Shown here piece after piece: positions 1-64,000 of a stretch of 64,000 nucleotides of DNA. The notes beneath the pieces were generated by a model. It worked only from the letters and a program-made list of their open reading frames with translations, was not told the origin of the DNA and made no database searches. The position numbers and the translations under genes were made by a program. Source of the DNA: Paraburkholderia sp. D15 (GTDB taxonomy: Bacteria; Pseudomonadota; Gammaproteobacteria; Burkholderiales; Burkholderiaceae); contig NZ_CP110396.1 in assembly GCF_029910215.1 (NCBI RefSeq), forward strand, positions 2,790,001 to 2,854,000, in the 5' to 3' direction. The stretch's first letter is position 1; every line of letters starts with the position of its first letter.

Positions 1-2
1 GC

Positions 3-734
3 GTGCCCACGCACGCCACCGACGACGAGATCAAGCGCGCCTACCGCAAGGCCGCGATGAAGTGGCATCCCGACCGCAACAGCGGCGCCGAGGAAGTGGC
101 GCGCGCCACCTTCCAGGAAATCAAGGACGCGTACGCGATCCTGTCGGACGCCGGGCAACGCAAGGTGTACGACGCCGTCTACGCCGAACAGATGCGCGGC
201 TGGGAGGCGCAACGCGCGCGGCAGCAGCAGGCGCGCGCCGAGCGCGAAGCCGCGGCGAAGGCCGCCGACGAAGCGGCGTACGCGGAGATGGTGTCGCTCG
301 CCATGCGCTTTGCCGACCAGGGCCACAATCGCGATGTGCTGTTCGGCGTATTGCTCGGCCGCCGTTGCGAGACGCGCCGTGCCGCGCAGATCGCGGATAG
401 CGTGGCGGCGTTGCAGGCGGCGCGTCGCGCGGCGGAGGAGGCGGTGAAGGGGGATGGTGGGGGCGAAGCCGACACCGAGGTCGAGATCGAAACGGCGGGC
501 GGCGAGGCGGCTCCCGCCGGGACGCGGACGCGATCCCGGACGAAGGCGGGCTCGGCCAGCGAGGATGCAACGCCGACGCAGGCCGCGTCGTCCAATCGCG
601 GCGCCCAAGGCAAGCGCGGCGACCAGTCCGGCGATAAGCCGGACAACGCGTCGAGCGACGCTGGGGCCGAGGCCAACCCGGCCGGCGTGCTCGGTGGGCT
701 GTGGTTCCAGTTCCTGAACGGTCTGCGTTTTTAA
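3..734 (+). CDS. DnaJ-domain protein, 5' end cut by the window
   Basis: J-domain co-chaperone-like protein. The visible part begins inside helix I of the J domain. Residues 8-60 contain the helix II sequence, the invariant HPD tripeptide (KWHPDRN) that stimulates DnaK ATPase, and the helix III-IV region ending in [10 protein letters not shown]. No Gly/Phe region, zinc-finger CxxCxGxG repeats or substrate-binding domain follows. Instead there is an Ala/Arg/Glu-rich helical stretch and a low-complexity acidic tail ending in a hydrophobic FQFLNGLRF. This makes it a specialised J-protein rather than DnaJ itself. The true start lies upstream of base 1: the GTG at position 3 reads as Val inside the typical LGV motif. 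It converges on the ChaC gene with a 16-base gap. The family call is certain; the client protein is unknown. Confidence 0.85.
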
Positions 735-750
735 CGCCGTTGCCAACGCA

Positions 751-1428
751 TCAAGCAGGCTGCTCCGGCAACTTCGCCTGCTGTTTCGCGAGTTCATCGA
801 CGAGTTCGTCGACATAAGCATCGTTCAAGCCGCAATCCGCGAGCGCGTGTTGCAGCTTGAACACGTACTCCGCGTTGCTGCCGAACAGACCCGTCGCCAT
901 CGCCATCGCAGGCGCGATCGTCGCCGCCCGCGCATCGCGCTCGTACTGCTGATCCTGAGGTTCGGCGACGAAGGCGATCGCCTGAACCTGGGTGCCGTCG
1001 TCGAGCGTGACGGCCGCCCACGTCGGACGATACGCGCCCGTCACCATCTCGCGAATCCACAGGATGCGCAGTTCCTCGCCGAGCGTCGCGCCGCATAGCC
1101 GCAACGCGACGCCCTCGGTGCAGCCGCCCGGTTCGAGCGCGAGCATGCGTCCGGGTTGCTCGGGCGTACCGCGTCCGGCGATCAACCGGATGCAGAAGCT
1201 GCGATGCCAGCCGTGCAGCGTGGCGATGCGCCGGCAATCGAAGTCCGACACCGGGTTCCACATCAGCGAGCCATACGCGAACACCCATACGTCGCCATTG
1301 TCCGGACGCGCGGCCAGCGTTTGCGCGAGCGATGCGTCGATGCGCGCCTGCGTCCACAGCATCTCGCTGGGCAGCGAGTCGAAGCTCTCGAGGTAGGCGC
1401 CCGAGCTAATGGCGTTTCTGTTCAGCAT
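751..1428 (-). CDS. chaC: ChaC-like gamma-glutamylcyclotransferase
   Basis: Predicted glutathione-specific gamma-glutamylcyclotransferase, a cytosolic enzyme that cleaves glutathione to 5-oxoproline and Cys-Gly. The 225-residue length fits bacterial ChaC. The family signature VFAYGSLMWNP is near residue 50, and GRGTPEQPGRMLAL and GGCTEGVALRL follow. A Glu in the ILWIREM region is a plausible catalytic acid, but I did not align it. The start at 1428 has only a weak GGAACC upstream. A start further inside, at the Met near residue 23, would still keep the whole domain. It is transcribed away from the downstream MFS exporter gene, sharing a 362-base divergent gap with it. The family assignment is secure; glutathione specificity is inferred from the family. 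Confidence 0.88.
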   Translation of the reverse strand: MLNRNAISSGAYLESFDSLPSEMLWTQARIDASLAQTLAARPDNGDVWVFAYGSLMWNPVSDFDCRRIATLHGWHRSFCIRLIAGRGTPEQPGRMLALEPGGCTEGVALRLCGATLGEELRILWIREMVTGAYRPTWAAVTLDDGTQVQAIAFVAEPQDQQYERDARAATIAPAMAMATGLFGSNAEYVFKLQHALADCGLNDAYVDELVDELAKQQAKLPEQPA

Positions 1429-1790
1429 CCGGTGGTTCCGTCGTGGTGGGCCGCATACGCGATGCGCAGCGCGTGCCCGTGAAAGTCGTTGTCAGTATGA
1501 ACGCGACGGCCGCCCGGAAAAATCCGTCTGACGGAAATTGTGTGTCGCCGTGCTGGCGACAATCGTTGCCTTGCGCACGTTTTTTCTTCGTTCCCGCATG
1601 ACCTTCGAATACGCGTCGAGGGGATCGATTGTCGCGTTTCGGGCCGCTCACTCACGACCTGCACGCTCTTTATCCGCGGCGGCGCCGTCGCCAGAATGAC
1701 GGCCTTGAGCGCTGCATGTGGCCAGCGCGTCTGGCCGGCGCGCGTGACAGATCGCGTGACAGCCGGACGACCACGGGAAAGGAACGATCG
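1429..1790. other. divergent intergenic region between chaC and the MFS gene
   Basis: I see no convincing gene in these 362 bases. An open frame extends upstream from the MFS gene, but its predicted residues (Arg-rich, no hydrophobic pattern) look non-coding. The stretch must carry the promoters of two divergent genes. I could not place a convincing -35/-10 pair. Confidence 0.5.
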
Positions 1791-3404
1791 ATGAAAACGA
1801 CTACGCCGGATAGTGACGCCAACGCCAACGCCAACATTCAGCCCGGCACCCGCGCCAAACCGCTGATCCTCGCCGCCGTCTGCCTCGCCGCGCTCGTACT
1901 GCCGCTCGCCTTCTCCGGCGGCGCGGTCGCGACGCCGGCCATCGGACGCGACCTTGGCGGCAGCGCGACTGCGCTGACGTGGATCACCAACGCCTTCCTG
2001 CTGAGCTTCGGCAGCCTGTTGATGGCGGCCGGCGCGCTTGCCGATCAGTACGGCCGCAAGCGGCTCTTCGTGGCCGGGCTTGGCGGCTTCATCGTCGCGT
2101 CGCTGGGGCTGAGTCTCGCGCCCTCGGTGTCATGGCTCGACGCATTGCGCGCGCTGCAGGGCGTCGCGGCGGCGGCGTCGCTGGCGAGCGGGTCGGCCGC
2201 GCTCGCGCAGGAGTTCGCGGGGCATGCCCGCACGCGCGCGTTCAGCCTGCTCGGCACGAGCTTCGGCATCGGTCTCGCGTTCGGCCCGCTGCTGGCCGGC
2301 GCGTTGATCGCGCATTTCGGCTGGCGCGCGATCTTCGCGACGATCGCCGCGATCGGTGCGCTCGCCTTCGTGTTCGGCGTGCCGCGCATGCGCGAAACGC
2401 GCGATCCGGATGCGGCCGGTCTCGACTGGCCGGGCACGCTGAGCTTCAGCGGCACGCTCGCGTTGTTCACCTTCGCAGTGATCCAGGCGCCGCAGGCGGG
2501 TTGGGCGAGTGCGCGGGTGGTCGGTCTGCTGGCCGCGTCGGCGGTCTTGCTCGTGCTGTTCGCGAGGGTGGAAACGCGGGTCGCCCGGCCGATGCTGGAC
2601 CTGAGTCTGTTTCGCTATCCGCGTTTCGTCGGCGTGCAGATCTTGCCGGTCGGCACTTGCTACTGCTACATCGTGTTGATCGTGATGCTGCCGTTGCGGT
2701 TGATCGGCGCGGAAGGACTCAGCGAACTCGATGCGGGGCTGCTGATGATTGCGTTGTCCGCGCCGCTCGTCATCGTGCCGCTGCTGGCCGCCTCGCTGAC
2801 GCGCTGGCTGTCGGCGGGCGTGCTCTCGGGCATCGGTTTCCTGATCGCGGCGGCGGGGCTGTTCTGGCTGAGCCGCGTCGACATCGGCGCGGCGCGTGCA
2901 TCGGCGATCCTGCCGATGCTGATCATCGGCGTCGGCGCGGGCATGCCTTGGGGTTTGATGGATGGACTGTCGGTCAGCGTCGTACCGAAGGAGCGCGCGG
3001 GCATGGCCACCGGCATCTTCAGCACGACGCGCGTGGCCGGCGAGGGCATCGCGCTCGCGATCGTCACCGCACTGCTCGCGGGCCTCGCCCAGGCGCGGCT
3101 CGCGCGACTGGCTCCCCTCGCGGCCGACGGCAGCGCCGACACCGCGCGACGCATCGCCGAAGCGGCGCAACGTCTGACCACGGGCGATCTCGCGAGCGCC
3201 GCCGCAAGTCTGCCCGGCCTCGACCGGCATGCGCTCGCGCTCAGTTATACGCAGGCCTTCACGAGCATGCTGCACGTGCTGATCGTCATCACGTTGCTGG
3301 CGGCGTGCGCGTCGTTCGCATTCCTGAGCCGCGCGGGCGAACTCAAGCATGCCCGCGACGAAGCCGAAACGTCGCGCGAGGCCGCGCGATCTGCCGTGGT
3401 GTGA
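1791..3404 (+). CDS. MFS exporter, DHA2 (EmrB/QacA-like) type
   Basis: Inner-membrane proton-coupled drug or metabolite exporter of the major facilitator superfamily, 537 residues. The length and the spread of hydrophobic segments suit the 14-helix DHA2 group. The motif A-like loop GALADQYGRKRLF lies between helices 2 and 3, and motif C-like GTSFGIGLAFGPLLAG is in helix 5. An ALTWITNAFLLSFG segment in helix 2 is typical of EmrB/QacA proteins. The start at 1791 was chosen because AAGGAACG precedes it at good spacing and because residues upstream of it are not protein-like. The hydrophilic N-terminus contains Asn-Ala repeats. No fusion-protein (EmrA) or outer-membrane partner is adjacent, so it is probably a single-component pump. 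The substrate cannot be read from the sequence. Confidence 0.85.
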   Translation: MKTTTPDSDANANANIQPGTRAKPLILAAVCLAALVLPLAFSGGAVATPAIGRDLGGSATALTWITNAFLLSFGSLLMAAGALADQYGRKRLFVAGLGGFIVASLGLSLAPSVSWLDALRALQGVAAAASLASGSAALAQEFAGHARTRAFSLLGTSFGIGLAFGPLLAGALIAHFGWRAIFATIAAIGALAFVFGVPRMRETRDPDAAGLDWPGTLSFSGTLALFTFAVIQAPQAGWASARVVGLLAASAVLLVLFARVETRVARPMLDLSLFRYPRFVGVQILPVGTCYCYIVLIVMLPLRLIGAEGLSELDAGLLMIALSAPLVIVPLLAASLTRWLSAGVLSGIGFLIAAAGLFWLSRVDIGAARASAILPMLIIGVGAGMPWGLMDGLSVSVVPKERAGMATGIFSTTRVAGEGIALAIVTALLAGLAQARLARLAPLAADGSADTARRIAEAAQRLTTGDLASAAASLPGLDRHALALSYTQAFTSMLHVLIVITLLAACASFAFLSRAGELKHARDEAETSREAARSAVV

Positions 3405-3605
3405 CGAAAGCGGTATTGGCCGTCAGGCCATAGACGTCGGCCGATTAGATAGAGACTGCGGCCTTTAGCACGACACGCCGCGCTTCTAGAATCGAAGACA
3501 CGTTCGACGCGTTCGCGGCGCAGGCCGTCCGGCCGCGTTCGAACGTCGTTTCTTTTCGCCCGTTCCCCATCGTCGCATGCGGGTCATCCGGGAGGCTCGA
3601 CGCTC

Positions 3606-3815
3606 ATGTTCACCTTCATCATCGTCGTCGCGGTCGCGGCGTTCGTCCCCTATGTCGCCGCGCCGGGCATCGCGAATGGCGTCAAGGCCATCAACAAACC
3701 ACCCGCGGCGACCACGCAGATGCAGTTCGAGACCACGCCGGCGACGACGCCGCAAAACGGCGATGCGACCAACCGGCTCGTCTCCGGGCGTCGCGACAAC
3801 GAAGCCGCGAGTTGA
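3606..3815 (+). CDS. small single-pass membrane protein, unknown function
   Basis: A 69-residue protein with one hydrophobic N-terminal segment (FTFIIVVAVAAFVPYVAA) followed by a polar Thr/Gln/Asn-rich tail. It could be membrane-anchored or exported. GGGAGG lies about 10 bases before the ATG, which supports real translation. It stands alone, 200 bases after the MFS exporter and on the same strand. I do not recognise a family. Its reality rests on the ribosome-binding site and the clean hydrophobic pattern. Confidence 0.55.
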   Translation: MFTFIIVVAVAAFVPYVAAPGIANGVKAINKPPAATTQMQFETTPATTPQNGDATNRLVSGRRDNEAAS

Positions 3816-4234
3816 CGCGCAATGATGCGTGGCGGTCATGCGACGCAATGCGCGCGGAACCGCGCGGGTCCGTCCGCGAGAGTGACAGCATAATGAAAGC
3901 TTGGGCGAGTGCGCTGCTACACTTGCGTGCGGCGGCGGCCTTAACCTTGCCGGGCGCCAGGCCGTAAACGTGTGGTTGAGCACGAGGTTGAGCGTGTGGT
4001 TAAGCGCGGCATCCAGCAGTGGGAGCGCGATCGCCAAGGCAATCAGGACGCGATCCGAACGTGACCCAGGACGCGACCCGGCGGCGACCGTCGCTCACCC
4101 GATGATCCCTTATCGCTCCTCCACCTGGTGCAAATTCCCGTGGCGCGAAAAATCAGGTCATCGTAGTGTCACGGGGGCGCAAGACGGCGACGGCAGAATG
4201 CCATCCAGAAGTAAAAAGAAGGGACGGGGAAAGC
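3816..4234 (+). other. intergenic region before the phosphatase-like gene
   Basis: 419 bases without a convincing gene. It contains three imperfect 12-base tandem repeats (listed separately). The last 100 bases become A/G-rich (AAGTAAAAAGAAGGGACGGGGAA), giving the ribosome-binding site of the next gene. Confidence 0.5.
3970..4005 (+). repeat. three imperfect 12-bp tandem repeats
   Basis: GTGTGGTTGAGC, ACGAGGTTGAGC and GTGTGGTTAAGC follow one another directly. They are non-coding and lie about 230 bases upstream of the phosphatase-like gene. Function unknown. Confidence 0.7.
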
Positions 4235-4708
4235 GTGACCAGAAAATACAAAGTGCTGTTTCTCTGTCGCGAGAATTCAGCCAGCAGCATCATCGCCGAA
4301 GCGCTACTGCGCGAACTGGCGGGGCACCGTTTCGAAGCATTCAGCGCAGGGCCGGAACCGGCCACGCGGGTTCATCCGTATACGGTCGCGCAATTGCGCC
4401 CCGGCATTTCGGAACTGGGTGGGCTCGGCGCGAAAAGCTGGCTGGAATTCACCGGCGAATGGGCGCCGCGCATGGACGTCGTCGTCGCGATGGATGACTG
4501 CGTCGCCGCGCCGAATGCGCCGGTGTTTCCAGGCGAACCGGTGTTTTACCGCTGGAGTTTTATCGATCCGCTCGTCGACGGCGTGACCGAAGCGGAACGT
4601 GGCCGCCTCTTCGACAAGGTGTTCTGGCAGATCGTGCGGCAGGTCAGCGCGTTCATTCAATTGCCGCAATATGCGCGGCCGCCGCACATTTCCACGTGCG
4701 ACGCATGA
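4235..4708 (+). CDS. low-molecular-weight phosphatase/ArsC-like protein with altered P-loop
   Basis: A 157-residue protein of the low-molecular-weight protein tyrosine phosphatase/arsenate reductase fold. The N-terminal strand and loop read VLFLCRENSASSIIAEALL, matching the family pattern CxxNSARSxxAEAxL in position and surroundings. The catalytic Arg of CX5R is replaced by Ser, giving CRENSAS. The distal Asp-Pro acid is kept (WSFIDPL), as is the second-strand region MDVVVAMDD. The GTG start at 4235 was chosen for the GGGGAAAG just upstream and because the domain begins at once. Loss of the P-loop Arg predicts poor phosphate binding, so this may be a pseudoenzyme or a variant with different chemistry. 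It converges with the H-NS-like gene, 9 bases apart. Family confident, activity doubtful. Confidence 0.75.
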   Translation: MTRKYKVLFLCRENSASSIIAEALLRELAGHRFEAFSAGPEPATRVHPYTVAQLRPGISELGGLGAKSWLEFTGEWAPRMDVVVAMDDCVAAPNAPVFPGEPVFYRWSFIDPLVDGVTEAERGRLFDKVFWQIVRQVSAFIQLPQYARPPHISTCDA

Positions 4709-4717
4709 CCGCGCGTT

Positions 4718-5044
4718 TTAACGATCGCTCGAGCGTGCGAGCGGACTGCCCGCGAACGGATCGTTTTTCCAGTCGACCTGTTTTTTCGGTTGCGGCGCCG
4801 GTGCCGGCGTGCCCGACAATTCGAAGTGATCGATGGATTGCCCCGCGCTGATGGCCTGTTTGAGCCATTGAGGCATTTCGCCCTGACCGTCCCAGCTGTC
4901 GCCGGTCGCGCTGCGGTAGCGCGCGGCTTTTTCCGCGGCGGGCTCGGCGGCTAATACCGCGGCCAGATCTTCCGGCTCGATGCCAAACTCTTCCATGCGA
5001 TGGCGGAGATACGCAATCATGCTATCTCGCTTCCGTTCGTCCAT
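4718..5044 (-). CDS. H-NS-family nucleoid protein, short form
   Basis: DNA-binding protein of the H-NS/MvaT-like histone family, 108 residues. The C-terminal DNA-binding motif is clear: YRSATGDSWDGQGEMPQWL followed by KQAISAGQSIDHFEL, equivalent to the AT-hook-like TWxGxGRxPxW loop of Burkholderia H-NS proteins. In the loop, the usual Arg of GRGR is replaced, giving GQGEMPQW, which may change minor-groove affinity. The N-terminal oligomerisation helix is reduced to about 35 residues (RDSMIAYLRHRMEEFGIEPEDLAA), so multimerisation may differ from full-length H-NS. AAGGACG precedes the ATG. It could silence AT-rich accessory DNA, and the window has several AT-richer gaps. That role is inference. 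Confidence 0.82.
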   Translation of the reverse strand: MDERKRDSMIAYLRHRMEEFGIEPEDLAAVLAAEPAAEKAARYRSATGDSWDGQGEMPQWLKQAISAGQSIDHFELSGTPAPAPQPKKQVDWKNDPFAGSPLARSSDR

Positions 5045-5877
5045 AAGATATTCGTCCTTCTAAAGCGTCCGGCGTTCTGTCAGTTACAGATTGCAAGGAA
5101 AGCCGCGTAAGCCCTTGGCCCATCTGAATGGGCCGGCCCGCGGTAGGGTTATCGATTGAAGGAAATGCCAATGGCAGCGTTAAAAAACGTTGCTCCGTAA
5201 ATTGCGGTACTGCATTTGTCCGGTCAGGCTGCCGTTATTACCGGCTGTGCCGTTCAACTCAATCAGCGGCCAACAAGTCGCCAATCAGCTGCAAATCAGC
5301 ACGTTATACGGGCACGCCGCCAGGCGACGGATGAGGCTGGATAAGCCTCGCGGCCGCGGGGGGACGAACGATGATGTCGATATGCTGATTGTTGCCGGCT
5401 GGCTTCACGCCCACACTTCCGTCTCTCGCCGGTGCTGCACGTGGGGCCGTTTTTTACGTTATTGCAGCATGATAGCGCACTGCGCGGCTAATGCACGTAC
5501 TCAATTGCGGGATTTTGTCGTGGAGTGCGGTTATCCGAACTGAATTGGGTATCGGGTATGCGCGGGGTATCGGCGCGGCGATCGTCGGCACCGGTTGAAA
5601 ACCGGTGATTGAATTCCTGTGCCGCCGGACTATAACGGAACAGCGGAGCCGATATCCGCATTTCCAGCCTGTGGCGACCGAATCCGGTGCGCCGCGACGA
5701 CGCGTCCCACATCGGTTGCAGGTCTGGCAACGCTTCACTTGCCTGTTACGGCGATTCGCCGCAGCGGTTCTGCATCGGCACCGGCTCGTCCGTCGGCCCT
5801 GAGGGGGCTGGCGATGTTTCGCCAATCGATTTTGTCAAAGGACGGGTACCGCTGCGCCGGATTCGAGGAGTCTGGTC
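5045..5877. other. 833-base gap, no convincing gene
   Basis: Upstream region of the H-NS-like gene (minus strand) and of the small exported protein (plus strand). Several open frames of 65-125 codons exist on both strands. All are Arg/Cys-rich with no hydrophobic core pattern, no ribosome-binding site and no recognisable domain. GC content is visibly lower than in the flanking genes. It probably carries two promoters. Confidence 0.45.
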
Positions 5878-6210
5878 ATGAAATTTCATTGGATGTTGGC
5901 AATCGCCAGCGCCGTTCTGCTGCTCGTACCGGTGACTGCCGGCGCGCTGCAGCCGGATGACGCGCAAGGCGGCAGTCCATCGGGCCGCACGATGATGCAA
6001 CAGAACGCGAACGAGTCGGTGCAGGCGACGACCGACATGTCGTTCAGCGACCCGGGACAAGCGGGGAACGTGCGCAATGCGTCGTATGGCGGCATCGCCG
6101 CGGGGCAGTCGGACATGGGCGTCCGGCAGGACGCACACGGTACGCAGGGCACTCGAAACGACAGGCCGTGCGCGAACGGACCGCTGTGCCGGACCTATTT
6201 CGGTCAATGA
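5878..6210 (+). CDS. small exported protein, unknown function
   Basis: A 110-residue protein with a textbook signal peptide: MKFHW, a hydrophobic core (MLAIASAVLLLVPVTA) and a GAL-Q cleavage region near residue 24. The mature part is polar, rich in Gly, Gln, Asn and Ser, with a CANGPLC pair of cysteines near the C-terminus that could form a disulfide. GAGGAG lies 8 bases before the ATG. I do not recognise a family; it resembles many small periplasmic proteins of Burkholderia. A terminator follows 150 bases downstream. Confidence 0.65.
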   Translation: MKFHWMLAIASAVLLLVPVTAGALQPDDAQGGSPSGRTMMQQNANESVQATTDMSFSDPGQAGNVRNASYGGIAAGQSDMGVRQDAHGTQGTRNDRPCANGPLCRTYFGQ

Positions 6211-6362
6211 CGTACGGCGCAACGTGCTATCGATTCGCCAGGCCGCGCTAAATAACCCCACCGGCGACCGCGATTTTTCGTCGTGCGCTGCGAGCGTCTT
6301 AATACGATGTTAAGGTGTGACCCATTCCGGTTTTCTCGCTGATTTTCCGGCAACGCAATCGC

Positions 6363-6400
6363 AAGCAGGTCCTAGACAAGTCATCAGGGCCTGCTTTTTT
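6363..6400 (+). terminator. Rho-independent terminator
   Basis: An 11-bp stem (AAGCAGGTCCT paired with AGGGCCTGCTT, one G-T pair) with a 12-base loop runs into six T residues on the plus strand. It ends transcription from the small exported-protein gene and lies 77 bases before the next MFS gene. Confidence 0.8.
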
Positions 6401-6476
6401 ATTCGGGGCGCGCATCGATTAGTACGGCCGCGCCGCTCCAATCCCATTCGTTGTTAAGTCACTCGCAAACAATACT

Positions 6477-7817
6477 ATGTTGATGGAAGAAAATCCGTCG
6501 TCGAGCATCGCCTCGACGGACGATGGCACGTCGTCGCCCGTGCGTTCCTGGCTCGCGGTCGGCGCGGTCGCGATTGGCGCGTTCGCCTTCGTGACGACCG
6601 AATTTCTGCCGGTCGGGTTGTTGCCGCGTATCGCCGCCGATCTGGGCGTGAGCCCAGGGACCGCCGGCCTGATGGTGACGGTGCCCGGCGTGATCGCCGC
6701 GCTCTCGGCACCGGGCTTGATGATCGGCGCCGGGCGCATGGACCGGCGGCGCGTGTTCCTGTTGCTCACGGCGTTGCTGCTCGCGTCGAATCTGATCTCG
6801 GCCTTCGCGGCGAACTTCATGATCATGCTGCTCGGACGCGCGTTGCTCGGCGCCGCGCTCGGCGGTTTCTGGACACTCGCGACGGCAGCTTCCGCGCGTC
6901 TCGTGAAGCCGAAGGATGCCGCGCGGGCGATGGCCACGATCCTCACCGGCGTGACCTGCGCGACCGTGATCGGCGTGCCGCTCGGTACGTTTATCGCGAG
7001 TTTCGCGTCGTGGCGCGCGTCGTTCATGGCGACTGGCGTGCTGGTCGCGTTCGCGCTCGCCGCGCAGTTCCTGTTCGTGCCTTCGCTGCCGTCCGACGCG
7101 GCGATACGCGCGCGCGATCTGACCGCGTTGCTGCGCCGGCCGCATCCGCGCCGAAGCCTGTTGATGGTGGCGCTCGTGTTCGGCGCGCATTTCTCGTCGT
7201 ACACGTACATCACGCCGTTCCTGCTGCGCAATGCGAATCTGGGCATGTCGACCATCACGTGGTTGTTGCTCGGCTTCGGCATGATCGGTTTCATTTCGAA
7301 CTTCGCGGTGTCGTCGACGGTCACGCGCAATCTGAAAATCTCGCTCGGGGCGATGATCGCGTTGTTGATGGTGGCGCTCGTGTCGTTGCCGCTGCTTCAG
7401 CAGTCGTCGCTCGGTGTGGCGGCGCTGGTGCTGGCGTGGGGCATTTCGTTCGGCGCGCTGCCGCTGTGCTTGAGCATGTGGATTCAGCGCGCGACACCGG
7501 ATGAACCGGAAGCGGGTTCGGCCTTGTTCATCGGCATCATCCAAGTGGCGATTGCGCTCGGCTCGCTGGTGGGCGGGATGGTGGTCGACCACGTCGGCAT
7601 TCCCGCCGATTTCACGCTCGGCAGCGCGCTGGCGTTGCTGGGGTTGGGTGCGTTGGTGAGTTTTGGACGCGACCGGCAGCAGCCGAACGAGGCGACGCAC
7701 GCCGACGCCAATCCGGCACGAGCCGCGAAGAACGCAACGACGAGGCCCGTGACGGTCGCCGCGACTACGACAAGCACGGCGACTGTGGACGCAACCTGTT
7801 CCGCGTGCGCGGACTGA
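6477..7817 (+). CDS. MFS transporter, DHA1 (AraJ/NepI-like) type
   Basis: Inner-membrane major facilitator of the 12-helix DHA1 group, 446 residues. Helix 1 ends in FVTTEFLPVGLLPRIAADLG, the hallmark of AraJ, NepI and Cmr-like exporters for sugars, nucleosides or drugs. A motif A-like loop (GAGRMDRRRVFL) follows helix 2, and LGRALLGAALGGFWTLAT is in helix 4. The C-terminal 50 residues are a hydrophilic Ala/Thr/Asn-rich tail unusual for the group. An earlier or later Met (MLMEE) makes no functional difference. It is separated from upstream genes by a terminator, so it has its own promoter. The substrate is unknown. Confidence 0.85.
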   Translation: MLMEENPSSSIASTDDGTSSPVRSWLAVGAVAIGAFAFVTTEFLPVGLLPRIAADLGVSPGTAGLMVTVPGVIAALSAPGLMIGAGRMDRRRVFLLLTALLLASNLISAFAANFMIMLLGRALLGAALGGFWTLATAASARLVKPKDAARAMATILTGVTCATVIGVPLGTFIASFASWRASFMATGVLVAFALAAQFLFVPSLPSDAAIRARDLTALLRRPHPRRSLLMVALVFGAHFSSYTYITPFLLRNANLGMSTITWLLLGFGMIGFISNFAVSSTVTRNLKISLGAMIALLMVALVSLPLLQQSSLGVAALVLAWGISFGALPLCLSMWIQRATPDEPEAGSALFIGIIQVAIALGSLVGGMVVDHVGIPADFTLGSALALLGLGALVSFGRDRQQPNEATHADANPARAAKNATTRPVTVAATTTSTATVDATCSACAD

Positions 7818-7910
7818 GGGTTTCAGCGTTTCCGATGTTTGCGGCATTTGCGATGTTTGCGGCAGTCAGGCCGCGCACCGCTGCCGTAACGTAATAGCTT
7901 GCCTCCGTGT

Positions 7911-7939
7911 GTGCCGTGTTGGTGTAACCAACGCGGCAC
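7911..7939 (+). terminator. strong hairpin after the MFS gene
   Basis: A 12-bp stem GTGCCGTGTTGG / CCAACGCGGCAC (one G-T pair) with a 5-base loop TGTAA. It has no U-tract, so it may terminate Rho-dependently or protect the 3' end. It lies between the MFS gene and the iron-permease gene. Confidence 0.45.
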
Positions 7940-7991
7940 GCAAAATGCTGGTAGCCGGTGTTAACCGAAACTACCTTCGACGGAGGCAGCC

Positions 7992-8495
7992 ATGCGAGAA
8001 ACCGCGCCGCGTTCCCACGCAGACAGCCTGAGCACCGTGCCCGACACCGCGAGTCCGGCGTATGCGGCCAGTCATCCCGTCACACGCGCATTCGATGCAT
8101 TCGCCAGTTCGGTAACACGCCTCGCCGGCTCGCCGGTCGCTTTCGGCGTGGCGGCGATCACCGTGCTCGTGTGGGCCGTGACGGGGCCGCTCTTTCATTT
8201 CTCCGACGGCTGGCAACTGGTGATCAACACAGGCACGACCATCATCACGTTCCTGATGGTTTTCCTGATCCAGCAGAGCCAGAACAAGGACAGCGTGGCG
8301 GTACATCTGAAACTGAATGAACTGCTAGCGTCGCACCGCGCGGCAAACGATCAATTGATCGGTATCGAAGATGCTTCCGAGGACGAATTACGGCGTCTCG
8401 CCGCCGCTTATTTGCGGCTCGCGAGCCGCGCGCATCGCAACGACGAGGAGAGTGTCGATGTGGATGCGTGCATGGAGAAGCCACTCAGGCCGTAA
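7992..8495 (+). CDS. low-affinity iron permease family protein
   Basis: A small inner-membrane protein of the low-affinity iron permease (Fet4-like) family, 167 residues. The pattern is typical: FDAFASSVTRLAGSPVAF, a first membrane segment (GVAAITVLVWAVTGPLF), the FSDGWQLVINTGTTIITFL segment, and a QNKDSVAVHLKLNELL motif that opens the cytosolic helix. The bacterial members are much shorter than yeast Fet4, and a direct iron transport role is not proven for them. GGAGG sits 6 bases before the ATG. It appears to be a single-gene unit. Confidence 0.85.
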   Translation: MRETAPRSHADSLSTVPDTASPAYAASHPVTRAFDAFASSVTRLAGSPVAFGVAAITVLVWAVTGPLFHFSDGWQLVINTGTTIITFLMVFLIQQSQNKDSVAVHLKLNELLASHRAANDQLIGIEDASEDELRRLAAAYLRLASRAHRNDEESVDVDACMEKPLRP

Positions 8496-8521
8496 GACGG
8501 GATTTGATTCAGATTGCTAAT

Positions 8522-8545
8522 CAGTTATCGAAGCAGTTATCGAAG
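8522..8545 (+). repeat. 12-bp perfect tandem duplication
   Basis: CAGTTATCGAAG occurs twice without a gap, just after the iron-permease gene. It is flanked by the inverted pair CTAATCA (8517-8523) and TGATTAG (8558-8564). Confidence 0.7.
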
Positions 8546-8619
8546 CTTGTCCGAAATTGATTAGACCGCGATGCAATCAAAAACGACGGCGATTAGATTC
8601 GCCTCGCTATTCTTTTCGT

Positions 8620-9000
8620 TCAGCGCACTATCTCAACCGCCGCAACGTCATTCTTCACGCTCAGCACATTGCCTTCGGGCGTGATGATGCGGGGGATGTC
8701 AGTAGCGCGCGGCGCCACGACGGGCGGTTTCACGCTATCCGTTACACGCTTGCCGGGCAGGGCGCGCGCAACAGGATCCGCGATGCGGCGCGTGGCAACC
8801 TTCGGCGTGTGACGCATGGCGAGCTGAGTTTTGGCATTGCCGCCCTTGACGTTCGCCGCCGGCTTTTGCAATCGCGCCTCGGGCGGATTCCATATCTCGA
8901 CATAGTGTTCGCCGGCCACGGCCGCGGTCGACACGGCAGTCGACGCGACGATCAGCGCCGATGCCAGCACCCGCCCGCCTGGAACCGTCAATCGAAACAT
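8620..9000 (-). CDS. small exported protein, unknown function
   Basis: A 126-residue protein with a signal peptide (hydrophobic VLASALIVASTAVSTAA, likely cleavage after AVA near residue 29). The mature part starts GEHYVEIWNPPEAR and is basic and Ala/Pro/Val-rich, suggesting a periplasmic or surface protein. The ribosome-binding site GAGGAGA lies 5 bases before the ATG, so the start is well supported. No known domain was recognised. It is divergent from the sigma-54 activator, sharing the 688-base gap. Confidence 0.65.
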   Translation of the reverse strand: MFRLTVPGGRVLASALIVASTAVSTAAVAGEHYVEIWNPPEARLQKPAANVKGGNAKTQLAMRHTPKVATRRIADPVARALPGKRVTDSVKPPVVAPRATDIPRIITPEGNVLSVKNDVAAVEIVR

Positions 9001-9688
9001 GTCTTCTCCTCAGCCTGTCGTGTTCAAACGTATTCACGCGTGTTCAGGCACCTTCAGGTGCCGCGCGAAGGACTGTACATTCATACAGCTTTTTTCGCAA
9101 TCGGGAGATGATCGGCTTGTTGTCGAGCGAGAACATTGTGCGTGCATTTCTCGTGGACAAAACACGTCGCCATTGGCATGGACATTTCGCGTCGGCGTGC
9201 TGCGCGCAGTCATGGTTTTTTTCGCTAGCTACACGCGCCGCGATTCGCTATGCTGCGGTTCTCCGTCGTCGGGATAACGTGTTTTCTTATGCAGTTAGCA
9301 CAGCTTTATTGCAATTAATTGAAATACGACATAGGACGGAGCGCATATTGGGAATATGCGAAATGCAACACGCAATGCAACAGCAAGCAACACCGAATAC
9401 AACAAGAACGACAACGAACCTGAAAGATCCACGCACCGGTATTTCCAGAAAAAATCATCGGGCAACAACGCAGGTGGCGCGCACGAAGCGCATTGCTGCG
9501 GTATCGCAAGGCCGTTCCGAACGGCCGGCAGCTTCGGAGCACGTGCGTGCGTTTTGCCGCCCGGCATTCGATGTAGCAATACGCTTGATTGGACATTGCG
9601 GCAGCGCGGCGTCGCTCGACAAAGCAAAGAAGCAATCGGCGGTGCAATCGCGGATTGACAAATCTATAGACCAGGGTTTGGGGTGCGC
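9001..9688. other. 688-base AT-richer regulatory gap before the sigma-54 activator
   Basis: No believable gene. Base composition is clearly lower in GC than around it, with runs such as TTTATTGCAATTAATTG. It holds a perfect dyad (9342-9360, listed separately) and must contain the promoter of the activator gene. It marks the left edge of the T6SS island. Confidence 0.5.
9342..9360. promoter_or_regulatory. perfect inverted repeat, possible operator
   Basis: CGCATATT and AATATGCG flank a GGG spacer, a perfect 8-bp dyad about 330 bases upstream of the activator start. The symmetry fits a dimeric repressor or activator site. It is also a possible small hairpin. Confidence 0.4.
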
Positions 9689-10681
9689 ATGGATCAGTTC
9701 GTTCGTCTTAATCTGCTGGGATCGTCGCCGGCCATGCTGGCGATGAAACGGCAGATCGAAAAGATCGCGAGTGTGGACGTGCCGGTCACGGTACTCGGCG
9801 AGACAGGCACGGGCAAGGAATTGGCGGTGCGCGCCATTCACTATCTCGGCGAGCGCAAACAGCGCGCGTTCGTGCCCGTCAATTGCGGTGCGTTGCCGGA
9901 AATGCTCGTCGAAAGCGAGCTGTTCGGCCACGAACGCGGCGCGTTCACCGACGCGAAACTCGAAAGTCCCGGCCTGATCGGTGAGGCGGACGGCGGCACG
10001 CTGTTCCTCGACGAAATCGACGCGCTCGGGCTCAAGGCACAGGCCTCGCTGCTGCGCTTTCTGCAGGACGGCACCTATCGCCGCGTCGGCGGCACGCGCA
10101 TCCGTCAGGCGAACGTGCGCATCGTCGTCGCGACCAATGCGAATCTCGCCGAACTCGTCGAGGCTCGCCAATTCCGCCGCGATCTGCTGTACCGGCTCGA
10201 CGTCGTCACGCTGCGCATTCCGGCGCTGCGCGAACGCGGCGAAGACCGGGTCGAGCTCGCGCAGGTCTTTCTCGACCGGCTGCGCAAACGCTATTCGCGG
10301 CACGAGATGCGTTTAGACGCGCAATCGCTGGACTATCTGCGCGAACATGCGTGGCCCGGCAACGTACGCGAACTCGAAAACGCGGTGCATCGCGCGTTTT
10401 TGCTGGCCGAAGACGATCGTGTCAGCGTCGGTCCCGCTACCACGGCAGCGGTGAGCGCGGCGGGCGGCGTGGGAGACATGGCCGGCGTGGGCGAGCTGCC
10501 GCGCGGTTTCAAGACCGAGAAGGCCGCCGCGATCGCCAGTTTCGAGGTCAACTATCTGCGGCGTCTGCTGGCCGAATCGAACGGCAATCTGTCGCTCGCC
10601 GCGCGCCTCGCGGGCGAGGAGCGCAGCGCGTTCGGCAAGCTGGTTCGCAAGCACGGTCTGGCCCGTGACCGCTCGAATTGA
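9689..10681 (+). CDS. sigma-54-dependent transcriptional activator without sensory domain
   Basis: Bacterial enhancer-binding protein of 330 residues that would remodel RNA polymerase-sigma-54 by ATP hydrolysis. The AAA+ domain starts almost at residue 1: Walker A GETGTGKE (about 37-44), the sigma-54-contacting loop GAFTDA (about 84-89), Walker B GGTLFLDEID, and arginine-finger region FRRDLLYRLDV. AWPGNVRELEN follows, and a Fis-type helix-turn-helix ends the protein (NGNLSLAARLAGEERSAFG). There is no response-regulator, PAS or GAF domain, as in PspF, so activity must be controlled by abundance or a partner protein. The loop reads GAFTDA instead of the common GAFTGA. The ATG at 9689 has GGGGT upstream; a GTG two codons earlier is possible. 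It lies directly upstream of the T6SS operon, whose promoter region has a -24/-12 element, so it is probably that operon's activator. Confidence 0.9.
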   Translation: MDQFVRLNLLGSSPAMLAMKRQIEKIASVDVPVTVLGETGTGKELAVRAIHYLGERKQRAFVPVNCGALPEMLVESELFGHERGAFTDAKLESPGLIGEADGGTLFLDEIDALGLKAQASLLRFLQDGTYRRVGGTRIRQANVRIVVATNANLAELVEARQFRRDLLYRLDVVTLRIPALRERGEDRVELAQVFLDRLRKRYSRHEMRLDAQSLDYLREHAWPGNVRELENAVHRAFLLAEDDRVSVGPATTAAVSAAGGVGDMAGVGELPRGFKTEKAAAIASFEVNYLRRLLAESNGNLSLAARLAGEERSAFGKLVRKHGLARDRSN

Positions 10682-10730
10682 CGGGGTCGCGCATGCCGCC
10701 ACGTCGTAGCGTGAGACGACGGATCGTATC

Positions 10731-10976
10731 GTGATCGACGACCAGACGCGCATCGCCGCGCTGCATATCCTGCGCTATCTGCTCGACCATCCGGCCGCGG
10801 CGGATACGGTCGAAGGCGTGCATTTCATGTGGATCGGTCCCGAGTCCGCGTATCTATCGCTCGATGTGACCCAGGCCGCGCTCGAGTTGCTGCTCGAGCA
10901 GGGGCTCGTCGCGTGCGTGCCGATCGGCAGCCGTTTGCTGTGGCGCGCGCGGCGCAATTCCGCGGCATTGGGCTGA
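10731..10976 (+). CDS. small protein of unknown function next to the activator
   Basis: An 81-residue protein starting at a GTG, 49 bases after the activator stop and on the same strand. Predicted secondary structure from the residues is helix (IAALHILRYLLDH), a short strand, helix (TQAALELLLEQGLV) and a strand pair (ACVPIGSRLLWRAR). This resembles a small winged-helix-like fold, but that is a guess. I do not recognise a family. Its position between the activator and the T6SS promoter suggests a regulatory role, for example as the partner that controls the sensor-less activator. Confidence 0.55.
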   Translation: MIDDQTRIAALHILRYLLDHPAAADTVEGVHFMWIGPESAYLSLDVTQAALELLLEQGLVACVPIGSRLLWRARRNSAALG

Positions 10977-11145
10977 GTCGCGTCAACCCGCTTACGCCGG
11001 ATCGTTCGACACCGGCGCATCTCCGTTTCATCCCCTTCGTCCAATTCATCGATGCACGCCGAGGCAGGCGTCGTGTCGCGCATCCGTATTGGCGGCGCGT
11101 TGTCAGCGCGTCGTGTCGTCGACGCAGCGCGAGGGCACTGCGATT

Positions 11146-11191
11146 GCTTTGCAACTGCTTTGCAACTGCATCGAAAGTGCATTGCAACGGC
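11146..11191 (+). promoter_or_regulatory. phased TTGCAAC repeats, candidate enhancer for the sigma-54 activator
   Basis: GCTTTGCAACTGC occurs twice (11146-11158 and 11157-11169), and a third copy GCATTGCAACGGC lies at 11179-11191. The shared TTGCAAC cores start at 11149, 11160 and 11182, so the spacings are 11 and 22 bases. All three cores therefore lie on one face of the helix. They are about 250-290 bases upstream of the -24/-12 element, a workable enhancer distance. Confidence 0.55.
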
Positions 11192-11434
11192 GTCGCGAGT
11201 ACACGCATCGCTGGGTGAAATCCAACCCACGGTGAGGCGATTGCATCCCACCGCGAACCGTGCCGAGCGCATCGCCGCGCAACCCGCGCCACCATGCATT
11301 GGCATCGATTTCAGCGCGACGACATCACCGCGCCGGACTGGGTGAATTCCCGCTCACCGCGCACGTTTCACACGCGGTCCATCGCTGCTGCGTCAGCCCC
11401 GCCCAGCAAGCGTCGCGCCATCCGGAGCGTGAAC

Positions 11435-11450
11435 TGGCACGAAGCTTGTA
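11435..11450 (+). promoter_or_regulatory. sigma-54 (-24/-12) promoter of the T6SS operon
   Basis: TGGCACGAAGCTTGTA matches the consensus TGGCACG-N4-TTGCA in all but one base (T for C in the -12 GC). The spacing between the GG and the -12 element is correct. Transcription would begin near 11462, giving a leader of about 70 bases before the tssB start. A sigma-54 activator gene lies 750 bases upstream. Confidence 0.7.
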
Positions 11451-11533
11451 TGAAGAATGGCCGGGAGAAGCATCCGATCAGGCTGAGTCTGGTTCGCCTT
11501 CTCTTTCTTAACCGATCGAAGCGAGGCGAGCAC

Positions 11534-14185
11534 ATGGGGTTTAGAGAGGACGACAACGTCCAGCAGAAGTTGACGCGCGTGCGGCCACCGCGCGTCAAGA
11601 TCACCTACGAGGTGGAGACCGGCGGGGCATTGCGGGCGACGCAGTTGCCGTTCATCGTCGGCATCTTCGCGAATCTTTCCGGCGACTCGGGCAGCGCGGA
11701 TCTTCCGTTTCCGTACAAGCAGCGCGAGTTCATCGAGATCGATCGCGACAATATTTACGACATCATGAAAGCGTCGGGCGCGAGCGTCGATCTGTCGAAG
11801 GTCGCGTTGCCGCCGACGACACCCGGCGGCCAGCCCGAACACGATCCGACTCAGTTGACGTTCGAGACGCTCGACGATTTCAAGCCGATGTCGGTGGTCA
11901 AGAAGGTGGGGCGTCTTGCCGCCCACAACGCCGCGCGTAGCAACGTGCGGATGCTGCAGGCACGCGCCGAAATCGACGACGCGCTCGCCGCGGCGCTCGA
12001 CCGGACCTGTGCGCCGGATCAGGGCGCGCTGCGCAAGGCGATCGCGGACAAATACGCGGCCGCAGCGACGGCGGGCGCGAATGGTACCAACGGCGGCAAC
12101 GCTTCGGGCGGAACGAACGGCGCGAATGCCGCCAATGGTGCCAACGGCGCCAACGGTGCAAATGGCGCCAACGGTGCGAACGCATCGAACGGCGCCAATG
12201 CATCGAACGGCGCAAGCGCTGCCGCCGGCAACGCCAAGCCGACCCCGCAGGACAACTGGCGCAAGCTCGGCGTGACGCCGGCCGCATCGGACGCGCTGCT
12301 GCCCGCCGCGCAACTGACCGCGGACAACGTGCTGGAGCAACTGCTCGGCCATCTGGTGACGACGCAACCGCCAGCGGCACCGGCGAACGGCGCGGGCACG
12401 CAGAACGGCAACGCGCCGCAAAACGGCGGCGGGGCACAGGGCGCACCGCAAGCCAATCCGCAAGCGCCCGCGAAGGATGCGAACGGCGGCGCGCAGGGCG
12501 AAGCGGCCGGCGCTCAAGGCGCGGACCAGGGCGGCGATAAAGGCCAAGGCGCACAGGAAGCACAAGGCGCACAGGGAGCCCAAGGCGCACCCGACAACGC
12601 CGCGCAAGCCGCACCGAACAATGCCCAAGCGCAAGCGGCAGCAGCGGGCACACCCGCACCGGCCGCAAACGCGAGCGGCAACGGCAATGCAGCCAACGCC
12701 AACAACGCCCAACCCACCCCCGCCGACTGGTCCGACGCCCTCGTGCTGCTCGGCTACTTCAACGACGTGGTCCTCACCACGATCGACGCGCAGCAGCCGC
12801 AGCCGGTCCCGACGATGCATGCCGCGCAGTGGATCGACGCCGCCGTCGTCACGATCGACGCGACGCTCAGCGCGAATATCGACGCGATCCTGCACGCCGA
12901 CTCGTTCCAGACGCTCGAATCGACGTGGCGCAGCATCGCGAATCTGGTGGCCAACACCGAGACCGGCACGATGCTGAAGCTGAAGGTCTTCAACACGCGC
13001 CGCGAGGAGCTGTCGAACGATCTGGAGAACGCGGTCGAGTTCGACCAGAGCCTGATGTTCAAGCTCACCTACGAAGCCGAATACGGCACGCTCGGCGGCA
13101 ATCCGTTCAGCGTGCTGGTGATGGACTATCCGATCGGCAACAGCTTCCTCGACATCGAGTTCCTCAGCAAGGTCACCCAGGTCGCGGCCGCCGCGCACGC
13201 GCCGCTGATCGCGGGCGCGGCGCCTTCGATGTTCGGCCTCGACGACTACTCGCAACTCGGCAAGCCGCGCGATCTCGCGAAGATCTTCGAAGGCAACGAC
13301 TGGATCTCGTTCAACGAATTCCGTCAAACCGAGGACTCGCGTTACGCGACGCTGGTGCTGCCGCGTCTGCTGCTGCGCCTGCCGTACGACTACACGGTCT
13401 CGCCGGTCGGCTTCAACTACATCGAAGATATTTCGAGCGACGGCACGCGCCCCAGCACCGATCCGAACAACCTGAACGCGGATCAGAACGGCGTGAAGTT
13501 CGCCGATATCGATTCGGACAGCAAGTTCCTGTGGGGCAATGCGGCCTACGCACTCGCGCAGCGCATCACCAATGCCTTCGCGCTGTATCAGTGGACCGCG
13601 GCGATTCGCGGCGAAGAGGGCGGCGGTCTGGTGGACGGTCTGCCGCTGTACCAGTACCGCACCGATCGCGGCTCGCAGGTGCTGTTCTGCCCGACCGAGG
13701 TGGCGATCACCGACCGTCGCGAGAAGGAACTGAGCGACCTCGGCTTCATCGCGCTATGTCACAGCAAGGGTTCGTCGAACGCGGTGTTCTTCGGCGGCCA
13801 GACGGTCAATCTGCCGATCACGTATCTGTCCGACGAAGCGAACGCGAACGCGCAATTGTCCGCGCGTCTGCCGTACATGCTCGCGGCGTCGCGTTTCGCG
13901 CATTACGTGAAGGTGCTGGTGCGCAAGAAGGTGGGCGGCTTCCAGAATCGCGCGACGCTCGAAGCGTATCTGAATACGTGGATCGCGCAGTACGTGCTGC
14001 TCGACGACAACGCGACTCAGGAAGTCAAGGCCAGCTATCCGCTGCGCTCGGCGAGCATCGTGGTGACGGAAGAACCGGGCTCGCCCGGTTCGTACAAAGC
14101 CACCATGTTCCTCAAGCCGCACTTCCAGCTCGAAGAACTGACCACCTCGATCCGGCTCGTGGCCGACCTGCCCAAGGCGGGCTGA
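11534..14185 (+). CDS. tssBC: TssB-TssC fusion: T6SS contractile sheath in one polypeptide
   Basis: Both sheath subunits (VipA and VipB) are encoded in one 883-residue frame. Residues 1 to about 168 are TssB: KLTRVRPPRVKITYEVETGG, FIVGIFANLSG, and the C-terminal helix LQARAEIDDALAAAL. Residues about 170-393 are a low-complexity linker of Gly, Ala, Asn, Gln and Pro. It includes Gly-Ala-Asn triplets (about 196-227), Gly-Ala-Gln triplets and one short ordered-looking patch (NWRKLGVTPAASDALLPAAQ). Residues about 394-883 are TssC: ADSFQTLESTWRSIANLV near 455, then DQSLMFKLTYEAEYGTLGG, ending in ATMFLKPHFQLEELTTSIRL. The start at 11534 was chosen because TssB homology begins there and GAGG precedes it. 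Normally tssB and tssC are separate genes. It heads the operon under the sigma-54 element. Confidence 0.93.
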   Translation: MGFREDDNVQQKLTRVRPPRVKITYEVETGGALRATQLPFIVGIFANLSGDSGSADLPFPYKQREFIEIDRDNIYDIMKASGASVDLSKVALPPTTPGGQPEHDPTQLTFETLDDFKPMSVVKKVGRLAAHNAARSNVRMLQARAEIDDALAAALDRTCAPDQGALRKAIADKYAAAATAGANGTNGGNASGGTNGANAANGANGANGANGANGANASNGANASNGASAAAGNAKPTPQDNWRKLGVTPAASDALLPAAQLTADNVLEQLLGHLVTTQPPAAPANGAGTQNGNAPQNGGGAQGAPQANPQAPAKDANGGAQGEAAGAQGADQGGDKGQGAQEAQGAQGAQGAPDNAAQAAPNNAQAQAAAAGTPAPAANASGNGNAANANNAQPTPADWSDALVLLGYFNDVVLTTIDAQQPQPVPTMHAAQWIDAAVVTIDATLSANIDAILHADSFQTLESTWRSIANLVANTETGTMLKLKVFNTRREELSNDLENAVEFDQSLMFKLTYEAEYGTLGGNPFSVLVMDYPIGNSFLDIEFLSKVTQVAAAAHAPLIAGAAPSMFGLDDYSQLGKPRDLAKIFEGNDWISFNEFRQTEDSRYATLVLPRLLLRLPYDYTVSPVGFNYIEDISSDGTRPSTDPNNLNADQNGVKFADIDSDSKFLWGNAAYALAQRITNAFALYQWTAAIRGEEGGGLVDGLPLYQYRTDRGSQVLFCPTEVAITDRREKELSDLGFIALCHSKGSSNAVFFGGQTVNLPITYLSDEANANAQLSARLPYMLAASRFAHYVKVLVRKKVGGFQNRATLEAYLNTWIAQYVLLDDNATQEVKASYPLRSASIVVTEEPGSPGSYKATMFLKPHFQLEELTTSIRLVADLPKAG

Positions 14186-14221
14186 TCGCACATTACGCGC
14201 TCTTTACGTTAAGGAACAACG

Positions 14222-14788
14222 ATGGACCTCATACTGTTGCAGCCGGGCGACCCGGACGTATTCGGCGGCCCGAACAACTGGGACAACGGCGGCAGCCTGA
14301 TCGACAACACCTGGCGCGATCAGGTGCTGGCGCTCGGCGAATGTATCGAACTCGTGTCCGTGCATCAGGGCATGAAACAGCAGATCACCACCGACGTCAG
14401 CAACTCCGCGCGGACCTCGGGCCGGCCGATCATCACCGAGTTCACCTGCACCAAATACGTCGACAAGACCTCGGTGAAGTTCTACGAGTACTGTCTGCGC
14501 GCGCAGCCGCTCGGCAAGGGCAAGGGGCAGCCCACCAAGCTGTACATCGCGCGCAACTCGGGCGATCTGACCGGCAACATCATGACGTTCCAGCTGCGCG
14601 ACGCGATCATCAGCGAGATCCAGTTCCAGTCGCATCCGGACGACATGCCGACCGAGCAGTTCAAGCTCAACTTCACGGAAATCCTCTGGACGTACACCGT
14701 GCAGCGCGCGGATACGCAACCGGCGGGTAACCTCGCGACCGGCTGGTCGATCGCGCGCAACCGTCCGATCGGTCAGTTCACCGACTGA
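14222..14788 (+). CDS. hcp: Hcp, T6SS inner-tube protein
   Basis: Hcp/TssD forms the hexameric inner tube pushed out by the sheath. The 188-residue protein is slightly longer than the usual 160-170. The conserved sequence SGRPIITEFTCTKYVDKTS and the following KFYEYCLRAQPL match the Hcp1 family. DAIISEIQFQSH and LNFTEILWTYTVQ form the later strands. The N-terminus (DLILLQPGDPDVFGGPNNWD) is longer than in classical Hcp. AAGGAACAACG before the ATG is a good ribosome-binding site. It lies 36 bases after tssBC and 61 bases before tssE, so it is a core operon gene rather than an orphan effector-linked Hcp. Confidence 0.93.
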   Translation: MDLILLQPGDPDVFGGPNNWDNGGSLIDNTWRDQVLALGECIELVSVHQGMKQQITTDVSNSARTSGRPIITEFTCTKYVDKTSVKFYEYCLRAQPLGKGKGQPTKLYIARNSGDLTGNIMTFQLRDAIISEIQFQSHPDDMPTEQFKLNFTEILWTYTVQRADTQPAGNLATGWSIARNRPIGQFTD

Positions 14789-14849
14789 GCGAGGCGGTCC
14801 GCCGCTTCGTCACGTTCGCCTCGTCCGCTATCCACAGGGTCCACGCGTC

Positions 14850-15260
14850 ATGCGCTATCTGTTCGAACGCCTCGCCGCCGCGACGCCCACCTCGGCGGCG
14901 CAAGCCCGGCCCGTGGATCTGCGCGAGGCCGTGGCCGAGCAGATCCAGCGCATGGTCGCGACGCGTCCGCGCAGCGCGGGCGACGCGAGCGATCTGCTCG
15001 GTTTCGGCATGCTCAACGTGGTGGACGTGTCGGCTAACGGCGGCGTGGGTCTCACGCGCTACGCCGCGCGTCTGAAGCGGATGATCGAGCGCTTCGAGCC
15101 GCGTCTGGCGAACGTCGAGGTGACGCTCGTGCCGGACGCGAATCCGCTGATGCCGAACCGGCTGCGCGTGTCGGGCGTATTGCGCAGCGCCGAGGCGCTG
15201 CCGTTTCGCGTGCTGCTCGACGCCGCCACCGGCGCCGCGCTGGAGGTGATGGTGCGATGA
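14850..15260 (+). CDS. tssE: TssE, T6SS baseplate gp25-like protein
   Basis: TssE is the gp25-like wedge component that seeds sheath assembly. The 136-residue length fits. DLREAVAEQIQRMVATRPRS corresponds to the family's helix that precedes the conserved LLNTRxG-like segment, here DASDLLGFGMLNVVD. LKRMIERFEPRLANVEVTLV is the characteristic EPRL motif. The stop overlaps the tssF start (ATGA), indicating translational coupling. Confidence 0.88.
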   Translation: MRYLFERLAAATPTSAAQARPVDLREAVAEQIQRMVATRPRSAGDASDLLGFGMLNVVDVSANGGVGLTRYAARLKRMIERFEPRLANVEVTLVPDANPLMPNRLRVSGVLRSAEALPFRVLLDAATGAALEVMVR

Positions 15261-17101
15261 AGCTCGCCGATACCACGCTGGCCGATTACTTCACCGCGGA
15301 ACTCGCGGCGCTGCGCGGCGACGCCGCGATCTTCTCGCGCAATTTTCCGGCGGCGGCGGGCGCGCTCGGCTTGAGCCAGGGCCGTTCGACCGATCCGCAG
15401 GTGGAGTTGCTGGTGCAGTCGTTCGCGTTTCTCGCGGGACGTCTGCGCTATCAGCTCGATCTCGGTCAGGCTTCGCTGCCCAATGCGCTGACCGATTATC
15501 TGTATCCGCATCTGTCGGCGCCGTTGCCTTCGATGACGATCGCCGCGCTCGACGTCAAACCCGACGGCGCGAATTTCGCCAAGCGTCAGGTGCTCGAACG
15601 CAAACGCCTGATGACCGCGCAAGGTCACGATGTGCGCGGCAATCCGGTCGCGTGCCGCTTCATGACCTGCTACGACACGCCGCTCGTGCCGCTGAAGATC
15701 GACTCGATCCAGCTCGCCGCGCCGAGCAGCCGCTCGCTCGATCCGGCCGACTGGAAGAACCCGAATCTGCGCTCGCTGCTGAGCGTGACCCTGCATCGCA
15801 CGGGCACCGGCACGCTGAGCGAATTGCAGCTCGGCACGCTGCGTTTCTACCTGAACTGCGCGCCGAACGATCTGCGCACGTTCTACGAAATGCTCGCGCT
15901 CGGTCTCGCGAAGATCGTCGCGCAGCCGCTCGATGGCGACGGCAAGCCGGCCGGCGCGCGTCAGGAACTGCCGGCGAGCGCGCTGACGTGGCGCGGCTTC
16001 GCGCAGGACGAAGCGATGCTGCAGGTCAGCGCGAACACGCATCCCGGCTACCGGCTGTTGCAGGAATACTTCGCGTTCCCCGAGAAATTCCTGTTCTTCG
16101 ATGTCGAGGGACTGTCGTTCACGAGCGGCGCGACTTCGTTCGAACTGATGTTCGTCGGCACGCAGACGCTCGATGTGGTGGCGACGCTGCCGTCCGATCT
16201 GCTGCGGCTGAACTGCGTGCCGCTGATCAACCTGTACCCGCAGCGGCTCGAACCGATCGCGCTCGATCACACGCGCTACGAGTATCGCCTGCAAGGCAAC
16301 GCGGGCGATCATCGTTACTGCGAGGTGTACGCGCTGACCGAGCTGTACTCGACGCGTCCCGGCGATGCGCCGCGTCCGCTCGCGCCGTATTTCTCGATGG
16401 ACGATTTCCAGCGCCTGCAGGGCCAGGACTATTTCTACATGACGCGCCGCGAAGAGGCGCAACTGGGCGACGTGCAGGGCACCGAGTTCTACGTGTCGTT
16501 TCTCGACGCCACCTTCAACATCGCGAAGCCCGCCGACGAAACGCTCGGCGGCTCGGCGCTCTGCACCAACCGCAATCTGCCGGAGCAGTTGCGGCAGAAC
16601 GATCCGCTGCGTCTGGAAGGCGCCGGGCCGGTCGCGGGCGCGATCATCGTCAGTCCGGTGACGCCGCATCAGACGCCGCGCCTGATCGGCGCGCGGCCGT
16701 GGGCGCTCGCCGCGCAGCTCGCGTTGAACCGGCTGTCGCTCGCCGACGGCCCGCACGCGCTGGCGGCGCTGAAGGACCTGCTCAAGCAGCACGTCGGCAT
16801 GCGCGGCGAGAGCGGCTTCAAACAGATCGACGGCATTCGCGACATGCGCACCGCGCGCGTGATGGTGCGCCGGGGCGACGACGCGTGGCGCGGTTTCGTC
16901 GACGGGCTGCGGGTCGATCTGTGGCTCGATCGCGCGAGTTTCGCGGAAGGCAGCGTGATTCTGTTCGGTGAAGTATTGCGGCATTTCTTCGCGCTGTATG
17001 GCGCGGTCAACGCCGGGGTCGCGCTGCGGATCAGCGTCAACGATATCAAGGGAATTCTGCGCGAATGGCCCCAACTCGTTGGCCTCCAGCCGGTTCTGTA
17101 G
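15257..17101 (+). CDS. tssF: TssF, T6SS baseplate wedge protein
   Basis: TssF (VasA/ImpG), the large baseplate wedge subunit that works with TssG and TssK, 614 residues and normal length. The N-terminus DYFTAELAALRGDAAIFSRN is typical, followed by DPQVELLVQSFAFLAGRLRY and the invariant-looking LTDYLYPHLSAPLPSM. The region VVATLPSDLLRLNCVPLINL and a C-terminal LRHFFALYGAVNAG are also family features. It starts inside the tssE stop and overlaps tssG by 37 bases. Confidence 0.93.
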   Translation: MKLADTTLADYFTAELAALRGDAAIFSRNFPAAAGALGLSQGRSTDPQVELLVQSFAFLAGRLRYQLDLGQASLPNALTDYLYPHLSAPLPSMTIAALDVKPDGANFAKRQVLERKRLMTAQGHDVRGNPVACRFMTCYDTPLVPLKIDSIQLAAPSSRSLDPADWKNPNLRSLLSVTLHRTGTGTLSELQLGTLRFYLNCAPNDLRTFYEMLALGLAKIVAQPLDGDGKPAGARQELPASALTWRGFAQDEAMLQVSANTHPGYRLLQEYFAFPEKFLFFDVEGLSFTSGATSFELMFVGTQTLDVVATLPSDLLRLNCVPLINLYPQRLEPIALDHTRYEYRLQGNAGDHRYCEVYALTELYSTRPGDAPRPLAPYFSMDDFQRLQGQDYFYMTRREEAQLGDVQGTEFYVSFLDATFNIAKPADETLGGSALCTNRNLPEQLRQNDPLRLEGAGPVAGAIIVSPVTPHQTPRLIGARPWALAAQLALNRLSLADGPHALAALKDLLKQHVGMRGESGFKQIDGIRDMRTARVMVRRGDDAWRGFVDGLRVDLWLDRASFAEGSVILFGEVLRHFFALYGAVNAGVALRISVNDIKGILREWPQLVGLQPVL

Positions 17102-18579
17102 AAGACCTGCTGTTCAATCAGCCCGAACGGATCGACGTGTTCCAGCTCGTGCGGCTGCTGCGCGTGCGCGATTCGTCGCGCCCGGCGGTCAGCCGGCGTC
17201 TGAAGGCGCTGCTGACCTGGCGGCTGATGAGCGGCGACGCCGACACGCGCAGCTTCGCCAGTTTCGCGCGCCGCCTGCGCTTCGCCGCGGATCTGTCGCC
17301 GGCGTTTCCGGGCGTCGAGGTGACGGCGTGCCGCCGGCTCGAACCGTCCGATCTGCTCGACACGCCGGGCGGCAAGGCGGCGATGCGGCGCATGCAGGAG
17401 GTGGCGGAATACGACAGGGTGACCGGCGCGGCGCCTGATTCCGCCGCTGCCGTTTCGGCGCAAGCTGGTGCTTCGGGTAGCCCGGCCGACACGCCACGCG
17501 CCGACCCGTTCAACGACGCGCGCGCCGGCGCGTTGAACCAGGCGCTGCGCAGCGTCGTGAAGGGCGAGATCGTCGAGATCCGCACGCCGAACTACAGCGT
17601 GGCCAGCGAGCTTGGGCCGCTGCCGGAGCCGTTCCTCGAATGGGTGCGCGACCGTCTGCGCGACGACGACGCGACCTTCGCCGCATTCCTCGACGTGTTC
17701 AATCACCGCATCAACGTATTGCGGCATCAACTGAAAGCGACCCAGGACGTGGCGCTCGATTACGCGCTGCCGCAGGACACGTTGCAGGCGGATTTTCTCG
17801 CGAGCCTCGCGGGCATGGCCTCGCTCGACGCGGAAGCGCAGATCGTGCTGCCGCGCCGGGCCTGGCTCGGCATGACCGCGACGCTGGCCGATCCACGCCG
17901 CAGCGCGACCGCCGCGCTGACCGCGCTGCGTCAATACCTCGGCATTCCCGGCACGCAGCTCGAACAGCTGGTCGGCGACTGGCGGCCGCTGTCCGCCGCG
18001 CAATGGTCGGGACTCGGCCGGCAGGGCACGCTTGGCGGCGATGCGGTGCTCGGCACGCAGGTGTGGGACGAGATGGCCGGCGTGCGCCTCGTGGTGCCGA
18101 ACGTCGACTACGACCGTCTGTGCTGCCTGTTGCCGCCGCCATGGCAACCGCCGGAGCTGCAGGAAGCGCTGGCGCGGCACGAACGGGAGCGAGCCCATCG
18201 CCACGAGAGCGCCGCCGAAGCCGCCGCGGACGCCGACATTCCGCTGAACGGCTACAGCGGTCTCGCGGCGATGGTGCGTTTGCTGTTCGACCGGCGCGTC
18301 GATTGCACGGTCGAGATGACCACGCCCGCCGCGTATCTGCCGGCGTCGCTGCTGAGCGCGACGCCCGGCACCGGCGTCACCGCGCCGATGGTTCCGCTGA
18401 GCGCCGCCGCATTGCCGGCCGGCGTGCGCTATCGCGGTCTGCGGCTTGGCCAGACGGCCTGGCTCGCGGTGCGCTCCGAGGCGTTCACGCAACCTGCCGT
18501 GGACGACGATGCCGCGCAGCCCGAGCTTCGCACGGTCAGCTATGCGATCGCGGGCGATCCGCCAGGAGCGCTGCAATGA
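17065..18579 (+). CDS. tssG: TssG, T6SS baseplate wedge protein
   Basis: TssG (VasB/ImpH), 504 residues, longer than the usual 330-370. The N-terminal ERIDVFQLVRLLRVRD and SFARRLRFAADLSPAFPGVE match the family. LPEPFLEWVRDRLRDDDATF and AAFLDVFNHRINVLRHQLK are the conserved core segment. LGTQVWDEMAGVRLVV appears in the second half. The extra length comes from an Ala/Pro-rich insert around residues 120-155 and a longer C-terminal part. The start codon lies 37 bases inside tssF; no good later start exists before the conserved domain. Confidence 0.9.
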   Translation: MAPTRWPPAGSVEDLLFNQPERIDVFQLVRLLRVRDSSRPAVSRRLKALLTWRLMSGDADTRSFASFARRLRFAADLSPAFPGVEVTACRRLEPSDLLDTPGGKAAMRRMQEVAEYDRVTGAAPDSAAAVSAQAGASGSPADTPRADPFNDARAGALNQALRSVVKGEIVEIRTPNYSVASELGPLPEPFLEWVRDRLRDDDATFAAFLDVFNHRINVLRHQLKATQDVALDYALPQDTLQADFLASLAGMASLDAEAQIVLPRRAWLGMTATLADPRRSATAALTALRQYLGIPGTQLEQLVGDWRPLSAAQWSGLGRQGTLGGDAVLGTQVWDEMAGVRLVVPNVDYDRLCCLLPPPWQPPELQEALARHERERAHRHESAAEAAADADIPLNGYSGLAAMVRLLFDRRVDCTVEMTTPAAYLPASLLSATPGTGVTAPMVPLSAAALPAGVRYRGLRLGQTAWLAVRSEAFTQPAVDDDAAQPELRTVSYAIAGDPPGALQ

Positions 18580-21266
18580 GCACGCCTGGCACGATCGGCA
18601 ATATGGCCAACATCGGCATCACGCGCATCGAGAAGATCGACGGCCCCGCGCCGGCGGTGTTCCTGCACGTCGCGATCTTTTTGCCGGGCGGCTACCTCAT
18701 CGGCGCGGAGCGTTTTCGCGCGACTAAAATCAGCGGCCAGGAACAGGTCTCGCAGCCGTTCGAGTTCCAGCTCGAACTACGCGCCGACACGGTCACCGGC
18801 AACGCGCCGCCGGTGCGTTTCGAGCAGTTGATCGGCCGGCCGGTGACCTTCGGGATCGACCGGCCGGACTTCCGGCTGCCCAACGACAGCACGCTCGACG
18901 CGCTCGCCGGCGCGTCCAACGATCGCTTCGCCGCGGCGCTTGGCGGCGGCGCGGCGGACCCGACGCTGTCGCTGTTCAACGGTATCGTCACGTCGTTCTC
19001 GATGAGCGAGCCGGGCGTCTACAAGGCCAGCGTCAAGCCGGCGCTGTGGAAGCTCACGCTCACCAACCGCTACCGGATGCTGGTGCAGCAGAGCGTCGCG
19101 CAGGCGATCGAAACCTTGATGCGCGAGCACGGCGTGACGTTCTCGCTGAACGGCATCGCCGGCACGCACAACCTTGCGCAGACGCGCGTGCAGGACTGGA
19201 TGCAGGCCGGCGAATCGGACTACGCGCTGTTGCAGCGTCTGATGGCCAAGGCGCAGATTCATTATTTCTTCACGCATACCGGCGACAGCCACACGGTGGT
19301 GTTTTCCAACCGCCCGCAATATCAGCCAATTCCGTTCGACCGGCCGCTGCGCTACACGTCGACCGACACGAGCGCGCTCGGCGTCTCGCAGGCCGACGTG
19401 GTGTCGCAATACACGTACGAACAGTCGCTCGTGACGAGCGGCGTGGAATGCGTGCTCGCGCGCCAGCAGGAATCGTGGGACGTGGACGCGATTCCGACGT
19501 TCCAGACGTTCGCGGCCACGCCGGCCGATTCGGGTGACCTGCCGTTCGTGCAGTACCGTCAGTTCCAGTACGGCGTGAGCGACTGGCAGGCGCGCGAAAC
19601 GCTCGGCCTGTCCGAAGCGTCGCGGCGCGGCTCCGCCGAAAAGTTCTCCGGCGCGAGCACCTGCGCGCAGATGCGCGTGGGCCACAGCTTCCTGCTGCAG
19701 ATGCCGGCCGGCGGCGCGGCCGGTCAAACCATCCAGCCGTCGCTCGACGAACAGCGTTTCGTGCTCACCCAGGTCTCGCACGACGCGAGCCTCGACGGCG
19801 ACTATCACAACAGCTTCAGCGCGACCGATCCGTCGAGCCTGATCACGCCGTTCTCGATCGAACAGACGCAGCAGGGCTCGCTGCTCGCCACGGTGGTGGA
19901 CGCGGACGGCAGCACCGCGCCGAAAGACTGGCGCTATTACACCAGGCAGAACTTCGAGATGGTCACGAGCAATCAGACCGATCGCGATGCGAGTCCCGCG
20001 ACGCTGAATGCGAAAGGCGTCTACGTGAATTTCGCCACGGATCGCGCGCTGAATGCGGCCGCGCAACCGGTGTGGGTGAAGCTCGCCGGGCACATGCAGA
20101 CGGTGCCGGAAGTCGGCGTGACGGTGGTGGTGGCGCGCGCGCAGGACGAGTCGGAGTTGCCGGAGATCCAGAGCATCGTGCATGCGAACGGCTCGCACGT
20201 GGTGACGCCGTCGGGCTGGACCGCGAATACGTCAGTGGGCAACAACTATTCGACGTCGTACAGCGACAGCAAGAGCATCCGCTTCGGCGCGACCTCGGAC
20301 GTGAGCGACAGCACGCTCGACACGGCGATCGATCAGGTCACGAGCGCCTACGCGAGCGGCCAGTATCGCGACGCCAGCTATTCGCAGGGCGGCAGCTACA
20401 GCTATGCGGTCTCCGAGAACAAGGAGAAGGGACTGCTGAGCCGGTCGTATTCGTACGGCAGCAGCTTCGGCCATAGCTGGGCGTTGCAGCAGCAGAATTT
20501 CTCGGCGGTGGGCAGCACGTACAACCAGAGCGTGGTCGGCAAGTCGAGCCCGGATGCCGCGCAGCCGTCGCCGTCGCCCGCGCCGGACGCGGTCAGCGTC
20601 AGCGTGAACGACGTGTTCGGCGACACCTACGGCACGTCGTCGAACTTCGGCAACGTGAAGAACTACAGCACGGTCACGGGCGATTCGTTGTCCGAGAGCA
20701 CCGTGACGGGCGTCAGCACGTCCAAATCGACCATCACCGAAAGCCGTTCGACCTCGGTCGTCGGCAAGTCGACCAACAGCAGCACGACCGGCGTGTCGGA
20801 AAACAGCAGTATCACCGGCACGTCGAGCGGCACCAACGTGATCGGCTCGTCGACCGAACACTCGACGATCGGCAGCTCGCACAGCAATTCGCTGACCGGC
20901 ACCCAGAACAGCACGAGCGTGACCGGCAGCGCGGATGTGACGAACATCACGGGCATGTCGTCGTCGACCTCGATGACCGGCGTGCAGACTTCGATGAACA
21001 TGGTCGGCGTGTCGAACTCGATCGACATGCAGGGCGCGGTCTCGTCGGTCAGCATGGTCGGCGCGTCGAATCGCGTGAACATGTCCGGCGTGACGTCGGA
21101 CGTGACGCTCGCGGGCGTGCAGAGCCAGGTGACGATCTCGTCGGAGAGCCACACCATTTCGCTGGCCGGTCCCGGCTTGCGGATCTCGGAAGAAGCCGCC
21201 GTGCCCGAGATCAAGATGTCCAATGCGACGATCACGATCGTCGGCGTGATCCAGATCTACCTGTGA
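18576..21266 (+). CDS. vgrG: VgrG spike with a long nonapeptide-repeat C-terminus
   Basis: VgrG/TssI, the trimeric spike that caps the Hcp tube, 896 residues. The gp27-like part begins near residue 30 (GERF-like GAERFRATKISGQEQVSQPF) and includes FNGIVTSFSMSEPGVYKASV and QAGESDYALLQRLMAKAQIH, a classical VgrG motif. The gp5-like OB region follows (VWVKLAGHMQTVPEVGVTVV) and a Ser/Tyr-rich segment of about 150 residues. Residues 698-870 are 19 tandem repeats, two of ten and 17 of nine residues, consensus S/N-x-T/V/M-G-x-S-x-x-x, predicted to form an extended triple beta-helix needle. It ends in a hydrophobic strand (ATITIVGVIQIYL). No enzymatic extension is visible. The start overlaps the tssG stop (ATGA). 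Confidence 0.93.
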   Translation: MSTPGTIGNMANIGITRIEKIDGPAPAVFLHVAIFLPGGYLIGAERFRATKISGQEQVSQPFEFQLELRADTVTGNAPPVRFEQLIGRPVTFGIDRPDFRLPNDSTLDALAGASNDRFAAALGGGAADPTLSLFNGIVTSFSMSEPGVYKASVKPALWKLTLTNRYRMLVQQSVAQAIETLMREHGVTFSLNGIAGTHNLAQTRVQDWMQAGESDYALLQRLMAKAQIHYFFTHTGDSHTVVFSNRPQYQPIPFDRPLRYTSTDTSALGVSQADVVSQYTYEQSLVTSGVECVLARQQESWDVDAIPTFQTFAATPADSGDLPFVQYRQFQYGVSDWQARETLGLSEASRRGSAEKFSGASTCAQMRVGHSFLLQMPAGGAAGQTIQPSLDEQRFVLTQVSHDASLDGDYHNSFSATDPSSLITPFSIEQTQQGSLLATVVDADGSTAPKDWRYYTRQNFEMVTSNQTDRDASPATLNAKGVYVNFATDRALNAAAQPVWVKLAGHMQTVPEVGVTVVVARAQDESELPEIQSIVHANGSHVVTPSGWTANTSVGNNYSTSYSDSKSIRFGATSDVSDSTLDTAIDQVTSAYASGQYRDASYSQGGSYSYAVSENKEKGLLSRSYSYGSSFGHSWALQQQNFSAVGSTYNQSVVGKSSPDAAQPSPSPAPDAVSVSVNDVFGDTYGTSSNFGNVKNYSTVTGDSLSESTVTGVSTSKSTITESRSTSVVGKSTNSSTTGVSENSSITGTSSGTNVIGSSTEHSTIGSSHSNSLTGTQNSTSVTGSADVTNITGMSSSTSMTGVQTSMNMVGVSNSIDMQGAVSSVSMVGASNRVNMSGVTSDVTLAGVQSQVTISSESHTISLAGPGLRISEEAAVPEIKMSNATITIVGVIQIYL
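20667..21185 (+). repeat. nineteen coding repeats (27-30 bp) in vgrG
   Basis: Repeat units such as SITGTSSGT, NVIGSSTEH, SLTGTQNST, SVTGSADVT and NMVGVSNSI follow without gaps. Gly is at position 4 in almost every unit. The DNA copies are diverged, so the array is old and held by protein-level selection rather than a recent expansion. Confidence 0.85.
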
Positions 21267-21273
21267 GCGCCGC

Positions 21274-23922
21274 ATGAAAATCGTCAAACCGTTGACCCTC
21301 GGCACGCTGACCCGCTCGTATCTGATCGGCGGAGAACGGCGTTTCGTCGTCTCGGCGCTGGGCTTTTTTCCGCTCGGCGTGCCGGCGCAGCGCTTCGCCG
21401 CCGAGAACGAGCAGTGGCCCGCCGTGTTGAAGACGCTGGCCGCGCAAGGCGTCACGCAGCCGCTCGACGAAGTGCTGCCGAAGTCGCGCGCCGAGCTGCT
21501 GGTGTGCGGCAGCGCGTATGCGCCCGGCGGCAAGGCGGTCGAGCGGATGCAGGTGAATCTGCAGGCAGCGGGTATCGACAAAACGCTCGACGTGATCGGC
21601 GAGCGCGCGTGGCGCTACGACCCGTGGCTGCGCATCGACCAGCCCAAGCCGTTCGTCACCATGCCGCTTGCGTACACGCATGCGTTCGGCGGCGCGCATC
21701 ATCCGGACAATCCGGTCGGCTGCGGCTATGCGCGCAACCGGCTGGCCGCGCTGGTCGGCGTCAACAGTCTGCCGATGCCCAACGTCGAGTTGCCCGGCAC
21801 GCCGGTGCGGCGTCACTGGGTGCGCTATGCGCCGGCCGGCTTCGGTCCGCTCGCGTTCGACTGGCAGACGCGTTCGCGGCACGCGGGGCGCTACGGCGCG
21901 AAGTGGCTGGACAGGGAAGCGCCGGGTTTTTCGTCGAGCGCGGCGCCGGCGTTGTTTCAGCGCGCACCGGTCGACCAATGGCTCGACGGTTATCTGCAAG
22001 GCGGCGAAGCGTATCGATTGAGCGGCATGCATCCGCAGCGGGCGGCGATCGAAGGGCAGGTGCCGCCGTTCGCCGCGCGGGCGTTCATTCAACGCAGCGG
22101 CACGGCGGCGCTCGAAGAGGTCGCGCTGAAGTTCGATACCGTGTGGTTCTTCCCCGATCTGCTGACCGGCGTGGCGATGTATCACGGCGAGGTCGCGCAC
22201 CAGCATTCGCTCGCTTTCGACATCGATGCGGTGATGGTGGGTTACGAGCATCGCGACCGGCCGCGCTCGTTCGCGCACTATGCCGATGTGTTCGCGCGGC
22301 GCACCGATCCGGTGGAGGCGGCCGCGCATCTGTTCAACGAATCGGACCTGGCCGCCGATTACGACGAAGCGACGCGTGTCGTGCGCGCGGCGGCGAGCGC
22401 GATGCGGGCCGAGCAGGCGGAGGCCGCGCAGCAGGCGATGGTCGATGCGCAGCTTGCGGAATTTCATGCGGTCACCGGGATGCCGGTGAAGGAGGCGGCC
22501 GCTACCGCCGCGCCCGCCATGCCGACGCGCTTGCCGCGACTCGACCGCGTCGCCGTCGCGGAATCGGATTTCGATCTCGCGCCGATTTTCGAAGGCGCGA
22601 AGACCATGATCGCCGAGGCGCGTGCCTATGCGGACAGCTTGCGCGCCGCGTTGCCGGAACTGCCGAAGCCCGCCGCGCCCGACCCGGCCGTGCGCCGTGA
22701 AAAAGCCTGGGCGCGCGTGAGCGTCGCCGCCGTCGATCTCGTGCCGCTCGATCCGTCGGCGAGTCTCGTGCCGCCGGACCGGGCCGCGAAAGCGCCTGCC
22801 GCAGGTACGGCCTTGTCCGCCACCGGCGTCCCGCAACTCGACGCCGCGCTCGCCGCCCAGCCCGCGCAAGCGCGCGCCGCGCGCCGCGCGAGCCTGCGCT
22901 ACACCGACCCCGACGGTCCGCTGCCCGCCGACCTCGCACACTGGCTCGGCCGGCAGGTCGAGCAATGGCATCGCGCCGGCGTGCTGCTGGCGGGCCGCGA
23001 TCTGGCCGGCCTCGACCTCTCGGGTCTCGATCTGAGCGGCGCCGATCTGCGCGAAGTCCAGCTGGAAAACGCCGATCTGCGCAACACGTCGTTCAACGGC
23101 GCGCGTCTCGATCGCGCCGTGCTGAGCGGCGCGCAACTCGACGGCGCCGATTTCACCGGCGCCACGCTCGCCGATGCGAACCTGTGCCACAGCAGCGGTT
23201 CGGCGATCGGTTTCGCGGGCGCCGATCTCACGCGCGCGTGGGCGATCGACGCGCAATGGCCGCAAGCCGATCTGAGCGACGCCCGTCTCGATCATTGCCT
23301 CGCCTCCGGCATCGGCCTGGCGGGCGCACGGCTCGCGCGCGCAACGGCCACGCAAGCGGTGCTGATCAACGCGCTCGCGCCGTCGAGCGACTGGCAGGCC
23401 GCGCAACTCGCGGCCACCGTGCTGATGCGCGCGGACCTGAGCGGCGCATCGTTCGCGGACGCGACGCTGCGCAAGGCGGTGCTGATGGACGCGACACTCG
23501 CGGGTGCATCGTTCGAACGCGCGACGCTGGTGGACGTGGCCGCGGGCGGCGCCGACGCCGACTGGTCGAACGTGCGCGCCGCCGGTCTGCGTGCCGAACA
23601 TTGCAGCTGGCAGGGCGCCGCGCTGCGCGGCAGCGACTGGCGCGGCGCGACGCTGGCCGCGTGCGATCTGGGCCGTACCGATCTATCGCAGGCACAACTG
23701 GCGGACGGCCAGTTCAGCGGCTGTCTGTTCACCGCCGCGACGCTCGCGGGCGCGCGTGCCGAACGCGCGAATCTGTTCCGCGCGGTATGCCGCGAGGTGA
23801 ACTTCAGCGACGCGTCGCTGATCGGCGCGAGCCTTTATCAAGCCGACACCAGCGACGCGCAGTTCACCCGCGCCGATCTGCGGGACGTGAAGCTGGAAGC
23901 CGGCAGGAGGGCGATCGCATGA
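21274..23922 (+). CDS. DUF2169 T6SS adaptor fused to pentapeptide repeats
   Basis: An 882-residue protein. Residues 1 to about 320 are a DUF2169 domain, known from T6SS loci as a chaperone/adaptor that helps load effectors onto VgrG or PAAR-like tips. Key segments are GERRFVVSALGFFPLG, the RAWRYDPWLRIDQPKPFVTM region and AYTHAFGGAHHPDNPVGCGY. A helical linker covers about 330-570. From about 574 to the end are pentapeptide repeats of the A(D/N)Lxx type (GLDLSGLDLSGADLREVQL), forming a right-handed quadrilateral beta-helix. It begins 7 bases after vgrG, consistent with tip assembly. The fusion of adaptor and pentapeptide domains probably provides a rigid scaffold. The role is inferred from context. 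Confidence 0.88.
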   Translation: MKIVKPLTLGTLTRSYLIGGERRFVVSALGFFPLGVPAQRFAAENEQWPAVLKTLAAQGVTQPLDEVLPKSRAELLVCGSAYAPGGKAVERMQVNLQAAGIDKTLDVIGERAWRYDPWLRIDQPKPFVTMPLAYTHAFGGAHHPDNPVGCGYARNRLAALVGVNSLPMPNVELPGTPVRRHWVRYAPAGFGPLAFDWQTRSRHAGRYGAKWLDREAPGFSSSAAPALFQRAPVDQWLDGYLQGGEAYRLSGMHPQRAAIEGQVPPFAARAFIQRSGTAALEEVALKFDTVWFFPDLLTGVAMYHGEVAHQHSLAFDIDAVMVGYEHRDRPRSFAHYADVFARRTDPVEAAAHLFNESDLAADYDEATRVVRAAASAMRAEQAEAAQQAMVDAQLAEFHAVTGMPVKEAAATAAPAMPTRLPRLDRVAVAESDFDLAPIFEGAKTMIAEARAYADSLRAALPELPKPAAPDPAVRREKAWARVSVAAVDLVPLDPSASLVPPDRAAKAPAAGTALSATGVPQLDAALAAQPAQARAARRASLRYTDPDGPLPADLAHWLGRQVEQWHRAGVLLAGRDLAGLDLSGLDLSGADLREVQLENADLRNTSFNGARLDRAVLSGAQLDGADFTGATLADANLCHSSGSAIGFAGADLTRAWAIDAQWPQADLSDARLDHCLASGIGLAGARLARATATQAVLINALAPSSDWQAAQLAATVLMRADLSGASFADATLRKAVLMDATLAGASFERATLVDVAAGGADADWSNVRAAGLRAEHCSWQGAALRGSDWRGATLAACDLGRTDLSQAQLADGQFSGCLFTAATLAGARAERANLFRAVCREVNFSDASLIGASLYQADTSDAQFTRADLRDVKLEAGRRAIA

Positions 23923-25037
23923 GCGCGCTGCCGTCGATCACCGCCGCACCCGCTACGCCCGCCACGGCCGCGGCCTTCGCCGTCATCGCGAAACAGCGCG
24001 CGCTCGGCCGTCCCGTCACCGAACTCGATCTCGCGGGCGCGGATCTGCGCGGCGTCGATTGGTCCGGTCTGGTGTTCCAGAAGGTGGGTCTCGTGGGGGC
24101 CGACCTGCGCGGCGCCGATCTGAGCGCGGCGCGTTTCATGTACTGCGACCTGTCCGGCGCGCGGCTCGCCGGCGCGACGCTGACGCGCGCCGCGCTGATC
24201 GGCTGCACTTGCGTGGGCCTCGACATGGCGGGCGCCGACGCGCAATTCCTGACGCTGATGCAATGCGCCGCCGCCGGCTCCGACTGGCGCGGTGCGACGC
24301 TGCAACAGTCGACGCTGTCCGGGACCGTGCTCGCCGGCGCGCGCTTCGGCGGCGCGACCTTGCTGCGCAGCGTGCTGTTCGGTTGCCAGGTGGGCGGCGC
24401 GGATTTCAGCGCCACGCGTCTCGATCAGGCGGCGCTCGCCTCCACCGATCTGCGCGCGGCCACCTTGACCGGCCTCGACGCCGACACCTCGGTGCTGATG
24501 GACTGCAATTTCGCGGGCCTCGCGCTGCCGGCGATCAAGCTGGTGCGCTGCACGCTGCAAGGCTGCGATTTCAGCGACGCGGATCTGCGCGACGCCACGC
24601 TGACCGAGTCGAACTGCCGTCAGGCGATCTTCGCGCGCACGCGGCTCGGCGGAGTGCGCGCCGAACGCGCGCTGCTGCTTGCCGCGCAACTGAGCGACCT
24701 CGATCTGTCGCGCACCATCTTGACCGGCGCGATGTTCGCCGACGCGCAACTCACGCGCGTGCGGCTCGACGGCGCGCACATCGAACAAACGGTATGGCAC
24801 CGGAGCCGTCTCGTCGACGTGAGCTTCGACGGCGCGCAGCTGTCGTACGCGCAGTTCGACCACGCACGCGGCACGCGGGTCTCGTTCGAACGCGCGCGGC
24901 TCGAACACGCGAGCCTGCACGATGCGGTGTTCGACGAGGCGTCGTTCGCCGGCGCGCGCACCTACCGGATGAAATCCACCGATACGGCGCTGCTCGACGC
25001 CGAGCGCCCCATGTTGCAACTGGAGACCCTTAGATGA
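23919..25037 (+). CDS. pentapeptide-repeat protein of the T6SS tip cassette
   Basis: A 372-residue protein made almost entirely of pentapeptide repeats from about residue 35 (LDLAGADLRGVDWSGLVFQ) to about 355 (FDEASFAGARTYRM). The periodic A-D/N-L-x-x pattern predicts a long right-handed beta-helix. It has no catalytic motif and no signal peptide, so it is cytosolic until secreted, if at all. Its start overlaps the preceding DUF2169-pentapeptide gene by four bases (ATGA) and its stop overlaps DUF3540. It may pair with the pentapeptide half of the preceding protein in delivering cargo. Confidence 0.88.
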   Translation: MSALPSITAAPATPATAAAFAVIAKQRALGRPVTELDLAGADLRGVDWSGLVFQKVGLVGADLRGADLSAARFMYCDLSGARLAGATLTRAALIGCTCVGLDMAGADAQFLTLMQCAAAGSDWRGATLQQSTLSGTVLAGARFGGATLLRSVLFGCQVGGADFSATRLDQAALASTDLRAATLTGLDADTSVLMDCNFAGLALPAIKLVRCTLQGCDFSDADLRDATLTESNCRQAIFARTRLGGVRAERALLLAAQLSDLDLSRTILTGAMFADAQLTRVRLDGAHIEQTVWHRSRLVDVSFDGAQLSYAQFDHARGTRVSFERARLEHASLHDAVFDEASFAGARTYRMKSTDTALLDAERPMLQLETLR

Positions 25038-25603
25038 ACGACGAGTTGCTGAAACACCGGCACGCGGCGCCGCTCGCGCCGCATCTGCAGGAAGCCTCGG
25101 TCGCGGTCGAACTCGACGGCGGACGCTTTCTGCTCGACGACGGGCGCGTCGCCTCGACCGCGCTGACCTGCCTGATCGAGCCGCGCGTCGGCGATGCGGT
25201 GCTGCTGGTGGAGCGTGCCGATACGAGCCGTTACATCGTGCATATTCTGGCGCGCAACGCCGATGCCGGCGCGGCTCACCACGACGCGACGCTCAGCGTG
25301 CCGGGCGTGCAGAAACTGACGATCGCCCAGGCGTCGATCGATATCGTCGCGACCGAGCGCGCCGCGCTGCGTTCGATGAAGCATGCGGACATCGTCGCCG
25401 CGACCGGCACGCTCAGCGTGAGCGCGAACGATCTGTTCCGCAGCGTCGCGCAGAGCGTGGTGGACGCGTTCAAGGATTACGTGGGCCACGCCGAACACTA
25501 TCTGCTCGACGTCGATCAACTGCTGCGCCAGCACGGCAAGCAGGTGATGGTGACGGCCGAGAAAGACGTCAAGGTCGACGCCGACCGCATTTCGATGGGT
25601 TGA
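25034..25603 (+). CDS. DUF3540 protein of the T6SS tip cassette
   Basis: A 189-residue protein matching DUF3540, a family found beside VgrG, DUF2169 and pentapeptide genes. The N-terminal half has short strands (FLLDDGRVASTALTCLIEPR, GDAVLLVERAD). The second half has a repetitive strand pattern (LTIAQASIDIVATERAALRS, HADIVAATGTLSVSANDLF) that resembles the stacked beta-helix of VgrG tails, followed by a helix (VAQSVVDAFKDYVGHAEHY) and a closing strand with MVTAEKDVKVDADRISMG. It may be a tip extension or a spike-like protein. The molecular function is not established. Confidence 0.8.
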   Translation: MNDELLKHRHAAPLAPHLQEASVAVELDGGRFLLDDGRVASTALTCLIEPRVGDAVLLVERADTSRYIVHILARNADAGAAHHDATLSVPGVQKLTIAQASIDIVATERAALRSMKHADIVAATGTLSVSANDLFRSVAQSVVDAFKDYVGHAEHYLLDVDQLLRQHGKQVMVTAEKDVKVDADRISMG

Positions 25604-25607
25604 TGCC

Positions 25608-25994
25608 ATGTTCGCCAATACCAACCTCGGCGTGCTCAATTTCGCGTTTCCGGACGTCTGCAAGTTGTTGCCGATTCCGATCCCGTTTCCGTTTCCGAAT
25701 TTCGCGCTGTCGTTCACGCACATTCCGTCGGTGTTCAACGTGATCTTCGGCGGCGGCCTCGCGGAAAACCTGATGACGCAAGGCACGATCAGCCTGGGCG
25801 ACATCTCGGCGGGCGGCGTGGTCTCGCAGATCGAGATGGGCCCGGACCGGCCGCTGCTCGGCAGCTTCAAGGTGATGGTCGGGGTGATGTTCGCGACCCG
25901 TCTGACCACCATGACGATGCAGAACGGCATGCCGCCGAACGCGGTCGGCATGTCGATCACGCCGGCGCAGTTTCGCGTGATCCTGCTGTCATGA
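25608..25994 (+). CDS. PAAR-like DUF4150 tip protein
   Basis: A 128-residue DUF4150/PAAR-like protein that would sharpen the VgrG spike. The family start is visible: a Pro-rich PIPIPFPFPNFALSFTHIPS, then a FGGGLAENLMTQGTISLGD segment with the Gly-Asp turn, and GPDRPLLGSFKVMVGVMFATR. It has no C-terminal toxin domain, so it is a bare tip. Any cargo must bind non-covalently, fitting the adjacent DUF2169 and pentapeptide adaptors. It lies five bases after DUF3540, and its stop overlaps the tssJ start. Confidence 0.83.
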   Translation: MFANTNLGVLNFAFPDVCKLLPIPIPFPFPNFALSFTHIPSVFNVIFGGGLAENLMTQGTISLGDISAGGVVSQIEMGPDRPLLGSFKVMVGVMFATRLTTMTMQNGMPPNAVGMSITPAQFRVILLS

Positions 25995-26461
25995 GTGGGC
26001 TGCCGTCACGTCGTTGCGTGCTTGCGCTGGTGTCCGGCTGCGCGCTGGCGCTGCTGGCCGCGTGCAGCTGGTTCGGTCCGACGAAGACCGCGCTGCGCGG
26101 CGTGACGGTTTTCGCGCAGAACGGCGCGAACAACGCGAGCGCGACCGCGCTCGACTTCGTGTTCGTGTACGACGCGACCAGCGCCGCATTGCTGCCGCGT
26201 ACCGGGCCGGACTGGTTCGCGCGCCGCGCGGCGCTGCTGCTGTCGCTCGGACCGAAGGTCGAGGCGGTGTCGGTGCAGTTGCCGCCGAACCAGAGCGCCG
26301 CGCCGGTGCCGCTGCCGGCGCGCTACAAGAAAGCGCTGGTGGTTTATTGCTATGTGAATTTCGCGGCGCCCGCGGGGCAGGGCGTTGCCGATCTGACGCA
26401 GTACAAGCGCGTGGCGATCACGCTAGGCCCCAACACCGTCACGTACGACGGCACGCAATGA
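25991..26461 (+). CDS. tssJ: TssJ, T6SS outer-membrane lipoprotein
   Basis: TssJ anchors the TssJLM membrane complex in the outer membrane. The 156-residue protein has a lipoprotein signal peptide (VLALVSGCALALLAAC) with the lipidated Cys at residue 25. The mature beta-sandwich includes TALRGVTVFAQNGANNASAT, ALDFVFVYDATSAAL and a final strand pattern VAITLGPNTVTYDGTQ. Sequence similarity to canonical TssJ is weak, as usual for this family. The lipobox and the position before tssK-tssL-tssM support the call. It starts four bases inside the DUF4150 stop. Confidence 0.82.
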   Translation: MSGLPSRRCVLALVSGCALALLAACSWFGPTKTALRGVTVFAQNGANNASATALDFVFVYDATSAALLPRTGPDWFARRAALLLSLGPKVEAVSVQLPPNQSAAPVPLPARYKKALVVYCYVNFAAPAGQGVADLTQYKRVAITLGPNTVTYDGTQ

Positions 26462-26522
26462 GCGTGCAGGTCGAGCCGTTTGCAATAAACACAGCCGCAG
26501 CACTTGCCGTATCGAGGACATG

Positions 26523-28133
26523 ATGAACCAGTCGAGCCCGCCCGTGGATCTGCCGTATGGCCTGCAATGGTCGGAAGGGCTATTGCTGTCGCCGCAGCAT
26601 CTTCAGCAGAACGACCGCTTCTGGCACGCGCAGTTGCGCTATCTGGTCGGCCGCGCGAATCCGGATTTCGTCGGCGTGCGTCATCTCGAACTCGACGAGG
26701 GTCTGCTCGGCAAGGGGCGCATCGCGGTGCGCGCGCTCGAATGCGTGCTCGACGACGGCACGCCGATCGTGCTCGACAAGACGCGCGACCCTGCGCTCGA
26801 ACTCGACGTCAGCGCGAGCCTGACGGCCTCGGGCGACCGCGCGCGCGTCGCGCTGGTGCTGCCGTTGCGCGGCGATGCCGCGGCCGCCTCGGGCAGCATG
26901 AACCGGCGCTACCAATCGGTGCCGGGCGTCGCCGCCGTCGATGAAAATACCGGCCGCGTGCCGGTGCTGGTGCCGCGCCTGAAACCGGTCGCGCGTCTCG
27001 AAACCGGCTGGACGCGCGGCACCAATCTGCTGGCCGGCTGCCCGCTGTTCGAACTCGAACGCACGCCGCTCGGCACCTATCGCTGCACCGACTATCTGCC
27101 GCCGCTGGCCGTGCTTGGTGCCGACGATTTTCTGCGCGAGAAAAGTCTGCAACGCCGCGTCGCCGCGCTGCGCGACAGCGTGCGCATGAAGCTGCGCGAA
27201 CTGGCCCAGGTGGGCGAGGGCGCCTATCTGAACGCAGCCATCGGTGACGCGTTTCTCGCGCTGGCCGCGCGCCGTCTCGCGGCGATCCTGCCGGAACTCG
27301 ACGTGCTGGGTCTCGGCGCCGACGTCGCGCCGCGCACGCTGTATCTGGCGCTCGCGCGCGCGGCGGGCGAGGTGGCCGCGCTCGATCCGCTACCGGACCC
27401 GCCAGTGCTGCCGCCGTACGATCATTTCGACTGCCAGCCGGGCTTCGACACGGCGCTGGCTTTTGTCGAAAGCCGCGTGAAGGCGCTGCGTCCGAGCTTC
27501 GAGCGCTTGCCGTTCCATCGCGACCAGCGCGGCGAGTTCTCGTTGCGCCTGCCGCTCGATGCCGGCGACCGTCTGCTGATCGAAGTGGTGCCGTCGGCCG
27601 CGCAGACTCGCGCCGATCTGGAACGCTGGCTGGAGAGCTGCACGATCAGCCATCCGCAGTGGCTCGACGCGCTCGACAGCCGGCGCATGCCGGGTGCGCC
27701 GGTGCAGGCGTCCGACACGCGCCGCAAGGGTTTGAATCCGGCCGGCCTGTACTACGAGATCCGCAATGCCGCGTTCGATTTCGATAACGTGATGCGCGAC
27801 GTGTTCACGGCCGGCGACATGCTGACGATTCGCGGCGGCGGCCGTTACGCGGCCTCGCACGCGCCGGGCGGGATCGTGCTGTATCGCGAGCCGGGCGGCG
27901 CGCAGGCGGGTCACGACGCACGCCACGGTCACGATGGGCGCCATGACACGCATGGCGATGCGGCGCGGCGCATGGCGCGGCAGTTGGGGGCGCAGCAGGG
28001 CGCGCAGGCGCTGCAGGCTAACTCGCAGTCGAACCTGCAGCCCAACCCGCCGCAGACCCAGCCGCCGGCGCAGCAAGCGGCGCCACCGTATGCGCCGGGC
28101 AATGGCGAGGACGCGGGGCATGCACACATCTGA
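26523..28133 (+). CDS. tssK: TssK, T6SS baseplate-to-membrane adaptor, with His/Gln-rich tail
   Basis: TssK (VasE/ImpJ) links the baseplate to TssL/TssM. Residues 1 to about 455 cover the usual length and motifs: GLQWSEGLLLSPQHLQQNDR near the start, PLFELERTPLGTYRCTDYLPP, LAALDPLPD-like spacing before PPYDHFDCQPGFDTALAF. Residues about 459-536 form an added tail rich in His (AGHDARHGHDGRHDTHGDA) and then Gln, Pro and Asn. This tail is not part of the family fold and could bind metal or be disordered. ATG codons occur at 26520 and 26523; the second has better spacing to GAGG. It overlaps tssL by 14 bases. Confidence 0.92.
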   Translation: MNQSSPPVDLPYGLQWSEGLLLSPQHLQQNDRFWHAQLRYLVGRANPDFVGVRHLELDEGLLGKGRIAVRALECVLDDGTPIVLDKTRDPALELDVSASLTASGDRARVALVLPLRGDAAAASGSMNRRYQSVPGVAAVDENTGRVPVLVPRLKPVARLETGWTRGTNLLAGCPLFELERTPLGTYRCTDYLPPLAVLGADDFLREKSLQRRVAALRDSVRMKLRELAQVGEGAYLNAAIGDAFLALAARRLAAILPELDVLGLGADVAPRTLYLALARAAGEVAALDPLPDPPVLPPYDHFDCQPGFDTALAFVESRVKALRPSFERLPFHRDQRGEFSLRLPLDAGDRLLIEVVPSAAQTRADLERWLESCTISHPQWLDALDSRRMPGAPVQASDTRRKGLNPAGLYYEIRNAAFDFDNVMRDVFTAGDMLTIRGGGRYAASHAPGGIVLYREPGGAQAGHDARHGHDGRHDTHGDAARRMARQLGAQQGAQALQANSQSNLQPNPPQTQPPAQQAAPPYAPGNGEDAGHAHI

Positions 28134-29058
28134 GCGCGAAGCGCTACGCACACGGCTGCCGCTCTACACCTACTTCTGCGATTTCTACGGGCAGCTGGTG
28201 GACATCAAGCGGGGGCTGGCGGCGTTGCCGGCGGGGCATCCGGCGCCGGTCGAGCTGACGGCGGCGGCGGTCCACGCACGTCTGGTCGAAAGTCTGCGCG
28301 AGCAGTACAGCAGCGTGCAGCGCGATTGCACGCCGGATCAGTTGCAAATCTATCGCGACGCGCAGTACGCGATGGCCGCGCTCGCCGACGAGCAGTTGCT
28401 GCTCGAAGTGCGCTGGGCCGGCTGCGGCGAATGGCTCGACCTGATGCTCGAAACCGCGCTGTTCGACACGCGTCATGCGGGGGTGCGCTTCTATCGCCTG
28501 ATCGACAGCCTGCTCGCGGTGGCGCAGCCGAGCCAGGCGCATGCGGAACTCGGACTGGTGCTGCTCGGTGCGCTCGAAGTGGGATTTCGCGGCGCGCTGC
28601 GCGGCGACAGCGAGGCGCCCGCGCTGGCCGCGCGTCGTGCCGATCTGGTCAAGTTCGTCACCGATGTGCGCGGCGACGACGCGGGTGGCCATGCATTCGA
28701 GCAGGCCTACGAACATACGATCGGTCCGCGCGAACCGGAGCCGGCGAGTTGCCGGCTCGCGCCGCTGTCGCCGTGGTTCAACGCGGCGCGCCTCGCGCTG
28801 GTCGCGTATCTGCTGGTGTCGGCGGCGATCTGGTTCATCGTGATGTTTCCCTTCGAGCGGCTGGTCGCCAACGATCCGGCCGCGCAGCGCGTGCGCGCGG
28901 AACAGAAGCTCGGCAATGCGGTGGCGGCCAACGACGCCGGTACGGCAACCGGACCGACACAGACGTCGGGCGCGGTGAGCGTCGCGCCGGTGACCAGCGC
29001 CGACTCGCTGACGGTAAAACCCGCGTCTAAACCGGCGCCTCGGGGAGATGTGTTGTGA
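28120..29058 (+). CDS. tssL: TssL (DotU-like) inner-membrane protein, short form
   Basis: TssL (IcmH/DotU-like) is the cytosolic-domain partner of TssM, 312 residues. The cytosolic helical domain contains LPLYTYFCDFYGQLVDIKRG, a DAQYAMAALADEQLLLEVRW segment matching the DotU family core, and FYRLIDSLLAVA. A single transmembrane helix near residues 223-245 (LALVAYLLVSAAIWFIVMF) is followed by a short periplasmic Ala/Thr-rich tail. No OmpA-type peptidoglycan-binding domain is present. The SPOR-domain protein encoded at 35481-36065 could supply wall binding. It starts 14 bases inside tssK and overlaps tssM. Confidence 0.9.
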   Translation: MHTSEREALRTRLPLYTYFCDFYGQLVDIKRGLAALPAGHPAPVELTAAAVHARLVESLREQYSSVQRDCTPDQLQIYRDAQYAMAALADEQLLLEVRWAGCGEWLDLMLETALFDTRHAGVRFYRLIDSLLAVAQPSQAHAELGLVLLGALEVGFRGALRGDSEAPALAARRADLVKFVTDVRGDDAGGHAFEQAYEHTIGPREPEPASCRLAPLSPWFNAARLALVAYLLVSAAIWFIVMFPFERLVANDPAAQRVRAEQKLGNAVAANDAGTATGPTQTSGAVSVAPVTSADSLTVKPASKPAPRGDVL

Positions 29059-32000
29059 GCGCGGTATTCGACATTCTGCTGGTGACCGGTCTCATCCTCG
29101 GCGTGATTGCCGGGCTGCTGATCTGGCGTGCGCGCAGCGCGCCGCGCACGGCCGCCGCCGCGGCTTCGGGCGCTGACGACAGCGTCGCGCCGGGCTGGAT
29201 CACCAGCACGCTGGCCGCGATCGACTACGCGCGCACGCGCCGCGAGTGGCGCTATCGCCTGCCGTGGATTCTGCTGCTCGGCGAACGCGATGCCGGCAAG
29301 ACCAGTTTCGCGCGCTCGGCGGCGGTGCGGCTCGCGCAGTCGAATCCGGACCGGCGCTATGCGTCGTTGCGCATTCCGGACAGCGTGACCACGGTGATGA
29401 ATCGCGGCGTGCTGATCGACATCGACGGTGGCGTGTCGTCGCAGAGCGCGAGCGGGCCGGCGAATGCGGCTGCGGCGGTTTCGGCATCGGCATCGGCAAG
29501 CGCGCCGGCTAGCGCGCCGGCTAGCGCATCGCCGAACGTCGCCCCAAGCGCTTCCACAACGTCACCCGCTTCTTCCACCACGACGGCCCGCGACAAAAAA
29601 TCCCGCTCGCGTTGGGAGACGCTGCTCAGAACGCTCGTCGATCTGCGGCCCGAGCGTCCGGTGGACGGCATCGTGCTGACGGTGTCGGCGCGCAGTCTGC
29701 TGAATGCGAGCCCGGACCTGCTCGACCGTCTCGCCGCCGACGCCTATCGCCAGCTCTGCGACGTGCAGGACGCGTTCCGTTTCGTGCAGCCCGTCAGCGT
29801 GGTGGTCACGCAGTGCGACCGCATCGACGGATTCGCGCCGTTCTGGCGCGCGCAACCCGACACGCTGCGTCAGCAGATGTTCGGCTGGTCGGCGCCGGTC
29901 ACCGCCAGCAACGACACGCCGCAGGACTGGTGCCGCGAGGCGCTGCGCGTGGTGATCGAACAATTGCGCGCGTTGCAGATTGCCGGCGCGTCGACTGGCC
30001 AGGCCGCCGCGAGCGAAGCCGATCGCGACGGCACGCTGCTGTTTCCCGCGCATCTGCAACAACTGCGCGCGCCGCTCGCGCAATGGCTCGCGGGCGCATT
30101 CCGCGCGACGCTCGACCGCCCCGGCCATCTGTGCCGCGGCATCTATTTCACCGGCGATCTCGGCGGCGGCAGCGTCGGCGCGAGCGAGACCGTGAGCTTC
30201 GTGACCGGCCTGCTCGACGACAAGGTGTTCGCCGAACGCGGCAACGCGCGCGTGGTGCGCGCGTCGGCGTGGTCGCGCAACCGCTATCTGCGCGGCTTCC
30301 AGGTCGCCGCGCTGGGTGTCGCGGCGGCCCTCGCGATCGCGCTGGGGTTCGCGGGCGCGCGGCTGTACCGCACCGTCGATCAGCTCGACCGCGCGCTGGT
30401 TCAGTTGCAGACCGTGCAGCCGTACAGCGGCGGCGTCTGTCCGAGCGCGAGTGAAATCTCCACGCTGCTGATGTCCGTGCACGAACTCAATACCCGTTCG
30501 TTCGATCTCGCCAATCCGTGGTCGTGGCCGTGGTTCTGGCATCCGCTGCGCGACGGCGCCGCGCAGGTGGTGGCCGGGCGCGTGTTCGCCAACGTGGTGT
30601 TGCCGGGGCTCGGTTGCCAGCTGGCGGTGCGCGCGAAAAACCTGAGCATGAGCGGCGCGCAGGCGCCGCGCATCACCGGCGATTTGGGCGAGGATGCCCG
30701 CGAGGCGCGCCGCCGTCTGAACCGCCAGTTGCGCGACGTCACCGATCTCGAAGCCGGCCTCGGCACCTTCTACAAGATCGCCGAGCCGTTCGCGGGCGGC
30801 GCCAGCGAACAGGACCTGATGCGTTTCGCGCGGCTCGTCAATTTCGCGTACGGCCTGCCGCTGTCGCTCGTCACGCAGGACGGCGACGGCGGTTTGCTGG
30901 CCACCTCGCTGAGTTCGGCGTCGACCGATTACCGGCCGGATCTGCCCGACAATCTCGCCGCCGGTTATCGCGATCAGCTCGCGCAGATGGAAACGCATCT
31001 GCGCAATGCGCTGGTCACGCAGGCCGGCTCCGGCGAGCAACTGCTGATCGATCTGCAATCCGGCCATGGCGACCCCGCCGGGCAGACCCGTCAACTGGTC
31101 GGCTGGCTGTCGTGGACGCGTGACAACTGGCTCGGCGCGGTCGGGCAGGAAGCGCAGCGCAATCTGTGCGGGCAGATCCGCACGGATTTGCGGCAGCAGA
31201 TCCGGCAATTGATGCTGGTCGATGCGTCGTCGGGACAGCATGCGGCCGGCGCGGCGAATGCGTCGGCGTCGTCGAGTGCATCGGGTGCATCGGGCGCGTC
31301 GGGCGCTTCGGGTACGGCGATCGCGCAGATCGAGCGCGCCGCTTACGCTTCGCCCTATGGCGCCCTGCTGGAGACCACCGCGAACACGTTCTCCGCGACG
31401 GAATGCGACGACGAGGTCTATCAGAAGCTGGACGCGCTGTCGGTGCCGCCGTACAACCCGCTGATCGTTCGCGAGCAGGGTCAGCGGGTGTTCAATGCGT
31501 CGTTCAGACAGGAGTTCGCCGGTCTCGCCGCGTTGTCGCAACTGCATTTCATGCAGGTGACGAAGCGGCGCGTGGCGTTCGCGTGCTCGATCAACGGGGC
31601 GGGTCCGACCGGCGCGCGTAGCTGGAATGCGAATGCGCTCGGCGACGCCACCACCTACATCGACGAATACCGGCGCTTCGCGCAGCAGTTCGCGTTCGCG
31701 CCGGGCAAGGCGTCGTCGCCGGGCGGCACGAGCGCGGCGGGACCGCGTCCGCTATATGTCCAGATCGCCGCCGTGCAACTCGAAAACGCGCTGAACGATT
31801 CGCTCGTCGAAGCGCAGGCGCCGCCGCCGCCTGGTCCGGATGTGTGGCCGGCCGCGACGTCGTCGAACGCATTGAGCGCGGTGCCGTTCGACGAGCAGGC
31901 GCTCGCGCAGACGAGCCGCGATCTGTCGCGCACGCTCGGGCCGTTGATTCAGGTGGAACGCGCGTACAGCGAGTTCGGTTTCAGCAAGGGCTTCAGCGCG

Positions 32001-33539
32001 CTGTCGGGCTGCCTGCAGCAGTACGCGGCGAACCAGTTGTCGACGGTCGGCAGTCTCGCGGTGCAGAGTCAGCTGTATCAGCCGCAGACCGATACGACCG
32101 GCAGCGAGTTTTTCGAACTCGGCACGGTGCCCGTCACGCGCGATTACCTCGCGCGCCAGGTCGCGCGCTCGCAGGTGCTGGCCGCATACGCCGCGCCGTT
32201 CGCGGCGCTCGCGCAGAACTCCGGCAATGCGCCCGCCAACAGCCCGAACGTGCAGACGGCCTCGTACTGGAGCAATTCGATTGCCGAGGTGAACCGCTAT
32301 GTGCCGTCGAACGATCCGGCGAGTCAGATGGGGCAACTGGCGTCGCTGTTCGTCGATCGTCTGAACGGCATGACCGCGCAGAACTGCGGCTCGCGTCTGC
32401 AGGACGCCGCCGCCGCGCCCGCCACCGACGACGGCGCGAACGATCTGTTCGCGGCGCGCCGCCGCGATCTCGTGAAGGTCGCGCAGTCGCTCTGTCAGGG
32501 CAGCGATTCGGTTGCGTTCCAGAATCTGTTTGCGCTGTTCGATGCGACGCTCGGCGGCCGCTATCCGTTCGGGCTCGCGGGCGCGCCGGAAGCGTCGCCG
32601 GTCGCGGTGCGCGATTTCTTCTCGGTGTACGCGCAGCAGAGCGCGGCGTTGCGCGCGCAACTGAGCCGTCTGCCGAAGGCGCAGCGCAATGCCGCGAGCG
32701 CCTTTCTCGATCAGCTCGACGACGACCAGAAGTTCTTCGCGCAGACAGTGCGCGCCGACGGCAGCCTCGCGGTGCATCTGAACGTCGGCTTCAACGTGCG
32801 GCAGGGCGCGGAGCGCGGCGCGGATCAACTGGTCGGCTGGATGCTGAGTTCCGCGAACCAGTCGGCGGTTTATCCGAATGGGCAGAGCGGGCTCGACTGG
32901 GTCGCCGGGCAACCGCTCGCGCTGGATCTGACGTGGGCCGAACTGTCGCGCTGGGCGCCGTACGCGAATCCCGCCGTGCCGGATTCGCCCGATGTCGAAG
33001 GCCGCACCGCCACCTTCGGCACGGGCGGCACGTGGGCGTTGTTGCGGCTCGTGCAGCAGCACGCGATCGACCGGGGTGCGACCGCCGCCGACGGCATCAC
33101 GCTGCGCTTTAATGTGCCGGTCGCGAGCGCGGCGAGCGTGGCGGCCTCCACGTCGGCGATGGCGGCGGCCGCTGCGTCGGGTGCCGCGAGCGGGGCCGGT
33201 GCCAACAATGCCGCGAACGCCGGTGCGAACAGCGGCGCGTCATCCCGTCCCGCGCCGCCGCTGACGTCGGCGAGTACCGCGCAGTTGCTGGTCAATCTGC
33301 AATTGCAAGGCGTCGATCCCACCAGTCACGCCGCCACGCCGCTGAAGCTTCCGGCCTTCCCGACCGGCTCGCCGTCGATGCCGGCGGCGAGCGGGCAGAG
33401 CGTTTCGTCGCGCAGCCTGCGCGGCACCGCGCTGAGCGCGCAGATTCCGACCATTCCCTCGCTACCGCCGCTGCCGCCGGGCCTCGATGGCCCCGCGCCG
33501 GTCGCGAACACCGCTGCCGCTTCGGCGGGCAGCCACTGA
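29055..33539 (+). CDS. tssM: TssM (IcmF-like) inner-membrane scaffold, enlarged
   Basis: TssM (IcmF) spans the inner membrane and reaches TssJ. The 1494-residue length exceeds the usual 1100-1300. One N-terminal membrane helix (about 4-24) precedes a Walker A-like P-loop GERDAGKTS near residue 75. An Ala/Ser/Pro insert covers about 136-182. The second membrane helix is near 413-437 (VAALGVAAALAIALGFAGARL). The periplasmic part carries the IcmF-related region and C-terminal beta-domain. Low-complexity Ala/Ser/Gly/Asn inserts also occur near 736-755 and 1358-1402, and the end is Pro-rich. The start is a GTG whose last two bases overlap the tssL stop. Only two membrane helices are obvious, whereas many TssM proteins have three. 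Confidence 0.9.
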   Translation: MSAVFDILLVTGLILGVIAGLLIWRARSAPRTAAAAASGADDSVAPGWITSTLAAIDYARTRREWRYRLPWILLLGERDAGKTSFARSAAVRLAQSNPDRRYASLRIPDSVTTVMNRGVLIDIDGGVSSQSASGPANAAAAVSASASASAPASAPASASPNVAPSASTTSPASSTTTARDKKSRSRWETLLRTLVDLRPERPVDGIVLTVSARSLLNASPDLLDRLAADAYRQLCDVQDAFRFVQPVSVVVTQCDRIDGFAPFWRAQPDTLRQQMFGWSAPVTASNDTPQDWCREALRVVIEQLRALQIAGASTGQAAASEADRDGTLLFPAHLQQLRAPLAQWLAGAFRATLDRPGHLCRGIYFTGDLGGGSVGASETVSFVTGLLDDKVFAERGNARVVRASAWSRNRYLRGFQVAALGVAAALAIALGFAGARLYRTVDQLDRALVQLQTVQPYSGGVCPSASEISTLLMSVHELNTRSFDLANPWSWPWFWHPLRDGAAQVVAGRVFANVVLPGLGCQLAVRAKNLSMSGAQAPRITGDLGEDAREARRRLNRQLRDVTDLEAGLGTFYKIAEPFAGGASEQDLMRFARLVNFAYGLPLSLVTQDGDGGLLATSLSSASTDYRPDLPDNLAAGYRDQLAQMETHLRNALVTQAGSGEQLLIDLQSGHGDPAGQTRQLVGWLSWTRDNWLGAVGQEAQRNLCGQIRTDLRQQIRQLMLVDASSGQHAAGAANASASSSASGASGASGASGTAIAQIERAAYASPYGALLETTANTFSATECDDEVYQKLDALSVPPYNPLIVREQGQRVFNASFRQEFAGLAALSQLHFMQVTKRRVAFACSINGAGPTGARSWNANALGDATTYIDEYRRFAQQFAFAPGKASSPGGTSAAGPRPLYVQIAAVQLENALNDSLVEAQAPPPPGPDVWPAATSSNALSAVPFDEQALAQTSRDLSRTLGPLIQVERAYSEFGFSKGFSALSGCLQQYAANQLSTVGSLAVQSQLYQPQTDTTGSEFFELGTVPVTRDYLARQVARSQVLAAYAAPFAALAQNSGNAPANSPNVQTASYWSNSIAEVNRYVPSNDPASQMGQLASLFVDRLNGMTAQNCGSRLQDAAAAPATDDGANDLFAARRRDLVKVAQSLCQGSDSVAFQNLFALFDATLGGRYPFGLAGAPEASPVAVRDFFSVYAQQSAALRAQLSRLPKAQRNAASAFLDQLDDDQKFFAQTVRADGSLAVHLNVGFNVRQGAERGADQLVGWMLSSANQSAVYPNGQSGLDWVAGQPLALDLTWAELSRWAPYANPAVPDSPDVEGRTATFGTGGTWALLRLVQQHAIDRGATAADGITLRFNVPVASAASVAASTSAMAAAAASGAASGAGANNAANAGANSGASSRPAPPLTSASTAQLLVNLQLQGVDPTSHAATPLKLPAFPTGSPSMPAASGQSVSSRSLRGTALSAQIPTIPSLPPLPPGLDGPAPVANTAAASAGSH

Positions 33540-33551
33540 CAGGAGTTAGAC

Positions 33552-35000
33552 ATGGAGCATCCGCTCGCTTATGCCAACGCGTTTCTGGCCGCGCATTACG
33601 GCATGGATTGCGCGACGCTGCTCGCCCCGATCGATGTTGCCCAGCCCCAAGGCGCGACGCTGCGCGGCACGCCGGTGTGGAACGCGATCCGCCGTGCGCG
33701 CGAGTCCGACGACGCGTCGTTGCCGCTCGGCGCGTGGGTGCGTCAGCTGAAGCGCGCGAACTGGGGCGAGGTCGCGCGCGCGTCGCTCGATGCACTCGCG
33801 TATCGCAGCAAGGACCTGCACCTGGCCGTGTGGCTGTGCGAGGCGCTGTTGCAGGAGCGAGGCTTCGCGGGACTCGCGGCGGGCGTCGCGGTCGTCGATG
33901 CGCTGTGCGAGCGCTACTGGGACGTGCTGTATCCGGGCAGTCCGGACGGCGACTACGAGCATCGGGCGAATCTGGTTCGCTGGCTCAACGAGAAGCTGAT
34001 CGCGCCGGCGCGGCTGGTGCCGTTGACCGCAGCGTATGGCGCCGACGCATCGACGCAGCCTGGCGGCGTGGGGTTGCAGCAGAGCGGCACGTCCGACAGC
34101 GAGCGCGCTTACACATGGGCCGACTGCGAGCAACTGCGGCGCCAGCAGCAGGCGTCGTCGCAAACGCGCGGGGGCGACGAGGGCGGCCTCGATGCCGCCG
34201 GTTTCGACAAGGCGATGGCGGCGACCTCGGACGAGTTGCTGAGCGGCCAGCATATTGCGCTGAGCCAGGCGCTCGCGGCATTGGCCAAACTCGGCGCGAC
34301 GCTCGATCAATGTTTCGACGACGATGCGCCGGGACTCGGCGCGCTGCGTGGGGTGCTCGAACAGATTCACGCGTTCATCAGCGCGCAGCTGGTGCAGCGT
34401 GGTTTGCCGTTCGGCGTGACCGCGCGCGCGGCGAGCGCGGCCGGCGTGGGGGCGGGGTCGGCGCCGCTGCCCGCTGCGGCGTCGTATGCGGAGACTGGCG
34501 TCGTGCCGTTGACGGAGACGATTTCCGTGTCGGTGTCGATGGCGGCGCCCATGCAGGGACAGGCGGGTGAGGGCGGGTACGTGGAGTCGAACGGCGCTTC
34601 CGTGGCGGATGTGGGTGATGCCGCCACGGCGGCTCATCATGCGCCGGCTCATGCGTCGGCTCACACGCCAGATGACTCGTCTAGTCACGCTAACGAAAAC
34701 CCGCACGAGCCCACATCCGCGCCGCCCATCGACGCGAACGCGAGCGCCGAAGCCCACTCGCTCGCCAACCCGATCAACGCGCGCCGACACGCGTACACGC
34801 AACTGGCGGTGGCCGCCGCCACGCTTGCCGAGCTCGAACCGCACAGCCCGGTGCCGTATCTGATTCAGAAGGCGATCGAATGGGGTTCGCTCAACACCGC
34901 GCAACTCTACGACGAGCTGTTCATCCAGGGACGTGGCCAGTTGAACGTGTTCGAACTGCTCGGCATCGGCATGCAGCAACCCACGGAGAACGAAGCATGA
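33552..35000 (+). CDS. tssA: TssA, T6SS baseplate/tail cap protein
   Basis: TssA-family protein of 482 residues. The ImpA N-terminal domain is at about 8-125 (GTPVWNAIRRARESDDAS, SLDALAYRSKDLHLAVWLCE and VDALCERYWDVLYPGSPDG, a strong family motif). A long linker includes a His/Ala/Ser-rich patch near 359-385. The C-terminal domain from about 415 (HAYTQLAVAAATLAELEPHS then LIQKAIEWGSLNTAQLYDEL) matches the long-type TssA end. AGGAGTTAG precedes the ATG at good distance. Its stop overlaps the next mini-ORF by four bases. Confidence 0.88.
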   Translation: MEHPLAYANAFLAAHYGMDCATLLAPIDVAQPQGATLRGTPVWNAIRRARESDDASLPLGAWVRQLKRANWGEVARASLDALAYRSKDLHLAVWLCEALLQERGFAGLAAGVAVVDALCERYWDVLYPGSPDGDYEHRANLVRWLNEKLIAPARLVPLTAAYGADASTQPGGVGLQQSGTSDSERAYTWADCEQLRRQQQASSQTRGGDEGGLDAAGFDKAMAATSDELLSGQHIALSQALAALAKLGATLDQCFDDDAPGLGALRGVLEQIHAFISAQLVQRGLPFGVTARAASAAGVGAGSAPLPAAASYAETGVVPLTETISVSVSMAAPMQGQAGEGGYVESNGASVADVGDAATAAHHAPAHASAHTPDDSSSHANENPHEPTSAPPIDANASAEAHSLANPINARRHAYTQLAVAAATLAELEPHSPVPYLIQKAIEWGSLNTAQLYDELFIQGRGQLNVFELLGIGMQQPTENEA

Positions 35001-35047
35001 AGATCATTCAAAAGGCACGGCTCGCGCGATTCGCCAGGAGCCTTTGA
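34997..35047 (+). CDS. 16-residue bridging ORF between tssA and the DUF6150 gene
   Basis: An ATG overlapping the tssA stop (ATGA) opens a 16-codon frame, MKIIQKARLARFARSL, basic and amphipathic. Its stop overlaps the following ATG (TGATG). The peptide may have no function itself, but the layout would carry ribosomes from tssA to the next gene. The ribosome-binding site of that gene (CCAGGAG) lies inside this ORF. Confidence 0.35.
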   Translation: MKIIQKARLARFARSL

Positions 35048-35340
35048 TGGCACGCATCTTTGAGGCCAGGTCGCTGGGCGTGGCCGATGTGCGTGTGGCG
35101 ATCGTCGCAGATCGCGGGCGGGCGGATCTGCTGGTGTGTCGCGTCAACAGCTACGGGCTCGCGGTCGGCGATGCACTGTGGTGTATCACGCCGGACCGGG
35201 GGAACGCTACCTCGGTCGCGTTTTGTAGCGAAGGCATGGCACAGCTGAAGGTGTGCTTCGTGCAAACGCGCGGCGAAGCGGGATGGGTGCATGACCGGCC
35301 GCATCCGTGGCGCGGGCGGCTCGGACGGCAAGGTAGGTGA
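35047..35340 (+). CDS. DUF6150-family protein
   Basis: A 97-residue protein matching DUF6150 by the pattern MARIFEARSLGVADVRVA, GRADLLVCRVNSYGLAVGDA and a C-terminal GMAQLKVCFVQTRGEAGW. The family occurs in many Proteobacteria, and its biochemical role is not known. It has several Cys and Trp residues and no signal peptide. AGGAG lies six bases before the ATG; a TTG one codon earlier is less likely. It is the last gene of the T6SS operon, so it may support secretion, but no evidence ties it directly. Confidence 0.75.
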   Translation: MARIFEARSLGVADVRVAIVADRGRADLLVCRVNSYGLAVGDALWCITPDRGNATSVAFCSEGMAQLKVCFVQTRGEAGWVHDRPHPWRGRLGRQGR

Positions 35341-35424
35341 AGCGGGGGACGCGGTGGCAGCAGTGGACGCGGGAGCAGTGACTGTGGTGGATGAAGCGGG
35401 TGCGGTGAGTGAAGGGTGCGGTGA

Positions 35425-35451
35425 GTGAAGCGGGTGAAGCGGGTGAAGCGG
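35425..35451 (+). repeat. three perfect 9-bp tandem repeats
   Basis: GTGAAGCGG occurs three times in a row just before the convergent end of the SPOR gene. Related GTGAAGCGG copies also occur upstream, at the end of the DUF6150 gene. It is non-coding. Confidence 0.75.
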
Positions 35452-35480
35452 CCGAATGACTCAGGCGCACGCTTTATCGT

Positions 35481-36065
35481 TCAATGCGGGGGTGGCGGCA
35501 GCAGAACGACGGGCGGCAACGCGGTCGATTTCAGTTGCCGGCCGACCACGAGTTGATCGGCGCTGGCCGCTTCCGCCGAGGGGTAATCGCCCACCGCCAC
35601 GATCAACGGCTGGCCGCTGTCGGTGATCGGCACGATGGTTGCCTTGAAGCCCTGCTCGGTGATCGAGCCGGCGAACAGCGACGCGGCGTCGCTCGACGTG
35701 AAGGTGGCGGCCTGCAATGCGTAGTGGCCGTGCGCGGGCGGCGGCGCCGGGACCAGCAGACTGGCGAGCGGCGCCGATGCCGCGTATGCGGCGCTGGCGG
35801 GCCCGGCGTTCTTCGCGATGACCGCGCCGCCCGCGACGGTCGAGCCGGCCGAGGTGGCCGAAGCGCCCGTGGGACCGCCCGATGCAGCGTTCGACAGCGC
35901 GCCCGCCTTGCCGCGCTCGCCGGACACAGCACCGGGCAGCATGGCGGCGGCCCGGTTGGCGAGGTGTTCGATCGGCGCCTTCACGTTCGAGGGCGCGAGG
36001 GTGCCGGCGGCGAACATCGCGGCGCCGAAGGCAATCAGCAACAGCAGGAAGAAGGCTTTGAGCAT
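35481..36065 (-). CDS. SPOR-domain membrane protein
   Basis: A 194-residue inner-membrane protein. A membrane helix starts at once (MLKAFFLLLLIAFGAAMFAA), then an Ala/Gly/Ser-rich linker, and residues about 115-190 form a SPOR domain: HYALQAATFTSSDAASLFAG, GFKATIVPITDSGQPLIVAV and GDYPSAEAASADQLVVGRQL. SPOR domains bind denuded glycan strands of peptidoglycan. The start at 36065 was chosen because the helix begins there; a TTG 17 codons earlier adds only polar residues. It is on the opposite strand from its T6SS neighbours. Since TssL here lacks a peptidoglycan-binding domain, this protein might anchor the apparatus, but that is speculation. Confidence 0.83.
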   Translation of the reverse strand: MLKAFFLLLLIAFGAAMFAAGTLAPSNVKAPIEHLANRAAAMLPGAVSGERGKAGALSNAASGGPTGASATSAGSTVAGGAVIAKNAGPASAAYAASAPLASLLVPAPPPAHGHYALQAATFTSSDAASLFAGSITEQGFKATIVPITDSGQPLIVAVGDYPSAEAASADQLVVGRQLKSTALPPVVLLPPPPH

Positions 36066-36233
36066 GCTGGCAGCGTTAACAGCGGACAGTGAGGTTCGTG
36101 AAAACAGCGGCCTCAATCATAGACAGAGGCGCGCCGCTTGGCGAGCGCGATCTGGAAGATTCACGCAGCGTTCGTCGCGTTCGGTGTTCGAGGCGGCACG
36201 TACAACGTATCAGTCAATGGAGACGCATTCGTC

Positions 36234-37778
36234 ATGAATGGATCGCGCAAACCCCCCAATCAGGACCGCCGCCCGGTCAAGCAACTGCCGACTGCCGCCG
36301 AGTATCGCGCGAAGCGCCAGGAGAAGATGGACGAGGCGCGCAAGGTTCGACGGCACGAGATCCTTCAGCAACGGCGCAATAACTTGACGTCGACGTTCCC
36401 GGGGTCGGGCGGAACGCAGCCGCATTCGCCGTTCACCGCGCCGTTCTCGAACCCGTTCTCGACGCCGCAACACAGCACACCGTTTTCGACGCCGTTCTCG
36501 AACCCGTTTTCCACGCCGTTCACCACGCCGTTTTCAACGCCCCAGCACAGTACGCCGCTTTTCACGCCGCCACCGCTTCATCAGCCGCTTCAGCAACAGC
36601 CGAGGCAATCGTCCACGTCGATGGAAATCGAAACGCACACGCCACACACGCCGACGCCGAGTTCGCCGCTCACGCCGATGACCCTGCCGCAAACGCATGC
36701 GCCTCAACCCACGGTGCAACAGACGCCCGAACAGGTGCTTGGCATGTCGCAACAGGCCTGGGCGAAATTCAGCGAGCGCTCCGCGACCGAAAACCGCCGC
36801 GACGTGATGGGTTTGCCGGCGCCGGTGCATCGTCCATCGCCGGAACTCAGCAATTTTCTCTACGACAAGGGGGGCGTGAAGCTGGACCATCAGGTGAAGT
36901 ACGGACCAGGGGCCGGCATCGATACGACCCATCAAGGCCAGATCGACACGCACTACGGCGCCAAGACCAAACCCCGCCTCACGCAGTACTCGTCGAACCG
37001 CAATCACTATGTACGCGCCGCGAACGAGTCCGGCCGGCCGCTCACGCACCAGGAATTCGACGTCAGCCAGGGACGTAATCCTGGTCCCACCAGCATCAAT
37101 CACGTGATCGCGAGCGGCACCGGCCAGAATCTGATGAATCAGATGACGATGCAGTTCGACAGGGGCGTCGAAACCTTCGACTCCGGCCGGGCTGGTCTCG
37201 CCAAGGCCGGCATTGCGAAGCGCGACCCGACGAAATACGACGCATCGAAGCTGGGCGTGCTGAACCGTGATCGCCTCGACGTGCTCGGCGGCATCGCGCA
37301 GCAGGCGGCGGCGGTCGGCCGGATGACCGGCATCGGCCGCGCAATCGTGACTGAAGAAGCGCCGCTTGAGGTGCTCAGCAAGAATCCTGGCGGCGCGCAG
37401 GGCGAACAACGACACTGGCATCTCGGCAAGCGCGACGCCATGGCGAAGAACGTGCTGTCTGCATTCCAGGCGCCGACCCTGGATGCGCGCTACAGCGGCT
37501 ACAAAAGCTACCTGAAAAGCACCTTCGACTCGTTCGGCAATTTGCGGCTCGGCCACGGCACCGGCAATGGCCGCGTCAGCACCGGGATCGACATTCCGTT
37601 GACCAGCAGCATGACCCCGACCCCGCGCGGCGAACGGCTGTACCAGGCGAATCTGACGTTTGGCTTGCCACATATGGAAACGGCGCAAACGGTTAGTTCG
37701 GGCGGGGCCTCATACCGCTCAGGGTTCTTCACGACAACCTCGGGAGGACTTAAGCTGACCAGCAGTACGGAAAAATAA
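36234..37778 (+). CDS. protein with Pro-Phe-Ser/Thr repeats, candidate T6SS cargo
   Basis: A 514-residue protein I cannot assign to a family. Residues 1-60 are basic and helical (AAEYRAKRQEKMDEARKVRR). Residues about 63-118 are a repeat region of PFS-x-P units (PFSNPFSTP, PFTTPFSTP) with two STPQHSTP copies. A Pro/Thr/Gln-rich stretch follows. From about 165 to the end the sequence looks like a folded domain with Trp, His and Asn-rich motifs (TSINHVIASGTGQNLMNQMT, EQRHWHLGKRDAMAKNV). It has no signal peptide. It is followed 15 bases later by the methyltransferase-like/GNAT gene. Position after the T6SS operon and the disordered front make it a candidate effector, unproven. No classical nuclease or lipase motif was recognised. 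Confidence 0.6.
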   Translation: MNGSRKPPNQDRRPVKQLPTAAEYRAKRQEKMDEARKVRRHEILQQRRNNLTSTFPGSGGTQPHSPFTAPFSNPFSTPQHSTPFSTPFSNPFSTPFTTPFSTPQHSTPLFTPPPLHQPLQQQPRQSSTSMEIETHTPHTPTPSSPLTPMTLPQTHAPQPTVQQTPEQVLGMSQQAWAKFSERSATENRRDVMGLPAPVHRPSPELSNFLYDKGGVKLDHQVKYGPGAGIDTTHQGQIDTHYGAKTKPRLTQYSSNRNHYVRAANESGRPLTHQEFDVSQGRNPGPTSINHVIASGTGQNLMNQMTMQFDRGVETFDSGRAGLAKAGIAKRDPTKYDASKLGVLNRDRLDVLGGIAQQAAAVGRMTGIGRAIVTEEAPLEVLSKNPGGAQGEQRHWHLGKRDAMAKNVLSAFQAPTLDARYSGYKSYLKSTFDSFGNLRLGHGTGNGRVSTGIDIPLTSSMTPTPRGERLYQANLTFGLPHMETAQTVSSGGASYRSGFFTTTSGGLKLTSSTEK

Positions 37779-37793
37779 ATCGAAGGAGACGGT

Positions 37794-40256
37794 ATGACGG
37801 GGATCGAGTCAGCGGTCAGGCCAGCGACCAGGCGTTTCGCCGAAGTCTGCGCGATGCTGCCGGGCGCGCCGCCGCTCGCGGACGCGTTGGCGGGGCCTGC
37901 GTGGGCGGCCATCTGGGCCGACGCGATCGTGGCTTTCTGGGAGACCGAGCGCGAGCTTGGCGCGCTCGATGCGAATGAGCCGCTTTATCTGCTCGACGTC
38001 TCGCCCGGATGCGGTTCGCAGGCGTGGCTGTTGATCGACGCGCTCGCCGAACGCTTGTCGTCGAGCCGCGTCGCGGATCTCGAGTGGCGTTACGTGGTGT
38101 GCGAGGCTGGCGCGGGTCTCCAGGACGGGCGCGAGCTGTCGGCATCGCGTGCGACAAGCGTGTCGCGACATCGTGTTCTTTCTCATCCGCGCTTCGCGCC
38201 GTTGATCGACAGCGGGCGTGTCGGACTCGCGAACTGGCAGCTGTCTGGAGAGGGTTTTCTACTCGGGCATACGGATTCAGACTCAGATTCGATCCCGATC
38301 GAACGTTTCGCGAATCCGGTGGCGGCCATTGCCACCGGCTGGTTCTCGCGGCAACCCGCGGATCTGTACGGCGCGCATTACGGTCAATGGCTCGAAGCGA
38401 CAGTCGAGGTGACCGCCGACGCTTCAGGTTATGCGTTGGCCTATCAGTGGCAACCGGCGTCGATGAATGAGCCGGCGGACGTATCGGCGAACGCGTCGGC
38501 GGCTGCATCCGCAGGCGCGTCGACGAACGAATGGGCGCCGCTCGTCGAGCGATACACGACGAATCTCGTCAGCGCCTGCGTGTTGCTGCCCACCGGCGCG
38601 ATGACGTTGGTGAACGCATTGCGTCGCATAAGCGGCGAACGTTACCTGCTACTCGCGTGCGATGTGGGCGCGGCCGGCGAAACCGCGCTGCGCGACGGTG
38701 CGTCGAGCGCGCCCGATACGTGGCAGCCTGGCGACACGCTGTCGCCCGTCAACTTCCACGCGCTCGCCTGGCGTCAGCGTTGCGCGTGCGTGATCCAGCG
38801 CGAGACCGGCGCCGACGGTCTCGTGCTTCAGGCGGTGTGGTCGCGCGCTAACGAAGCGTTGCCGTCTTCTGCGCAGCGTGCGCTCACCGGCTTGATCGAA
38901 CGATGCGAGCCGTGGGATGCGCGGCGCCTCGCGCAAGCTGCCGGATCGATCGGGGAAGGCGCGCCGCTCGATACGTCGATGACGTTGCTGCGCGCATCCA
39001 ATGATGATCCGGTCGTGCTCGGCGCCGTGCTGTCGAACTGGTCTGCGCGGGCCGCGGACTTGTCCGCCGCGCCGGAACGGATCAGGCAGGCGTGGCGGGA
39101 CGCGCTGGCGCGGACGTGGCGTCACTATCTGCCCGGTACTCACACCACGCAGTTCGACGCGCAACTGGCGAGCGCGGCCACGACGCTCGGCGCCTGGGGA
39201 CTCGCGAAGGATATCTGGCGCAGCGTGCTGGCATTCGATGAAACGATGCGCCTTGATGCGATCACAAGCGCGATCACAAACGCGATCACAAACGCGATCA
39301 CAAACGCGATCACAAGCGCGAGCGACGCGCATCGTCAAGACGAAGCGTGCGATGCCCGCGAGCAACGCGCAACAGCTTTGCAAGCCGTCCTGCAGGGCGA
39401 TGAAGGGACCGGCGGGACCGGCGAAACCGATGACCTCGCCCGCCAGCATCACGCACGCTGGCGCGCCTGCGTCCATCTGCATCTCGCCAATTGCCTCGCC
39501 TCGTCGGGCGCGCTCGACGAGGCCTGTACACACATTGCTCACGCGCTCGCACTCGAATCCGACGATCCCGATGTGCACGCATGGCAAGACGAACTGAACG
39601 CGCGCGCGACCCGCCGGGAGGCGTTGCCCTGGTATCGCCCCGATCTAGCGCGCGATGCCGCGCTGTCGATCGAACCGCTTGGTCTCGAACACGCCGATGC
39701 GCTGCTCGATGCGTACGCGGACCCGCACATCGCCGAGTTCGCGAATCTGCCGACGTTGAGCGATCCGGAACAGGTGCGGGCCTGGCTGATCAACGACGCC
39801 GCCGAAGCGGGGCGCACCAGTTACGCGGTGATCGATTCGCAACGCGGTCTGGTCGGCGTCGTAAGTCTGTGCCGCGCAGGCGACGCCGCGCATTTCTATT
39901 TCTGGATCGATGCACGCGCGCAAGGCCAGGGTTTCGGTACGCGCGCCGCGCGCTTGCTGTTCGAACAGGCGAGGGCCGCCGGCATCGACGAGATGTTCAC
40001 CGCTTCGTATGCGGCCAACGCGCGCTCGCACGAAGCATTGCGCCGGCTTGGGTTCCATTGCTTGCCGGTGCGGTCGGTGGAAGATGCCGACGTCAGGTTC
40101 TTTCATCGGCGTCTTGTGCCGGCGAACGGCGACGCTGAACATGCGGCGATCGAGAACACAGTCGCACGTTTCTCGGCGCTCTCCGCCGCGATCGATTCGC
40201 CGGTCGAACTGGTTCTTCAAACGCGGGAGAGTGTCGGCGCGATGGCGGGCACGTGA
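37794..40256 (+). CDS. methyltransferase-like / TPR / GNAT acetyltransferase protein
   Basis: An 820-residue multidomain protein. Residues about 30-340 look like a SAM-dependent methyltransferase of the MidA-like type (NEPLYLLDVSPGCGSQAWLL as a possible SAM motif I, then a YVVCEAG strand). Motif I is not the classical GxGxG, so binding is uncertain. A helical region near 555-605 resembles a TPR pair (LHLANCLASSGALDEACTHI). Residues about 622-775 are a GNAT acetyltransferase with acetyl-CoA loop RAQGQGFGTRAARLLFEQAR and the closing NARSHEALRRLGF. AAGGAG is five bases before the ATG. It lies 15 bases after the candidate cargo gene and could modify or handle it. An internal 12-bp tandem repeat encodes AITN units. 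Confidence 0.7.
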   Translation: MTGIESAVRPATRRFAEVCAMLPGAPPLADALAGPAWAAIWADAIVAFWETERELGALDANEPLYLLDVSPGCGSQAWLLIDALAERLSSSRVADLEWRYVVCEAGAGLQDGRELSASRATSVSRHRVLSHPRFAPLIDSGRVGLANWQLSGEGFLLGHTDSDSDSIPIERFANPVAAIATGWFSRQPADLYGAHYGQWLEATVEVTADASGYALAYQWQPASMNEPADVSANASAAASAGASTNEWAPLVERYTTNLVSACVLLPTGAMTLVNALRRISGERYLLLACDVGAAGETALRDGASSAPDTWQPGDTLSPVNFHALAWRQRCACVIQRETGADGLVLQAVWSRANEALPSSAQRALTGLIERCEPWDARRLAQAAGSIGEGAPLDTSMTLLRASNDDPVVLGAVLSNWSARAADLSAAPERIRQAWRDALARTWRHYLPGTHTTQFDAQLASAATTLGAWGLAKDIWRSVLAFDETMRLDAITSAITNAITNAITNAITSASDAHRQDEACDAREQRATALQAVLQGDEGTGGTGETDDLARQHHARWRACVHLHLANCLASSGALDEACTHIAHALALESDDPDVHAWQDELNARATRREALPWYRPDLARDAALSIEPLGLEHADALLDAYADPHIAEFANLPTLSDPEQVRAWLINDAAEAGRTSYAVIDSQRGLVGVVSLCRAGDAAHFYFWIDARAQGQGFGTRAARLLFEQARAAGIDEMFTASYAANARSHEALRRLGFHCLPVRSVEDADVRFFHRRLVPANGDAEHAAIENTVARFSALSAAIDSPVELVLQTRESVGAMAGT
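39258..39317 (+). repeat. five 12-bp tandem repeats inside the GNAT gene
   Basis: GCGATCACAAAC or GCGATCACAAGC is repeated five times, encoding AITS-AITN-AITN-AITN-AITS. The near-identity of the DNA copies shows a recent expansion. The length is a multiple of three, so copy changes keep the frame. Confidence 0.9.
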
Positions 40257-40286
40257 CGCCGTAGCTGGTTCGTTACGGGCGACGCG

Positions 40287-40628
40287 TCACCGGCCGCGCG
40301 TCACCGTCAACAAGCCCTTCACCCGCCGCGTAACCTGCGTGAGAAAACTGCCGGACGTACTCACCTGCGCGCGCCGGTGCGGCATGCGCTGAAGGTCCTG
40401 CCAGTCTTCGGACAGCGCGCGCGCATGATCGGCGGCGGGGAACGGCCATTCGACCGCCACCGCGCGCAGCAGCGTCGCGTGCTGTCCATGCTGTCCGTGC
40501 TGTCCTTTACCCGCGCTGTCGAGATAAGCGTTGATCGCGGAGGCCTCCTGCGCGGCCGAGCGTTGCGAATCGGTCGCGATGAAATCGTCGAGTCCTTCGA
40601 TATGGACGCACCATAAAGTTTCGCTCAC
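40287..40628 (-). CDS. small protein of unknown function, end of manC operon
   Basis: A 113-residue protein starting at a GTG with AGGAG upstream. The N-terminal part (LWCVHIEGLDDFIATDSQRS) and AEDWQDL-like helices suggest a small alpha/beta fold. A GQHGQHGQH patch lies in the middle. The C-terminus is basic. It begins 10 bases after the ATP-grasp gene, so it is co-transcribed with the polysaccharide genes. I do not recognise a family, and it could be unrelated to polysaccharide synthesis. Confidence 0.6.
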   Translation of the reverse strand: MSETLWCVHIEGLDDFIATDSQRSAAQEASAINAYLDSAGKGQHGQHGQHATLLRAVAVEWPFPAADHARALSEDWQDLQRMPHRRAQVSTSGSFLTQVTRRVKGLLTVTRGR

Positions 40629-40638
40629 GTCCTGTCTC

Positions 40639-41694
40639 CTATCGGTTGCGCAGCCGCTCCCATTTCAGATCCGAAAAGCACGGCCCCTGGGTCGCCTCGC
40701 TGAATTTCACGTCGTTGTGCTCGCCGTTCCATTCGAGAACCTGCACGTTGCCGTCCGCATCGACGGTCAAATCCCAGCCTATACAGCGCGCGAACGGAAT
40801 CTTGCGGTGCAGGTCGACGACCAGCGCGACGCATTGTGCGAAAGCGGGAATCGTCACGCCGTCGAAGCGCACGCCGGAGTCAGGATGCGCGTCGACCGCG
40901 CCCCAGTCGTGCAGATAACCCTCCCGGCCCAACTCGCCGGTCGCGAGATCGACCGGCACGCTGACTTCCCGGTCGGCGCGAACGTGCGTGTCGTGTTCCC
41001 TGCCAAAGCGGCAATAACAGGCCCGAACGGAAATGACGCCGCTGTCGTCCACCACCGTCGTGAAGCGCAGCGTCGCAACGGAGCGGGACGCAAACGCGCT
41101 GAATACGCGATGCTGGATCACGTACTTCTGAAAGACGCCATTGCCGAGCGCCTTGATCGTGTCGAGATCGACCGTTCCCTTGTCGAACAGATAAACGCCT
41201 TTGCCCTGACTCGACGCATCGAGCTTGAACACCACGCGCTCGCTTTCGCGGAACACGACGTCGTTCAATTCGCTCTGCGGAATCACGACACTTTTATCCG
41301 TGAAGAACAATCCATTGGCGAAATAGGCGACGTCCGGAAAAGCCTCGCCGCCGAAGATCAAGCGCGACAGCGGCTTCAAATCGGAGATCTTTCCGTACGA
41401 ACCTTTCAGACTGGGCACCACGACGCTGCCGTAATAGTTGTCCGGAATCCAGCCTTCCTTGAAGGTCCTGCTGAACGCCGTATACGCGCGAAGCCATGGT
41501 GCGTAGATCGCGTGGCCGAATACGTCGCGTGCGTAGGTGTCGGCGAGCTGCAACTGCGCCGGGTCGGTTCTGCCGTGCCGCATTTCGAGCGCACGCAGCA
41601 CGCGTGCCGCCTCCACGCGATGATGCCGGTGGAACTTGAGTTGTCCCGCCTTCTTCAACGATCGTCTGACCACATGTTCGACATCGAATGGCAT
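40639..41694 (-). CDS. sugar-transfer-associated ATP-grasp protein
   Basis: A 351-residue ATP-grasp protein of the polysaccharide-associated type (ATPgrasp_ST). The ATP-grasp fold is seen in SERVVFKLDASSQGKGVYLF, where the Lys and the Gly-rich loop bind ATP, in ATLRFTTVVDDSGVISVRAC, and in CIGWDLTVDADGNVQVLEWN followed by GEHND for metal ligands (Glu and Asn). These enzymes join a carboxylate to an amine or hydroxyl acceptor, so it may decorate the polysaccharide with an amino-acid-like or acyl group. The acceptor is unknown. It follows the WcaJ-like gene by 37 bases in one operon. Confidence 0.8.
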   Translation of the reverse strand: MPFDVEHVVRRSLKKAGQLKFHRHHRVEAARVLRALEMRHGRTDPAQLQLADTYARDVFGHAIYAPWLRAYTAFSRTFKEGWIPDNYYGSVVVPSLKGSYGKISDLKPLSRLIFGGEAFPDVAYFANGLFFTDKSVVIPQSELNDVVFRESERVVFKLDASSQGKGVYLFDKGTVDLDTIKALGNGVFQKYVIQHRVFSAFASRSVATLRFTTVVDDSGVISVRACYCRFGREHDTHVRADREVSVPVDLATGELGREGYLHDWGAVDAHPDSGVRFDGVTIPAFAQCVALVVDLHRKIPFARCIGWDLTVDADGNVQVLEWNGEHNDVKFSEATQGPCFSDLKWERLRNR

Positions 41695-41731
41695 CAGGTT
41701 CTCATGGTTTGCGCGGTTCCGCCATGGAAGA

Positions 41732-43114
41732 TCAGTAGGCGTTCTGGTGGTGCAATCCGTTGGCGACCGTCGCGAGAATGATCTTCACGTCGAGCCTGAA
41801 CGACCAGTTTCTCAGGTAGTACAGATCGTGCGCGACGCGGCCTTCCATCTTCTCGATGCAGTCGGTTTCGCCGCGAAAGCCGTTGATCTGCGCCCAGCCG
41901 GTAATGCCCGGTTTGATCCGGTATCGGTGGATATAGCCGGAGACGATGTGCTGATAGAGGTCGTCGTGTTCGAGCGCATGCGGGCGCGGTCCCACTACCG
42001 ACATATCGCCGCGCAGCACGTTGAAGAACTGCGGCAGTTCATCGAGACTCGTGCGGCGCAGAAATCTGCCCACGCGCGTGATGCGCGGGTCGTCGCGTGT
42101 CGCCTGTTCGAGCACGCCTTGCTTCTGGATATGCAAGCGCATGGTCCGGAACTTGAAGATCGTAAACACGCGGCCGTCCGCCCCTTTGCGGCGTTGTTTG
42201 AAGAACACCGGTCCGGGTGAGCTCAGCTTCACCGCGATCGCGCAGGCGAGCAGCACTGGCGAAACCGCGATCAGCGCGCCGAGTGCAAAGAGGCGATCGA
42301 ACAGTTCCTTCTGCACGAGCGCATTGGGTGGCAACGGCGAGGCCGCCAGATTGATGGTCGGTACGCCGAGCAGATCGGTGACGCTGCCTTCGAAAAGTGC
42401 CAGCGTTCGTACGTCCGGCATGAAGCGGATGTTGATCAGATCGTTGCGGAATTCGTTGACGAGCTTCAGTATCGTGCGTTCCTCGGTCAATGGCAGCGCG
42501 AGCCAGACTTCGCCGATCTGCTGGTCACGAACGTAGCGGGCAAAGCCCTCGTGTTCGTCGAACACATGAATGGCGGCGGGCATCGCGGCGCCCGCGGTGG
42601 AACCGACCTTGTACAGCGCGTTGGGGCGGAAACCGGCGGCCGGCGCCATGTCCATCTTGCGGAAAATCTCGTTGCAATGATCGCCGTGGGCCGCCACCGC
42701 CACCTGCTGCAAGTTCAGACCCGCATGCCGCACGCGGCCGAGCAGCATGTGAGTCGCGATGCGGCCCGCAATCATCAGCGCGCCTGACAGACCGGTCCAG
42801 TACGCGAACCACAGACGCGAGACGAAATCGATCCGATGCAGCGAGAACATCAACGCCATCGCGCAGGCCTGCACGACCAGCCAGCCTAGCGCGACCTGTC
42901 CGACCAGCGCGCGCTTGGAACGCCCACGCCACGATTCGTACACGCCGAGCGCCGGAAAGAACGCCAACGAAAACGCGGCGGCGAACGCCACGAACGCAAA
43001 GTAGAAACCCCGCTGCGAAACGTCGTCGAAGCGAATGCGCGAGGCGACGATCGCGCCGGCGAGGATCATCGCGACGTCGAACAACCTCGCCAGCAGACCT
43101 GTAATCAATCGCAT
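41732..43114 (-). CDS. undecaprenyl-phosphate glucose phosphotransferase (WcaJ-like)
   Basis: Polyisoprenyl-phosphate hexose-1-phosphate transferase that starts the repeat unit on undecaprenyl phosphate at the inner membrane, 460 residues. The N-terminal half has four to five membrane helices, then a CoA-binding-like domain. The C-terminal catalytic domain shows KRRKGADGRVFTIFKFRTM, RRTSLDELPQFFNVLRGDMS, VVGPRPHALEHDDLY and KPGITGWAQINGFRGET, all PHPT hallmarks. The start at 43114 has AGGGGGG just upstream and begins at the membrane-helix sequence MRLITGLLARLF. It lies 52 bases after manC. Sugar specificity, glucose or galactose, is inferred. Confidence 0.93.
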   Translation of the reverse strand: MRLITGLLARLFDVAMILAGAIVASRIRFDDVSQRGFYFAFVAFAAAFSLAFFPALGVYESWRGRSKRALVGQVALGWLVVQACAMALMFSLHRIDFVSRLWFAYWTGLSGALMIAGRIATHMLLGRVRHAGLNLQQVAVAAHGDHCNEIFRKMDMAPAAGFRPNALYKVGSTAGAAMPAAIHVFDEHEGFARYVRDQQIGEVWLALPLTEERTILKLVNEFRNDLINIRFMPDVRTLALFEGSVTDLLGVPTINLAASPLPPNALVQKELFDRLFALGALIAVSPVLLACAIAVKLSSPGPVFFKQRRKGADGRVFTIFKFRTMRLHIQKQGVLEQATRDDPRITRVGRFLRRTSLDELPQFFNVLRGDMSVVGPRPHALEHDDLYQHIVSGYIHRYRIKPGITGWAQINGFRGETDCIEKMEGRVAHDLYYLRNWSFRLDVKIILATVANGLHHQNAY

Positions 43115-43166
43115 TGCAGCCCCCCTGAGAGCGCCCGTCGGATGACTGGAGATCGGTCGAGATCGG

Positions 43167-44681
43167 TCAACCGCAACGTCCGTACTTGTCGTCGAAGCGG
43201 ACGATGTCGTCCTCGCCGAGATAGGTGCCCGATTGCACCTCGATGATCTGCAGCGGGACACGGCCGGGATTTTCCAGACGATGCCGGATGCCGAGCGGGA
43301 TATAGGTGGACTCGTTTTCGCCGAGCAGGAACTGTTCGTCGCCGCGCGTGACGAGCGCGGTGCCGCACACCACGGTCCAGTGTTCGGCGCGGTGATGATG
43401 CATCTGCAAGGAAAGACGCGCGCCCGGCATCACGACGATCCGCTTCACCTGGAAGCGGTCGCCATGATCGATCGAATCGTAAAAACCCCATGGCCGACGC
43501 ACTTTTCTGTGCGCGTCGGCTTCCGGCGATTTGTCACGCTTGATGCGCGAGACGAGTCCCTTGATGTCCTGCACGTGCGAGCGGTCGACCACCAGTACCG
43601 CGTCGTCGGTATCCACCACGATCAGATTGCTGGTGCCGACACAGGCCACCAGGCGCCCGCCCTGCGAACGGCCGTACGTAGCGGTCGCGCCTTCGAACAG
43701 CACGCGGCCGCTCGCCGCGTTGCCGTCTTCGTCTTTCTGCATTGCCTGCCAGACGGCATCCCACGAACCGAGATCCGACCAGCCCGCGACCAGCGGCACG
43801 ACCACGCCGTCGAACGGCGAATCGGCTTTGCCGATCTGTTCCATCACCGCATAGTCGATCGAATCGGATGGCGAGCGCAGGAACTCGGTGGCGTCGGGCA
43901 TCATGCATTCGTCGGCTTTCTTCGCGTGTTCCCACGCCTGCAGACACGCGGCATGAATCTCCGGCTGGAACCGCTCGATCATCGCGAGCCAGACCGACGA
44001 GCGCACCACGAACATGCCGCTATTCCACCAGTAGTTACCGGATTCGACGTACTGCGCCGCGAGTTCCGCGGCGGGTTTTTCCACGAATCGTTCGATACGG
44101 TGCGCGCCATCGTGCAAGGCCTCGCCGAGGCGGATATAACCGAAGCCGGTGTCGGGTCGATCGGGCGGAATGCCGAGCGTGGCAATCTTGCCGCTCAGCG
44201 CGTAGTCGGCGGCAATTTCGATCGATTGATGAAGCGCGTCCAGATCCGCGATCGCATGGTCGGCGGGCATCGCGATCAGAATCGCGTCGCGGCCGTCGGT
44301 GCGCGCGGCGAGTGCCGCCAGCGTGAGCGCCGGGGCGGTGTCGCGCCGGCCCGGTTCCACCACGATGCGCGCATTCACGCCGATTTCGCGGGCCTGCTCG
44401 TAAGTCGCGAAGTAGTGTTCGGTGCCGCAGACGATCACCGGGTCCGCGGCAATGTCCCATGAAGTGCTGAAGCCGGCCATGCGTCCCATCGTAGCCTGCA
44501 GCAGCGTCTGGTTGCCGACGAGATCGATCAGCTGTTTCGGAAACTGCTCGCGCGATACCGGCCATAGACGCGTGCCCGAACCACCGGCGAGAATCACCTG
44601 AACGAGAGTCGGACGATCCAGCAGAACCTGCTCGACGTTTTCGCTTTTTGCGTTGCTGGCAACTTCCGTAACCTTGCTCAT
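43167..44681 (-). CDS. manC: mannose-1-phosphate guanylyltransferase / mannose-6-phosphate isomerase
   Basis: Bifunctional type II GMP/PMI enzyme, 504 residues, making GDP-mannose. The N-terminal nucleotidyltransferase has ILAGGSGTRLWPVSREQFPK, GRRDTAPAL and the FVEKPAAE signature. The C-terminal cupin isomerase domain has RPWGFYDSIDHGDRF, the metal-binding QMHHHRAEHWTVV and YIPLGIRHRLENPG. It is the first gene of the operon with the initiating transferase. GDP-mannose supply indicates that mannose or a derivative such as fucose or rhamnose enters the polymer. Confidence 0.95.
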   Translation of the reverse strand: MSKVTEVASNAKSENVEQVLLDRPTLVQVILAGGSGTRLWPVSREQFPKQLIDLVGNQTLLQATMGRMAGFSTSWDIAADPVIVCGTEHYFATYEQAREIGVNARIVVEPGRRDTAPALTLAALAARTDGRDAILIAMPADHAIADLDALHQSIEIAADYALSGKIATLGIPPDRPDTGFGYIRLGEALHDGAHRIERFVEKPAAELAAQYVESGNYWWNSGMFVVRSSVWLAMIERFQPEIHAACLQAWEHAKKADECMMPDATEFLRSPSDSIDYAVMEQIGKADSPFDGVVVPLVAGWSDLGSWDAVWQAMQKDEDGNAASGRVLFEGATATYGRSQGGRLVACVGTSNLIVVDTDDAVLVVDRSHVQDIKGLVSRIKRDKSPEADAHRKVRRPWGFYDSIDHGDRFQVKRIVVMPGARLSLQMHHHRAEHWTVVCGTALVTRGDEQFLLGENESTYIPLGIRHRLENPGRVPLQIIEVQSGTYLGEDDIVRFDDKYGRCG

Positions 44682-45008
44682 TTAAAGCTCCTTTACATGT
44701 TGGTACCAGCCGTGGCCGATGAATTCATCTTAGCCAGATTACGCTGCACCACAGCATTTCTGGCGCGAAGCGTTGAGGTTTTGGCCCGGCTCGTTGGACC
44801 TGTTTTGATGAGCGAAATCGAAGCGTGCCGATTTGTCGTTCGATGGGACATGTCGCGTGGAAAACGATGTAATGGCGTGGTAGGGTTCGAATGAATACGT
44901 CGATGAACTCGCGGCGATTGCACGGTCAAAGGTAGGACACCGGATGTTCTTTTTGTTCTATTTGTCCAGTCCCTCGACATCGCATGCCGTCCGTTTCCAG
45001 GAACCGCA
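44682..45008. other. divergent promoter region, manC / polymerase gene
   Basis: 327 bases with GC content somewhat below the neighbours and no convincing gene. Short frames exist but are not protein-like. Two divergent genes must be driven from here. I could not place promoter hexamers with confidence. Confidence 0.5.
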
Positions 45009-46256
45009 ATGGCCTACATCTCGCTACTCGCGCTATTTCTGACCGTGACGAATATGGTGCCCGTGAGCGCAGTGGGTTTGCTTCCGCTGGTTGTGCTGCC
45101 GTGGCGATTCTTCGGTCGAAGCTACCCGGCATTCATGACGCCGCTCACGGCATTCACGCTGCTGGTCATCATTTCCACGCTGCTCTACGATCCGCACTCG
45201 TTTCTGGAATTCGATTTCTACCGGCGCGACGGCAACTTCTTCATCTCCTATGCGCCGATCTTCGCGGGTTGCCTGTACACGCATCGCTGGGATCTGAATA
45301 AAGTACTTCGCACGTTCTTCATCTTCGCGGTGGCCATCAACATTCCGCCCTACGCGTACTACGTGATTCACAACGGTTTGCTCAGCATCCTCGCGCGGCC
45401 GGACGACAGCTTCGGCAGTTTTTTCATCGCGCGTAACGCGGCGGGTGGATTTCTTGCCATGCTGTTCTGCCTGGGCGTGGCCTGCTATCTGCACAAGCGC
45501 AGTAAATGGCTATTGGCGTTGCTCGCCGCGAATGTGCTGATGCTGTTCTCCACTTACAGCCGTGGTTCGCTGCTGGGCGTGCTGATCGTGTTGCCGTATC
45601 TGTATTTCGGCCGCAAGCGCTGGATGCTCGCCACGCTGCTGGCCTGCCTGCTGGCGGGTTCGTTCGCGATGGCGATCTATCACACGGACTCTCGGGTCGA
45701 TTATTTCGGCTATCCCTTCACCATCGAGAATCAGGACGCGAAGGTCGCCAACCTCGACATCCGTTACGAATGGCTCTGGCCGCGCGCGTTGGCTTACTTC
45801 GAGCAGAGCCCGATCGTGGGGCTCGGGTTCGGATCGTTCGACGACCATATCGGCAATCTGACGTCCTATTTCGGCTTGTTGAGTATTCCGTCGAACATGA
45901 TCATCGAGCACAGCGATTCGCACGCTCACAACTCTTACCTGAACTTTCTCGCGGAGATGGGCGTGGTGGGACTTGGGCTGATGTTGTGCTTCTACTGGCG
46001 GCTGGTCGAATGGGGCAAGCATGGTGCGGCGGCTGCCGCGCTCTTCGGCAATGGCGAGAACTTCGCCGCGTTCCGGTTCGTCGAGCTGTCGTCGGTTTGC
46101 CTGCTGGTCATGGCGGCGACCGAACACCGGTTGGTCTCGCCGTCCAATGTGCTGATTCTCTCGCTGGTTATTTCGCTGCTGCTGGCGGCGCGCTCGGTCG
46201 ATAACGCCGCGATTGCCCACCTTCAGCGCAAATCCCGCAGCGGCGCGCCGCTTTGA
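45009..46256 (+). CDS. O-antigen ligase/polymerase-like membrane protein (Wzy type)
   Basis: A 415-residue inner-membrane protein with about ten to eleven hydrophobic segments, matching the O-antigen ligase/Wzy family. The large periplasmic loop contains LDIRYEWLWPRALAYFEQSP followed by IVGLGFGSFDD, and then HAHNSYLNFLAEMGVVGL, where HNxYLxxLxExG is the family hallmark. SRGSLLGVL is the upstream Arg motif. In this locus, with a flippase and co-polymerase, it most likely polymerises repeat units in the periplasm. AGGAA precedes the ATG. It is the only plus-strand gene between two minus operons. Confidence 0.87.
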   Translation: MAYISLLALFLTVTNMVPVSAVGLLPLVVLPWRFFGRSYPAFMTPLTAFTLLVIISTLLYDPHSFLEFDFYRRDGNFFISYAPIFAGCLYTHRWDLNKVLRTFFIFAVAINIPPYAYYVIHNGLLSILARPDDSFGSFFIARNAAGGFLAMLFCLGVACYLHKRSKWLLALLAANVLMLFSTYSRGSLLGVLIVLPYLYFGRKRWMLATLLACLLAGSFAMAIYHTDSRVDYFGYPFTIENQDAKVANLDIRYEWLWPRALAYFEQSPIVGLGFGSFDDHIGNLTSYFGLLSIPSNMIIEHSDSHAHNSYLNFLAEMGVVGLGLMLCFYWRLVEWGKHGAAAAALFGNGENFAAFRFVELSSVCLLVMAATEHRLVSPSNVLILSLVISLLLAARSVDNAAIAHLQRKSRSGAPL

Positions 46257-46264
46257 CGGCGTGC

Positions 46265-46283
46265 GCGGGATGACGTGTCCCGC
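46265..46283. terminator. hairpin between convergent genes
   Basis: GCGGGA and TCCCGC around a 7-base loop, in the 34-base gap between the convergent polymerase and GT4 genes. It can act in both directions but has no T-run. Confidence 0.4.
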
Positions 46284-46290
46284 TAATCTG

Positions 46291-47490
46291 TCATAGCGTC
46301 GACGACGCGACTTCGGCGTGATTGCGCTCTTCGGCGCTCAGTTCGCCCAGTACCGGATAGGGCAGAAACTGCTCAAGACCGCCATAGGGCAAACGGGCAT
46401 CGACAAAACTCATCAATGCGCTCTTGAAGTTCTCCGACGAGAAGCGCTCGGCGTTTCGGCGGCATACGCGAGGATCGAACAGATGCGCGTTGTGCTCGAA
46501 GCGCGTGACCGCTTCGAGCAGCGAGTCGATCGTCTGATCGCCGAAGAACACGCCGGTAGGCCGTTCGAGCGGCAGACCGATGACGGATTCCAGCGCACCG
46601 CCACGGCCGAATGCGATCACCGGCGTCCCGCATGCCTGTGCCTCCACCACCGAGATACCGAAGTCCTCTTCGGCGGCGAACACGAAAGCGCGAGCCCGCC
46701 GTAAGTGATCGACAAGCACGTCGAAAGGTTGATGGCCGAGTATCGATACGTTCTCGCCCGCGGCCGCCTTGATCTTCTTCATCTCCGGGCCGTCGCCGAT
46801 CACCACGAGGCGGCGCTCAGGCGTCTGCGAAAAAGCCCGCACGATGAGATCGATGCGCTTGTACGGCACCATGCGCGAGGTCGTCACGTAGAAGTCGTCC
46901 TTCTGCGCGCACATCGTCATGTTGGCCAGATCGACCGGCGGATAGATGACGGTCGCGTCGCGCCGATAGGTTTTCCTGATGCGTCGCGCGATGAATTGCG
47001 AATTCGCCAGCAGATGATCGACGCCGTTGGCCGAGCGCGAGTCCCAGCCGCGAATGTAGTGCAGCAGTACGCGCGCCAGCGCGGATTTGAGGCCGGTTTT
47101 CAGGTGCGATTCGTTCAGGTACTGATGTTGCAGATCCCACGCGTAGCGGATGGGCGAATGCACGTAACTCACGTGGAGCTGGTTCGGTCCGGTCAGCACG
47201 CCTTTGGCCACCGCGTGCGAACTCGAAATGACGAGGTCGTATGCGGAAAGGTCGATCTGTTCGATCGCGAGCGGCATCAACGGCAGATACGCGCGATAGC
47301 GCCTGCGCGCGAACGGCAGCCGCTGAATGAAGGAGGTGCTGACCGGTTTCCCTTTCACGCATTCGCGGTCTTCGAGAAAATCGACCAGCGAAAAGAGGTC
47401 GGCTTTCGGAAAGCACTCGATGATGTTTTTCAATACCTTTTCCGCGCCACCCGAAACCACCAGCCAATCGTGAACAATAGCGACTTTCAC
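46291..47490 (-). CDS. glycosyltransferase family 4
   Basis: A GT-B-fold retaining glycosyltransferase of family 4, 399 residues, acting on the cytosolic face of the membrane. The N-terminus VAIVHDWLVVSGGAEKVLKN is typical. SSSHAVAKGVL and VSYVHSPIRYAWDL are acceptor-side motifs, and the nucleotide-sugar site has the EX7E motif EEDFGISVVEAQACGTPVIA. The GTG start has a near-perfect AGGAGG seven bases upstream, deciding against the ATG nine codons earlier. It is the last gene of the kinase operon. With VSYVHSP it resembles mannosyltransferases, but the sugar is not certain. Confidence 0.92.
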   Translation of the reverse strand: MKVAIVHDWLVVSGGAEKVLKNIIECFPKADLFSLVDFLEDRECVKGKPVSTSFIQRLPFARRRYRAYLPLMPLAIEQIDLSAYDLVISSSHAVAKGVLTGPNQLHVSYVHSPIRYAWDLQHQYLNESHLKTGLKSALARVLLHYIRGWDSRSANGVDHLLANSQFIARRIRKTYRRDATVIYPPVDLANMTMCAQKDDFYVTTSRMVPYKRIDLIVRAFSQTPERRLVVIGDGPEMKKIKAAAGENVSILGHQPFDVLVDHLRRARAFVFAAEEDFGISVVEAQACGTPVIAFGRGGALESVIGLPLERPTGVFFGDQTIDSLLEAVTRFEHNAHLFDPRVCRRNAERFSSENFKSALMSFVDARLPYGGLEQFLPYPVLGELSAEERNHAEVASSTL

Positions 47491-47562
47491 TTCAACCTCC
47501 TGTGAGATTGCAATCACGGTCCATTGTCTGCATAGGCCCTTGCCATTGCGCGATGAGCCGGC

Positions 47563-48888
47563 TCATTCGTCTTCCGCGCCGCGCGCGGCGCGTGCGGCGG
47601 TCCGCAAGCCGCAGGCCCCGCGCACCAGGCTCAGCGCCCGCGTGCCGCCCGGCACGAGATCGAAGAGTTCGAGACGAATCACCACGCCCAGCAGCATGAA
47701 CGACAGAATCGCCTCGCCGGTCACCCGCGCGAACGCGATGCCGATGGCGCCGTAACGGGGCGCCAGATACAGCGCGGCGACCAGATTGATCAGCCCCGAT
47801 GCGATACCGACGACGGCGAGCAGACGATCTTTCTTGCGCGGCACGAACACATAGCCCGCGACGAATTCGTTGAAGGCCGCGAACGGAAACATCCACGCGA
47901 ACACCTGAAGTACATGCGCGCTGGGGCCGAACGCGGCGCCGAGAATCAGCGGCAGCACGAACGGGGAGAGCGCCAGCGCGCCGCAGAAAATCAGCAGGCC
48001 GTAGCCCATCAGCAGCATCGCGCCATGCCGGGTCGTCTCGTGCGCGCCGGCGTTGTCGCCCTGGGCGAGTTGCCGCGTGATGGTGGGAATGAACACCTGC
48101 GCGGCCGGGCCCATCAGCGCGAGCCCGATCGTCGCGAAACGTTCGGCCGCGCCGAAGTAGCCGACCTGTTCAGGCGTGGACAACAGCGTCAGCAGATAGG
48201 TCGACGAGGCGGTGAACACGACCGAGCCCGACGAGTAGAGAAACAGCATCGTCGAATTACGCACGAGGGCCGTGATGCCGCTGAAGCGGATGCGCGGCCA
48301 GCCGATCTGGCGAATCGTAATGCCGTACGAAACGATGGACGACGCCACGCCCGCGATCAATAGACTCGCCAGCACCCAGACCGAATCCGCGGGGCCGCGC
48401 ACGAGCGGCAACACCAGCACGAGGCTCAGCGCGAAGCCGAATACCTCGATCATGATCGGCGTGCGGAATTGATGACGGCCCTGGAACATCCAGCCGAGGT
48501 TCATGCCGGAGACGATCCCCAGCAGGGTGGCGAGAAAACCGATCAACGGTCGCTCGGAGAGCACCGGCGAACACAGCGTCCCGATCACGCCGATCAATCC
48601 GCCGACCAGTCCGTGGACCACGCGCGCGCTCACGTGCAGCGAGAAGATCTCGTTGCACTCGGCGTCGCTCTGCGCTTTCGACACGTCGCGCATGCCGACC
48701 GGACTGAAGCCGTAATTGACGAGCATCCAGATCACGTTCATCAGCGACATCGACGCGAGAACCTGGCCGTATCCCGCTACGCCCAGCATCCGCCCGTAAA
48801 ACGGCACCACGATGATGAGGTACACGTACCGCATCAAGTAGCCGCCGTAGACAAAGCCGATTACGCGGATGCTTTTTCGTCTATCCAT
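47563..48888 (-). CDS. wzx: polysaccharide flippase (Wzx)
   Basis: A 441-residue oligosaccharide flippase of the MOP/RfbX superfamily that moves undecaprenyl-linked repeat units to the periplasm. About twelve membrane helices are visible, for example YVYLIIVVPFYGRMLGVAGY, MLVNYGFSPVGMRDVSKAQS and YFGAAERFATIGLALMGPAA. The loop VNYGFSPVGMRDVS is a classical Wzx motif. GGAGAA lies just before the ATG. It is in the same operon as the co-polymerase, which fits a Wzx/Wzy-dependent pathway. Confidence 0.92.
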   Translation of the reverse strand: MDRRKSIRVIGFVYGGYLMRYVYLIIVVPFYGRMLGVAGYGQVLASMSLMNVIWMLVNYGFSPVGMRDVSKAQSDAECNEIFSLHVSARVVHGLVGGLIGVIGTLCSPVLSERPLIGFLATLLGIVSGMNLGWMFQGRHQFRTPIMIEVFGFALSLVLVLPLVRGPADSVWVLASLLIAGVASSIVSYGITIRQIGWPRIRFSGITALVRNSTMLFLYSSGSVVFTASSTYLLTLLSTPEQVGYFGAAERFATIGLALMGPAAQVFIPTITRQLAQGDNAGAHETTRHGAMLLMGYGLLIFCGALALSPFVLPLILGAAFGPSAHVLQVFAWMFPFAAFNEFVAGYVFVPRKKDRLLAVVGIASGLINLVAALYLAPRYGAIGIAFARVTGEAILSFMLLGVVIRLELFDLVPGGTRALSLVRGACGLRTAARAARGAEDE

Positions 48889-48924
48889 GCCGTTCTCCGT
48901 GCCTGCGTCGTGGACTGGTGGACT

Positions 48925-50013
48925 TCAACGTCCAGCCACGCGATGGCGGGCCAGCGGGTTCGAGATATAGCGCACCACGAAGTCGGACAGTGGCGAGTAC
49001 GGAATCAGGCACAAACTCGACAGCACCAGCGTGCCGAGTTTCTTCTTCAGGCTCCAGAAGGGATTGGCGACGATGGTGTGCAGATACGCGCGCGAATCCC
49101 ACATCATCCAGTGCCAGCGGTTATGCAGCGGAGCGCGATAGACGCCGCTGCAAAAGCGCGCCTTCTCGTGCGAAAAGTCGTGGAAGGCGGGCGGCAGTTC
49201 CATCTGCAGACGGGTGCCGGCAATGTCGCGCAGGATCGACCATCGCGAGGTGAACGCTTCGGGCGCCTTGCTCATGTCCTCGGAGTTCGAGAAGGACACG
49301 GTGACCTTGTCGGCGTTGTGCACGCGATAGCCGCCCAGTGGCCTTGGAATCGTCGCGACGCGGCCCAGCAGTGCGGTGCCGTAGATCGCGTAGAAGTCGG
49401 CCCCGTAGCGGTTGATGGCGGCTTTCGGCACGGGGAAAATGCGCCGCAACGCACTCACGCGATAAGCGTTTCCCGAAGCCGGCGGCGAGGGATACAGCCA
49501 GCCGGACAGCAGCAATCTTCCGCAGTCGGCCGGCGGCTCGGTGTGCGGCACATGCGCGCCCGTCAGCTTGCCCGCGCTATCCATCACGTCGAGGCGGAAC
49601 TGGACTTTCGCCCAGTCTCCGGTCGAGAAGAAACGCATCACTTCGGAGACGGCGCGGGGATACAGAACGTCGTCGGAGTCGAGAAAGATCGCGTACTCGG
49701 TGTCGAGCGCCTCGATCGCGCGGTTGTAGGCGGACACCTGGCCGCCGTTCTCCTTGAGGATCGTCGAGATGCGCGTGCCGAACCGTTCGATGACCGCGCG
49801 CGAACCGTCCGTCGAGCCGTCGTCGATCACCAGCACGGACGTGCCGGGATAGTCCTGCGCGAGCGCCGATTCGATCGCGGCAGCGAGGTAGCGCTCGTAG
49901 TTGTAGTTGCAGATCACGACGGTGATTGGGCTCATGGTAGCGGGCGCGGTTTGTATTTGAGTCAATGCTTGGGTTGCCAAATAAGTTATTGAACGAGTCG
50001 TTGCGTCAGTCAT
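48925..50013 (-). CDS. glycosyltransferase family 2
   Basis: A GT-A-fold inverting glycosyltransferase, 362 residues. The N-terminal domain has TVVICNYNYERYLAAAIESA, the VLVIDDGSTDGS motif, and the DxD-like catalytic metal site YAIFLDSDDVLYP. A C-terminal amphipathic region with several aromatic residues may sit on the membrane. The ATG at 50013 is four bases after the upstream gene's stop, favouring coupling; an internal ATG at 49935 would remove 26 less conserved residues. It sits between the exported hydrolase and the flippase. Confidence 0.9.
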   Translation of the reverse strand: MTDATTRSITYLATQALTQIQTAPATMSPITVVICNYNYERYLAAAIESALAQDYPGTSVLVIDDGSTDGSRAVIERFGTRISTILKENGGQVSAYNRAIEALDTEYAIFLDSDDVLYPRAVSEVMRFFSTGDWAKVQFRLDVMDSAGKLTGAHVPHTEPPADCGRLLLSGWLYPSPPASGNAYRVSALRRIFPVPKAAINRYGADFYAIYGTALLGRVATIPRPLGGYRVHNADKVTVSFSNSEDMSKAPEAFTSRWSILRDIAGTRLQMELPPAFHDFSHEKARFCSGVYRAPLHNRWHWMMWDSRAYLHTIVANPFWSLKKKLGTLVLSSLCLIPYSPLSDFVVRYISNPLARHRVAGR

Positions 50014-50017
50014 GTCG

Positions 50018-51538
50018 TCAGGCCATGTTCACGTCGTGCACGACGACGTAGGCCAGATGCCGGTGCGGCGGATTATTCGAATTGCCGGAATGACCGGAAT
50101 TACTGGAATTGCCGGTCCCGTCCGCTCCATTGGTGACACTCGGTACCTTGAAGCGAACGTTCAGCGTGGCACCGCTCCACGTTCCAGCGATATCGCTTGC
50201 AGCGCTCGCACCGCCCGTCACCGCATCGATCAATTCGACACGTGCATTGGCGTTGGCGGGCGGCCTGATACCGGTCACGCCGACACTGCGCCAACCCGGC
50301 TCGGCACTGACCTGCATCACCAGATCGCGGCCCGAAAGCAGTGCCTTGCCGTCGACGCCCGCGCCGAATTTCATCGCCTTCGGAAACGCGGACAGCGTGC
50401 CGTTCGCGGTCCGGCACAGCGCGACGAGGCTTCTGCCGGACACGTTGTAAGTCCGCTCGGGCGGTCCGCGATGCGTGAGACGAAAGGGCTCGTAGCCGTC
50501 CCAGTGATAAACCATCGACAGGTATTTGTTGGGGTCGTCCCAGTCGCTGTCGAGCGCCCACACGGCGAGGTCGAAGAAATAGCGCGGCAGGTAATGCGGG
50601 TCCTTCATGTACGCGTCGCCGATTTCCGTTTGCCAGACGCCGCGCGCGGGACCGTTCTTCACGTACTGCCGGTACAGCGAATCGAGATCGGTCACGGGCA
50701 GATAGTGGGTGTCGATGTAATCGACCCAGTCCAGCATCCGTTCATTCCATACCGGACTGCGGTACTCCAGCCACGTCTTGAAGTTGTCGAGGCCGCCCTG
50801 GTCCGGCCATCCGCCATACACGACGTAGGCGCGATAGCGGCGGATGATGCGGGCCGCCGGAATATGAATCTTGTCGACGTAGTCCTGCATCGCGCGCGCG
50901 TATGGCTTCGAGGTCTTCAGGTTGCCGTCCGCATCCGGCCCATGCCAGAACGTCGCCTGCGCGAGGCCGCCGGACAGCGTGCCGGCGGCCTCGTTCCAGA
51001 TCTGGAAATGGCGGAGGTTATAAGGCGGCGCGGAGTACTGACGCACCACCGCCTCGACGTAACGCGTCCAGCCTGCCACATCCACCGGCGCGGAATTGGC
51101 GTCGCGCGGCACGCGCGAATTCCACCAGGGCGTGTAGCCGAGTTGCAGCAGCGAGCCGATTCCATTGCGCTTGTTCGCGAGCAACGCGGGCGGCAGATCG
51201 GCATCGAATGCGGAACTGGTCTTGTCGACCCGCATCACGTCGAGCGGACTGTGCGGCTGGCCAGGACCTACTGAACCGCGCCCCCAACTGATGCCCATCG
51301 CGCGCCACATCTCGACGTCGTCCGGCGCACCTGCCCAGCCGTTCGAGCCGATCAGCTGGGTGATCCGCCGCTCGTGCATCCCATGCGCCTGGGTGCCTGG
51401 CGCCCCCGCCGACAGCGACAGCGCAGTCCTGGCGCGTGCGAGCGGCGTCGCCATGCCGGCGCACGCGGCGAGCAGGCGCAAGATGCGCCGCCGTCCGGCA
51501 AAGTGCGCGAGGGTGTCGATGCGCTGGCCTGCGAACAT
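50018..51538 (-). CDS. exported glycoside hydrolase (clan A-like)
   Basis: A 506-residue protein with a signal-like N-terminus carrying a twin-arginine pattern (GRRRILRLLAACAGMATPL), so Tat export is possible. The catalytic (beta/alpha)8 region has the acid/base motif HFQIWNEAAG and a likely nucleophile in VWQTEIGDAYM, resembling GH39/GH5-type enzymes. A C-terminal beta domain (WRSVGVTGIRPPANANARVE) ends in an Asn/Ser/Gly-rich linker and a strand. It lies three bases after the GT4 stop and just before GT2, so it is coupled to synthesis. It probably trims or degrades the same polysaccharide in the periplasm or outside. The family number is uncertain. Confidence 0.75.
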   Translation of the reverse strand: MFAGQRIDTLAHFAGRRRILRLLAACAGMATPLARARTALSLSAGAPGTQAHGMHERRITQLIGSNGWAGAPDDVEMWRAMGISWGRGSVGPGQPHSPLDVMRVDKTSSAFDADLPPALLANKRNGIGSLLQLGYTPWWNSRVPRDANSAPVDVAGWTRYVEAVVRQYSAPPYNLRHFQIWNEAAGTLSGGLAQATFWHGPDADGNLKTSKPYARAMQDYVDKIHIPAARIIRRYRAYVVYGGWPDQGGLDNFKTWLEYRSPVWNERMLDWVDYIDTHYLPVTDLDSLYRQYVKNGPARGVWQTEIGDAYMKDPHYLPRYFFDLAVWALDSDWDDPNKYLSMVYHWDGYEPFRLTHRGPPERTYNVSGRSLVALCRTANGTLSAFPKAMKFGAGVDGKALLSGRDLVMQVSAEPGWRSVGVTGIRPPANANARVELIDAVTGGASAASDIAGTWSGATLNVRFKVPSVTNGADGTGNSSNSGHSGNSNNPPHRHLAYVVVHDVNMA

Positions 51539-51541
51539 GGG

Positions 51542-52657
51542 CTAGCTCGCCGACGCGCTGGGCGCCAGTTGCGGCAGGCGATTGCCAGCGTGACCATGAA
51601 GAACCTGCAGAACCTTTTGCGCGGCATCTTCCCAGCGGAACTCGCGTGCGCGGGCCATCCCCAAGGTTCGGTAATGCTCGCGCAACTGCGGGTTACGCAT
51701 CATCAGGGAGATCTTTGCCGCGATGTCGGCGGCCGACGTCGCATCGCAATACAGCGCGGCATCGCCGCACGCTTCCGGTATCGACGTGCGGGACGAGGCC
51801 ACGACCGGACAGCCGCAGTACATCGCTTCGAGCGGCGGCAGTCCGAACCCCTCGTACAGCGACGGAAAAACGAGGCAGGCGGCGTTCTCGTAGAGCGACT
51901 TCAATTCGCCGTCGCGTACGAAACCAGCCCAGACGATGTGCTTGCCGTAGTCGCGCGGTTTCGCTTGTGCATCGTTGAATACGCGGGGATTGCGGCCGCC
52001 GACAACGACAAATTTGACGCCGTTCAGATGGCCGAGCGTATCGATCGCTTCCAGCGCGCATTGGAGATTCTTGCGGGGATCGAGGCTGCCGACGATCACG
52101 CAATAGGCGTCTCTCGCAAGATCGAGGCGACTTAACACACTGGGGTCCGCCACGACCCGGTCCAGATGATCCGCGCCCGGCGTGATGACGGTGACGCGCG
52201 ATTCATCGATCTTCATGTGATGGCAGATCCGCGTCCTCGAATACGCGGACACCGTCAGGATGGTCGGCTGCATGCGCGGCAGCAGGCCGAAACAGACGCG
52301 ATACCACAGGCGGAATTTTCTGGAGAAGGCGTGCGGCACGTCGTAGATCGCCATGTCGTGGACCATCACGACCTGCCCGCGCTTGAACACCGGATGCGTA
52401 TTGCACAGATTGAGCAGCTTCGTGCCGCGCGCCGCAAAGGGCAGGGTGATCTGCTCCCACAGCGTGCCGCGCAGCCACGGAAAGCGGCGCTGGCGTTTCA
52501 GTTGCGCGCCCGGCTCGACGACATTGCGCGGCACGAACACTTCCAGTTCTTCACCGGGCGTCGCGCTCATCTGCATCGCGCGCGTCAACTCGTACGCGAC
52601 ACGTTGAACGCCGGTGACGGACTGCGAGGTGAACTTTCCGTTGATTGCAAAGGCCAT
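51542..52657 (-). CDS. glycosyltransferase family 4
   Basis: A 371-residue GT-B-fold retaining glycosyltransferase. [20 protein letters not shown] at the start and [15 protein letters not shown] are typical of mannosyl/rhamnosyltransferases. The donor site shows [20 protein letters not shown] and the EX7E motif in [20 protein letters not shown]. The ATG at 52657 has GGAGA upstream, and homology begins there. It is the second gene of the kinase operon. GDP-mannose from ManC could be its donor. Confidence 0.93.
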
Positions 52658-52725
52658 CGGGTTCTCCGTTTGACGATGCCGCGCGGGGTGTGATCGGGTT
52701 GTGAACTCGCTCGCCGCCGACGCAT

Positions 52726-55068
52726 TCAGTGCGTGGTTTCGAGGTCGCCGTAATCGCTGGCGTAGTTCGCCGCGTAGCCGTAATTGCGCGTGCTTCGCCG
52801 TAGCGGAATACCGTTGAATACCGCGCCGGCAATGCGCCCCTCGGCGCGTTCCAGCTTCTTGACCGTATCCGCGATCTCCTGCTCGCTTTGCATGCCCGAG
52901 CGCAGCACCAGTAGCGACGAGCCGGTCTGGCACGCGATGATCGACGCGTCGGTCACCGCGAGGAACGGCGGCGTGTCGATGATCACCATGTCGAACTGCG
53001 TCGCGAGCCGGTCCAGCAATTCCTTGAACTGCGGTTTCATCAGCAGGGCCGCGGGATTCTCCGGCCGTATGCCGCACGACAGGAACGTCAACCCGTCGAC
53101 GCTGGTCGGCCGCAATGCATTGCGTAAGGTCATGCGGCCCGAGAGCACTTCCGACAGACCGCCACGGTTCGGCTCGCCGAACAACGCCGCGAGATGACCG
53201 CGACGCATGTCCGCGTCGATCAGCACGACGCGCGAACCGATTTCCGCATGCAGGATCGCGAGATTGGCCGCCACGAAGCTCTTGCCCGCGGAGGGTGTCG
53301 GTCCGATCACCATCAGGTGGGGATTGCGCGCGTGGGCCAGATCGCGCGCCACCGCTGTACGTACCGCTCGCAGCGCTTCCACCGACGGATCGTGCGGATA
53401 GCGCGCGGCGAGAATGCGCGTGTGATTGGCCGTGAGCGCCGCGTCGAGATCGGCGTCGGCGGGATCGCGGAGAAACTGGGGCTCGACGGCGCCTTGCTGG
53501 AGCGGTAAACCAGCGCGTCCGCCTGCATCGCGTAGTGCCTTGCGCCCGCCACCCGCGCCGTGACGATCGAGCGACAACTGCTGCTGACTGAACAGGATCT
53601 CGCCGAACACCGGCACGCTCATGCGGCTTTCCACGTAGCGCGGGTCGGTGACGCCCGTCATCACGTGACGGCGCATGAACACCAGCATCACGCCGGACAG
53701 CAGACCCAGCACCATGCCGCCGGCCAGCACGATTTCAGGCTTGGGCTTGACCGGACGATGCGGCCGGATCGCGGGATCGACGATATGCACACCGCCCGTC
53801 GTGCTCGCGCGCCGCACCTGCAATTGCTCGGCCTTCTGCACCATGCCGAGATAGACCGTCTCCGCGACTTTCTGTGCGCGCACCAGATCGACGCTTTGAC
53901 GCTCGGACGAGGGCATATCGTTGAAATGGCCGTCGAATTGCGCCTTCGCGTCCTGCAGTTGCTGGAGCTGCCGGTCGGCGGTTTGCACCCAGCGGCTGTC
54001 CGGCGTGTAGCGTTCGAGCAGTTGCGTGCGTTGTATCTGCAGCGTCGCGATCTGCTTGTCGATGTCGAGGCCGCCTTGCAGATAGGCTTGCGCTTCGCTG
54101 GTCGGCTGAATGGATTGCGAGCCGGAACGGAAATGCTTGAGATCGTCCTCGGCCTTCCTCAGGTCTTTCAACAGCCGCGGTAGTTCGCCATTGATGAACG
54201 CGAGCGTGGTCGTGTCGTTCTGCTGACGCGCCGCGATCGCGTAGGCGAGGTACTGATCCGCCATGGCGTTGGCGACATCGGTGGCCCGGTCGGGATTCTT
54301 GTCTTCGTACGCTAGCTGCATCAGACCGGACTCTTTCTCCTTGTCGCCGATCTTGATGTGCTTTTCGAACTGCGCGATCGCGTCGAGCGGATTCCAGCGG
54401 ATCACCTGAAACTCGGTATCCGGACGCGCGCTGAGTTCCTTGATGAGCATCGACACGCCATTGCCCTGCGCGGGTTTGCCGACGAAACCCTTGACGAGCA
54501 CCTGGCCGGAAGGACCGCGCAATTCGTACGCGCCGTTCTCGAGCGCGGTGAGGGTGAGTTTCTTTTCCTCGAGATCGCGCGGGACATCCAGCGAGCCGAC
54601 CTGCACGCGCTCGCCGCCCCACGCAAACGAAGAGAGGCCGAACCACGCGCCGGACGGCTCGCCTGGCGTCGCGAATTTCTCGGCAATGCTGCCGAGGACA
54701 GGGACCGTGCGCGGCGTGACCGACACGTCGAAACGGAATTTCTCGATCACCGGATCGAGTACCGCGCGGCTGCTCATCACGGCCATTTCGGTCGATGCGG
54801 ACGGCGCGGGCGGCGGCAACGCTTCCTGCCCCTGCAAGGCGAGGCCGAGCGCATTCGGCTCGGGCGGATCGACGCGCATCAGCACATCGGCGGAGTAGAT
54901 CGGCGAGGCGATCAGCAAGTACGCCACGGCGAGCGTGAGCACGGCGACGGCCGTCGTGACGATCTCCCAGATATGGTCCCGCATCAGCGTGAACATGCCG
55001 CCGACGCTGAGTTGACCGCGCTCGGCATGGGGAGCGTCAAAGAGCGAATTTCTCGGGTAGTAATCCAC
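52726..55068 (-). CDS. wzc: Wzc-like polysaccharide co-polymerase and tyrosine autokinase
   Basis: A 780-residue inner-membrane protein of the Wzc/BY-kinase family. Transmembrane helix 1 (about 35-58) and helix 2 (about 444-468) flank a periplasmic coiled-coil chain-length domain (GNVR type). The cytosolic kinase has Walker A GPTPSAGKSFVAANLAI, Walker A' VVLIDADMRRGHL and Walker B MVIIDTPPFLAV. The C-terminal tail has a Tyr cluster (NYGYAANYASDYGD) for autophosphorylation. The GTG start at 55068 has GGAAGGA eight bases upstream. No cognate phosphatase (Wzb) or Wza gene is adjacent. It heads the operon of GTs, hydrolase and flippase. Confidence 0.93.
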   Translation of the reverse strand: MDYYPRNSLFDAPHAERGQLSVGGMFTLMRDHIWEIVTTAVAVLTLAVAYLLIASPIYSADVLMRVDPPEPNALGLALQGQEALPPPAPSASTEMAVMSSRAVLDPVIEKFRFDVSVTPRTVPVLGSIAEKFATPGEPSGAWFGLSSFAWGGERVQVGSLDVPRDLEEKKLTLTALENGAYELRGPSGQVLVKGFVGKPAQGNGVSMLIKELSARPDTEFQVIRWNPLDAIAQFEKHIKIGDKEKESGLMQLAYEDKNPDRATDVANAMADQYLAYAIAARQQNDTTTLAFINGELPRLLKDLRKAEDDLKHFRSGSQSIQPTSEAQAYLQGGLDIDKQIATLQIQRTQLLERYTPDSRWVQTADRQLQQLQDAKAQFDGHFNDMPSSERQSVDLVRAQKVAETVYLGMVQKAEQLQVRRASTTGGVHIVDPAIRPHRPVKPKPEIVLAGGMVLGLLSGVMLVFMRRHVMTGVTDPRYVESRMSVPVFGEILFSQQQLSLDRHGAGGGRKALRDAGGRAGLPLQQGAVEPQFLRDPADADLDAALTANHTRILAARYPHDPSVEALRAVRTAVARDLAHARNPHLMVIGPTPSAGKSFVAANLAILHAEIGSRVVLIDADMRRGHLAALFGEPNRGGLSEVLSGRMTLRNALRPTSVDGLTFLSCGIRPENPAALLMKPQFKELLDRLATQFDMVIIDTPPFLAVTDASIIACQTGSSLLVLRSGMQSEQEIADTVKKLERAEGRIAGAVFNGIPLRRSTRNYGYAANYASDYGDLETTH

Positions 55069-55894
55069 CGGTTGATCCTTCCATGTTCGACGCGCGCAAC
55101 GATGACTCGTCATCGGTTCGTCGCGTCTCGAGTTCGTGATCTGGAACCGCCGTCGCCGGTCCTGACTGTCTGGACCGGCGACGCTTCGGGGTCGTACGCT
55201 GCAGCAGGTTGGGGCCAGGTGCCACGTCAGGCATTCGGGGCGGGCGCTCGCGATTCACCGTGCGGCGCATGCCGGCCTGGTCAGGCTTTCAGCCGTGTCG
55301 TAAAGCGGTAAGTGGTATCGCCATTCCATCAAGCCGGAATGAGGAATTTAAATTGAATTAACCGGTGAGAGGATTCGAAACAGGCTGAATCGTCAATGCA
55401 AATAACCACGTATGTTGCGGTGAAGCATAGCGCGCAAATAATGCGTAAATCTGACGACGGCATAAATTCGGGTGTTAATGGCCGAATAAGCGGAATGGAT
55501 TACAGTTTCCGCTGTTCAGAAAGTGTTGTTGCGATATGTAACTGCTGTAACGTGGTTATACAGACAGCCCGCGATGCAGTAACAAAAGCGCAGTGACAAT
55601 TCAAACGGAAAAAACGCCCGTTCGAACGATTGAATCGCGACGAACCCTTTGATGCAAGGGGCGTGCGAGGTAGCCATGGGTGGCCGGATCGAACGCGAAA
55701 TTGCGTAGGCGGTCACGGCAAATCTTTCTCGGAGCCTTTCATAATACAGCCATTTAACGGTGATGTACAGGTAATAATTTCCCCGATCATGACAATTACG
55801 CCAAAACACCCATGAATACAGCCAAGCTCGTCTGGAAAATTTCAATGCGCTAATCTCGCTACGTGACTTTATTGGAACGTCCGGAGAATCGAGT
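55069..55894. other. 826-base AT-richer divergent regulatory region
   Basis: Between the kinase operon (minus) and the AraC-type regulator (plus). From about 55300 the base composition drops well below that of the genes. No believable gene is present. It contains a sigma-54-like element on the minus strand (listed separately) and short direct repeats such as TGTAACTGCTGTAAC near 55540. It is a plausible site for the AraC-type regulator or an H-NS protein. Confidence 0.5.
55653..55668 (-). promoter_or_regulatory. weak sigma-54-like element upstream of the kinase operon
   Basis: Read on the minus strand: TCGCACGCCCCTTGCA. It matches TGGCACG-N4-TTGCA except for C in place of the first G of the GG pair. 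Spacing is exact. The leader to the wzc start would be about 570 bases. The missing G is normally important, so this is uncertain. Confidence 0.3.
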
Positions 55895-55897
55895 GTG

Positions 55898-56935
55898 ATG
55901 AATTCAACCAGTTTTCTTACGTCGTGCTTCAATGAAGGTCAGAAAGGAGATAACGCTGTCAAACACATAGGCCTTCTGCTTTTCGAAGATTGCTCCATGT
56001 CCACCGCAGGCACTGTCGGCGACGCATTCCGGCTCGCCAACGAGTTCGAGGCCGCCGTCGGCGAAGAGCCGCCTTACCGGCTGTCGGTGTTGTCGGGCGG
56101 CGGCGGTCTTGTCACCAGTTCGTCGAGCATTTCGATCTGGACGCAGAATCTCGAGCGATATAGCCCGTCCGACTTTCATGCGCTGTTTGTAGCGTGTCGC
56201 GATGTCACGGAAACGGTGGAGTCCGACGATCGATTGATCTCGTGGATCGAGCGCGAAGGGTCGATGGTCTCGTCGAGCATTCAACCCGGCACGAGTCTCG
56301 CGGTCGCGTGCCGGAATCCGCCTAAATCCACGGTACCGATCTTTCTCTTCGACGAAGGCGGCGCGCGAAGAGGCGGCAGCAGCAATGGAAGCGGCGCGAC
56401 TGCGTCGCCGGCCGATCTCGTGCTCGCGCGAATCGAACGCGATGTCAGCGCGGATACGGCACGCAAGGTTGCGCGTGTGCTGCAAACGAATTACGTCGAG
56501 CAGAATCTGCCGGAGCTGGACGATGCGGTGATTGCCACGACCACCGAGAAGATTCGCGAGTCCGCGCGCTGGATCAAGGAGAACTACAGCAAGGCGATCT
56601 CGGTCGCCAAGGCCGCCGAATCCGCGGCCATGAGCAAGCGCAATTTTCAGCGCCGCTTCAAATGTGAATTCGGCATGACGCCGCTGGAGTATCTGTTGCG
56701 TACGCGCTTCGAGATTGTCTGCGCGATGCTGAGAAATACCGAACTACCGGTCGACAAGATCGCGCGACGTTGCGGGATGGGCGACGGCAACCGGTTGGGA
56801 CGGCTCTTCAAGGAGCGCTACGGGATGTCGCCCACGCAATATCGCGCGCGGCAACAGCTCGAATCGGTGGAGCGGTGGCTGGCGCCGGAGGAAAGCTGGA
56901 GCGCGGTTCCGGAACTGGTGCGGGAAATGCCGTAA
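55898..56935 (+). CDS. AraC-family regulator with GlxA/DJ-1-like domain
   Basis: A 345-residue transcriptional regulator. The N-terminal half resembles the class I glutamine-amidotransferase/DJ-1-like domain of GlxA regulators (HIGLLLFEDCSMSTAGTVGD, LSVLSGGGGLVTSSSSISIW). The expected nucleophile-elbow Cys (AGxC) is not seen in the ALFVACRDVTE region, so it likely senses rather than catalyses. Two helix-turn-helix motifs end the protein: AVAKAAESAAMSKRNFQRRF-like and VDKIARRCGMGDGNRLGRLF, then the MSPTQYRARQ signature. A GTG immediately before the ATG is an alternative start; CGGAGAA is upstream. It is divergent from the kinase operon and probably controls it. Confidence 0.88.
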   Translation: MNSTSFLTSCFNEGQKGDNAVKHIGLLLFEDCSMSTAGTVGDAFRLANEFEAAVGEEPPYRLSVLSGGGGLVTSSSSISIWTQNLERYSPSDFHALFVACRDVTETVESDDRLISWIEREGSMVSSSIQPGTSLAVACRNPPKSTVPIFLFDEGGARRGGSSNGSGATASPADLVLARIERDVSADTARKVARVLQTNYVEQNLPELDDAVIATTTEKIRESARWIKENYSKAISVAKAAESAAMSKRNFQRRFKCEFGMTPLEYLLRTRFEIVCAMLRNTELPVDKIARRCGMGDGNRLGRLFKERYGMSPTQYRARQQLESVERWLAPEESWSAVPELVREMP

Positions 56936-57013
56936 CGTGCCGATGCCTCCAATGCGTTGCGTTCCCCTACATCGACACGCAGTCTCGCGATCTCACGAGC
57001 CATGGATGGAGAC

Positions 57014-57928
57014 ATGACGATTCTCAAGTCTGCAACGTTGCATCGACCGACACAGCAATACCCCGTGCCGGTTCTCAGAAGAATCAAGGAGCAGTTGAAA
57101 TCGCGGTTGCCCGCTCCGGTGTTCCTGACACTCCTTCATCACAAGTGCATTGGCCGCTATCCGAATCTGCTCCGCCCGGCCACCTTCAACGAAAAGATCC
57201 TGCAGCGAAACCTGCGCCCCGATCCACGCTATATCGACCTGAGCGACAAGCTCGCGGTGCGCGACTATGTCGCGCGGAAGATTGGGCGCGCGCATCTCAT
57301 TCCATTGATCGCGGTACCGGATGCATTCACGCGTGAAGTGTTCGATGCGCTTCCGGAGGCCTTCGTGATGAAGGCCAATCATGGCAGCAGTTTTGTCGAG
57401 GTGGTGAGAGACAAGTCGGACACGTCGTTCGAACATCTGCAGGCACTCGCGCAGCGATGGCTTGCCACCGACTTCTATCACGTCGCGCGAGAACGGCACT
57501 ATCGCGCGATCACACCGCGCATTTTCTTCGAGCATCTGCTGCTGGACCGGACCGGGCACATACCGGCCGATTTCAAGCTGCACTGCTTCGGCGGTCGGCC
57601 CGGCGGTCCCGTCATCTATCTGCTCGTGATTTCCGACCGGTTCGGCCATGCCACGCACGGCGACGTGTACGACGTGGACTGGAATCATCTCGACATCGCG
57701 ATCGGGTATTACAAACGCAGTGCCGTGCCCGCGCCGCGGCCGGAGAACCTGGACGACATACTGGAAACAGCCGCGAAGCTGTGCGAAGACTTCGACTACG
57801 TGCGCGTCGATTTATATGCGCCGGACAACCAGGTGTACTTCGGCGAATTGACCTTCACGCCGGGCGCGGGCGTTCTACCTTTTACACCGGATAGCATCGA
57901 CTACGAATGGGGAAAGCTGCTCGCTTGA
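57014..57928 (+). CDS. TupA-like ATP-grasp protein
   Basis: A 304-residue ATP-grasp enzyme of the TupA-like family, first known from teichuronopeptide synthesis and common in polysaccharide loci. Family features: the N-terminal PATFNEKILQRNLRPDPRYI, CADK-like LSDKLAVRDYVARKIG, EAFVMKANHGSSFVEVV with the ATP-binding Lys, and the metal-site DFDYVRVDLYAPDNQVYFGE then LTFTPGAGVLPF. The start at 57014 has GGAG at 5 bases; an ATG at 57002 is possible. It may attach an amino acid or peptide-like group to a sugar carboxyl. It is 78 bases after the regulator. Confidence 0.82.
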   Translation: MTILKSATLHRPTQQYPVPVLRRIKEQLKSRLPAPVFLTLLHHKCIGRYPNLLRPATFNEKILQRNLRPDPRYIDLSDKLAVRDYVARKIGRAHLIPLIAVPDAFTREVFDALPEAFVMKANHGSSFVEVVRDKSDTSFEHLQALAQRWLATDFYHVARERHYRAITPRIFFEHLLLDRTGHIPADFKLHCFGGRPGGPVIYLLVISDRFGHATHGDVYDVDWNHLDIAIGYYKRSAVPAPRPENLDDILETAAKLCEDFDYVRVDLYAPDNQVYFGELTFTPGAGVLPFTPDSIDYEWGKLLA

Positions 57929-57986
57929 CGTGGTACTCGCCCATCGCCTGTCTTTGCGGCCTTGAACTCAATTGCAGAGGTACACG

Positions 57987-59090
57987 ATGAAGCCAACTGT
58001 CGACGAGGTCCGCGAGCGTCCGGCCACCGGGCCTCGGCCGCGCGTGATGATGTGCCCGTTCTACAACCCGACCAACCGCTACATCGAGATCCAGAAGGAT
58101 CTTTACCGTTCGATCGGTTACGACGTCGTGCCGCTTTCCATCAAGGGGCTGCTCAAGGGAGGATTGCCGCAGCTATTCAAGCCGGAGAACATTCTCGCGT
58201 TTCACTGGCTGGAGTACAGACCGTTCAGGCGTAGCCAGGGTACAGCGCGTTTGAGCGTGACGGGGTCGCTGATGTTCGCGTTCTATTGTTCGCTGATGTG
58301 GATCGGCCGGGCCAAGGTCGTCTACTTCGTGCACGATCACGCGGTGCACGACACCGAGGGTTTCAACCGGCGTCTGTCGATGAAAATCATGGCGTTCGTG
58401 CGGCGGCTCGCGGATTTTCGCGTGGTGCACGCGCCGGACTATCAGCAACAGTACGACGCGCAGTACCTGCCGCATCCGCTCTATTGGGACGCGCCCGGAC
58501 AAACGCCCATTACGCCGAGAGCGGACAGTGCGACGCCCCTGTATTCACTGCTTGGCGTGATTCGCCCTTACAAGCAGATCGATGCCGTGCTCGATGTGTG
58601 GCCGCCCGAGTGCCGTCTGCATATCGCGGGGCAGGGCACGCCGGCCTATCTTACGGCGCTCGATGACATCATTCGGCGCCGCTCGCTGGGCCATGCCGTT
58701 CATCTCGACGCGCGCTTTCTCAGCGATGCGGAGTTTGCCCAGTGCATTGCCGACAGCGATGTACTGATCCTGCCGCACGCGGCGGATTCGATGCTGGTCA
58801 GCGGCGGGTTCTTCGAGGCGATCGGTCGCGTGCCGTTGCTGATCGCGCGAGCCACCCCGTTCATGACGTGGGCGGCGAGGAAGTTCGACAACGTGTTGCT
58901 GTTCGACGATGTCGGCGAGCTACCCGGCATCGTGCGCTCGGTGAATGCGTCGTGGGCGACGCGGGCTCGTCAGGCCAGCCCGCGTCTTGCCACCGACGAG
59001 TTCGGCTGGACCACCTGTCAGCGGCGCTACGAACAGTTCTTCGATGCGATGGACGGGCATCGCAATGCGGTCGAACGGCCGCTCGTTTAA
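57987..59090 (+). CDS. GT-B-fold glycosyltransferase
   Basis: A 367-residue protein with the shape of a GT-B glycosyltransferase. The N-terminal domain has PRVMMCPFYNPTNRYIEIQ and VVYFVHDHAVHD. The second domain has LLGVIRPYKQIDAVLDVWPP, then LHIAGQGTPAYLTALDDII, and SDVLILPHAADSMLVSGGFF, where the Ser-Gly-Gly loop and following Glu likely bind the donor phosphate. EX7E is not canonical, so its family number is unclear. The ATG at 57987 has AGAGG upstream. It is downstream of the TupA-like gene and probably co-transcribed. Confidence 0.8.
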   Translation: MKPTVDEVRERPATGPRPRVMMCPFYNPTNRYIEIQKDLYRSIGYDVVPLSIKGLLKGGLPQLFKPENILAFHWLEYRPFRRSQGTARLSVTGSLMFAFYCSLMWIGRAKVVYFVHDHAVHDTEGFNRRLSMKIMAFVRRLADFRVVHAPDYQQQYDAQYLPHPLYWDAPGQTPITPRADSATPLYSLLGVIRPYKQIDAVLDVWPPECRLHIAGQGTPAYLTALDDIIRRRSLGHAVHLDARFLSDAEFAQCIADSDVLILPHAADSMLVSGGFFEAIGRVPLLIARATPFMTWAARKFDNVLLFDDVGELPGIVRSVNASWATRARQASPRLATDEFGWTTCQRRYEQFFDAMDGHRNAVERPLV

Positions 59091-59118
59091 TCAACGCGTA
59101 CGCGGGAGAAAGATCCGA

Positions 59119-60084
59119 ATGTTCCCTTCAAAACTGGTTCCGCGCCGGCTGCGGAATTTCGTGTACCGATACGTTGCCGAGCGTCCACGAGAAGACAAGC
59201 TCTTCCATACGCTTCGCCCCAGGTTCGTGTCGATGCAGATTCCTGGACACTATCGGCCCTGCAATCCTTCGCTGTCTTTCGATGGGAATGGCTATGCGGT
59301 AGTCGTGAGATCGGTGAACTACGAGTTGATCGACAGCGAGGTGAAGCTGCACGGTGCGGGTTACGACACGGTCAACTATGTCGGCAGTCTGTCCACGAGC
59401 CTCAACGTACTCAGCATGGACTCGCTGGAAGACACGGCATTCAGGCAAGGATCGACGGCGGCCGACGGCTTCGAGGATCTCAGAACGTTCTTCTGGAAGG
59501 GCGACCTGTGGTGCCTGGGCAGTGCGCGCAGCAATTCGGACGACACCAACACCATGGCGCTGCAGAAGCTCTCCGGCAATCGCGTCGTCGAAAGTTATCT
59601 GATTGCGTCGCCATTTGGCTGGACGCGCGAGAAGAACTGGATGCCCTTCGTCGCCGACGGCAAGCTTTGCGCGATTCACACGATGAACCCGCTGACCATC
59701 GTCGAGATCAGCGAGCAGGGCGCGACCGTGATGCTGCGCAAACCCTTGAAGGTATCGAAGAATCTGCTGGGCTCATCGCAGCTCGTGCCGTGGAGAAACG
59801 GTTGGCTGTGTGTGGTGCATGAGCGCAGCAGAGGCAAACGGCATCTGTACAAACACCGGTTCGTGCACTTCGACAGCGAGTGGCGCGTGACGCTCTCCGA
59901 GCCTTTCTATTGGGTCGAGTACGGCGTGGAGTTCTGCTGCGGACTGGCGGTGCACGACGCGACGGTGGCGGTCGGACTCAGCGTCAACGATTCGCAGGCG
60001 ATCGTCGCGCAGTTCGAGCAAAGCGATATCGACCGGCTGCTGCACCCGTATCCATCGGGCCGCGGCCGGCTCGCGTATGCGTGA
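59119..60084 (+). CDS. beta-propeller protein, GH43/GH130-like
   Basis: A 321-residue protein with no signal peptide. Repeating blade-like strand pairs are visible: CNPSLSFDGNGYAVVVRSVN, EDLRTFFWKGDLWCLGSARS, EKNWMPFVADGKLCAIHTMN, GSSQLVPWRNGWLCVVHERS and FCCGLAVHDATVAVGLSVND. That is five blades, as in the GH43/GH130-like five-bladed propellers. Such proteins in polysaccharide loci are often annotated hypothetical; some act as glycosidases or phosphorylases. GGGAG is 12 bases before the ATG, and the gene starts 28 bases after the GT stop. The reaction is unknown. Confidence 0.65.
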   Translation: MFPSKLVPRRLRNFVYRYVAERPREDKLFHTLRPRFVSMQIPGHYRPCNPSLSFDGNGYAVVVRSVNYELIDSEVKLHGAGYDTVNYVGSLSTSLNVLSMDSLEDTAFRQGSTAADGFEDLRTFFWKGDLWCLGSARSNSDDTNTMALQKLSGNRVVESYLIASPFGWTREKNWMPFVADGKLCAIHTMNPLTIVEISEQGATVMLRKPLKVSKNLLGSSQLVPWRNGWLCVVHERSRGKRHLYKHRFVHFDSEWRVTLSEPFYWVEYGVEFCCGLAVHDATVAVGLSVNDSQAIVAQFEQSDIDRLLHPYPSGRGRLAYA

Positions 60085-60096
60085 ACGAAGCAGGCT

Positions 60097-60136
60097 CCGG
60101 TCTCCGCCAGGCTGCACCAGCCAGGGAGGAGACCGG
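60097..60136. terminator. nested hairpin between convergent genes
   Basis: A 9-bp outer stem (CCGGTCTCC / GGAGACCGG) encloses an inner stem GGCTG / CAGCC with a 3-base loop. It lies between the propeller gene and the convergent lipoprotein gene. No T-run follows. Confidence 0.5.
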
Positions 60137-60182
60137 CATTGCCGGACATGGCAACGCATCGGAAGACAAACGACCCGCCAGC

Positions 60183-60237
60183 AAATCAGCAAATCAGCAA
60201 ATCAGCGGATCAGCGGATCAGCGGATCAGCGGATCAG
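60183..60237. repeat. 8-bp tandem repeat array at the lipoprotein gene end
   Basis: Three AAATCAGC units are followed by three GGATCAGC units and a seventh truncated GGATCAG. On the minus strand the last unit supplies the TGA stop of the lipoprotein hydrolase, so the rest of the array lies in its 3' untranslated region. Copy-number changes beyond the first unit would not alter the protein. Confidence 0.9.
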
Positions 60238-61799
60238 TTGTCCGGATTGCTCGACGTGAAGCTCGTGAACGCGCCATACGATGGGTTGATCGGCGCGCCG
60301 TTCATCATAATGCCGAACGTGTTGTTGCCACTGTCGAGCACGTAGTACATCACCGACTGGATGTTGTGCGTCTTGCGCGCCTGATAGAACTGACCCAACT
60401 GCGTCGTGATGTAGTTCGCCCGATACGCTTCCGTCTGTTCCGGGCCCGTGTTCCATTCGGTGATGATGAACGGCACACCGTAACGGGCCTTGCAGTACGT
60501 CGGCAGATCGAAGCCGGGACCGGCGCCGTCGGTGCCGATGTCGAAGATGTCGCCGTAGACTTCGTAATTGTGCCAGGTGGTGATGTCCCAGCGTACTTTC
60601 GAATAGCCGCTGCTGCCGTCGGGCTGCGTGCCTTCCCACAACGCGTCGGACGCGCCCACGTCGTTCACGCAGAAATTGATCCCGCACTTCGCCGAAGACT
60701 GCACCGACTTCACGCCGTCGATCATCCCGCGCATCACGCCGCGCATGACCGGCCAGTTCGTGTTGTTGAAGTCGAGCGCCTTGGTGCCCGCGTTGGTGGA
60801 GTCGATGATGATCGCGCCGTCGCGGGTCAGCTCGTTACCGCATTCGTAGATCGTCACGCCGTAGGATGCCAGCGCTCGCGCGATCGTCGAACCCGCCGAA
60901 TAGCCGGCACTGTAGGCGGTCGATTCGCCGCTGAACAGTTTGCCGCTCGAATCGTAAAGCCCTTGCTGGATCAGCACGACCAGCTTGATCCCCGCCGACT
61001 GGAACGCCTGCGCGAGCTTGACCACCGCATTGAGCTGCGACGAGTCGGAGGTACAACCGACGCGATAGCTCGTGCAGCCCATTGCCTGCAGCATGGAGAC
61101 CAGTTGCGTGGGCGAATAGGTGTAGTCGTAATGGCCGTTCACACCGTAGAAGCTGCCCGCCGTCGGCGCGACGGCGATACGCGGGTCGGTACAGGCGAGC
61201 CATTGCGCGGCGACCTCGGCATTCGCGTAGAAGTTGCCGCTGTTGTTGCAGTGATAGACCTTGCCGCCGTACCAGAGCACGAGCGACACGTTGAAATTGG
61301 TGCCCACCACCGTGCCGTTCTTGTAGACGACGCCGTTGACCAGCGTCCACTTCGCGCCCGACTTGTCGATGATGTTGGCGGCGGCTGGCAGCGTCGTGCC
61401 GTCGGCGGAGACGGTGCCCGTGCGCGGGTCGATGCACGACACCCATGCCGAGCCGTTCCATTGATAGAACTGGCCGCTCGCGTTCTCGTGGTACATGTTG
61501 CCCGAGTACCAGAGCGCCAGTTGCACGTTGTAGTTGACCCCGGCCACCGAGCCGTTCCGGTACACCACACCGCCGGACAGCGTCCACACGGCGCCGCTGC
61601 TGTCGGTGATCGAACCTGCCGGCGGCATGCTCGTGCCGCTCGCGGACGCGGCGCTTGCATGGGCTGTCGCCTTGAGGGCGGCTTGTGCCGCGGTGCTGGT
61701 GTTGCCCGTGCCGCCTTCCGAGCCGCCGCCGCAGGCGCTCAGAAGATAGCTGCCGCCGAGGGCCGCCAGCCCGCTCATGAATTGACGTCGTTTTACCAT
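60234..61799 (-). CDS. lipoprotein glycoside hydrolase with two N-terminal modules
   Basis: A 521-residue exported lipoprotein. The N-terminus combines a twin-arginine-like motif (KRRQFMSGLAALGG) with a lipobox LLSAC, so it may be a Tat-exported lipoprotein. Two homologous modules of about 65-70 residues follow (TDSSGAVWTLSGGVVYRNGS and IDKSGAKWTLVNGVVYKNGT, each ending in C(I/T)DPR), probably carbohydrate-binding. The catalytic (beta/alpha)8 domain starts near 210. ECGNELTRDG holds the likely acid/base Glu, and FIITEWNTG the nucleophile, as in clan A hydrolases. A poorly conserved C-terminus ends at the 8-bp repeats. It faces the polysaccharide genes and likely acts on the product at the cell surface. 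Confidence 0.8.
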   Translation of the reverse strand: MVKRRQFMSGLAALGGSYLLSACGGGSEGGTGNTSTAAQAALKATAHASAASASGTSMPPAGSITDSSGAVWTLSGGVVYRNGSVAGVNYNVQLALWYSGNMYHENASGQFYQWNGSAWVSCIDPRTGTVSADGTTLPAAANIIDKSGAKWTLVNGVVYKNGTVVGTNFNVSLVLWYGGKVYHCNNSGNFYANAEVAAQWLACTDPRIAVAPTAGSFYGVNGHYDYTYSPTQLVSMLQAMGCTSYRVGCTSDSSQLNAVVKLAQAFQSAGIKLVVLIQQGLYDSSGKLFSGESTAYSAGYSAGSTIARALASYGVTIYECGNELTRDGAIIIDSTNAGTKALDFNNTNWPVMRGVMRGMIDGVKSVQSSAKCGINFCVNDVGASDALWEGTQPDGSSGYSKVRWDITTWHNYEVYGDIFDIGTDGAGPGFDLPTYCKARYGVPFIITEWNTGPEQTEAYRANYITTQLGQFYQARKTHNIQSVMYYVLDSGNNTFGIMMNGAPINPSYGAFTSFTSSNPDN

Positions 61800-62740
61800 T
61801 GCTGAATATTTCCCACTGTCGACAAAATATCGAAAAAAATCCAAAAATTTTTTCTGGAGTTTTAAACGAATCAATGTTTGTAGATGAATTCTGTTTTATT
61901 GCGGATCGATTGATGAAAAGACACGGCTTTCCGGATATCGAATTCCGCACGAAAATCGATCGCGAGGTATAGCTCGATAAAGCGACCCATTGCCGTGATT
62001 CAAACAGGCGAAATAATCCAGCGGACGCGATGCGCCGATAGACCGGCGCGAATGCATTCGCATGGACGACTGCTCGAAAAAACAATGGGAGACAACGCGA
62101 CCGCGGCACGGACTACTGCCTCAAACCCAGCCAACTCACCGTCAGCAAACGTTTTCGTCTGACGAATTACGCCTGAACGCCGAGTGGTAATTTCTTCCGT
62201 GCTGTTGCTCAAACCGGGGTAAAGCGTACCCGGAATGACCGTTTCAGCCTATAAGAAATAGTAATTTTCGGACAAAAAGTAAAAATCTTTCTAATATTCT
62301 GGTGCATCGCAAAAATCCCTGCTTTCTCATGATGATATTAAGATTGGATTGTTGCGATCATTGGCGATTCGACCCCGGGAAAATTGATGATTCTGGAGTG
62401 GGGTAATTTGAATGTGACAGGAATAAATTCCGCATGCACCGTTATCGGGCGTCTATTGCTTGCAATTGGATAACGATCGGAATGGAAAACTGCTGATCCT
62501 GTCGCTGCGGCTTGCCGCGGGTGGCGTGGAAAACCCGAAAGGAAATGGCGGCGTGCTTCAGCGAGCGCGATGCGATGTCGATAGGAAACGACATCCTGAA
62601 GTCACGGCAAAGGCGCGCGAGGAATGATTTTATTTATGCGTGGCCGGCATTGGCTGGCCGGCCACGAACGACATGGACGCATCAATTGAATCAGCGCGGT
62701 AATAATGTAATGAGGCGCTGATTGACCGAATTCGTGCCAA
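61800..62740. other. 941-base AT-rich intergenic region
   Basis: Markedly lower in GC than the genes, especially 62200-62480 (runs such as TAAGAAATAGTAATTTTC and AAAAAGTAAAAATC). No believable gene: a 69-codon plus-strand frame near 62512 lacks a ribosome-binding site and protein-like pattern. It carries the upstream region of the lipoprotein hydrolase and the terminator hairpin of the serine hydrolase. Low GC may reflect transfer or H-NS-type silencing. Confidence 0.5.
62639..62666 (-). terminator. hairpin downstream of the serine hydrolase
   Basis: A perfect 10-bp stem (CGTGGCCGGC / GCCGGCCACG) with an 8-base loop, 75 bases past the hydrolase stop. It has no T-run in the minus direction, so its role as terminator is inferred. 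Confidence 0.45.
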
Positions 62741-63925
62741 TCATTTCATTGCCGCGATCGCTTCGAACAGCGCGAGGTTCAAAAATTTGACTGCGTCGTT
62801 GGTCGGGTCCGGTTGCGACGAGAACTTGGCGATCACCGTCTCGCGCAATGGATCGACATACAGCCACTGACCATGAATACCAATCGCGAAGCAGGCGCCG
62901 CTCGCATTGCCGACCTGATACCACTTGTTGCGATACCTGCCGTTCGGCAGCCAGGCCGAGAAGCTGCCCTGTCGCCACGCTTCGGCGCTGCCGCCGCAGC
63001 GCGTATCGTCGATCCAGGCCGCCGGAATCAGTCTGCGCTCGCCCACCATGCCGCCCAGACGGACCAGTTCGCCGATCCTCGCCAGATCGCGCACCGCCAT
63101 GCACAGGCCGCCGCCCGAGCGCGCGGTGCCTTCGATGTCCACCGTCACGCAGCCGTCGTGGCGCAACCCCAGCGGCTGCCACAAACGGGTCGCGGCGAAA
63201 TCGGCGTAGCGTTCGCCCGACGCGCGTTCGATCACGAGGCCCAGCACGTCGGAATTCGGCGAGCAATAGTGGAACGGGCCGCCGTGGTCGCCCGCGCCTT
63301 TCGTCAGCGAAGCCAGCAGCTCGATCACCGTCTGCCGCGGTTCGCCTTCGCGCGGCGGATCGAACTGGCCCGCGCGGCGATAGCGCGCGTACAGGCCGTC
63401 CGGATCGAGATAGTCCTCGTTGAAGTCGAGGCTGGTGCGCATGTCCAGCACGTGCTGCACGCGCGCATCGCCGAAAGCCGAACGTGCGAGTTCCGGCACG
63501 TAATGCGCAACCGGAGCGTCGGGGTCCAGCAGACCGTCACCGACCAGCATCCCGGCGAGCAGTCCCGCGACCGACTTGCTGGCCGAGAACATGATGTGCC
63601 GGGTTTGCAGCGTGAAATGCGGGGCGTGAAAATCCGCGACGAAACGTCCGGCGCGCATCACCGTGATCGCGTCGGTGGAGGTTTGGCGCAGCACGGACGC
63701 CACCGTGCGGCGTTCGCCGTCGAACGTGAATTCGTGTTGCGTCAGCGCGTCGGCGTCGGCCTTCGGTTCTTCGGCGAGACCGGACGTGGCGACGATACGC
63801 GCGGTCGGAATCAGTTCATGGACATGCCGGAAGGCCCAGACATTCCACGGCGCATCGCGCCAGTTGTCGTGCCGGACGGCGTCGCGGCGAAAGCCGTAAT
63901 CGTGTTCAAAACGTGATGGTGTCAT
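62741..63925 (-). CDS. serine hydrolase of the beta-lactamase (class C/S12) family
   Basis: A 394-residue cytosolic-looking serine hydrolase. The catalytic SxxK is in IMFSASKSVAGLLAGMLVG, and the YxN equivalent is in FHYCSPNSDVLGLVIERASG. The third motif is probably HG-like, in GIHGQWLYVD. QHVLDMRTSLDFNEDY is typical of the class C-like esterases/6-aminohexanoate-dimer hydrolases. No signal peptide is seen, arguing against a role as periplasmic beta-lactamase. AGGAG lies about 12 bases before the ATG. It is last in the window; its upstream region ends at the border. Confidence 0.87.
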   Translation of the reverse strand: MTPSRFEHDYGFRRDAVRHDNWRDAPWNVWAFRHVHELIPTARIVATSGLAEEPKADADALTQHEFTFDGERRTVASVLRQTSTDAITVMRAGRFVADFHAPHFTLQTRHIMFSASKSVAGLLAGMLVGDGLLDPDAPVAHYVPELARSAFGDARVQHVLDMRTSLDFNEDYLDPDGLYARYRRAGQFDPPREGEPRQTVIELLASLTKGAGDHGGPFHYCSPNSDVLGLVIERASGERYADFAATRLWQPLGLRHDGCVTVDIEGTARSGGGLCMAVRDLARIGELVRLGGMVGERRLIPAAWIDDTRCGGSAEAWRQGSFSAWLPNGRYRNKWYQVGNASGACFAIGIHGQWLYVDPLRETVIAKFSSQPDPTNDAVKFLNLALFEAIAAMK

Positions 63926-64000
63926 CTTGACGGCGCACTCCTGTGGCGGGCGGTCGTAAGTCGCGAAAGTATCAACGGAGGTATCGACGAAGGTATCGCT

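Follow-up and report, generated by a model that had tools for sequence, protein, structure and literature searches.

A single-gene TssB-TssC sheath protein in a type VI secretion lineage probably devoid of its own ClpV

In the genome of Paraburkholderia sp. D15 (8.3 Mb, three contigs), the two sheath proteins of the type VI secretion system (T6SS), TssB and TssC, are encoded in one open frame within the 64-kb stretch of DNA analysed here (C2:2790001-2854000; hereafter, the window). The product is probably a real T6SS sheath protomer made as a single polypeptide, in a T6SS lineage that has no ClpV of its own. The fusion is carried by several bacterial groups and tends to accompany the absence of the sheath-recycling ATPase. 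In the general understanding, as well as in the relevant passages of PMC4239648, the T6SS sheath consists of two separate proteins and is recycled by ClpV via the N-terminus of TssC. In the open-access literature searched, no report of TssB and TssC being naturally fused was found, although an earlier description is possible.

The fused gene and its product

TssB and TssC share a single open frame on the forward strand (11534..14185; 883 codons, with the stop codon at 14183-14185) that combines matches to PF05591, PF05943 and PF18945. The sequence-only reading had described TssB, a linker and TssC within a frame of 883 codons, and both the open reading frame listing and the Pfam domains bear this out. 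The TssB (VipA) domain (T6SS_VipA, PF05591) covers residues 14-158 (11573..12007; E 1.5e-23, 83.8 bits against a cut-off of 24), and the TssC domains cover residues 435-879 (12836..14170), with VipB (PF05943) at residues 435-758 (E 3.1e-108) and VipB_2 (PF18945) at residues 768-879 (E 7.2e-43). The features of a T6SS sheath are represented by the TssB domain and the TssC domains, which lie in one open frame and not in separate genes. Among the NCBIfam models, TIGR03355 (TssC) scores 553.9 bits, above the cut-off of 271.5, and TIGR03358 (TssB) scores 85.6 bits, under its cut-off of 97.25, which may be the reason that most source names encountered refer to the large subunit only.

The longest frame listed at this gene has 963 codons (11294-14185). 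The true start is likely the ATG at 11534, because close orthologs open with the same block (MxF...QQKLTRVRPPRV) and because GAGG, a Shine-Dalgarno-like stretch, lies 7 bases upstream of this codon (11523..11526, forward strand). There is no in-frame ATG between codons 140 and 428 of the fused gene. In-frame GTG codons are located at 12272, 12329, 12356, 12743 and 12767, and an ATG at 12815; no Shine-Dalgarno-like stretch was seen ahead of the five linker GTG codons. The production of a separate TssC from an internal start was dropped, no convincing site having been seen in the sequence.

The linker and its helical island

The linker between the two sheath proteins consists of two low-complexity, predicted-disordered stretches that flank a conserved helical island. 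The first stretch, of the GAN type (residues 184-234; 12083..12235), consists of Gly, Ala, Asn and Gln at 88% of its residues, with pLDDT below 50 at 186-230, and the second, of the GAQ type (residues 285-391; 12386..12706), at 82%, with pLDDT mostly below 50 at 290-387. Neither is one pure DNA repeat, because the codons used for each residue are mixed. The island (residues 235-284; 12236..12385), predicted with a mean pLDDT of 95-98 over 241-280, can be made out in the orthologs from Paraburkholderia and Caballeronia, whose adjoining repeats differ in letters and length. The linker of about 220 residues that had been proposed from the letters alone fits the 213 residues at 184-396, except that the island accounts for 50 of them (235-284) and is not of low complexity.

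Alignments of the predicted model to 5ojq and 5mxn start at model residue 265 and chain residue 17, and helix 266-274 of the model may stand for the N-terminal helix of VipB. The identity of the island as the old TssC N-terminus is suggested by this match at most, because the alignment gives end residues only and the other TssC chains align from residue 418 at the earliest. The low-complexity linker as the maker of the fusion, another element of the initial description, is not borne out: the close orthologs of P. humisilvae and P. solisilvae carry the fusion but hardly any low-complexity sequence. Across 129 fused proteins, the TssB and TssC cores are separated by as few as 9 and as many as 420 residues, the most common spacings being near 50-63 and 201-211. 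The repeat linker was rejected as a defining feature, given that fused relatives exist without repeats.

Gene neighborhood

The core genes hcp, tssE, tssF, tssG, vgrG, tssK, tssL, tssM and tssA are all present in the window with Pfam scores above cut-off; the NCBIfam scores are under cut-off for Hcp, TssG, VgrG, TssL and TssM. On the forward strand, the fused gene is followed by Hcp/TssD (14222..14788; PF05638), TssE (14850..15260) and TssF (15257..17101), the latter two recognised by both Pfam and NCBIfam, a divergent TssG (17065..18579; PF06996, with TIGR03347 under cut-off), and a VgrG frame (17640..21266; PF05954) in which the Phage_GPD match begins at residue 367 and the true start probably lies after TssG. 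The next four forward-strand frames, assigned by Pfam, encode a TvpAB-like DUF2169 and pentapeptide protein (21274..23922), a TvpB-like pentapeptide-repeat protein (22965..25037; this frame overlaps the preceding one and probably starts later), a TvpC-like DUF3540 protein (25034..25603) and a PAAR-like protein (25608..25994; PF13665). Together these accessory genes are similar to the class III genes for Tvp spike assembly, the naming being that of the relevant passages of PMC13373197. Then, still on the forward strand, come a lipoprotein with an LAAC lipobox (25991..26461) just 5′ of tssK and, recognised by Pfam, TssK (26520..28133), a TssL (DotU) frame that overlaps TssK and probably has a later true start (27934..29058), a divergent TssM (IcmF; 29055..33539) and TssA (33552..35000). 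An open frame at 35484-36092 is probably not a gene.

The lipobox protein shows no match to TssJ or to any other family. Judging from its lipobox and its location before tssK, it is a candidate divergent TssJ, and the TssJ published as missing from group_5 of Burkholderia glumae (see below) may likewise be a protein of this kind. A lipobox protein precedes tssK also in G243, G266 and G217, and there is a weaker match (26% identity) in G763. The gene content and order of the window recur in G243, G266 and G217 from the fused gene through TssK onward (the G243 contig stops after TssL); G763 has the window order too, but no match for TssE or DUF3540. The Paraburkholderia, Caballeronia and Oceanospirillaceae loci agree with the window as far as their flanks reach, with TssE unmatched in Oceanospirillaceae. 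Within up to 10 kb of the fused gene in the Holosporaceae and rumen alphaproteobacterial loci, no other T6SS gene of the window was found. A gene order common to all fused loci was rejected, given that the Holosporaceae loci do not share it. For a Holosporales symbiont, the relevant passages of PMC8163844 state that families of this type have their T6SS genes spread over at least four locations, and name tssB and tssC with no mention of a fusion.

Spread and origins of the fusion

The closest named relatives of the locus belong to Paraburkholderia and Caballeronia species. The scan of species genomes yielded 26 loci, of which 21 have the one-frame fusion, four have separate genes (L030, L039, L040 and L046) and one (L032) is cut by a contig end. 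Neither a chance open frame nor an assembly error in a single genome accounts for the same one-frame fusion in 21 of the 26 loci; an assembly artefact or unique accident was likewise rejected given the recurrence across many genomes. The search with the TssC part scored 7,998 candidates, 7,911 of them beyond E 1e-100. Among the best 120 of these 7,911 TssC relatives, TssB is present in the same protein in 110 according to the Pfam column. Of the ten without it (P0007, P0008, P0038, P0039, P0060, P0061, P0063, P0077, P0090 and P0122), two are short fragments, one is the G140-like P0007, and the other seven are records that, judged by their first residues, seem to start inside a linker. The same fusion, which the sequence-only reading had left to be sought elsewhere, recurs both in these loci and, in a BLAST test, in 129 of the 142 returned proteins with a TssC core (P0034 was scored as unfused in this test, yet its precomputed Pfam domains include TssB). 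The fused proteins among the matches listed include some with the names of Burkholderia, Trinickia, Chitinimonas, Chitiniphilus, Massilia, Lysobacter and Pseudothauera. Alignment of 84 fused proteins shows 103 invariant columns. The fusion is a lineage trait and not a peculiarity of the D15 genome.

In the genome samples, whose counts miss fused genes scoring under the E thresholds, five of the 144 genomes from the genus, D15 included, have a close ortholog (E 1e-170), which is in one frame in four of the five; at the family level, a fused gene is found in 3 of 249 genomes (query P0126, E 1e-180). Within the class, 10 of 369 genomes pass (fused alignment, E 1e-220) and two of these, D15 itself (G000) and G763, have a stop-free fused gene, the other eight having a stop within the match or TssC alone. 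The exception within the genus is G140 (L060, in a 2-contig genome), the TssC of which is 95% identical; here the reading frame changes within a long linker rich in repeats, so that TssB and TssC are out of frame with each other. The break may reflect an error in sequencing, natural slippage or decay; accordingly, either some strains do not keep the fusion or the G140 sequence is wrong. As to whether the fusion is fixed in one lineage, the lineage trait stands and the G140 ortholog may depart from it. P0007 and L060 agree in sequence over the parts compared.

Before tree construction, rows at least 86% identical were dropped (213 to 70), which removed P0007, P0008 and L060, all labelled unfused, among others. 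The 70-row tree requires four changes of the fusion label, counting two rows that seemingly start inside the linker, and a quick 67-row tree in which those two are uncounted requires two. In a 65-row tree, built without P0034, L040_2 and L046_2 (very long branches) and without P0063 and P0077 (records that seem to start in the linker), the 49 fused rows except P0033 lie on one side of a branch with support of 83/60 that is present in 82% of 200 bootstrap trees. A single origin for the fused rows other than P0033 is weakly favored by this tree. P0033, a protein of 1,266 residues with a long extra N-terminal part, is on a long branch inside an unfused group of the 70-row tree, so that either the fusion arose at least once more or P0033 is misplaced; a single origin of all fusions is accordingly not shown. 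The Holosporaceae and rumen alphaproteobacterial rows are not firmly joined to the main group in the first tree and, being loosely placed and lacking the shared gene order, make more than one origin possible.

ClpV and the recycling motif

No match to ClpV (tssH) was found anywhere in the 64-kb window. D15 has one ClpV over cut-off (C2:254771), located beside another T6SS, and G177 similarly has one, beside another TssC. The fetched flanks of the fused clusters in G243, G266, G217 and G763 and the shorter flanks of 12 more fused loci also contain no ClpV match. A ClpV over cut-off is present in none of the 17 genomes whose only TssC locus found is fused; these appear to be metagenome-assembled genomes, for which completeness is not given. 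A ClpB-like match (784-830 bits) occurs in seven of the 17, and ten have neither ClpV nor a ClpB-like match; G763 combines a ClpB-like match at 827 bits with no ClpV over cut-off. As a control, ClpV was found near 19 of 22 unfused loci of D15 and related genomes, within up to 20 kb on each side. The unfused loci without a nearby ClpV are D15's own C1, the first locus of G030:C3 and G014:C1, so that loss of ClpV is not specific to the fusion.

The LLDxI-type motif, so named after LLDEII in the relevant passages of PMC4239648, was defined by the pattern [SATE]L[LF][DEQ][EQRSKDA][IV], with near misses such as GLLDQI uncounted. Of the 59 N-terminal rows from unfused systems, 39 carry the motif; it is absent from all 129 fused proteins and from all 32 rows of fused loci, the D15 window being one of the latter. 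Because repeat loci of the same gene are unmerged, the frame-shifted L060 and the cut L032 are among the 59 unfused rows, and near misses are left aside, these counts refer to rows and not to independent events. The tie between motif and ClpV is loose: L099 (G049), L101 (G030), L040 and L046 lack the motif by the pattern and have a ClpV nearby. The Pseudoduganella locus L030 and the C1 system of D15 are unfused and motif-less, and in each genome the only ClpV above cut-off adjoins another T6SS. The proposal that the N-terminus of TssC, where ClpV normally binds, is tethered in the fusion fits the fused loci without a nearby ClpV and the linkers without an LLDxI-type motif.

Alternative explanations

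The fused sheath could be dismantled by a ClpV that a different T6SS of the cell supplies, in which case nothing basic would have changed. The single ClpV of D15 could act in trans, and at least one ClpV is encoded elsewhere in each of the eight intact fused-sheath Burkholderiaceae genomes searched (G000, G168, G169, G170, G188, G217, G243 and G266); however, neither the 17 fused-only genomes nor G763 have one over cut-off and every fused linker tested is free of the LLDxI-type motif, and we regard this explanation as unlikely. Somewhat less probable still is the possibility that the chain is cut in the disordered linker, or that TssC is made from an internal start as well, yielding the usual two-chain sheath. 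Disordered stretches are prone to proteolysis, and long stretches of the linker are predicted to be disordered; furthermore, the linker region does contain in-frame GTG codons and the ATG at 12815, and the database TssC records of P. solisilvae (P0008) and Burkholderia sp. 9120 (P0007) start in the linker. Against this, those codons are not preceded by a visible Shine-Dalgarno-like stretch, 129 proteins keep the frame across linkers of widely differing length, relatives with short linkers exist, and L022 from P. solisilvae itself retains the whole frame.

A decaying T6SS, in which fusion and repeat growth would result from relaxed selection, appears very improbable. The broken frame in the linker of the G140 ortholog, the quick change of the low-complexity stretches between species and the rarity of close orthologs in the genus (the 5 of 144 genomes mentioned above) speak for decay. 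Yet each core gene from Hcp through TssA has an open frame that matches its family, the same genes reappear in the same order in G243, G266, G217 and G763 over the stretches available, and the 103 invariant columns span 84 fused proteins. Moreover, mutants of group_5 in Burkholderia glumae are reported, in the relevant passages, to show a phenotype, which counts against decay if group_5 is of this kind (see below).

Comparison with known contractile systems

The canonical TssB/TssC (VipA/VipB) sheath consists of two chains, whereas the window encodes one polypeptide, with no clustered ClpV and no LLDxI-type motif. The closest solved TssC, that of Azotobacter vinelandii (9n4v; 52-53% identity), likewise differs in belonging to a two-chain sheath (493 and 187 residues). 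Phages, R-pyocins and extracellular injection systems build their contractile sheaths from one polypeptide, as the system of the window would. In structure comparison, the predicted model matches solved T6SS sheath chains, and its alignments to one single-chain sheath begin in the TssB part (first residue 6-39) and continue into TssC.

The Francisella sheath is formed by two separate chains, IglA and IglB, and to our knowledge the Francisella T6SS is without ClpV. This two-chain sheath (type ii) is unlike the fused chain of the window, which has 25% identity to the IglB chain 3j9o_B. PMC5481754 presents the Francisella T6SS as non-canonical and as using ClpB. T6SS-1 of Azoarcus BH72 is said, in part of the literature, to be without tssH and may be of the fused-sheath kind.

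The relevant passages of PMC7368126 and PMC8747328 report that group_5 of B. glumae BGR1 is without TssB, TssH and TssJ and that it is required for full virulence on rice. The DUF2169 and pentapeptide accessory proteins of group_5, the subject of PMC8747328 according to its relevant passages, have counterparts of both types in the window. B. glumae encodes a fused TssB-TssC (P0126, 726 residues) that is 59% identical to the window protein in TssC and 41% in TssB. Group_5, as described in those passages, probably belongs to the fused-sheath kind, with P0126 as its putative sheath gene; the group_5 TssB would then be not missing but fused, and fused-sheath systems would be able to work.

Recycling and the biology of one-chain sheaths

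The fused chain would fold like a TssB-TssC heterodimer, its domains following each other as in the one-chain sheath proteins of phages and pyocins; in the predicted model, the old N-terminal helix of TssC would persist as the island at residues 235-284, and the disordered stretches would hang as loops outside the sheath. With the TssC N-terminus not free and the motif absent, contracted sheaths would not be dismantled by a dedicated ClpV. By analogy with Francisella, a general unfoldase such as ClpB might take over their recycling, or they might hardly be recycled at all. Loss of ClpV may have come first, removing the need for a free TssC N-terminus, an order suggested by the unfused L030 and D15 C1 systems, which lack both the motif and a ClpV at their own locus. 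In Vibrio cholerae, lengthening of the N-terminal linker of VipA by at least two residues blocks contraction, according to the relevant passages of PMC5797969. The fusion joins the C-terminus of TssB to the N-terminus of TssC, so that the N-terminal linker of VipA need not lengthen and contraction is not necessarily prevented. What the fusion would be expected to cost is a free TssC N-terminus for ClpV, and the gene and motif data agree with a system that has ceased to rely on ClpV.

A broader scenario, which we put forward tentatively and hold to be somewhat short of an even chance, is that a whole T6SS lineage dropped ClpV recycling and then joined its sheath proteins as in phage tails. Such a system would fire once per sheath or use a general unfoldase, which may suit slow, host-directed use over rapid antibacterial use. 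The fixed 1:1 stoichiometry of TssB and TssC that was expected of a fused unit follows only if the chain stays whole. In practical terms, annotation that retains only the best family can overlook TssB, and the fusion provides a simple account of B. glumae group_5 having been published without TssB. The fused sheath also allows one to ask why the T6SS split a phage-type chain and how linkers affect contraction, and a natural one-chain sheath without its own ClpV offers a system for testing whether recycling is essential.

Genes within and downstream of the T6SS cluster

Directly before tssK lies the gene for a lipobox protein (25991-26461), counterparts of which are kept in the fused clusters of genomes G243, G266 and G217, with a weak counterpart in that of G763. 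This protein matched no family in Pfam or NCBIfam, and in a PDB sequence search it hit only an epoxide hydrolase, weakly (E 0.005); a divergent TssJ is a candidate for its identity. Between 17065 and 21266, the open frames of TssG and VgrG share 940 bases, in different frames, and the true start of VgrG is probably located downstream of the start of the longest frame.

The open frame of 546 codons that follows tssA (36138-37778) has no match in either Pfam or NCBIfam. Also downstream in the window, genes for an ATP-grasp protein, a mannose-1-phosphate guanylyltransferase, Wzy, a flippase and Wzc (40642-55113) make up an apparent exopolysaccharide or O-antigen cluster.

Separate and fused sheath proteins

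The source genome encodes another T6SS (TssC loci L053/L054, G000:C1:3902000-3936000), in which TssB and TssC are separate. ClpV was not found in the 34 kb fetched around these loci, and a pattern search detected no LLDxI-type (ClpV-related) motif in their TssC. In L060 (G140:C2, near 4820350), a close ortholog of the fused gene of the window, TssB and TssC are in different frames, and the frame break falls within the repeat-rich linker.

The TssC-related protein P0033 (1,266 residues) carries a long additional N-terminal part ahead of TssB and TssC and is placed among unfused TssC in the tree; it possibly represents a separate fusion event. The very divergent P0034 (619 residues), for which TssB and TssC N-terminal domains are listed and VipB_2 is absent, may be a fused sheath-like protein of a different kind.
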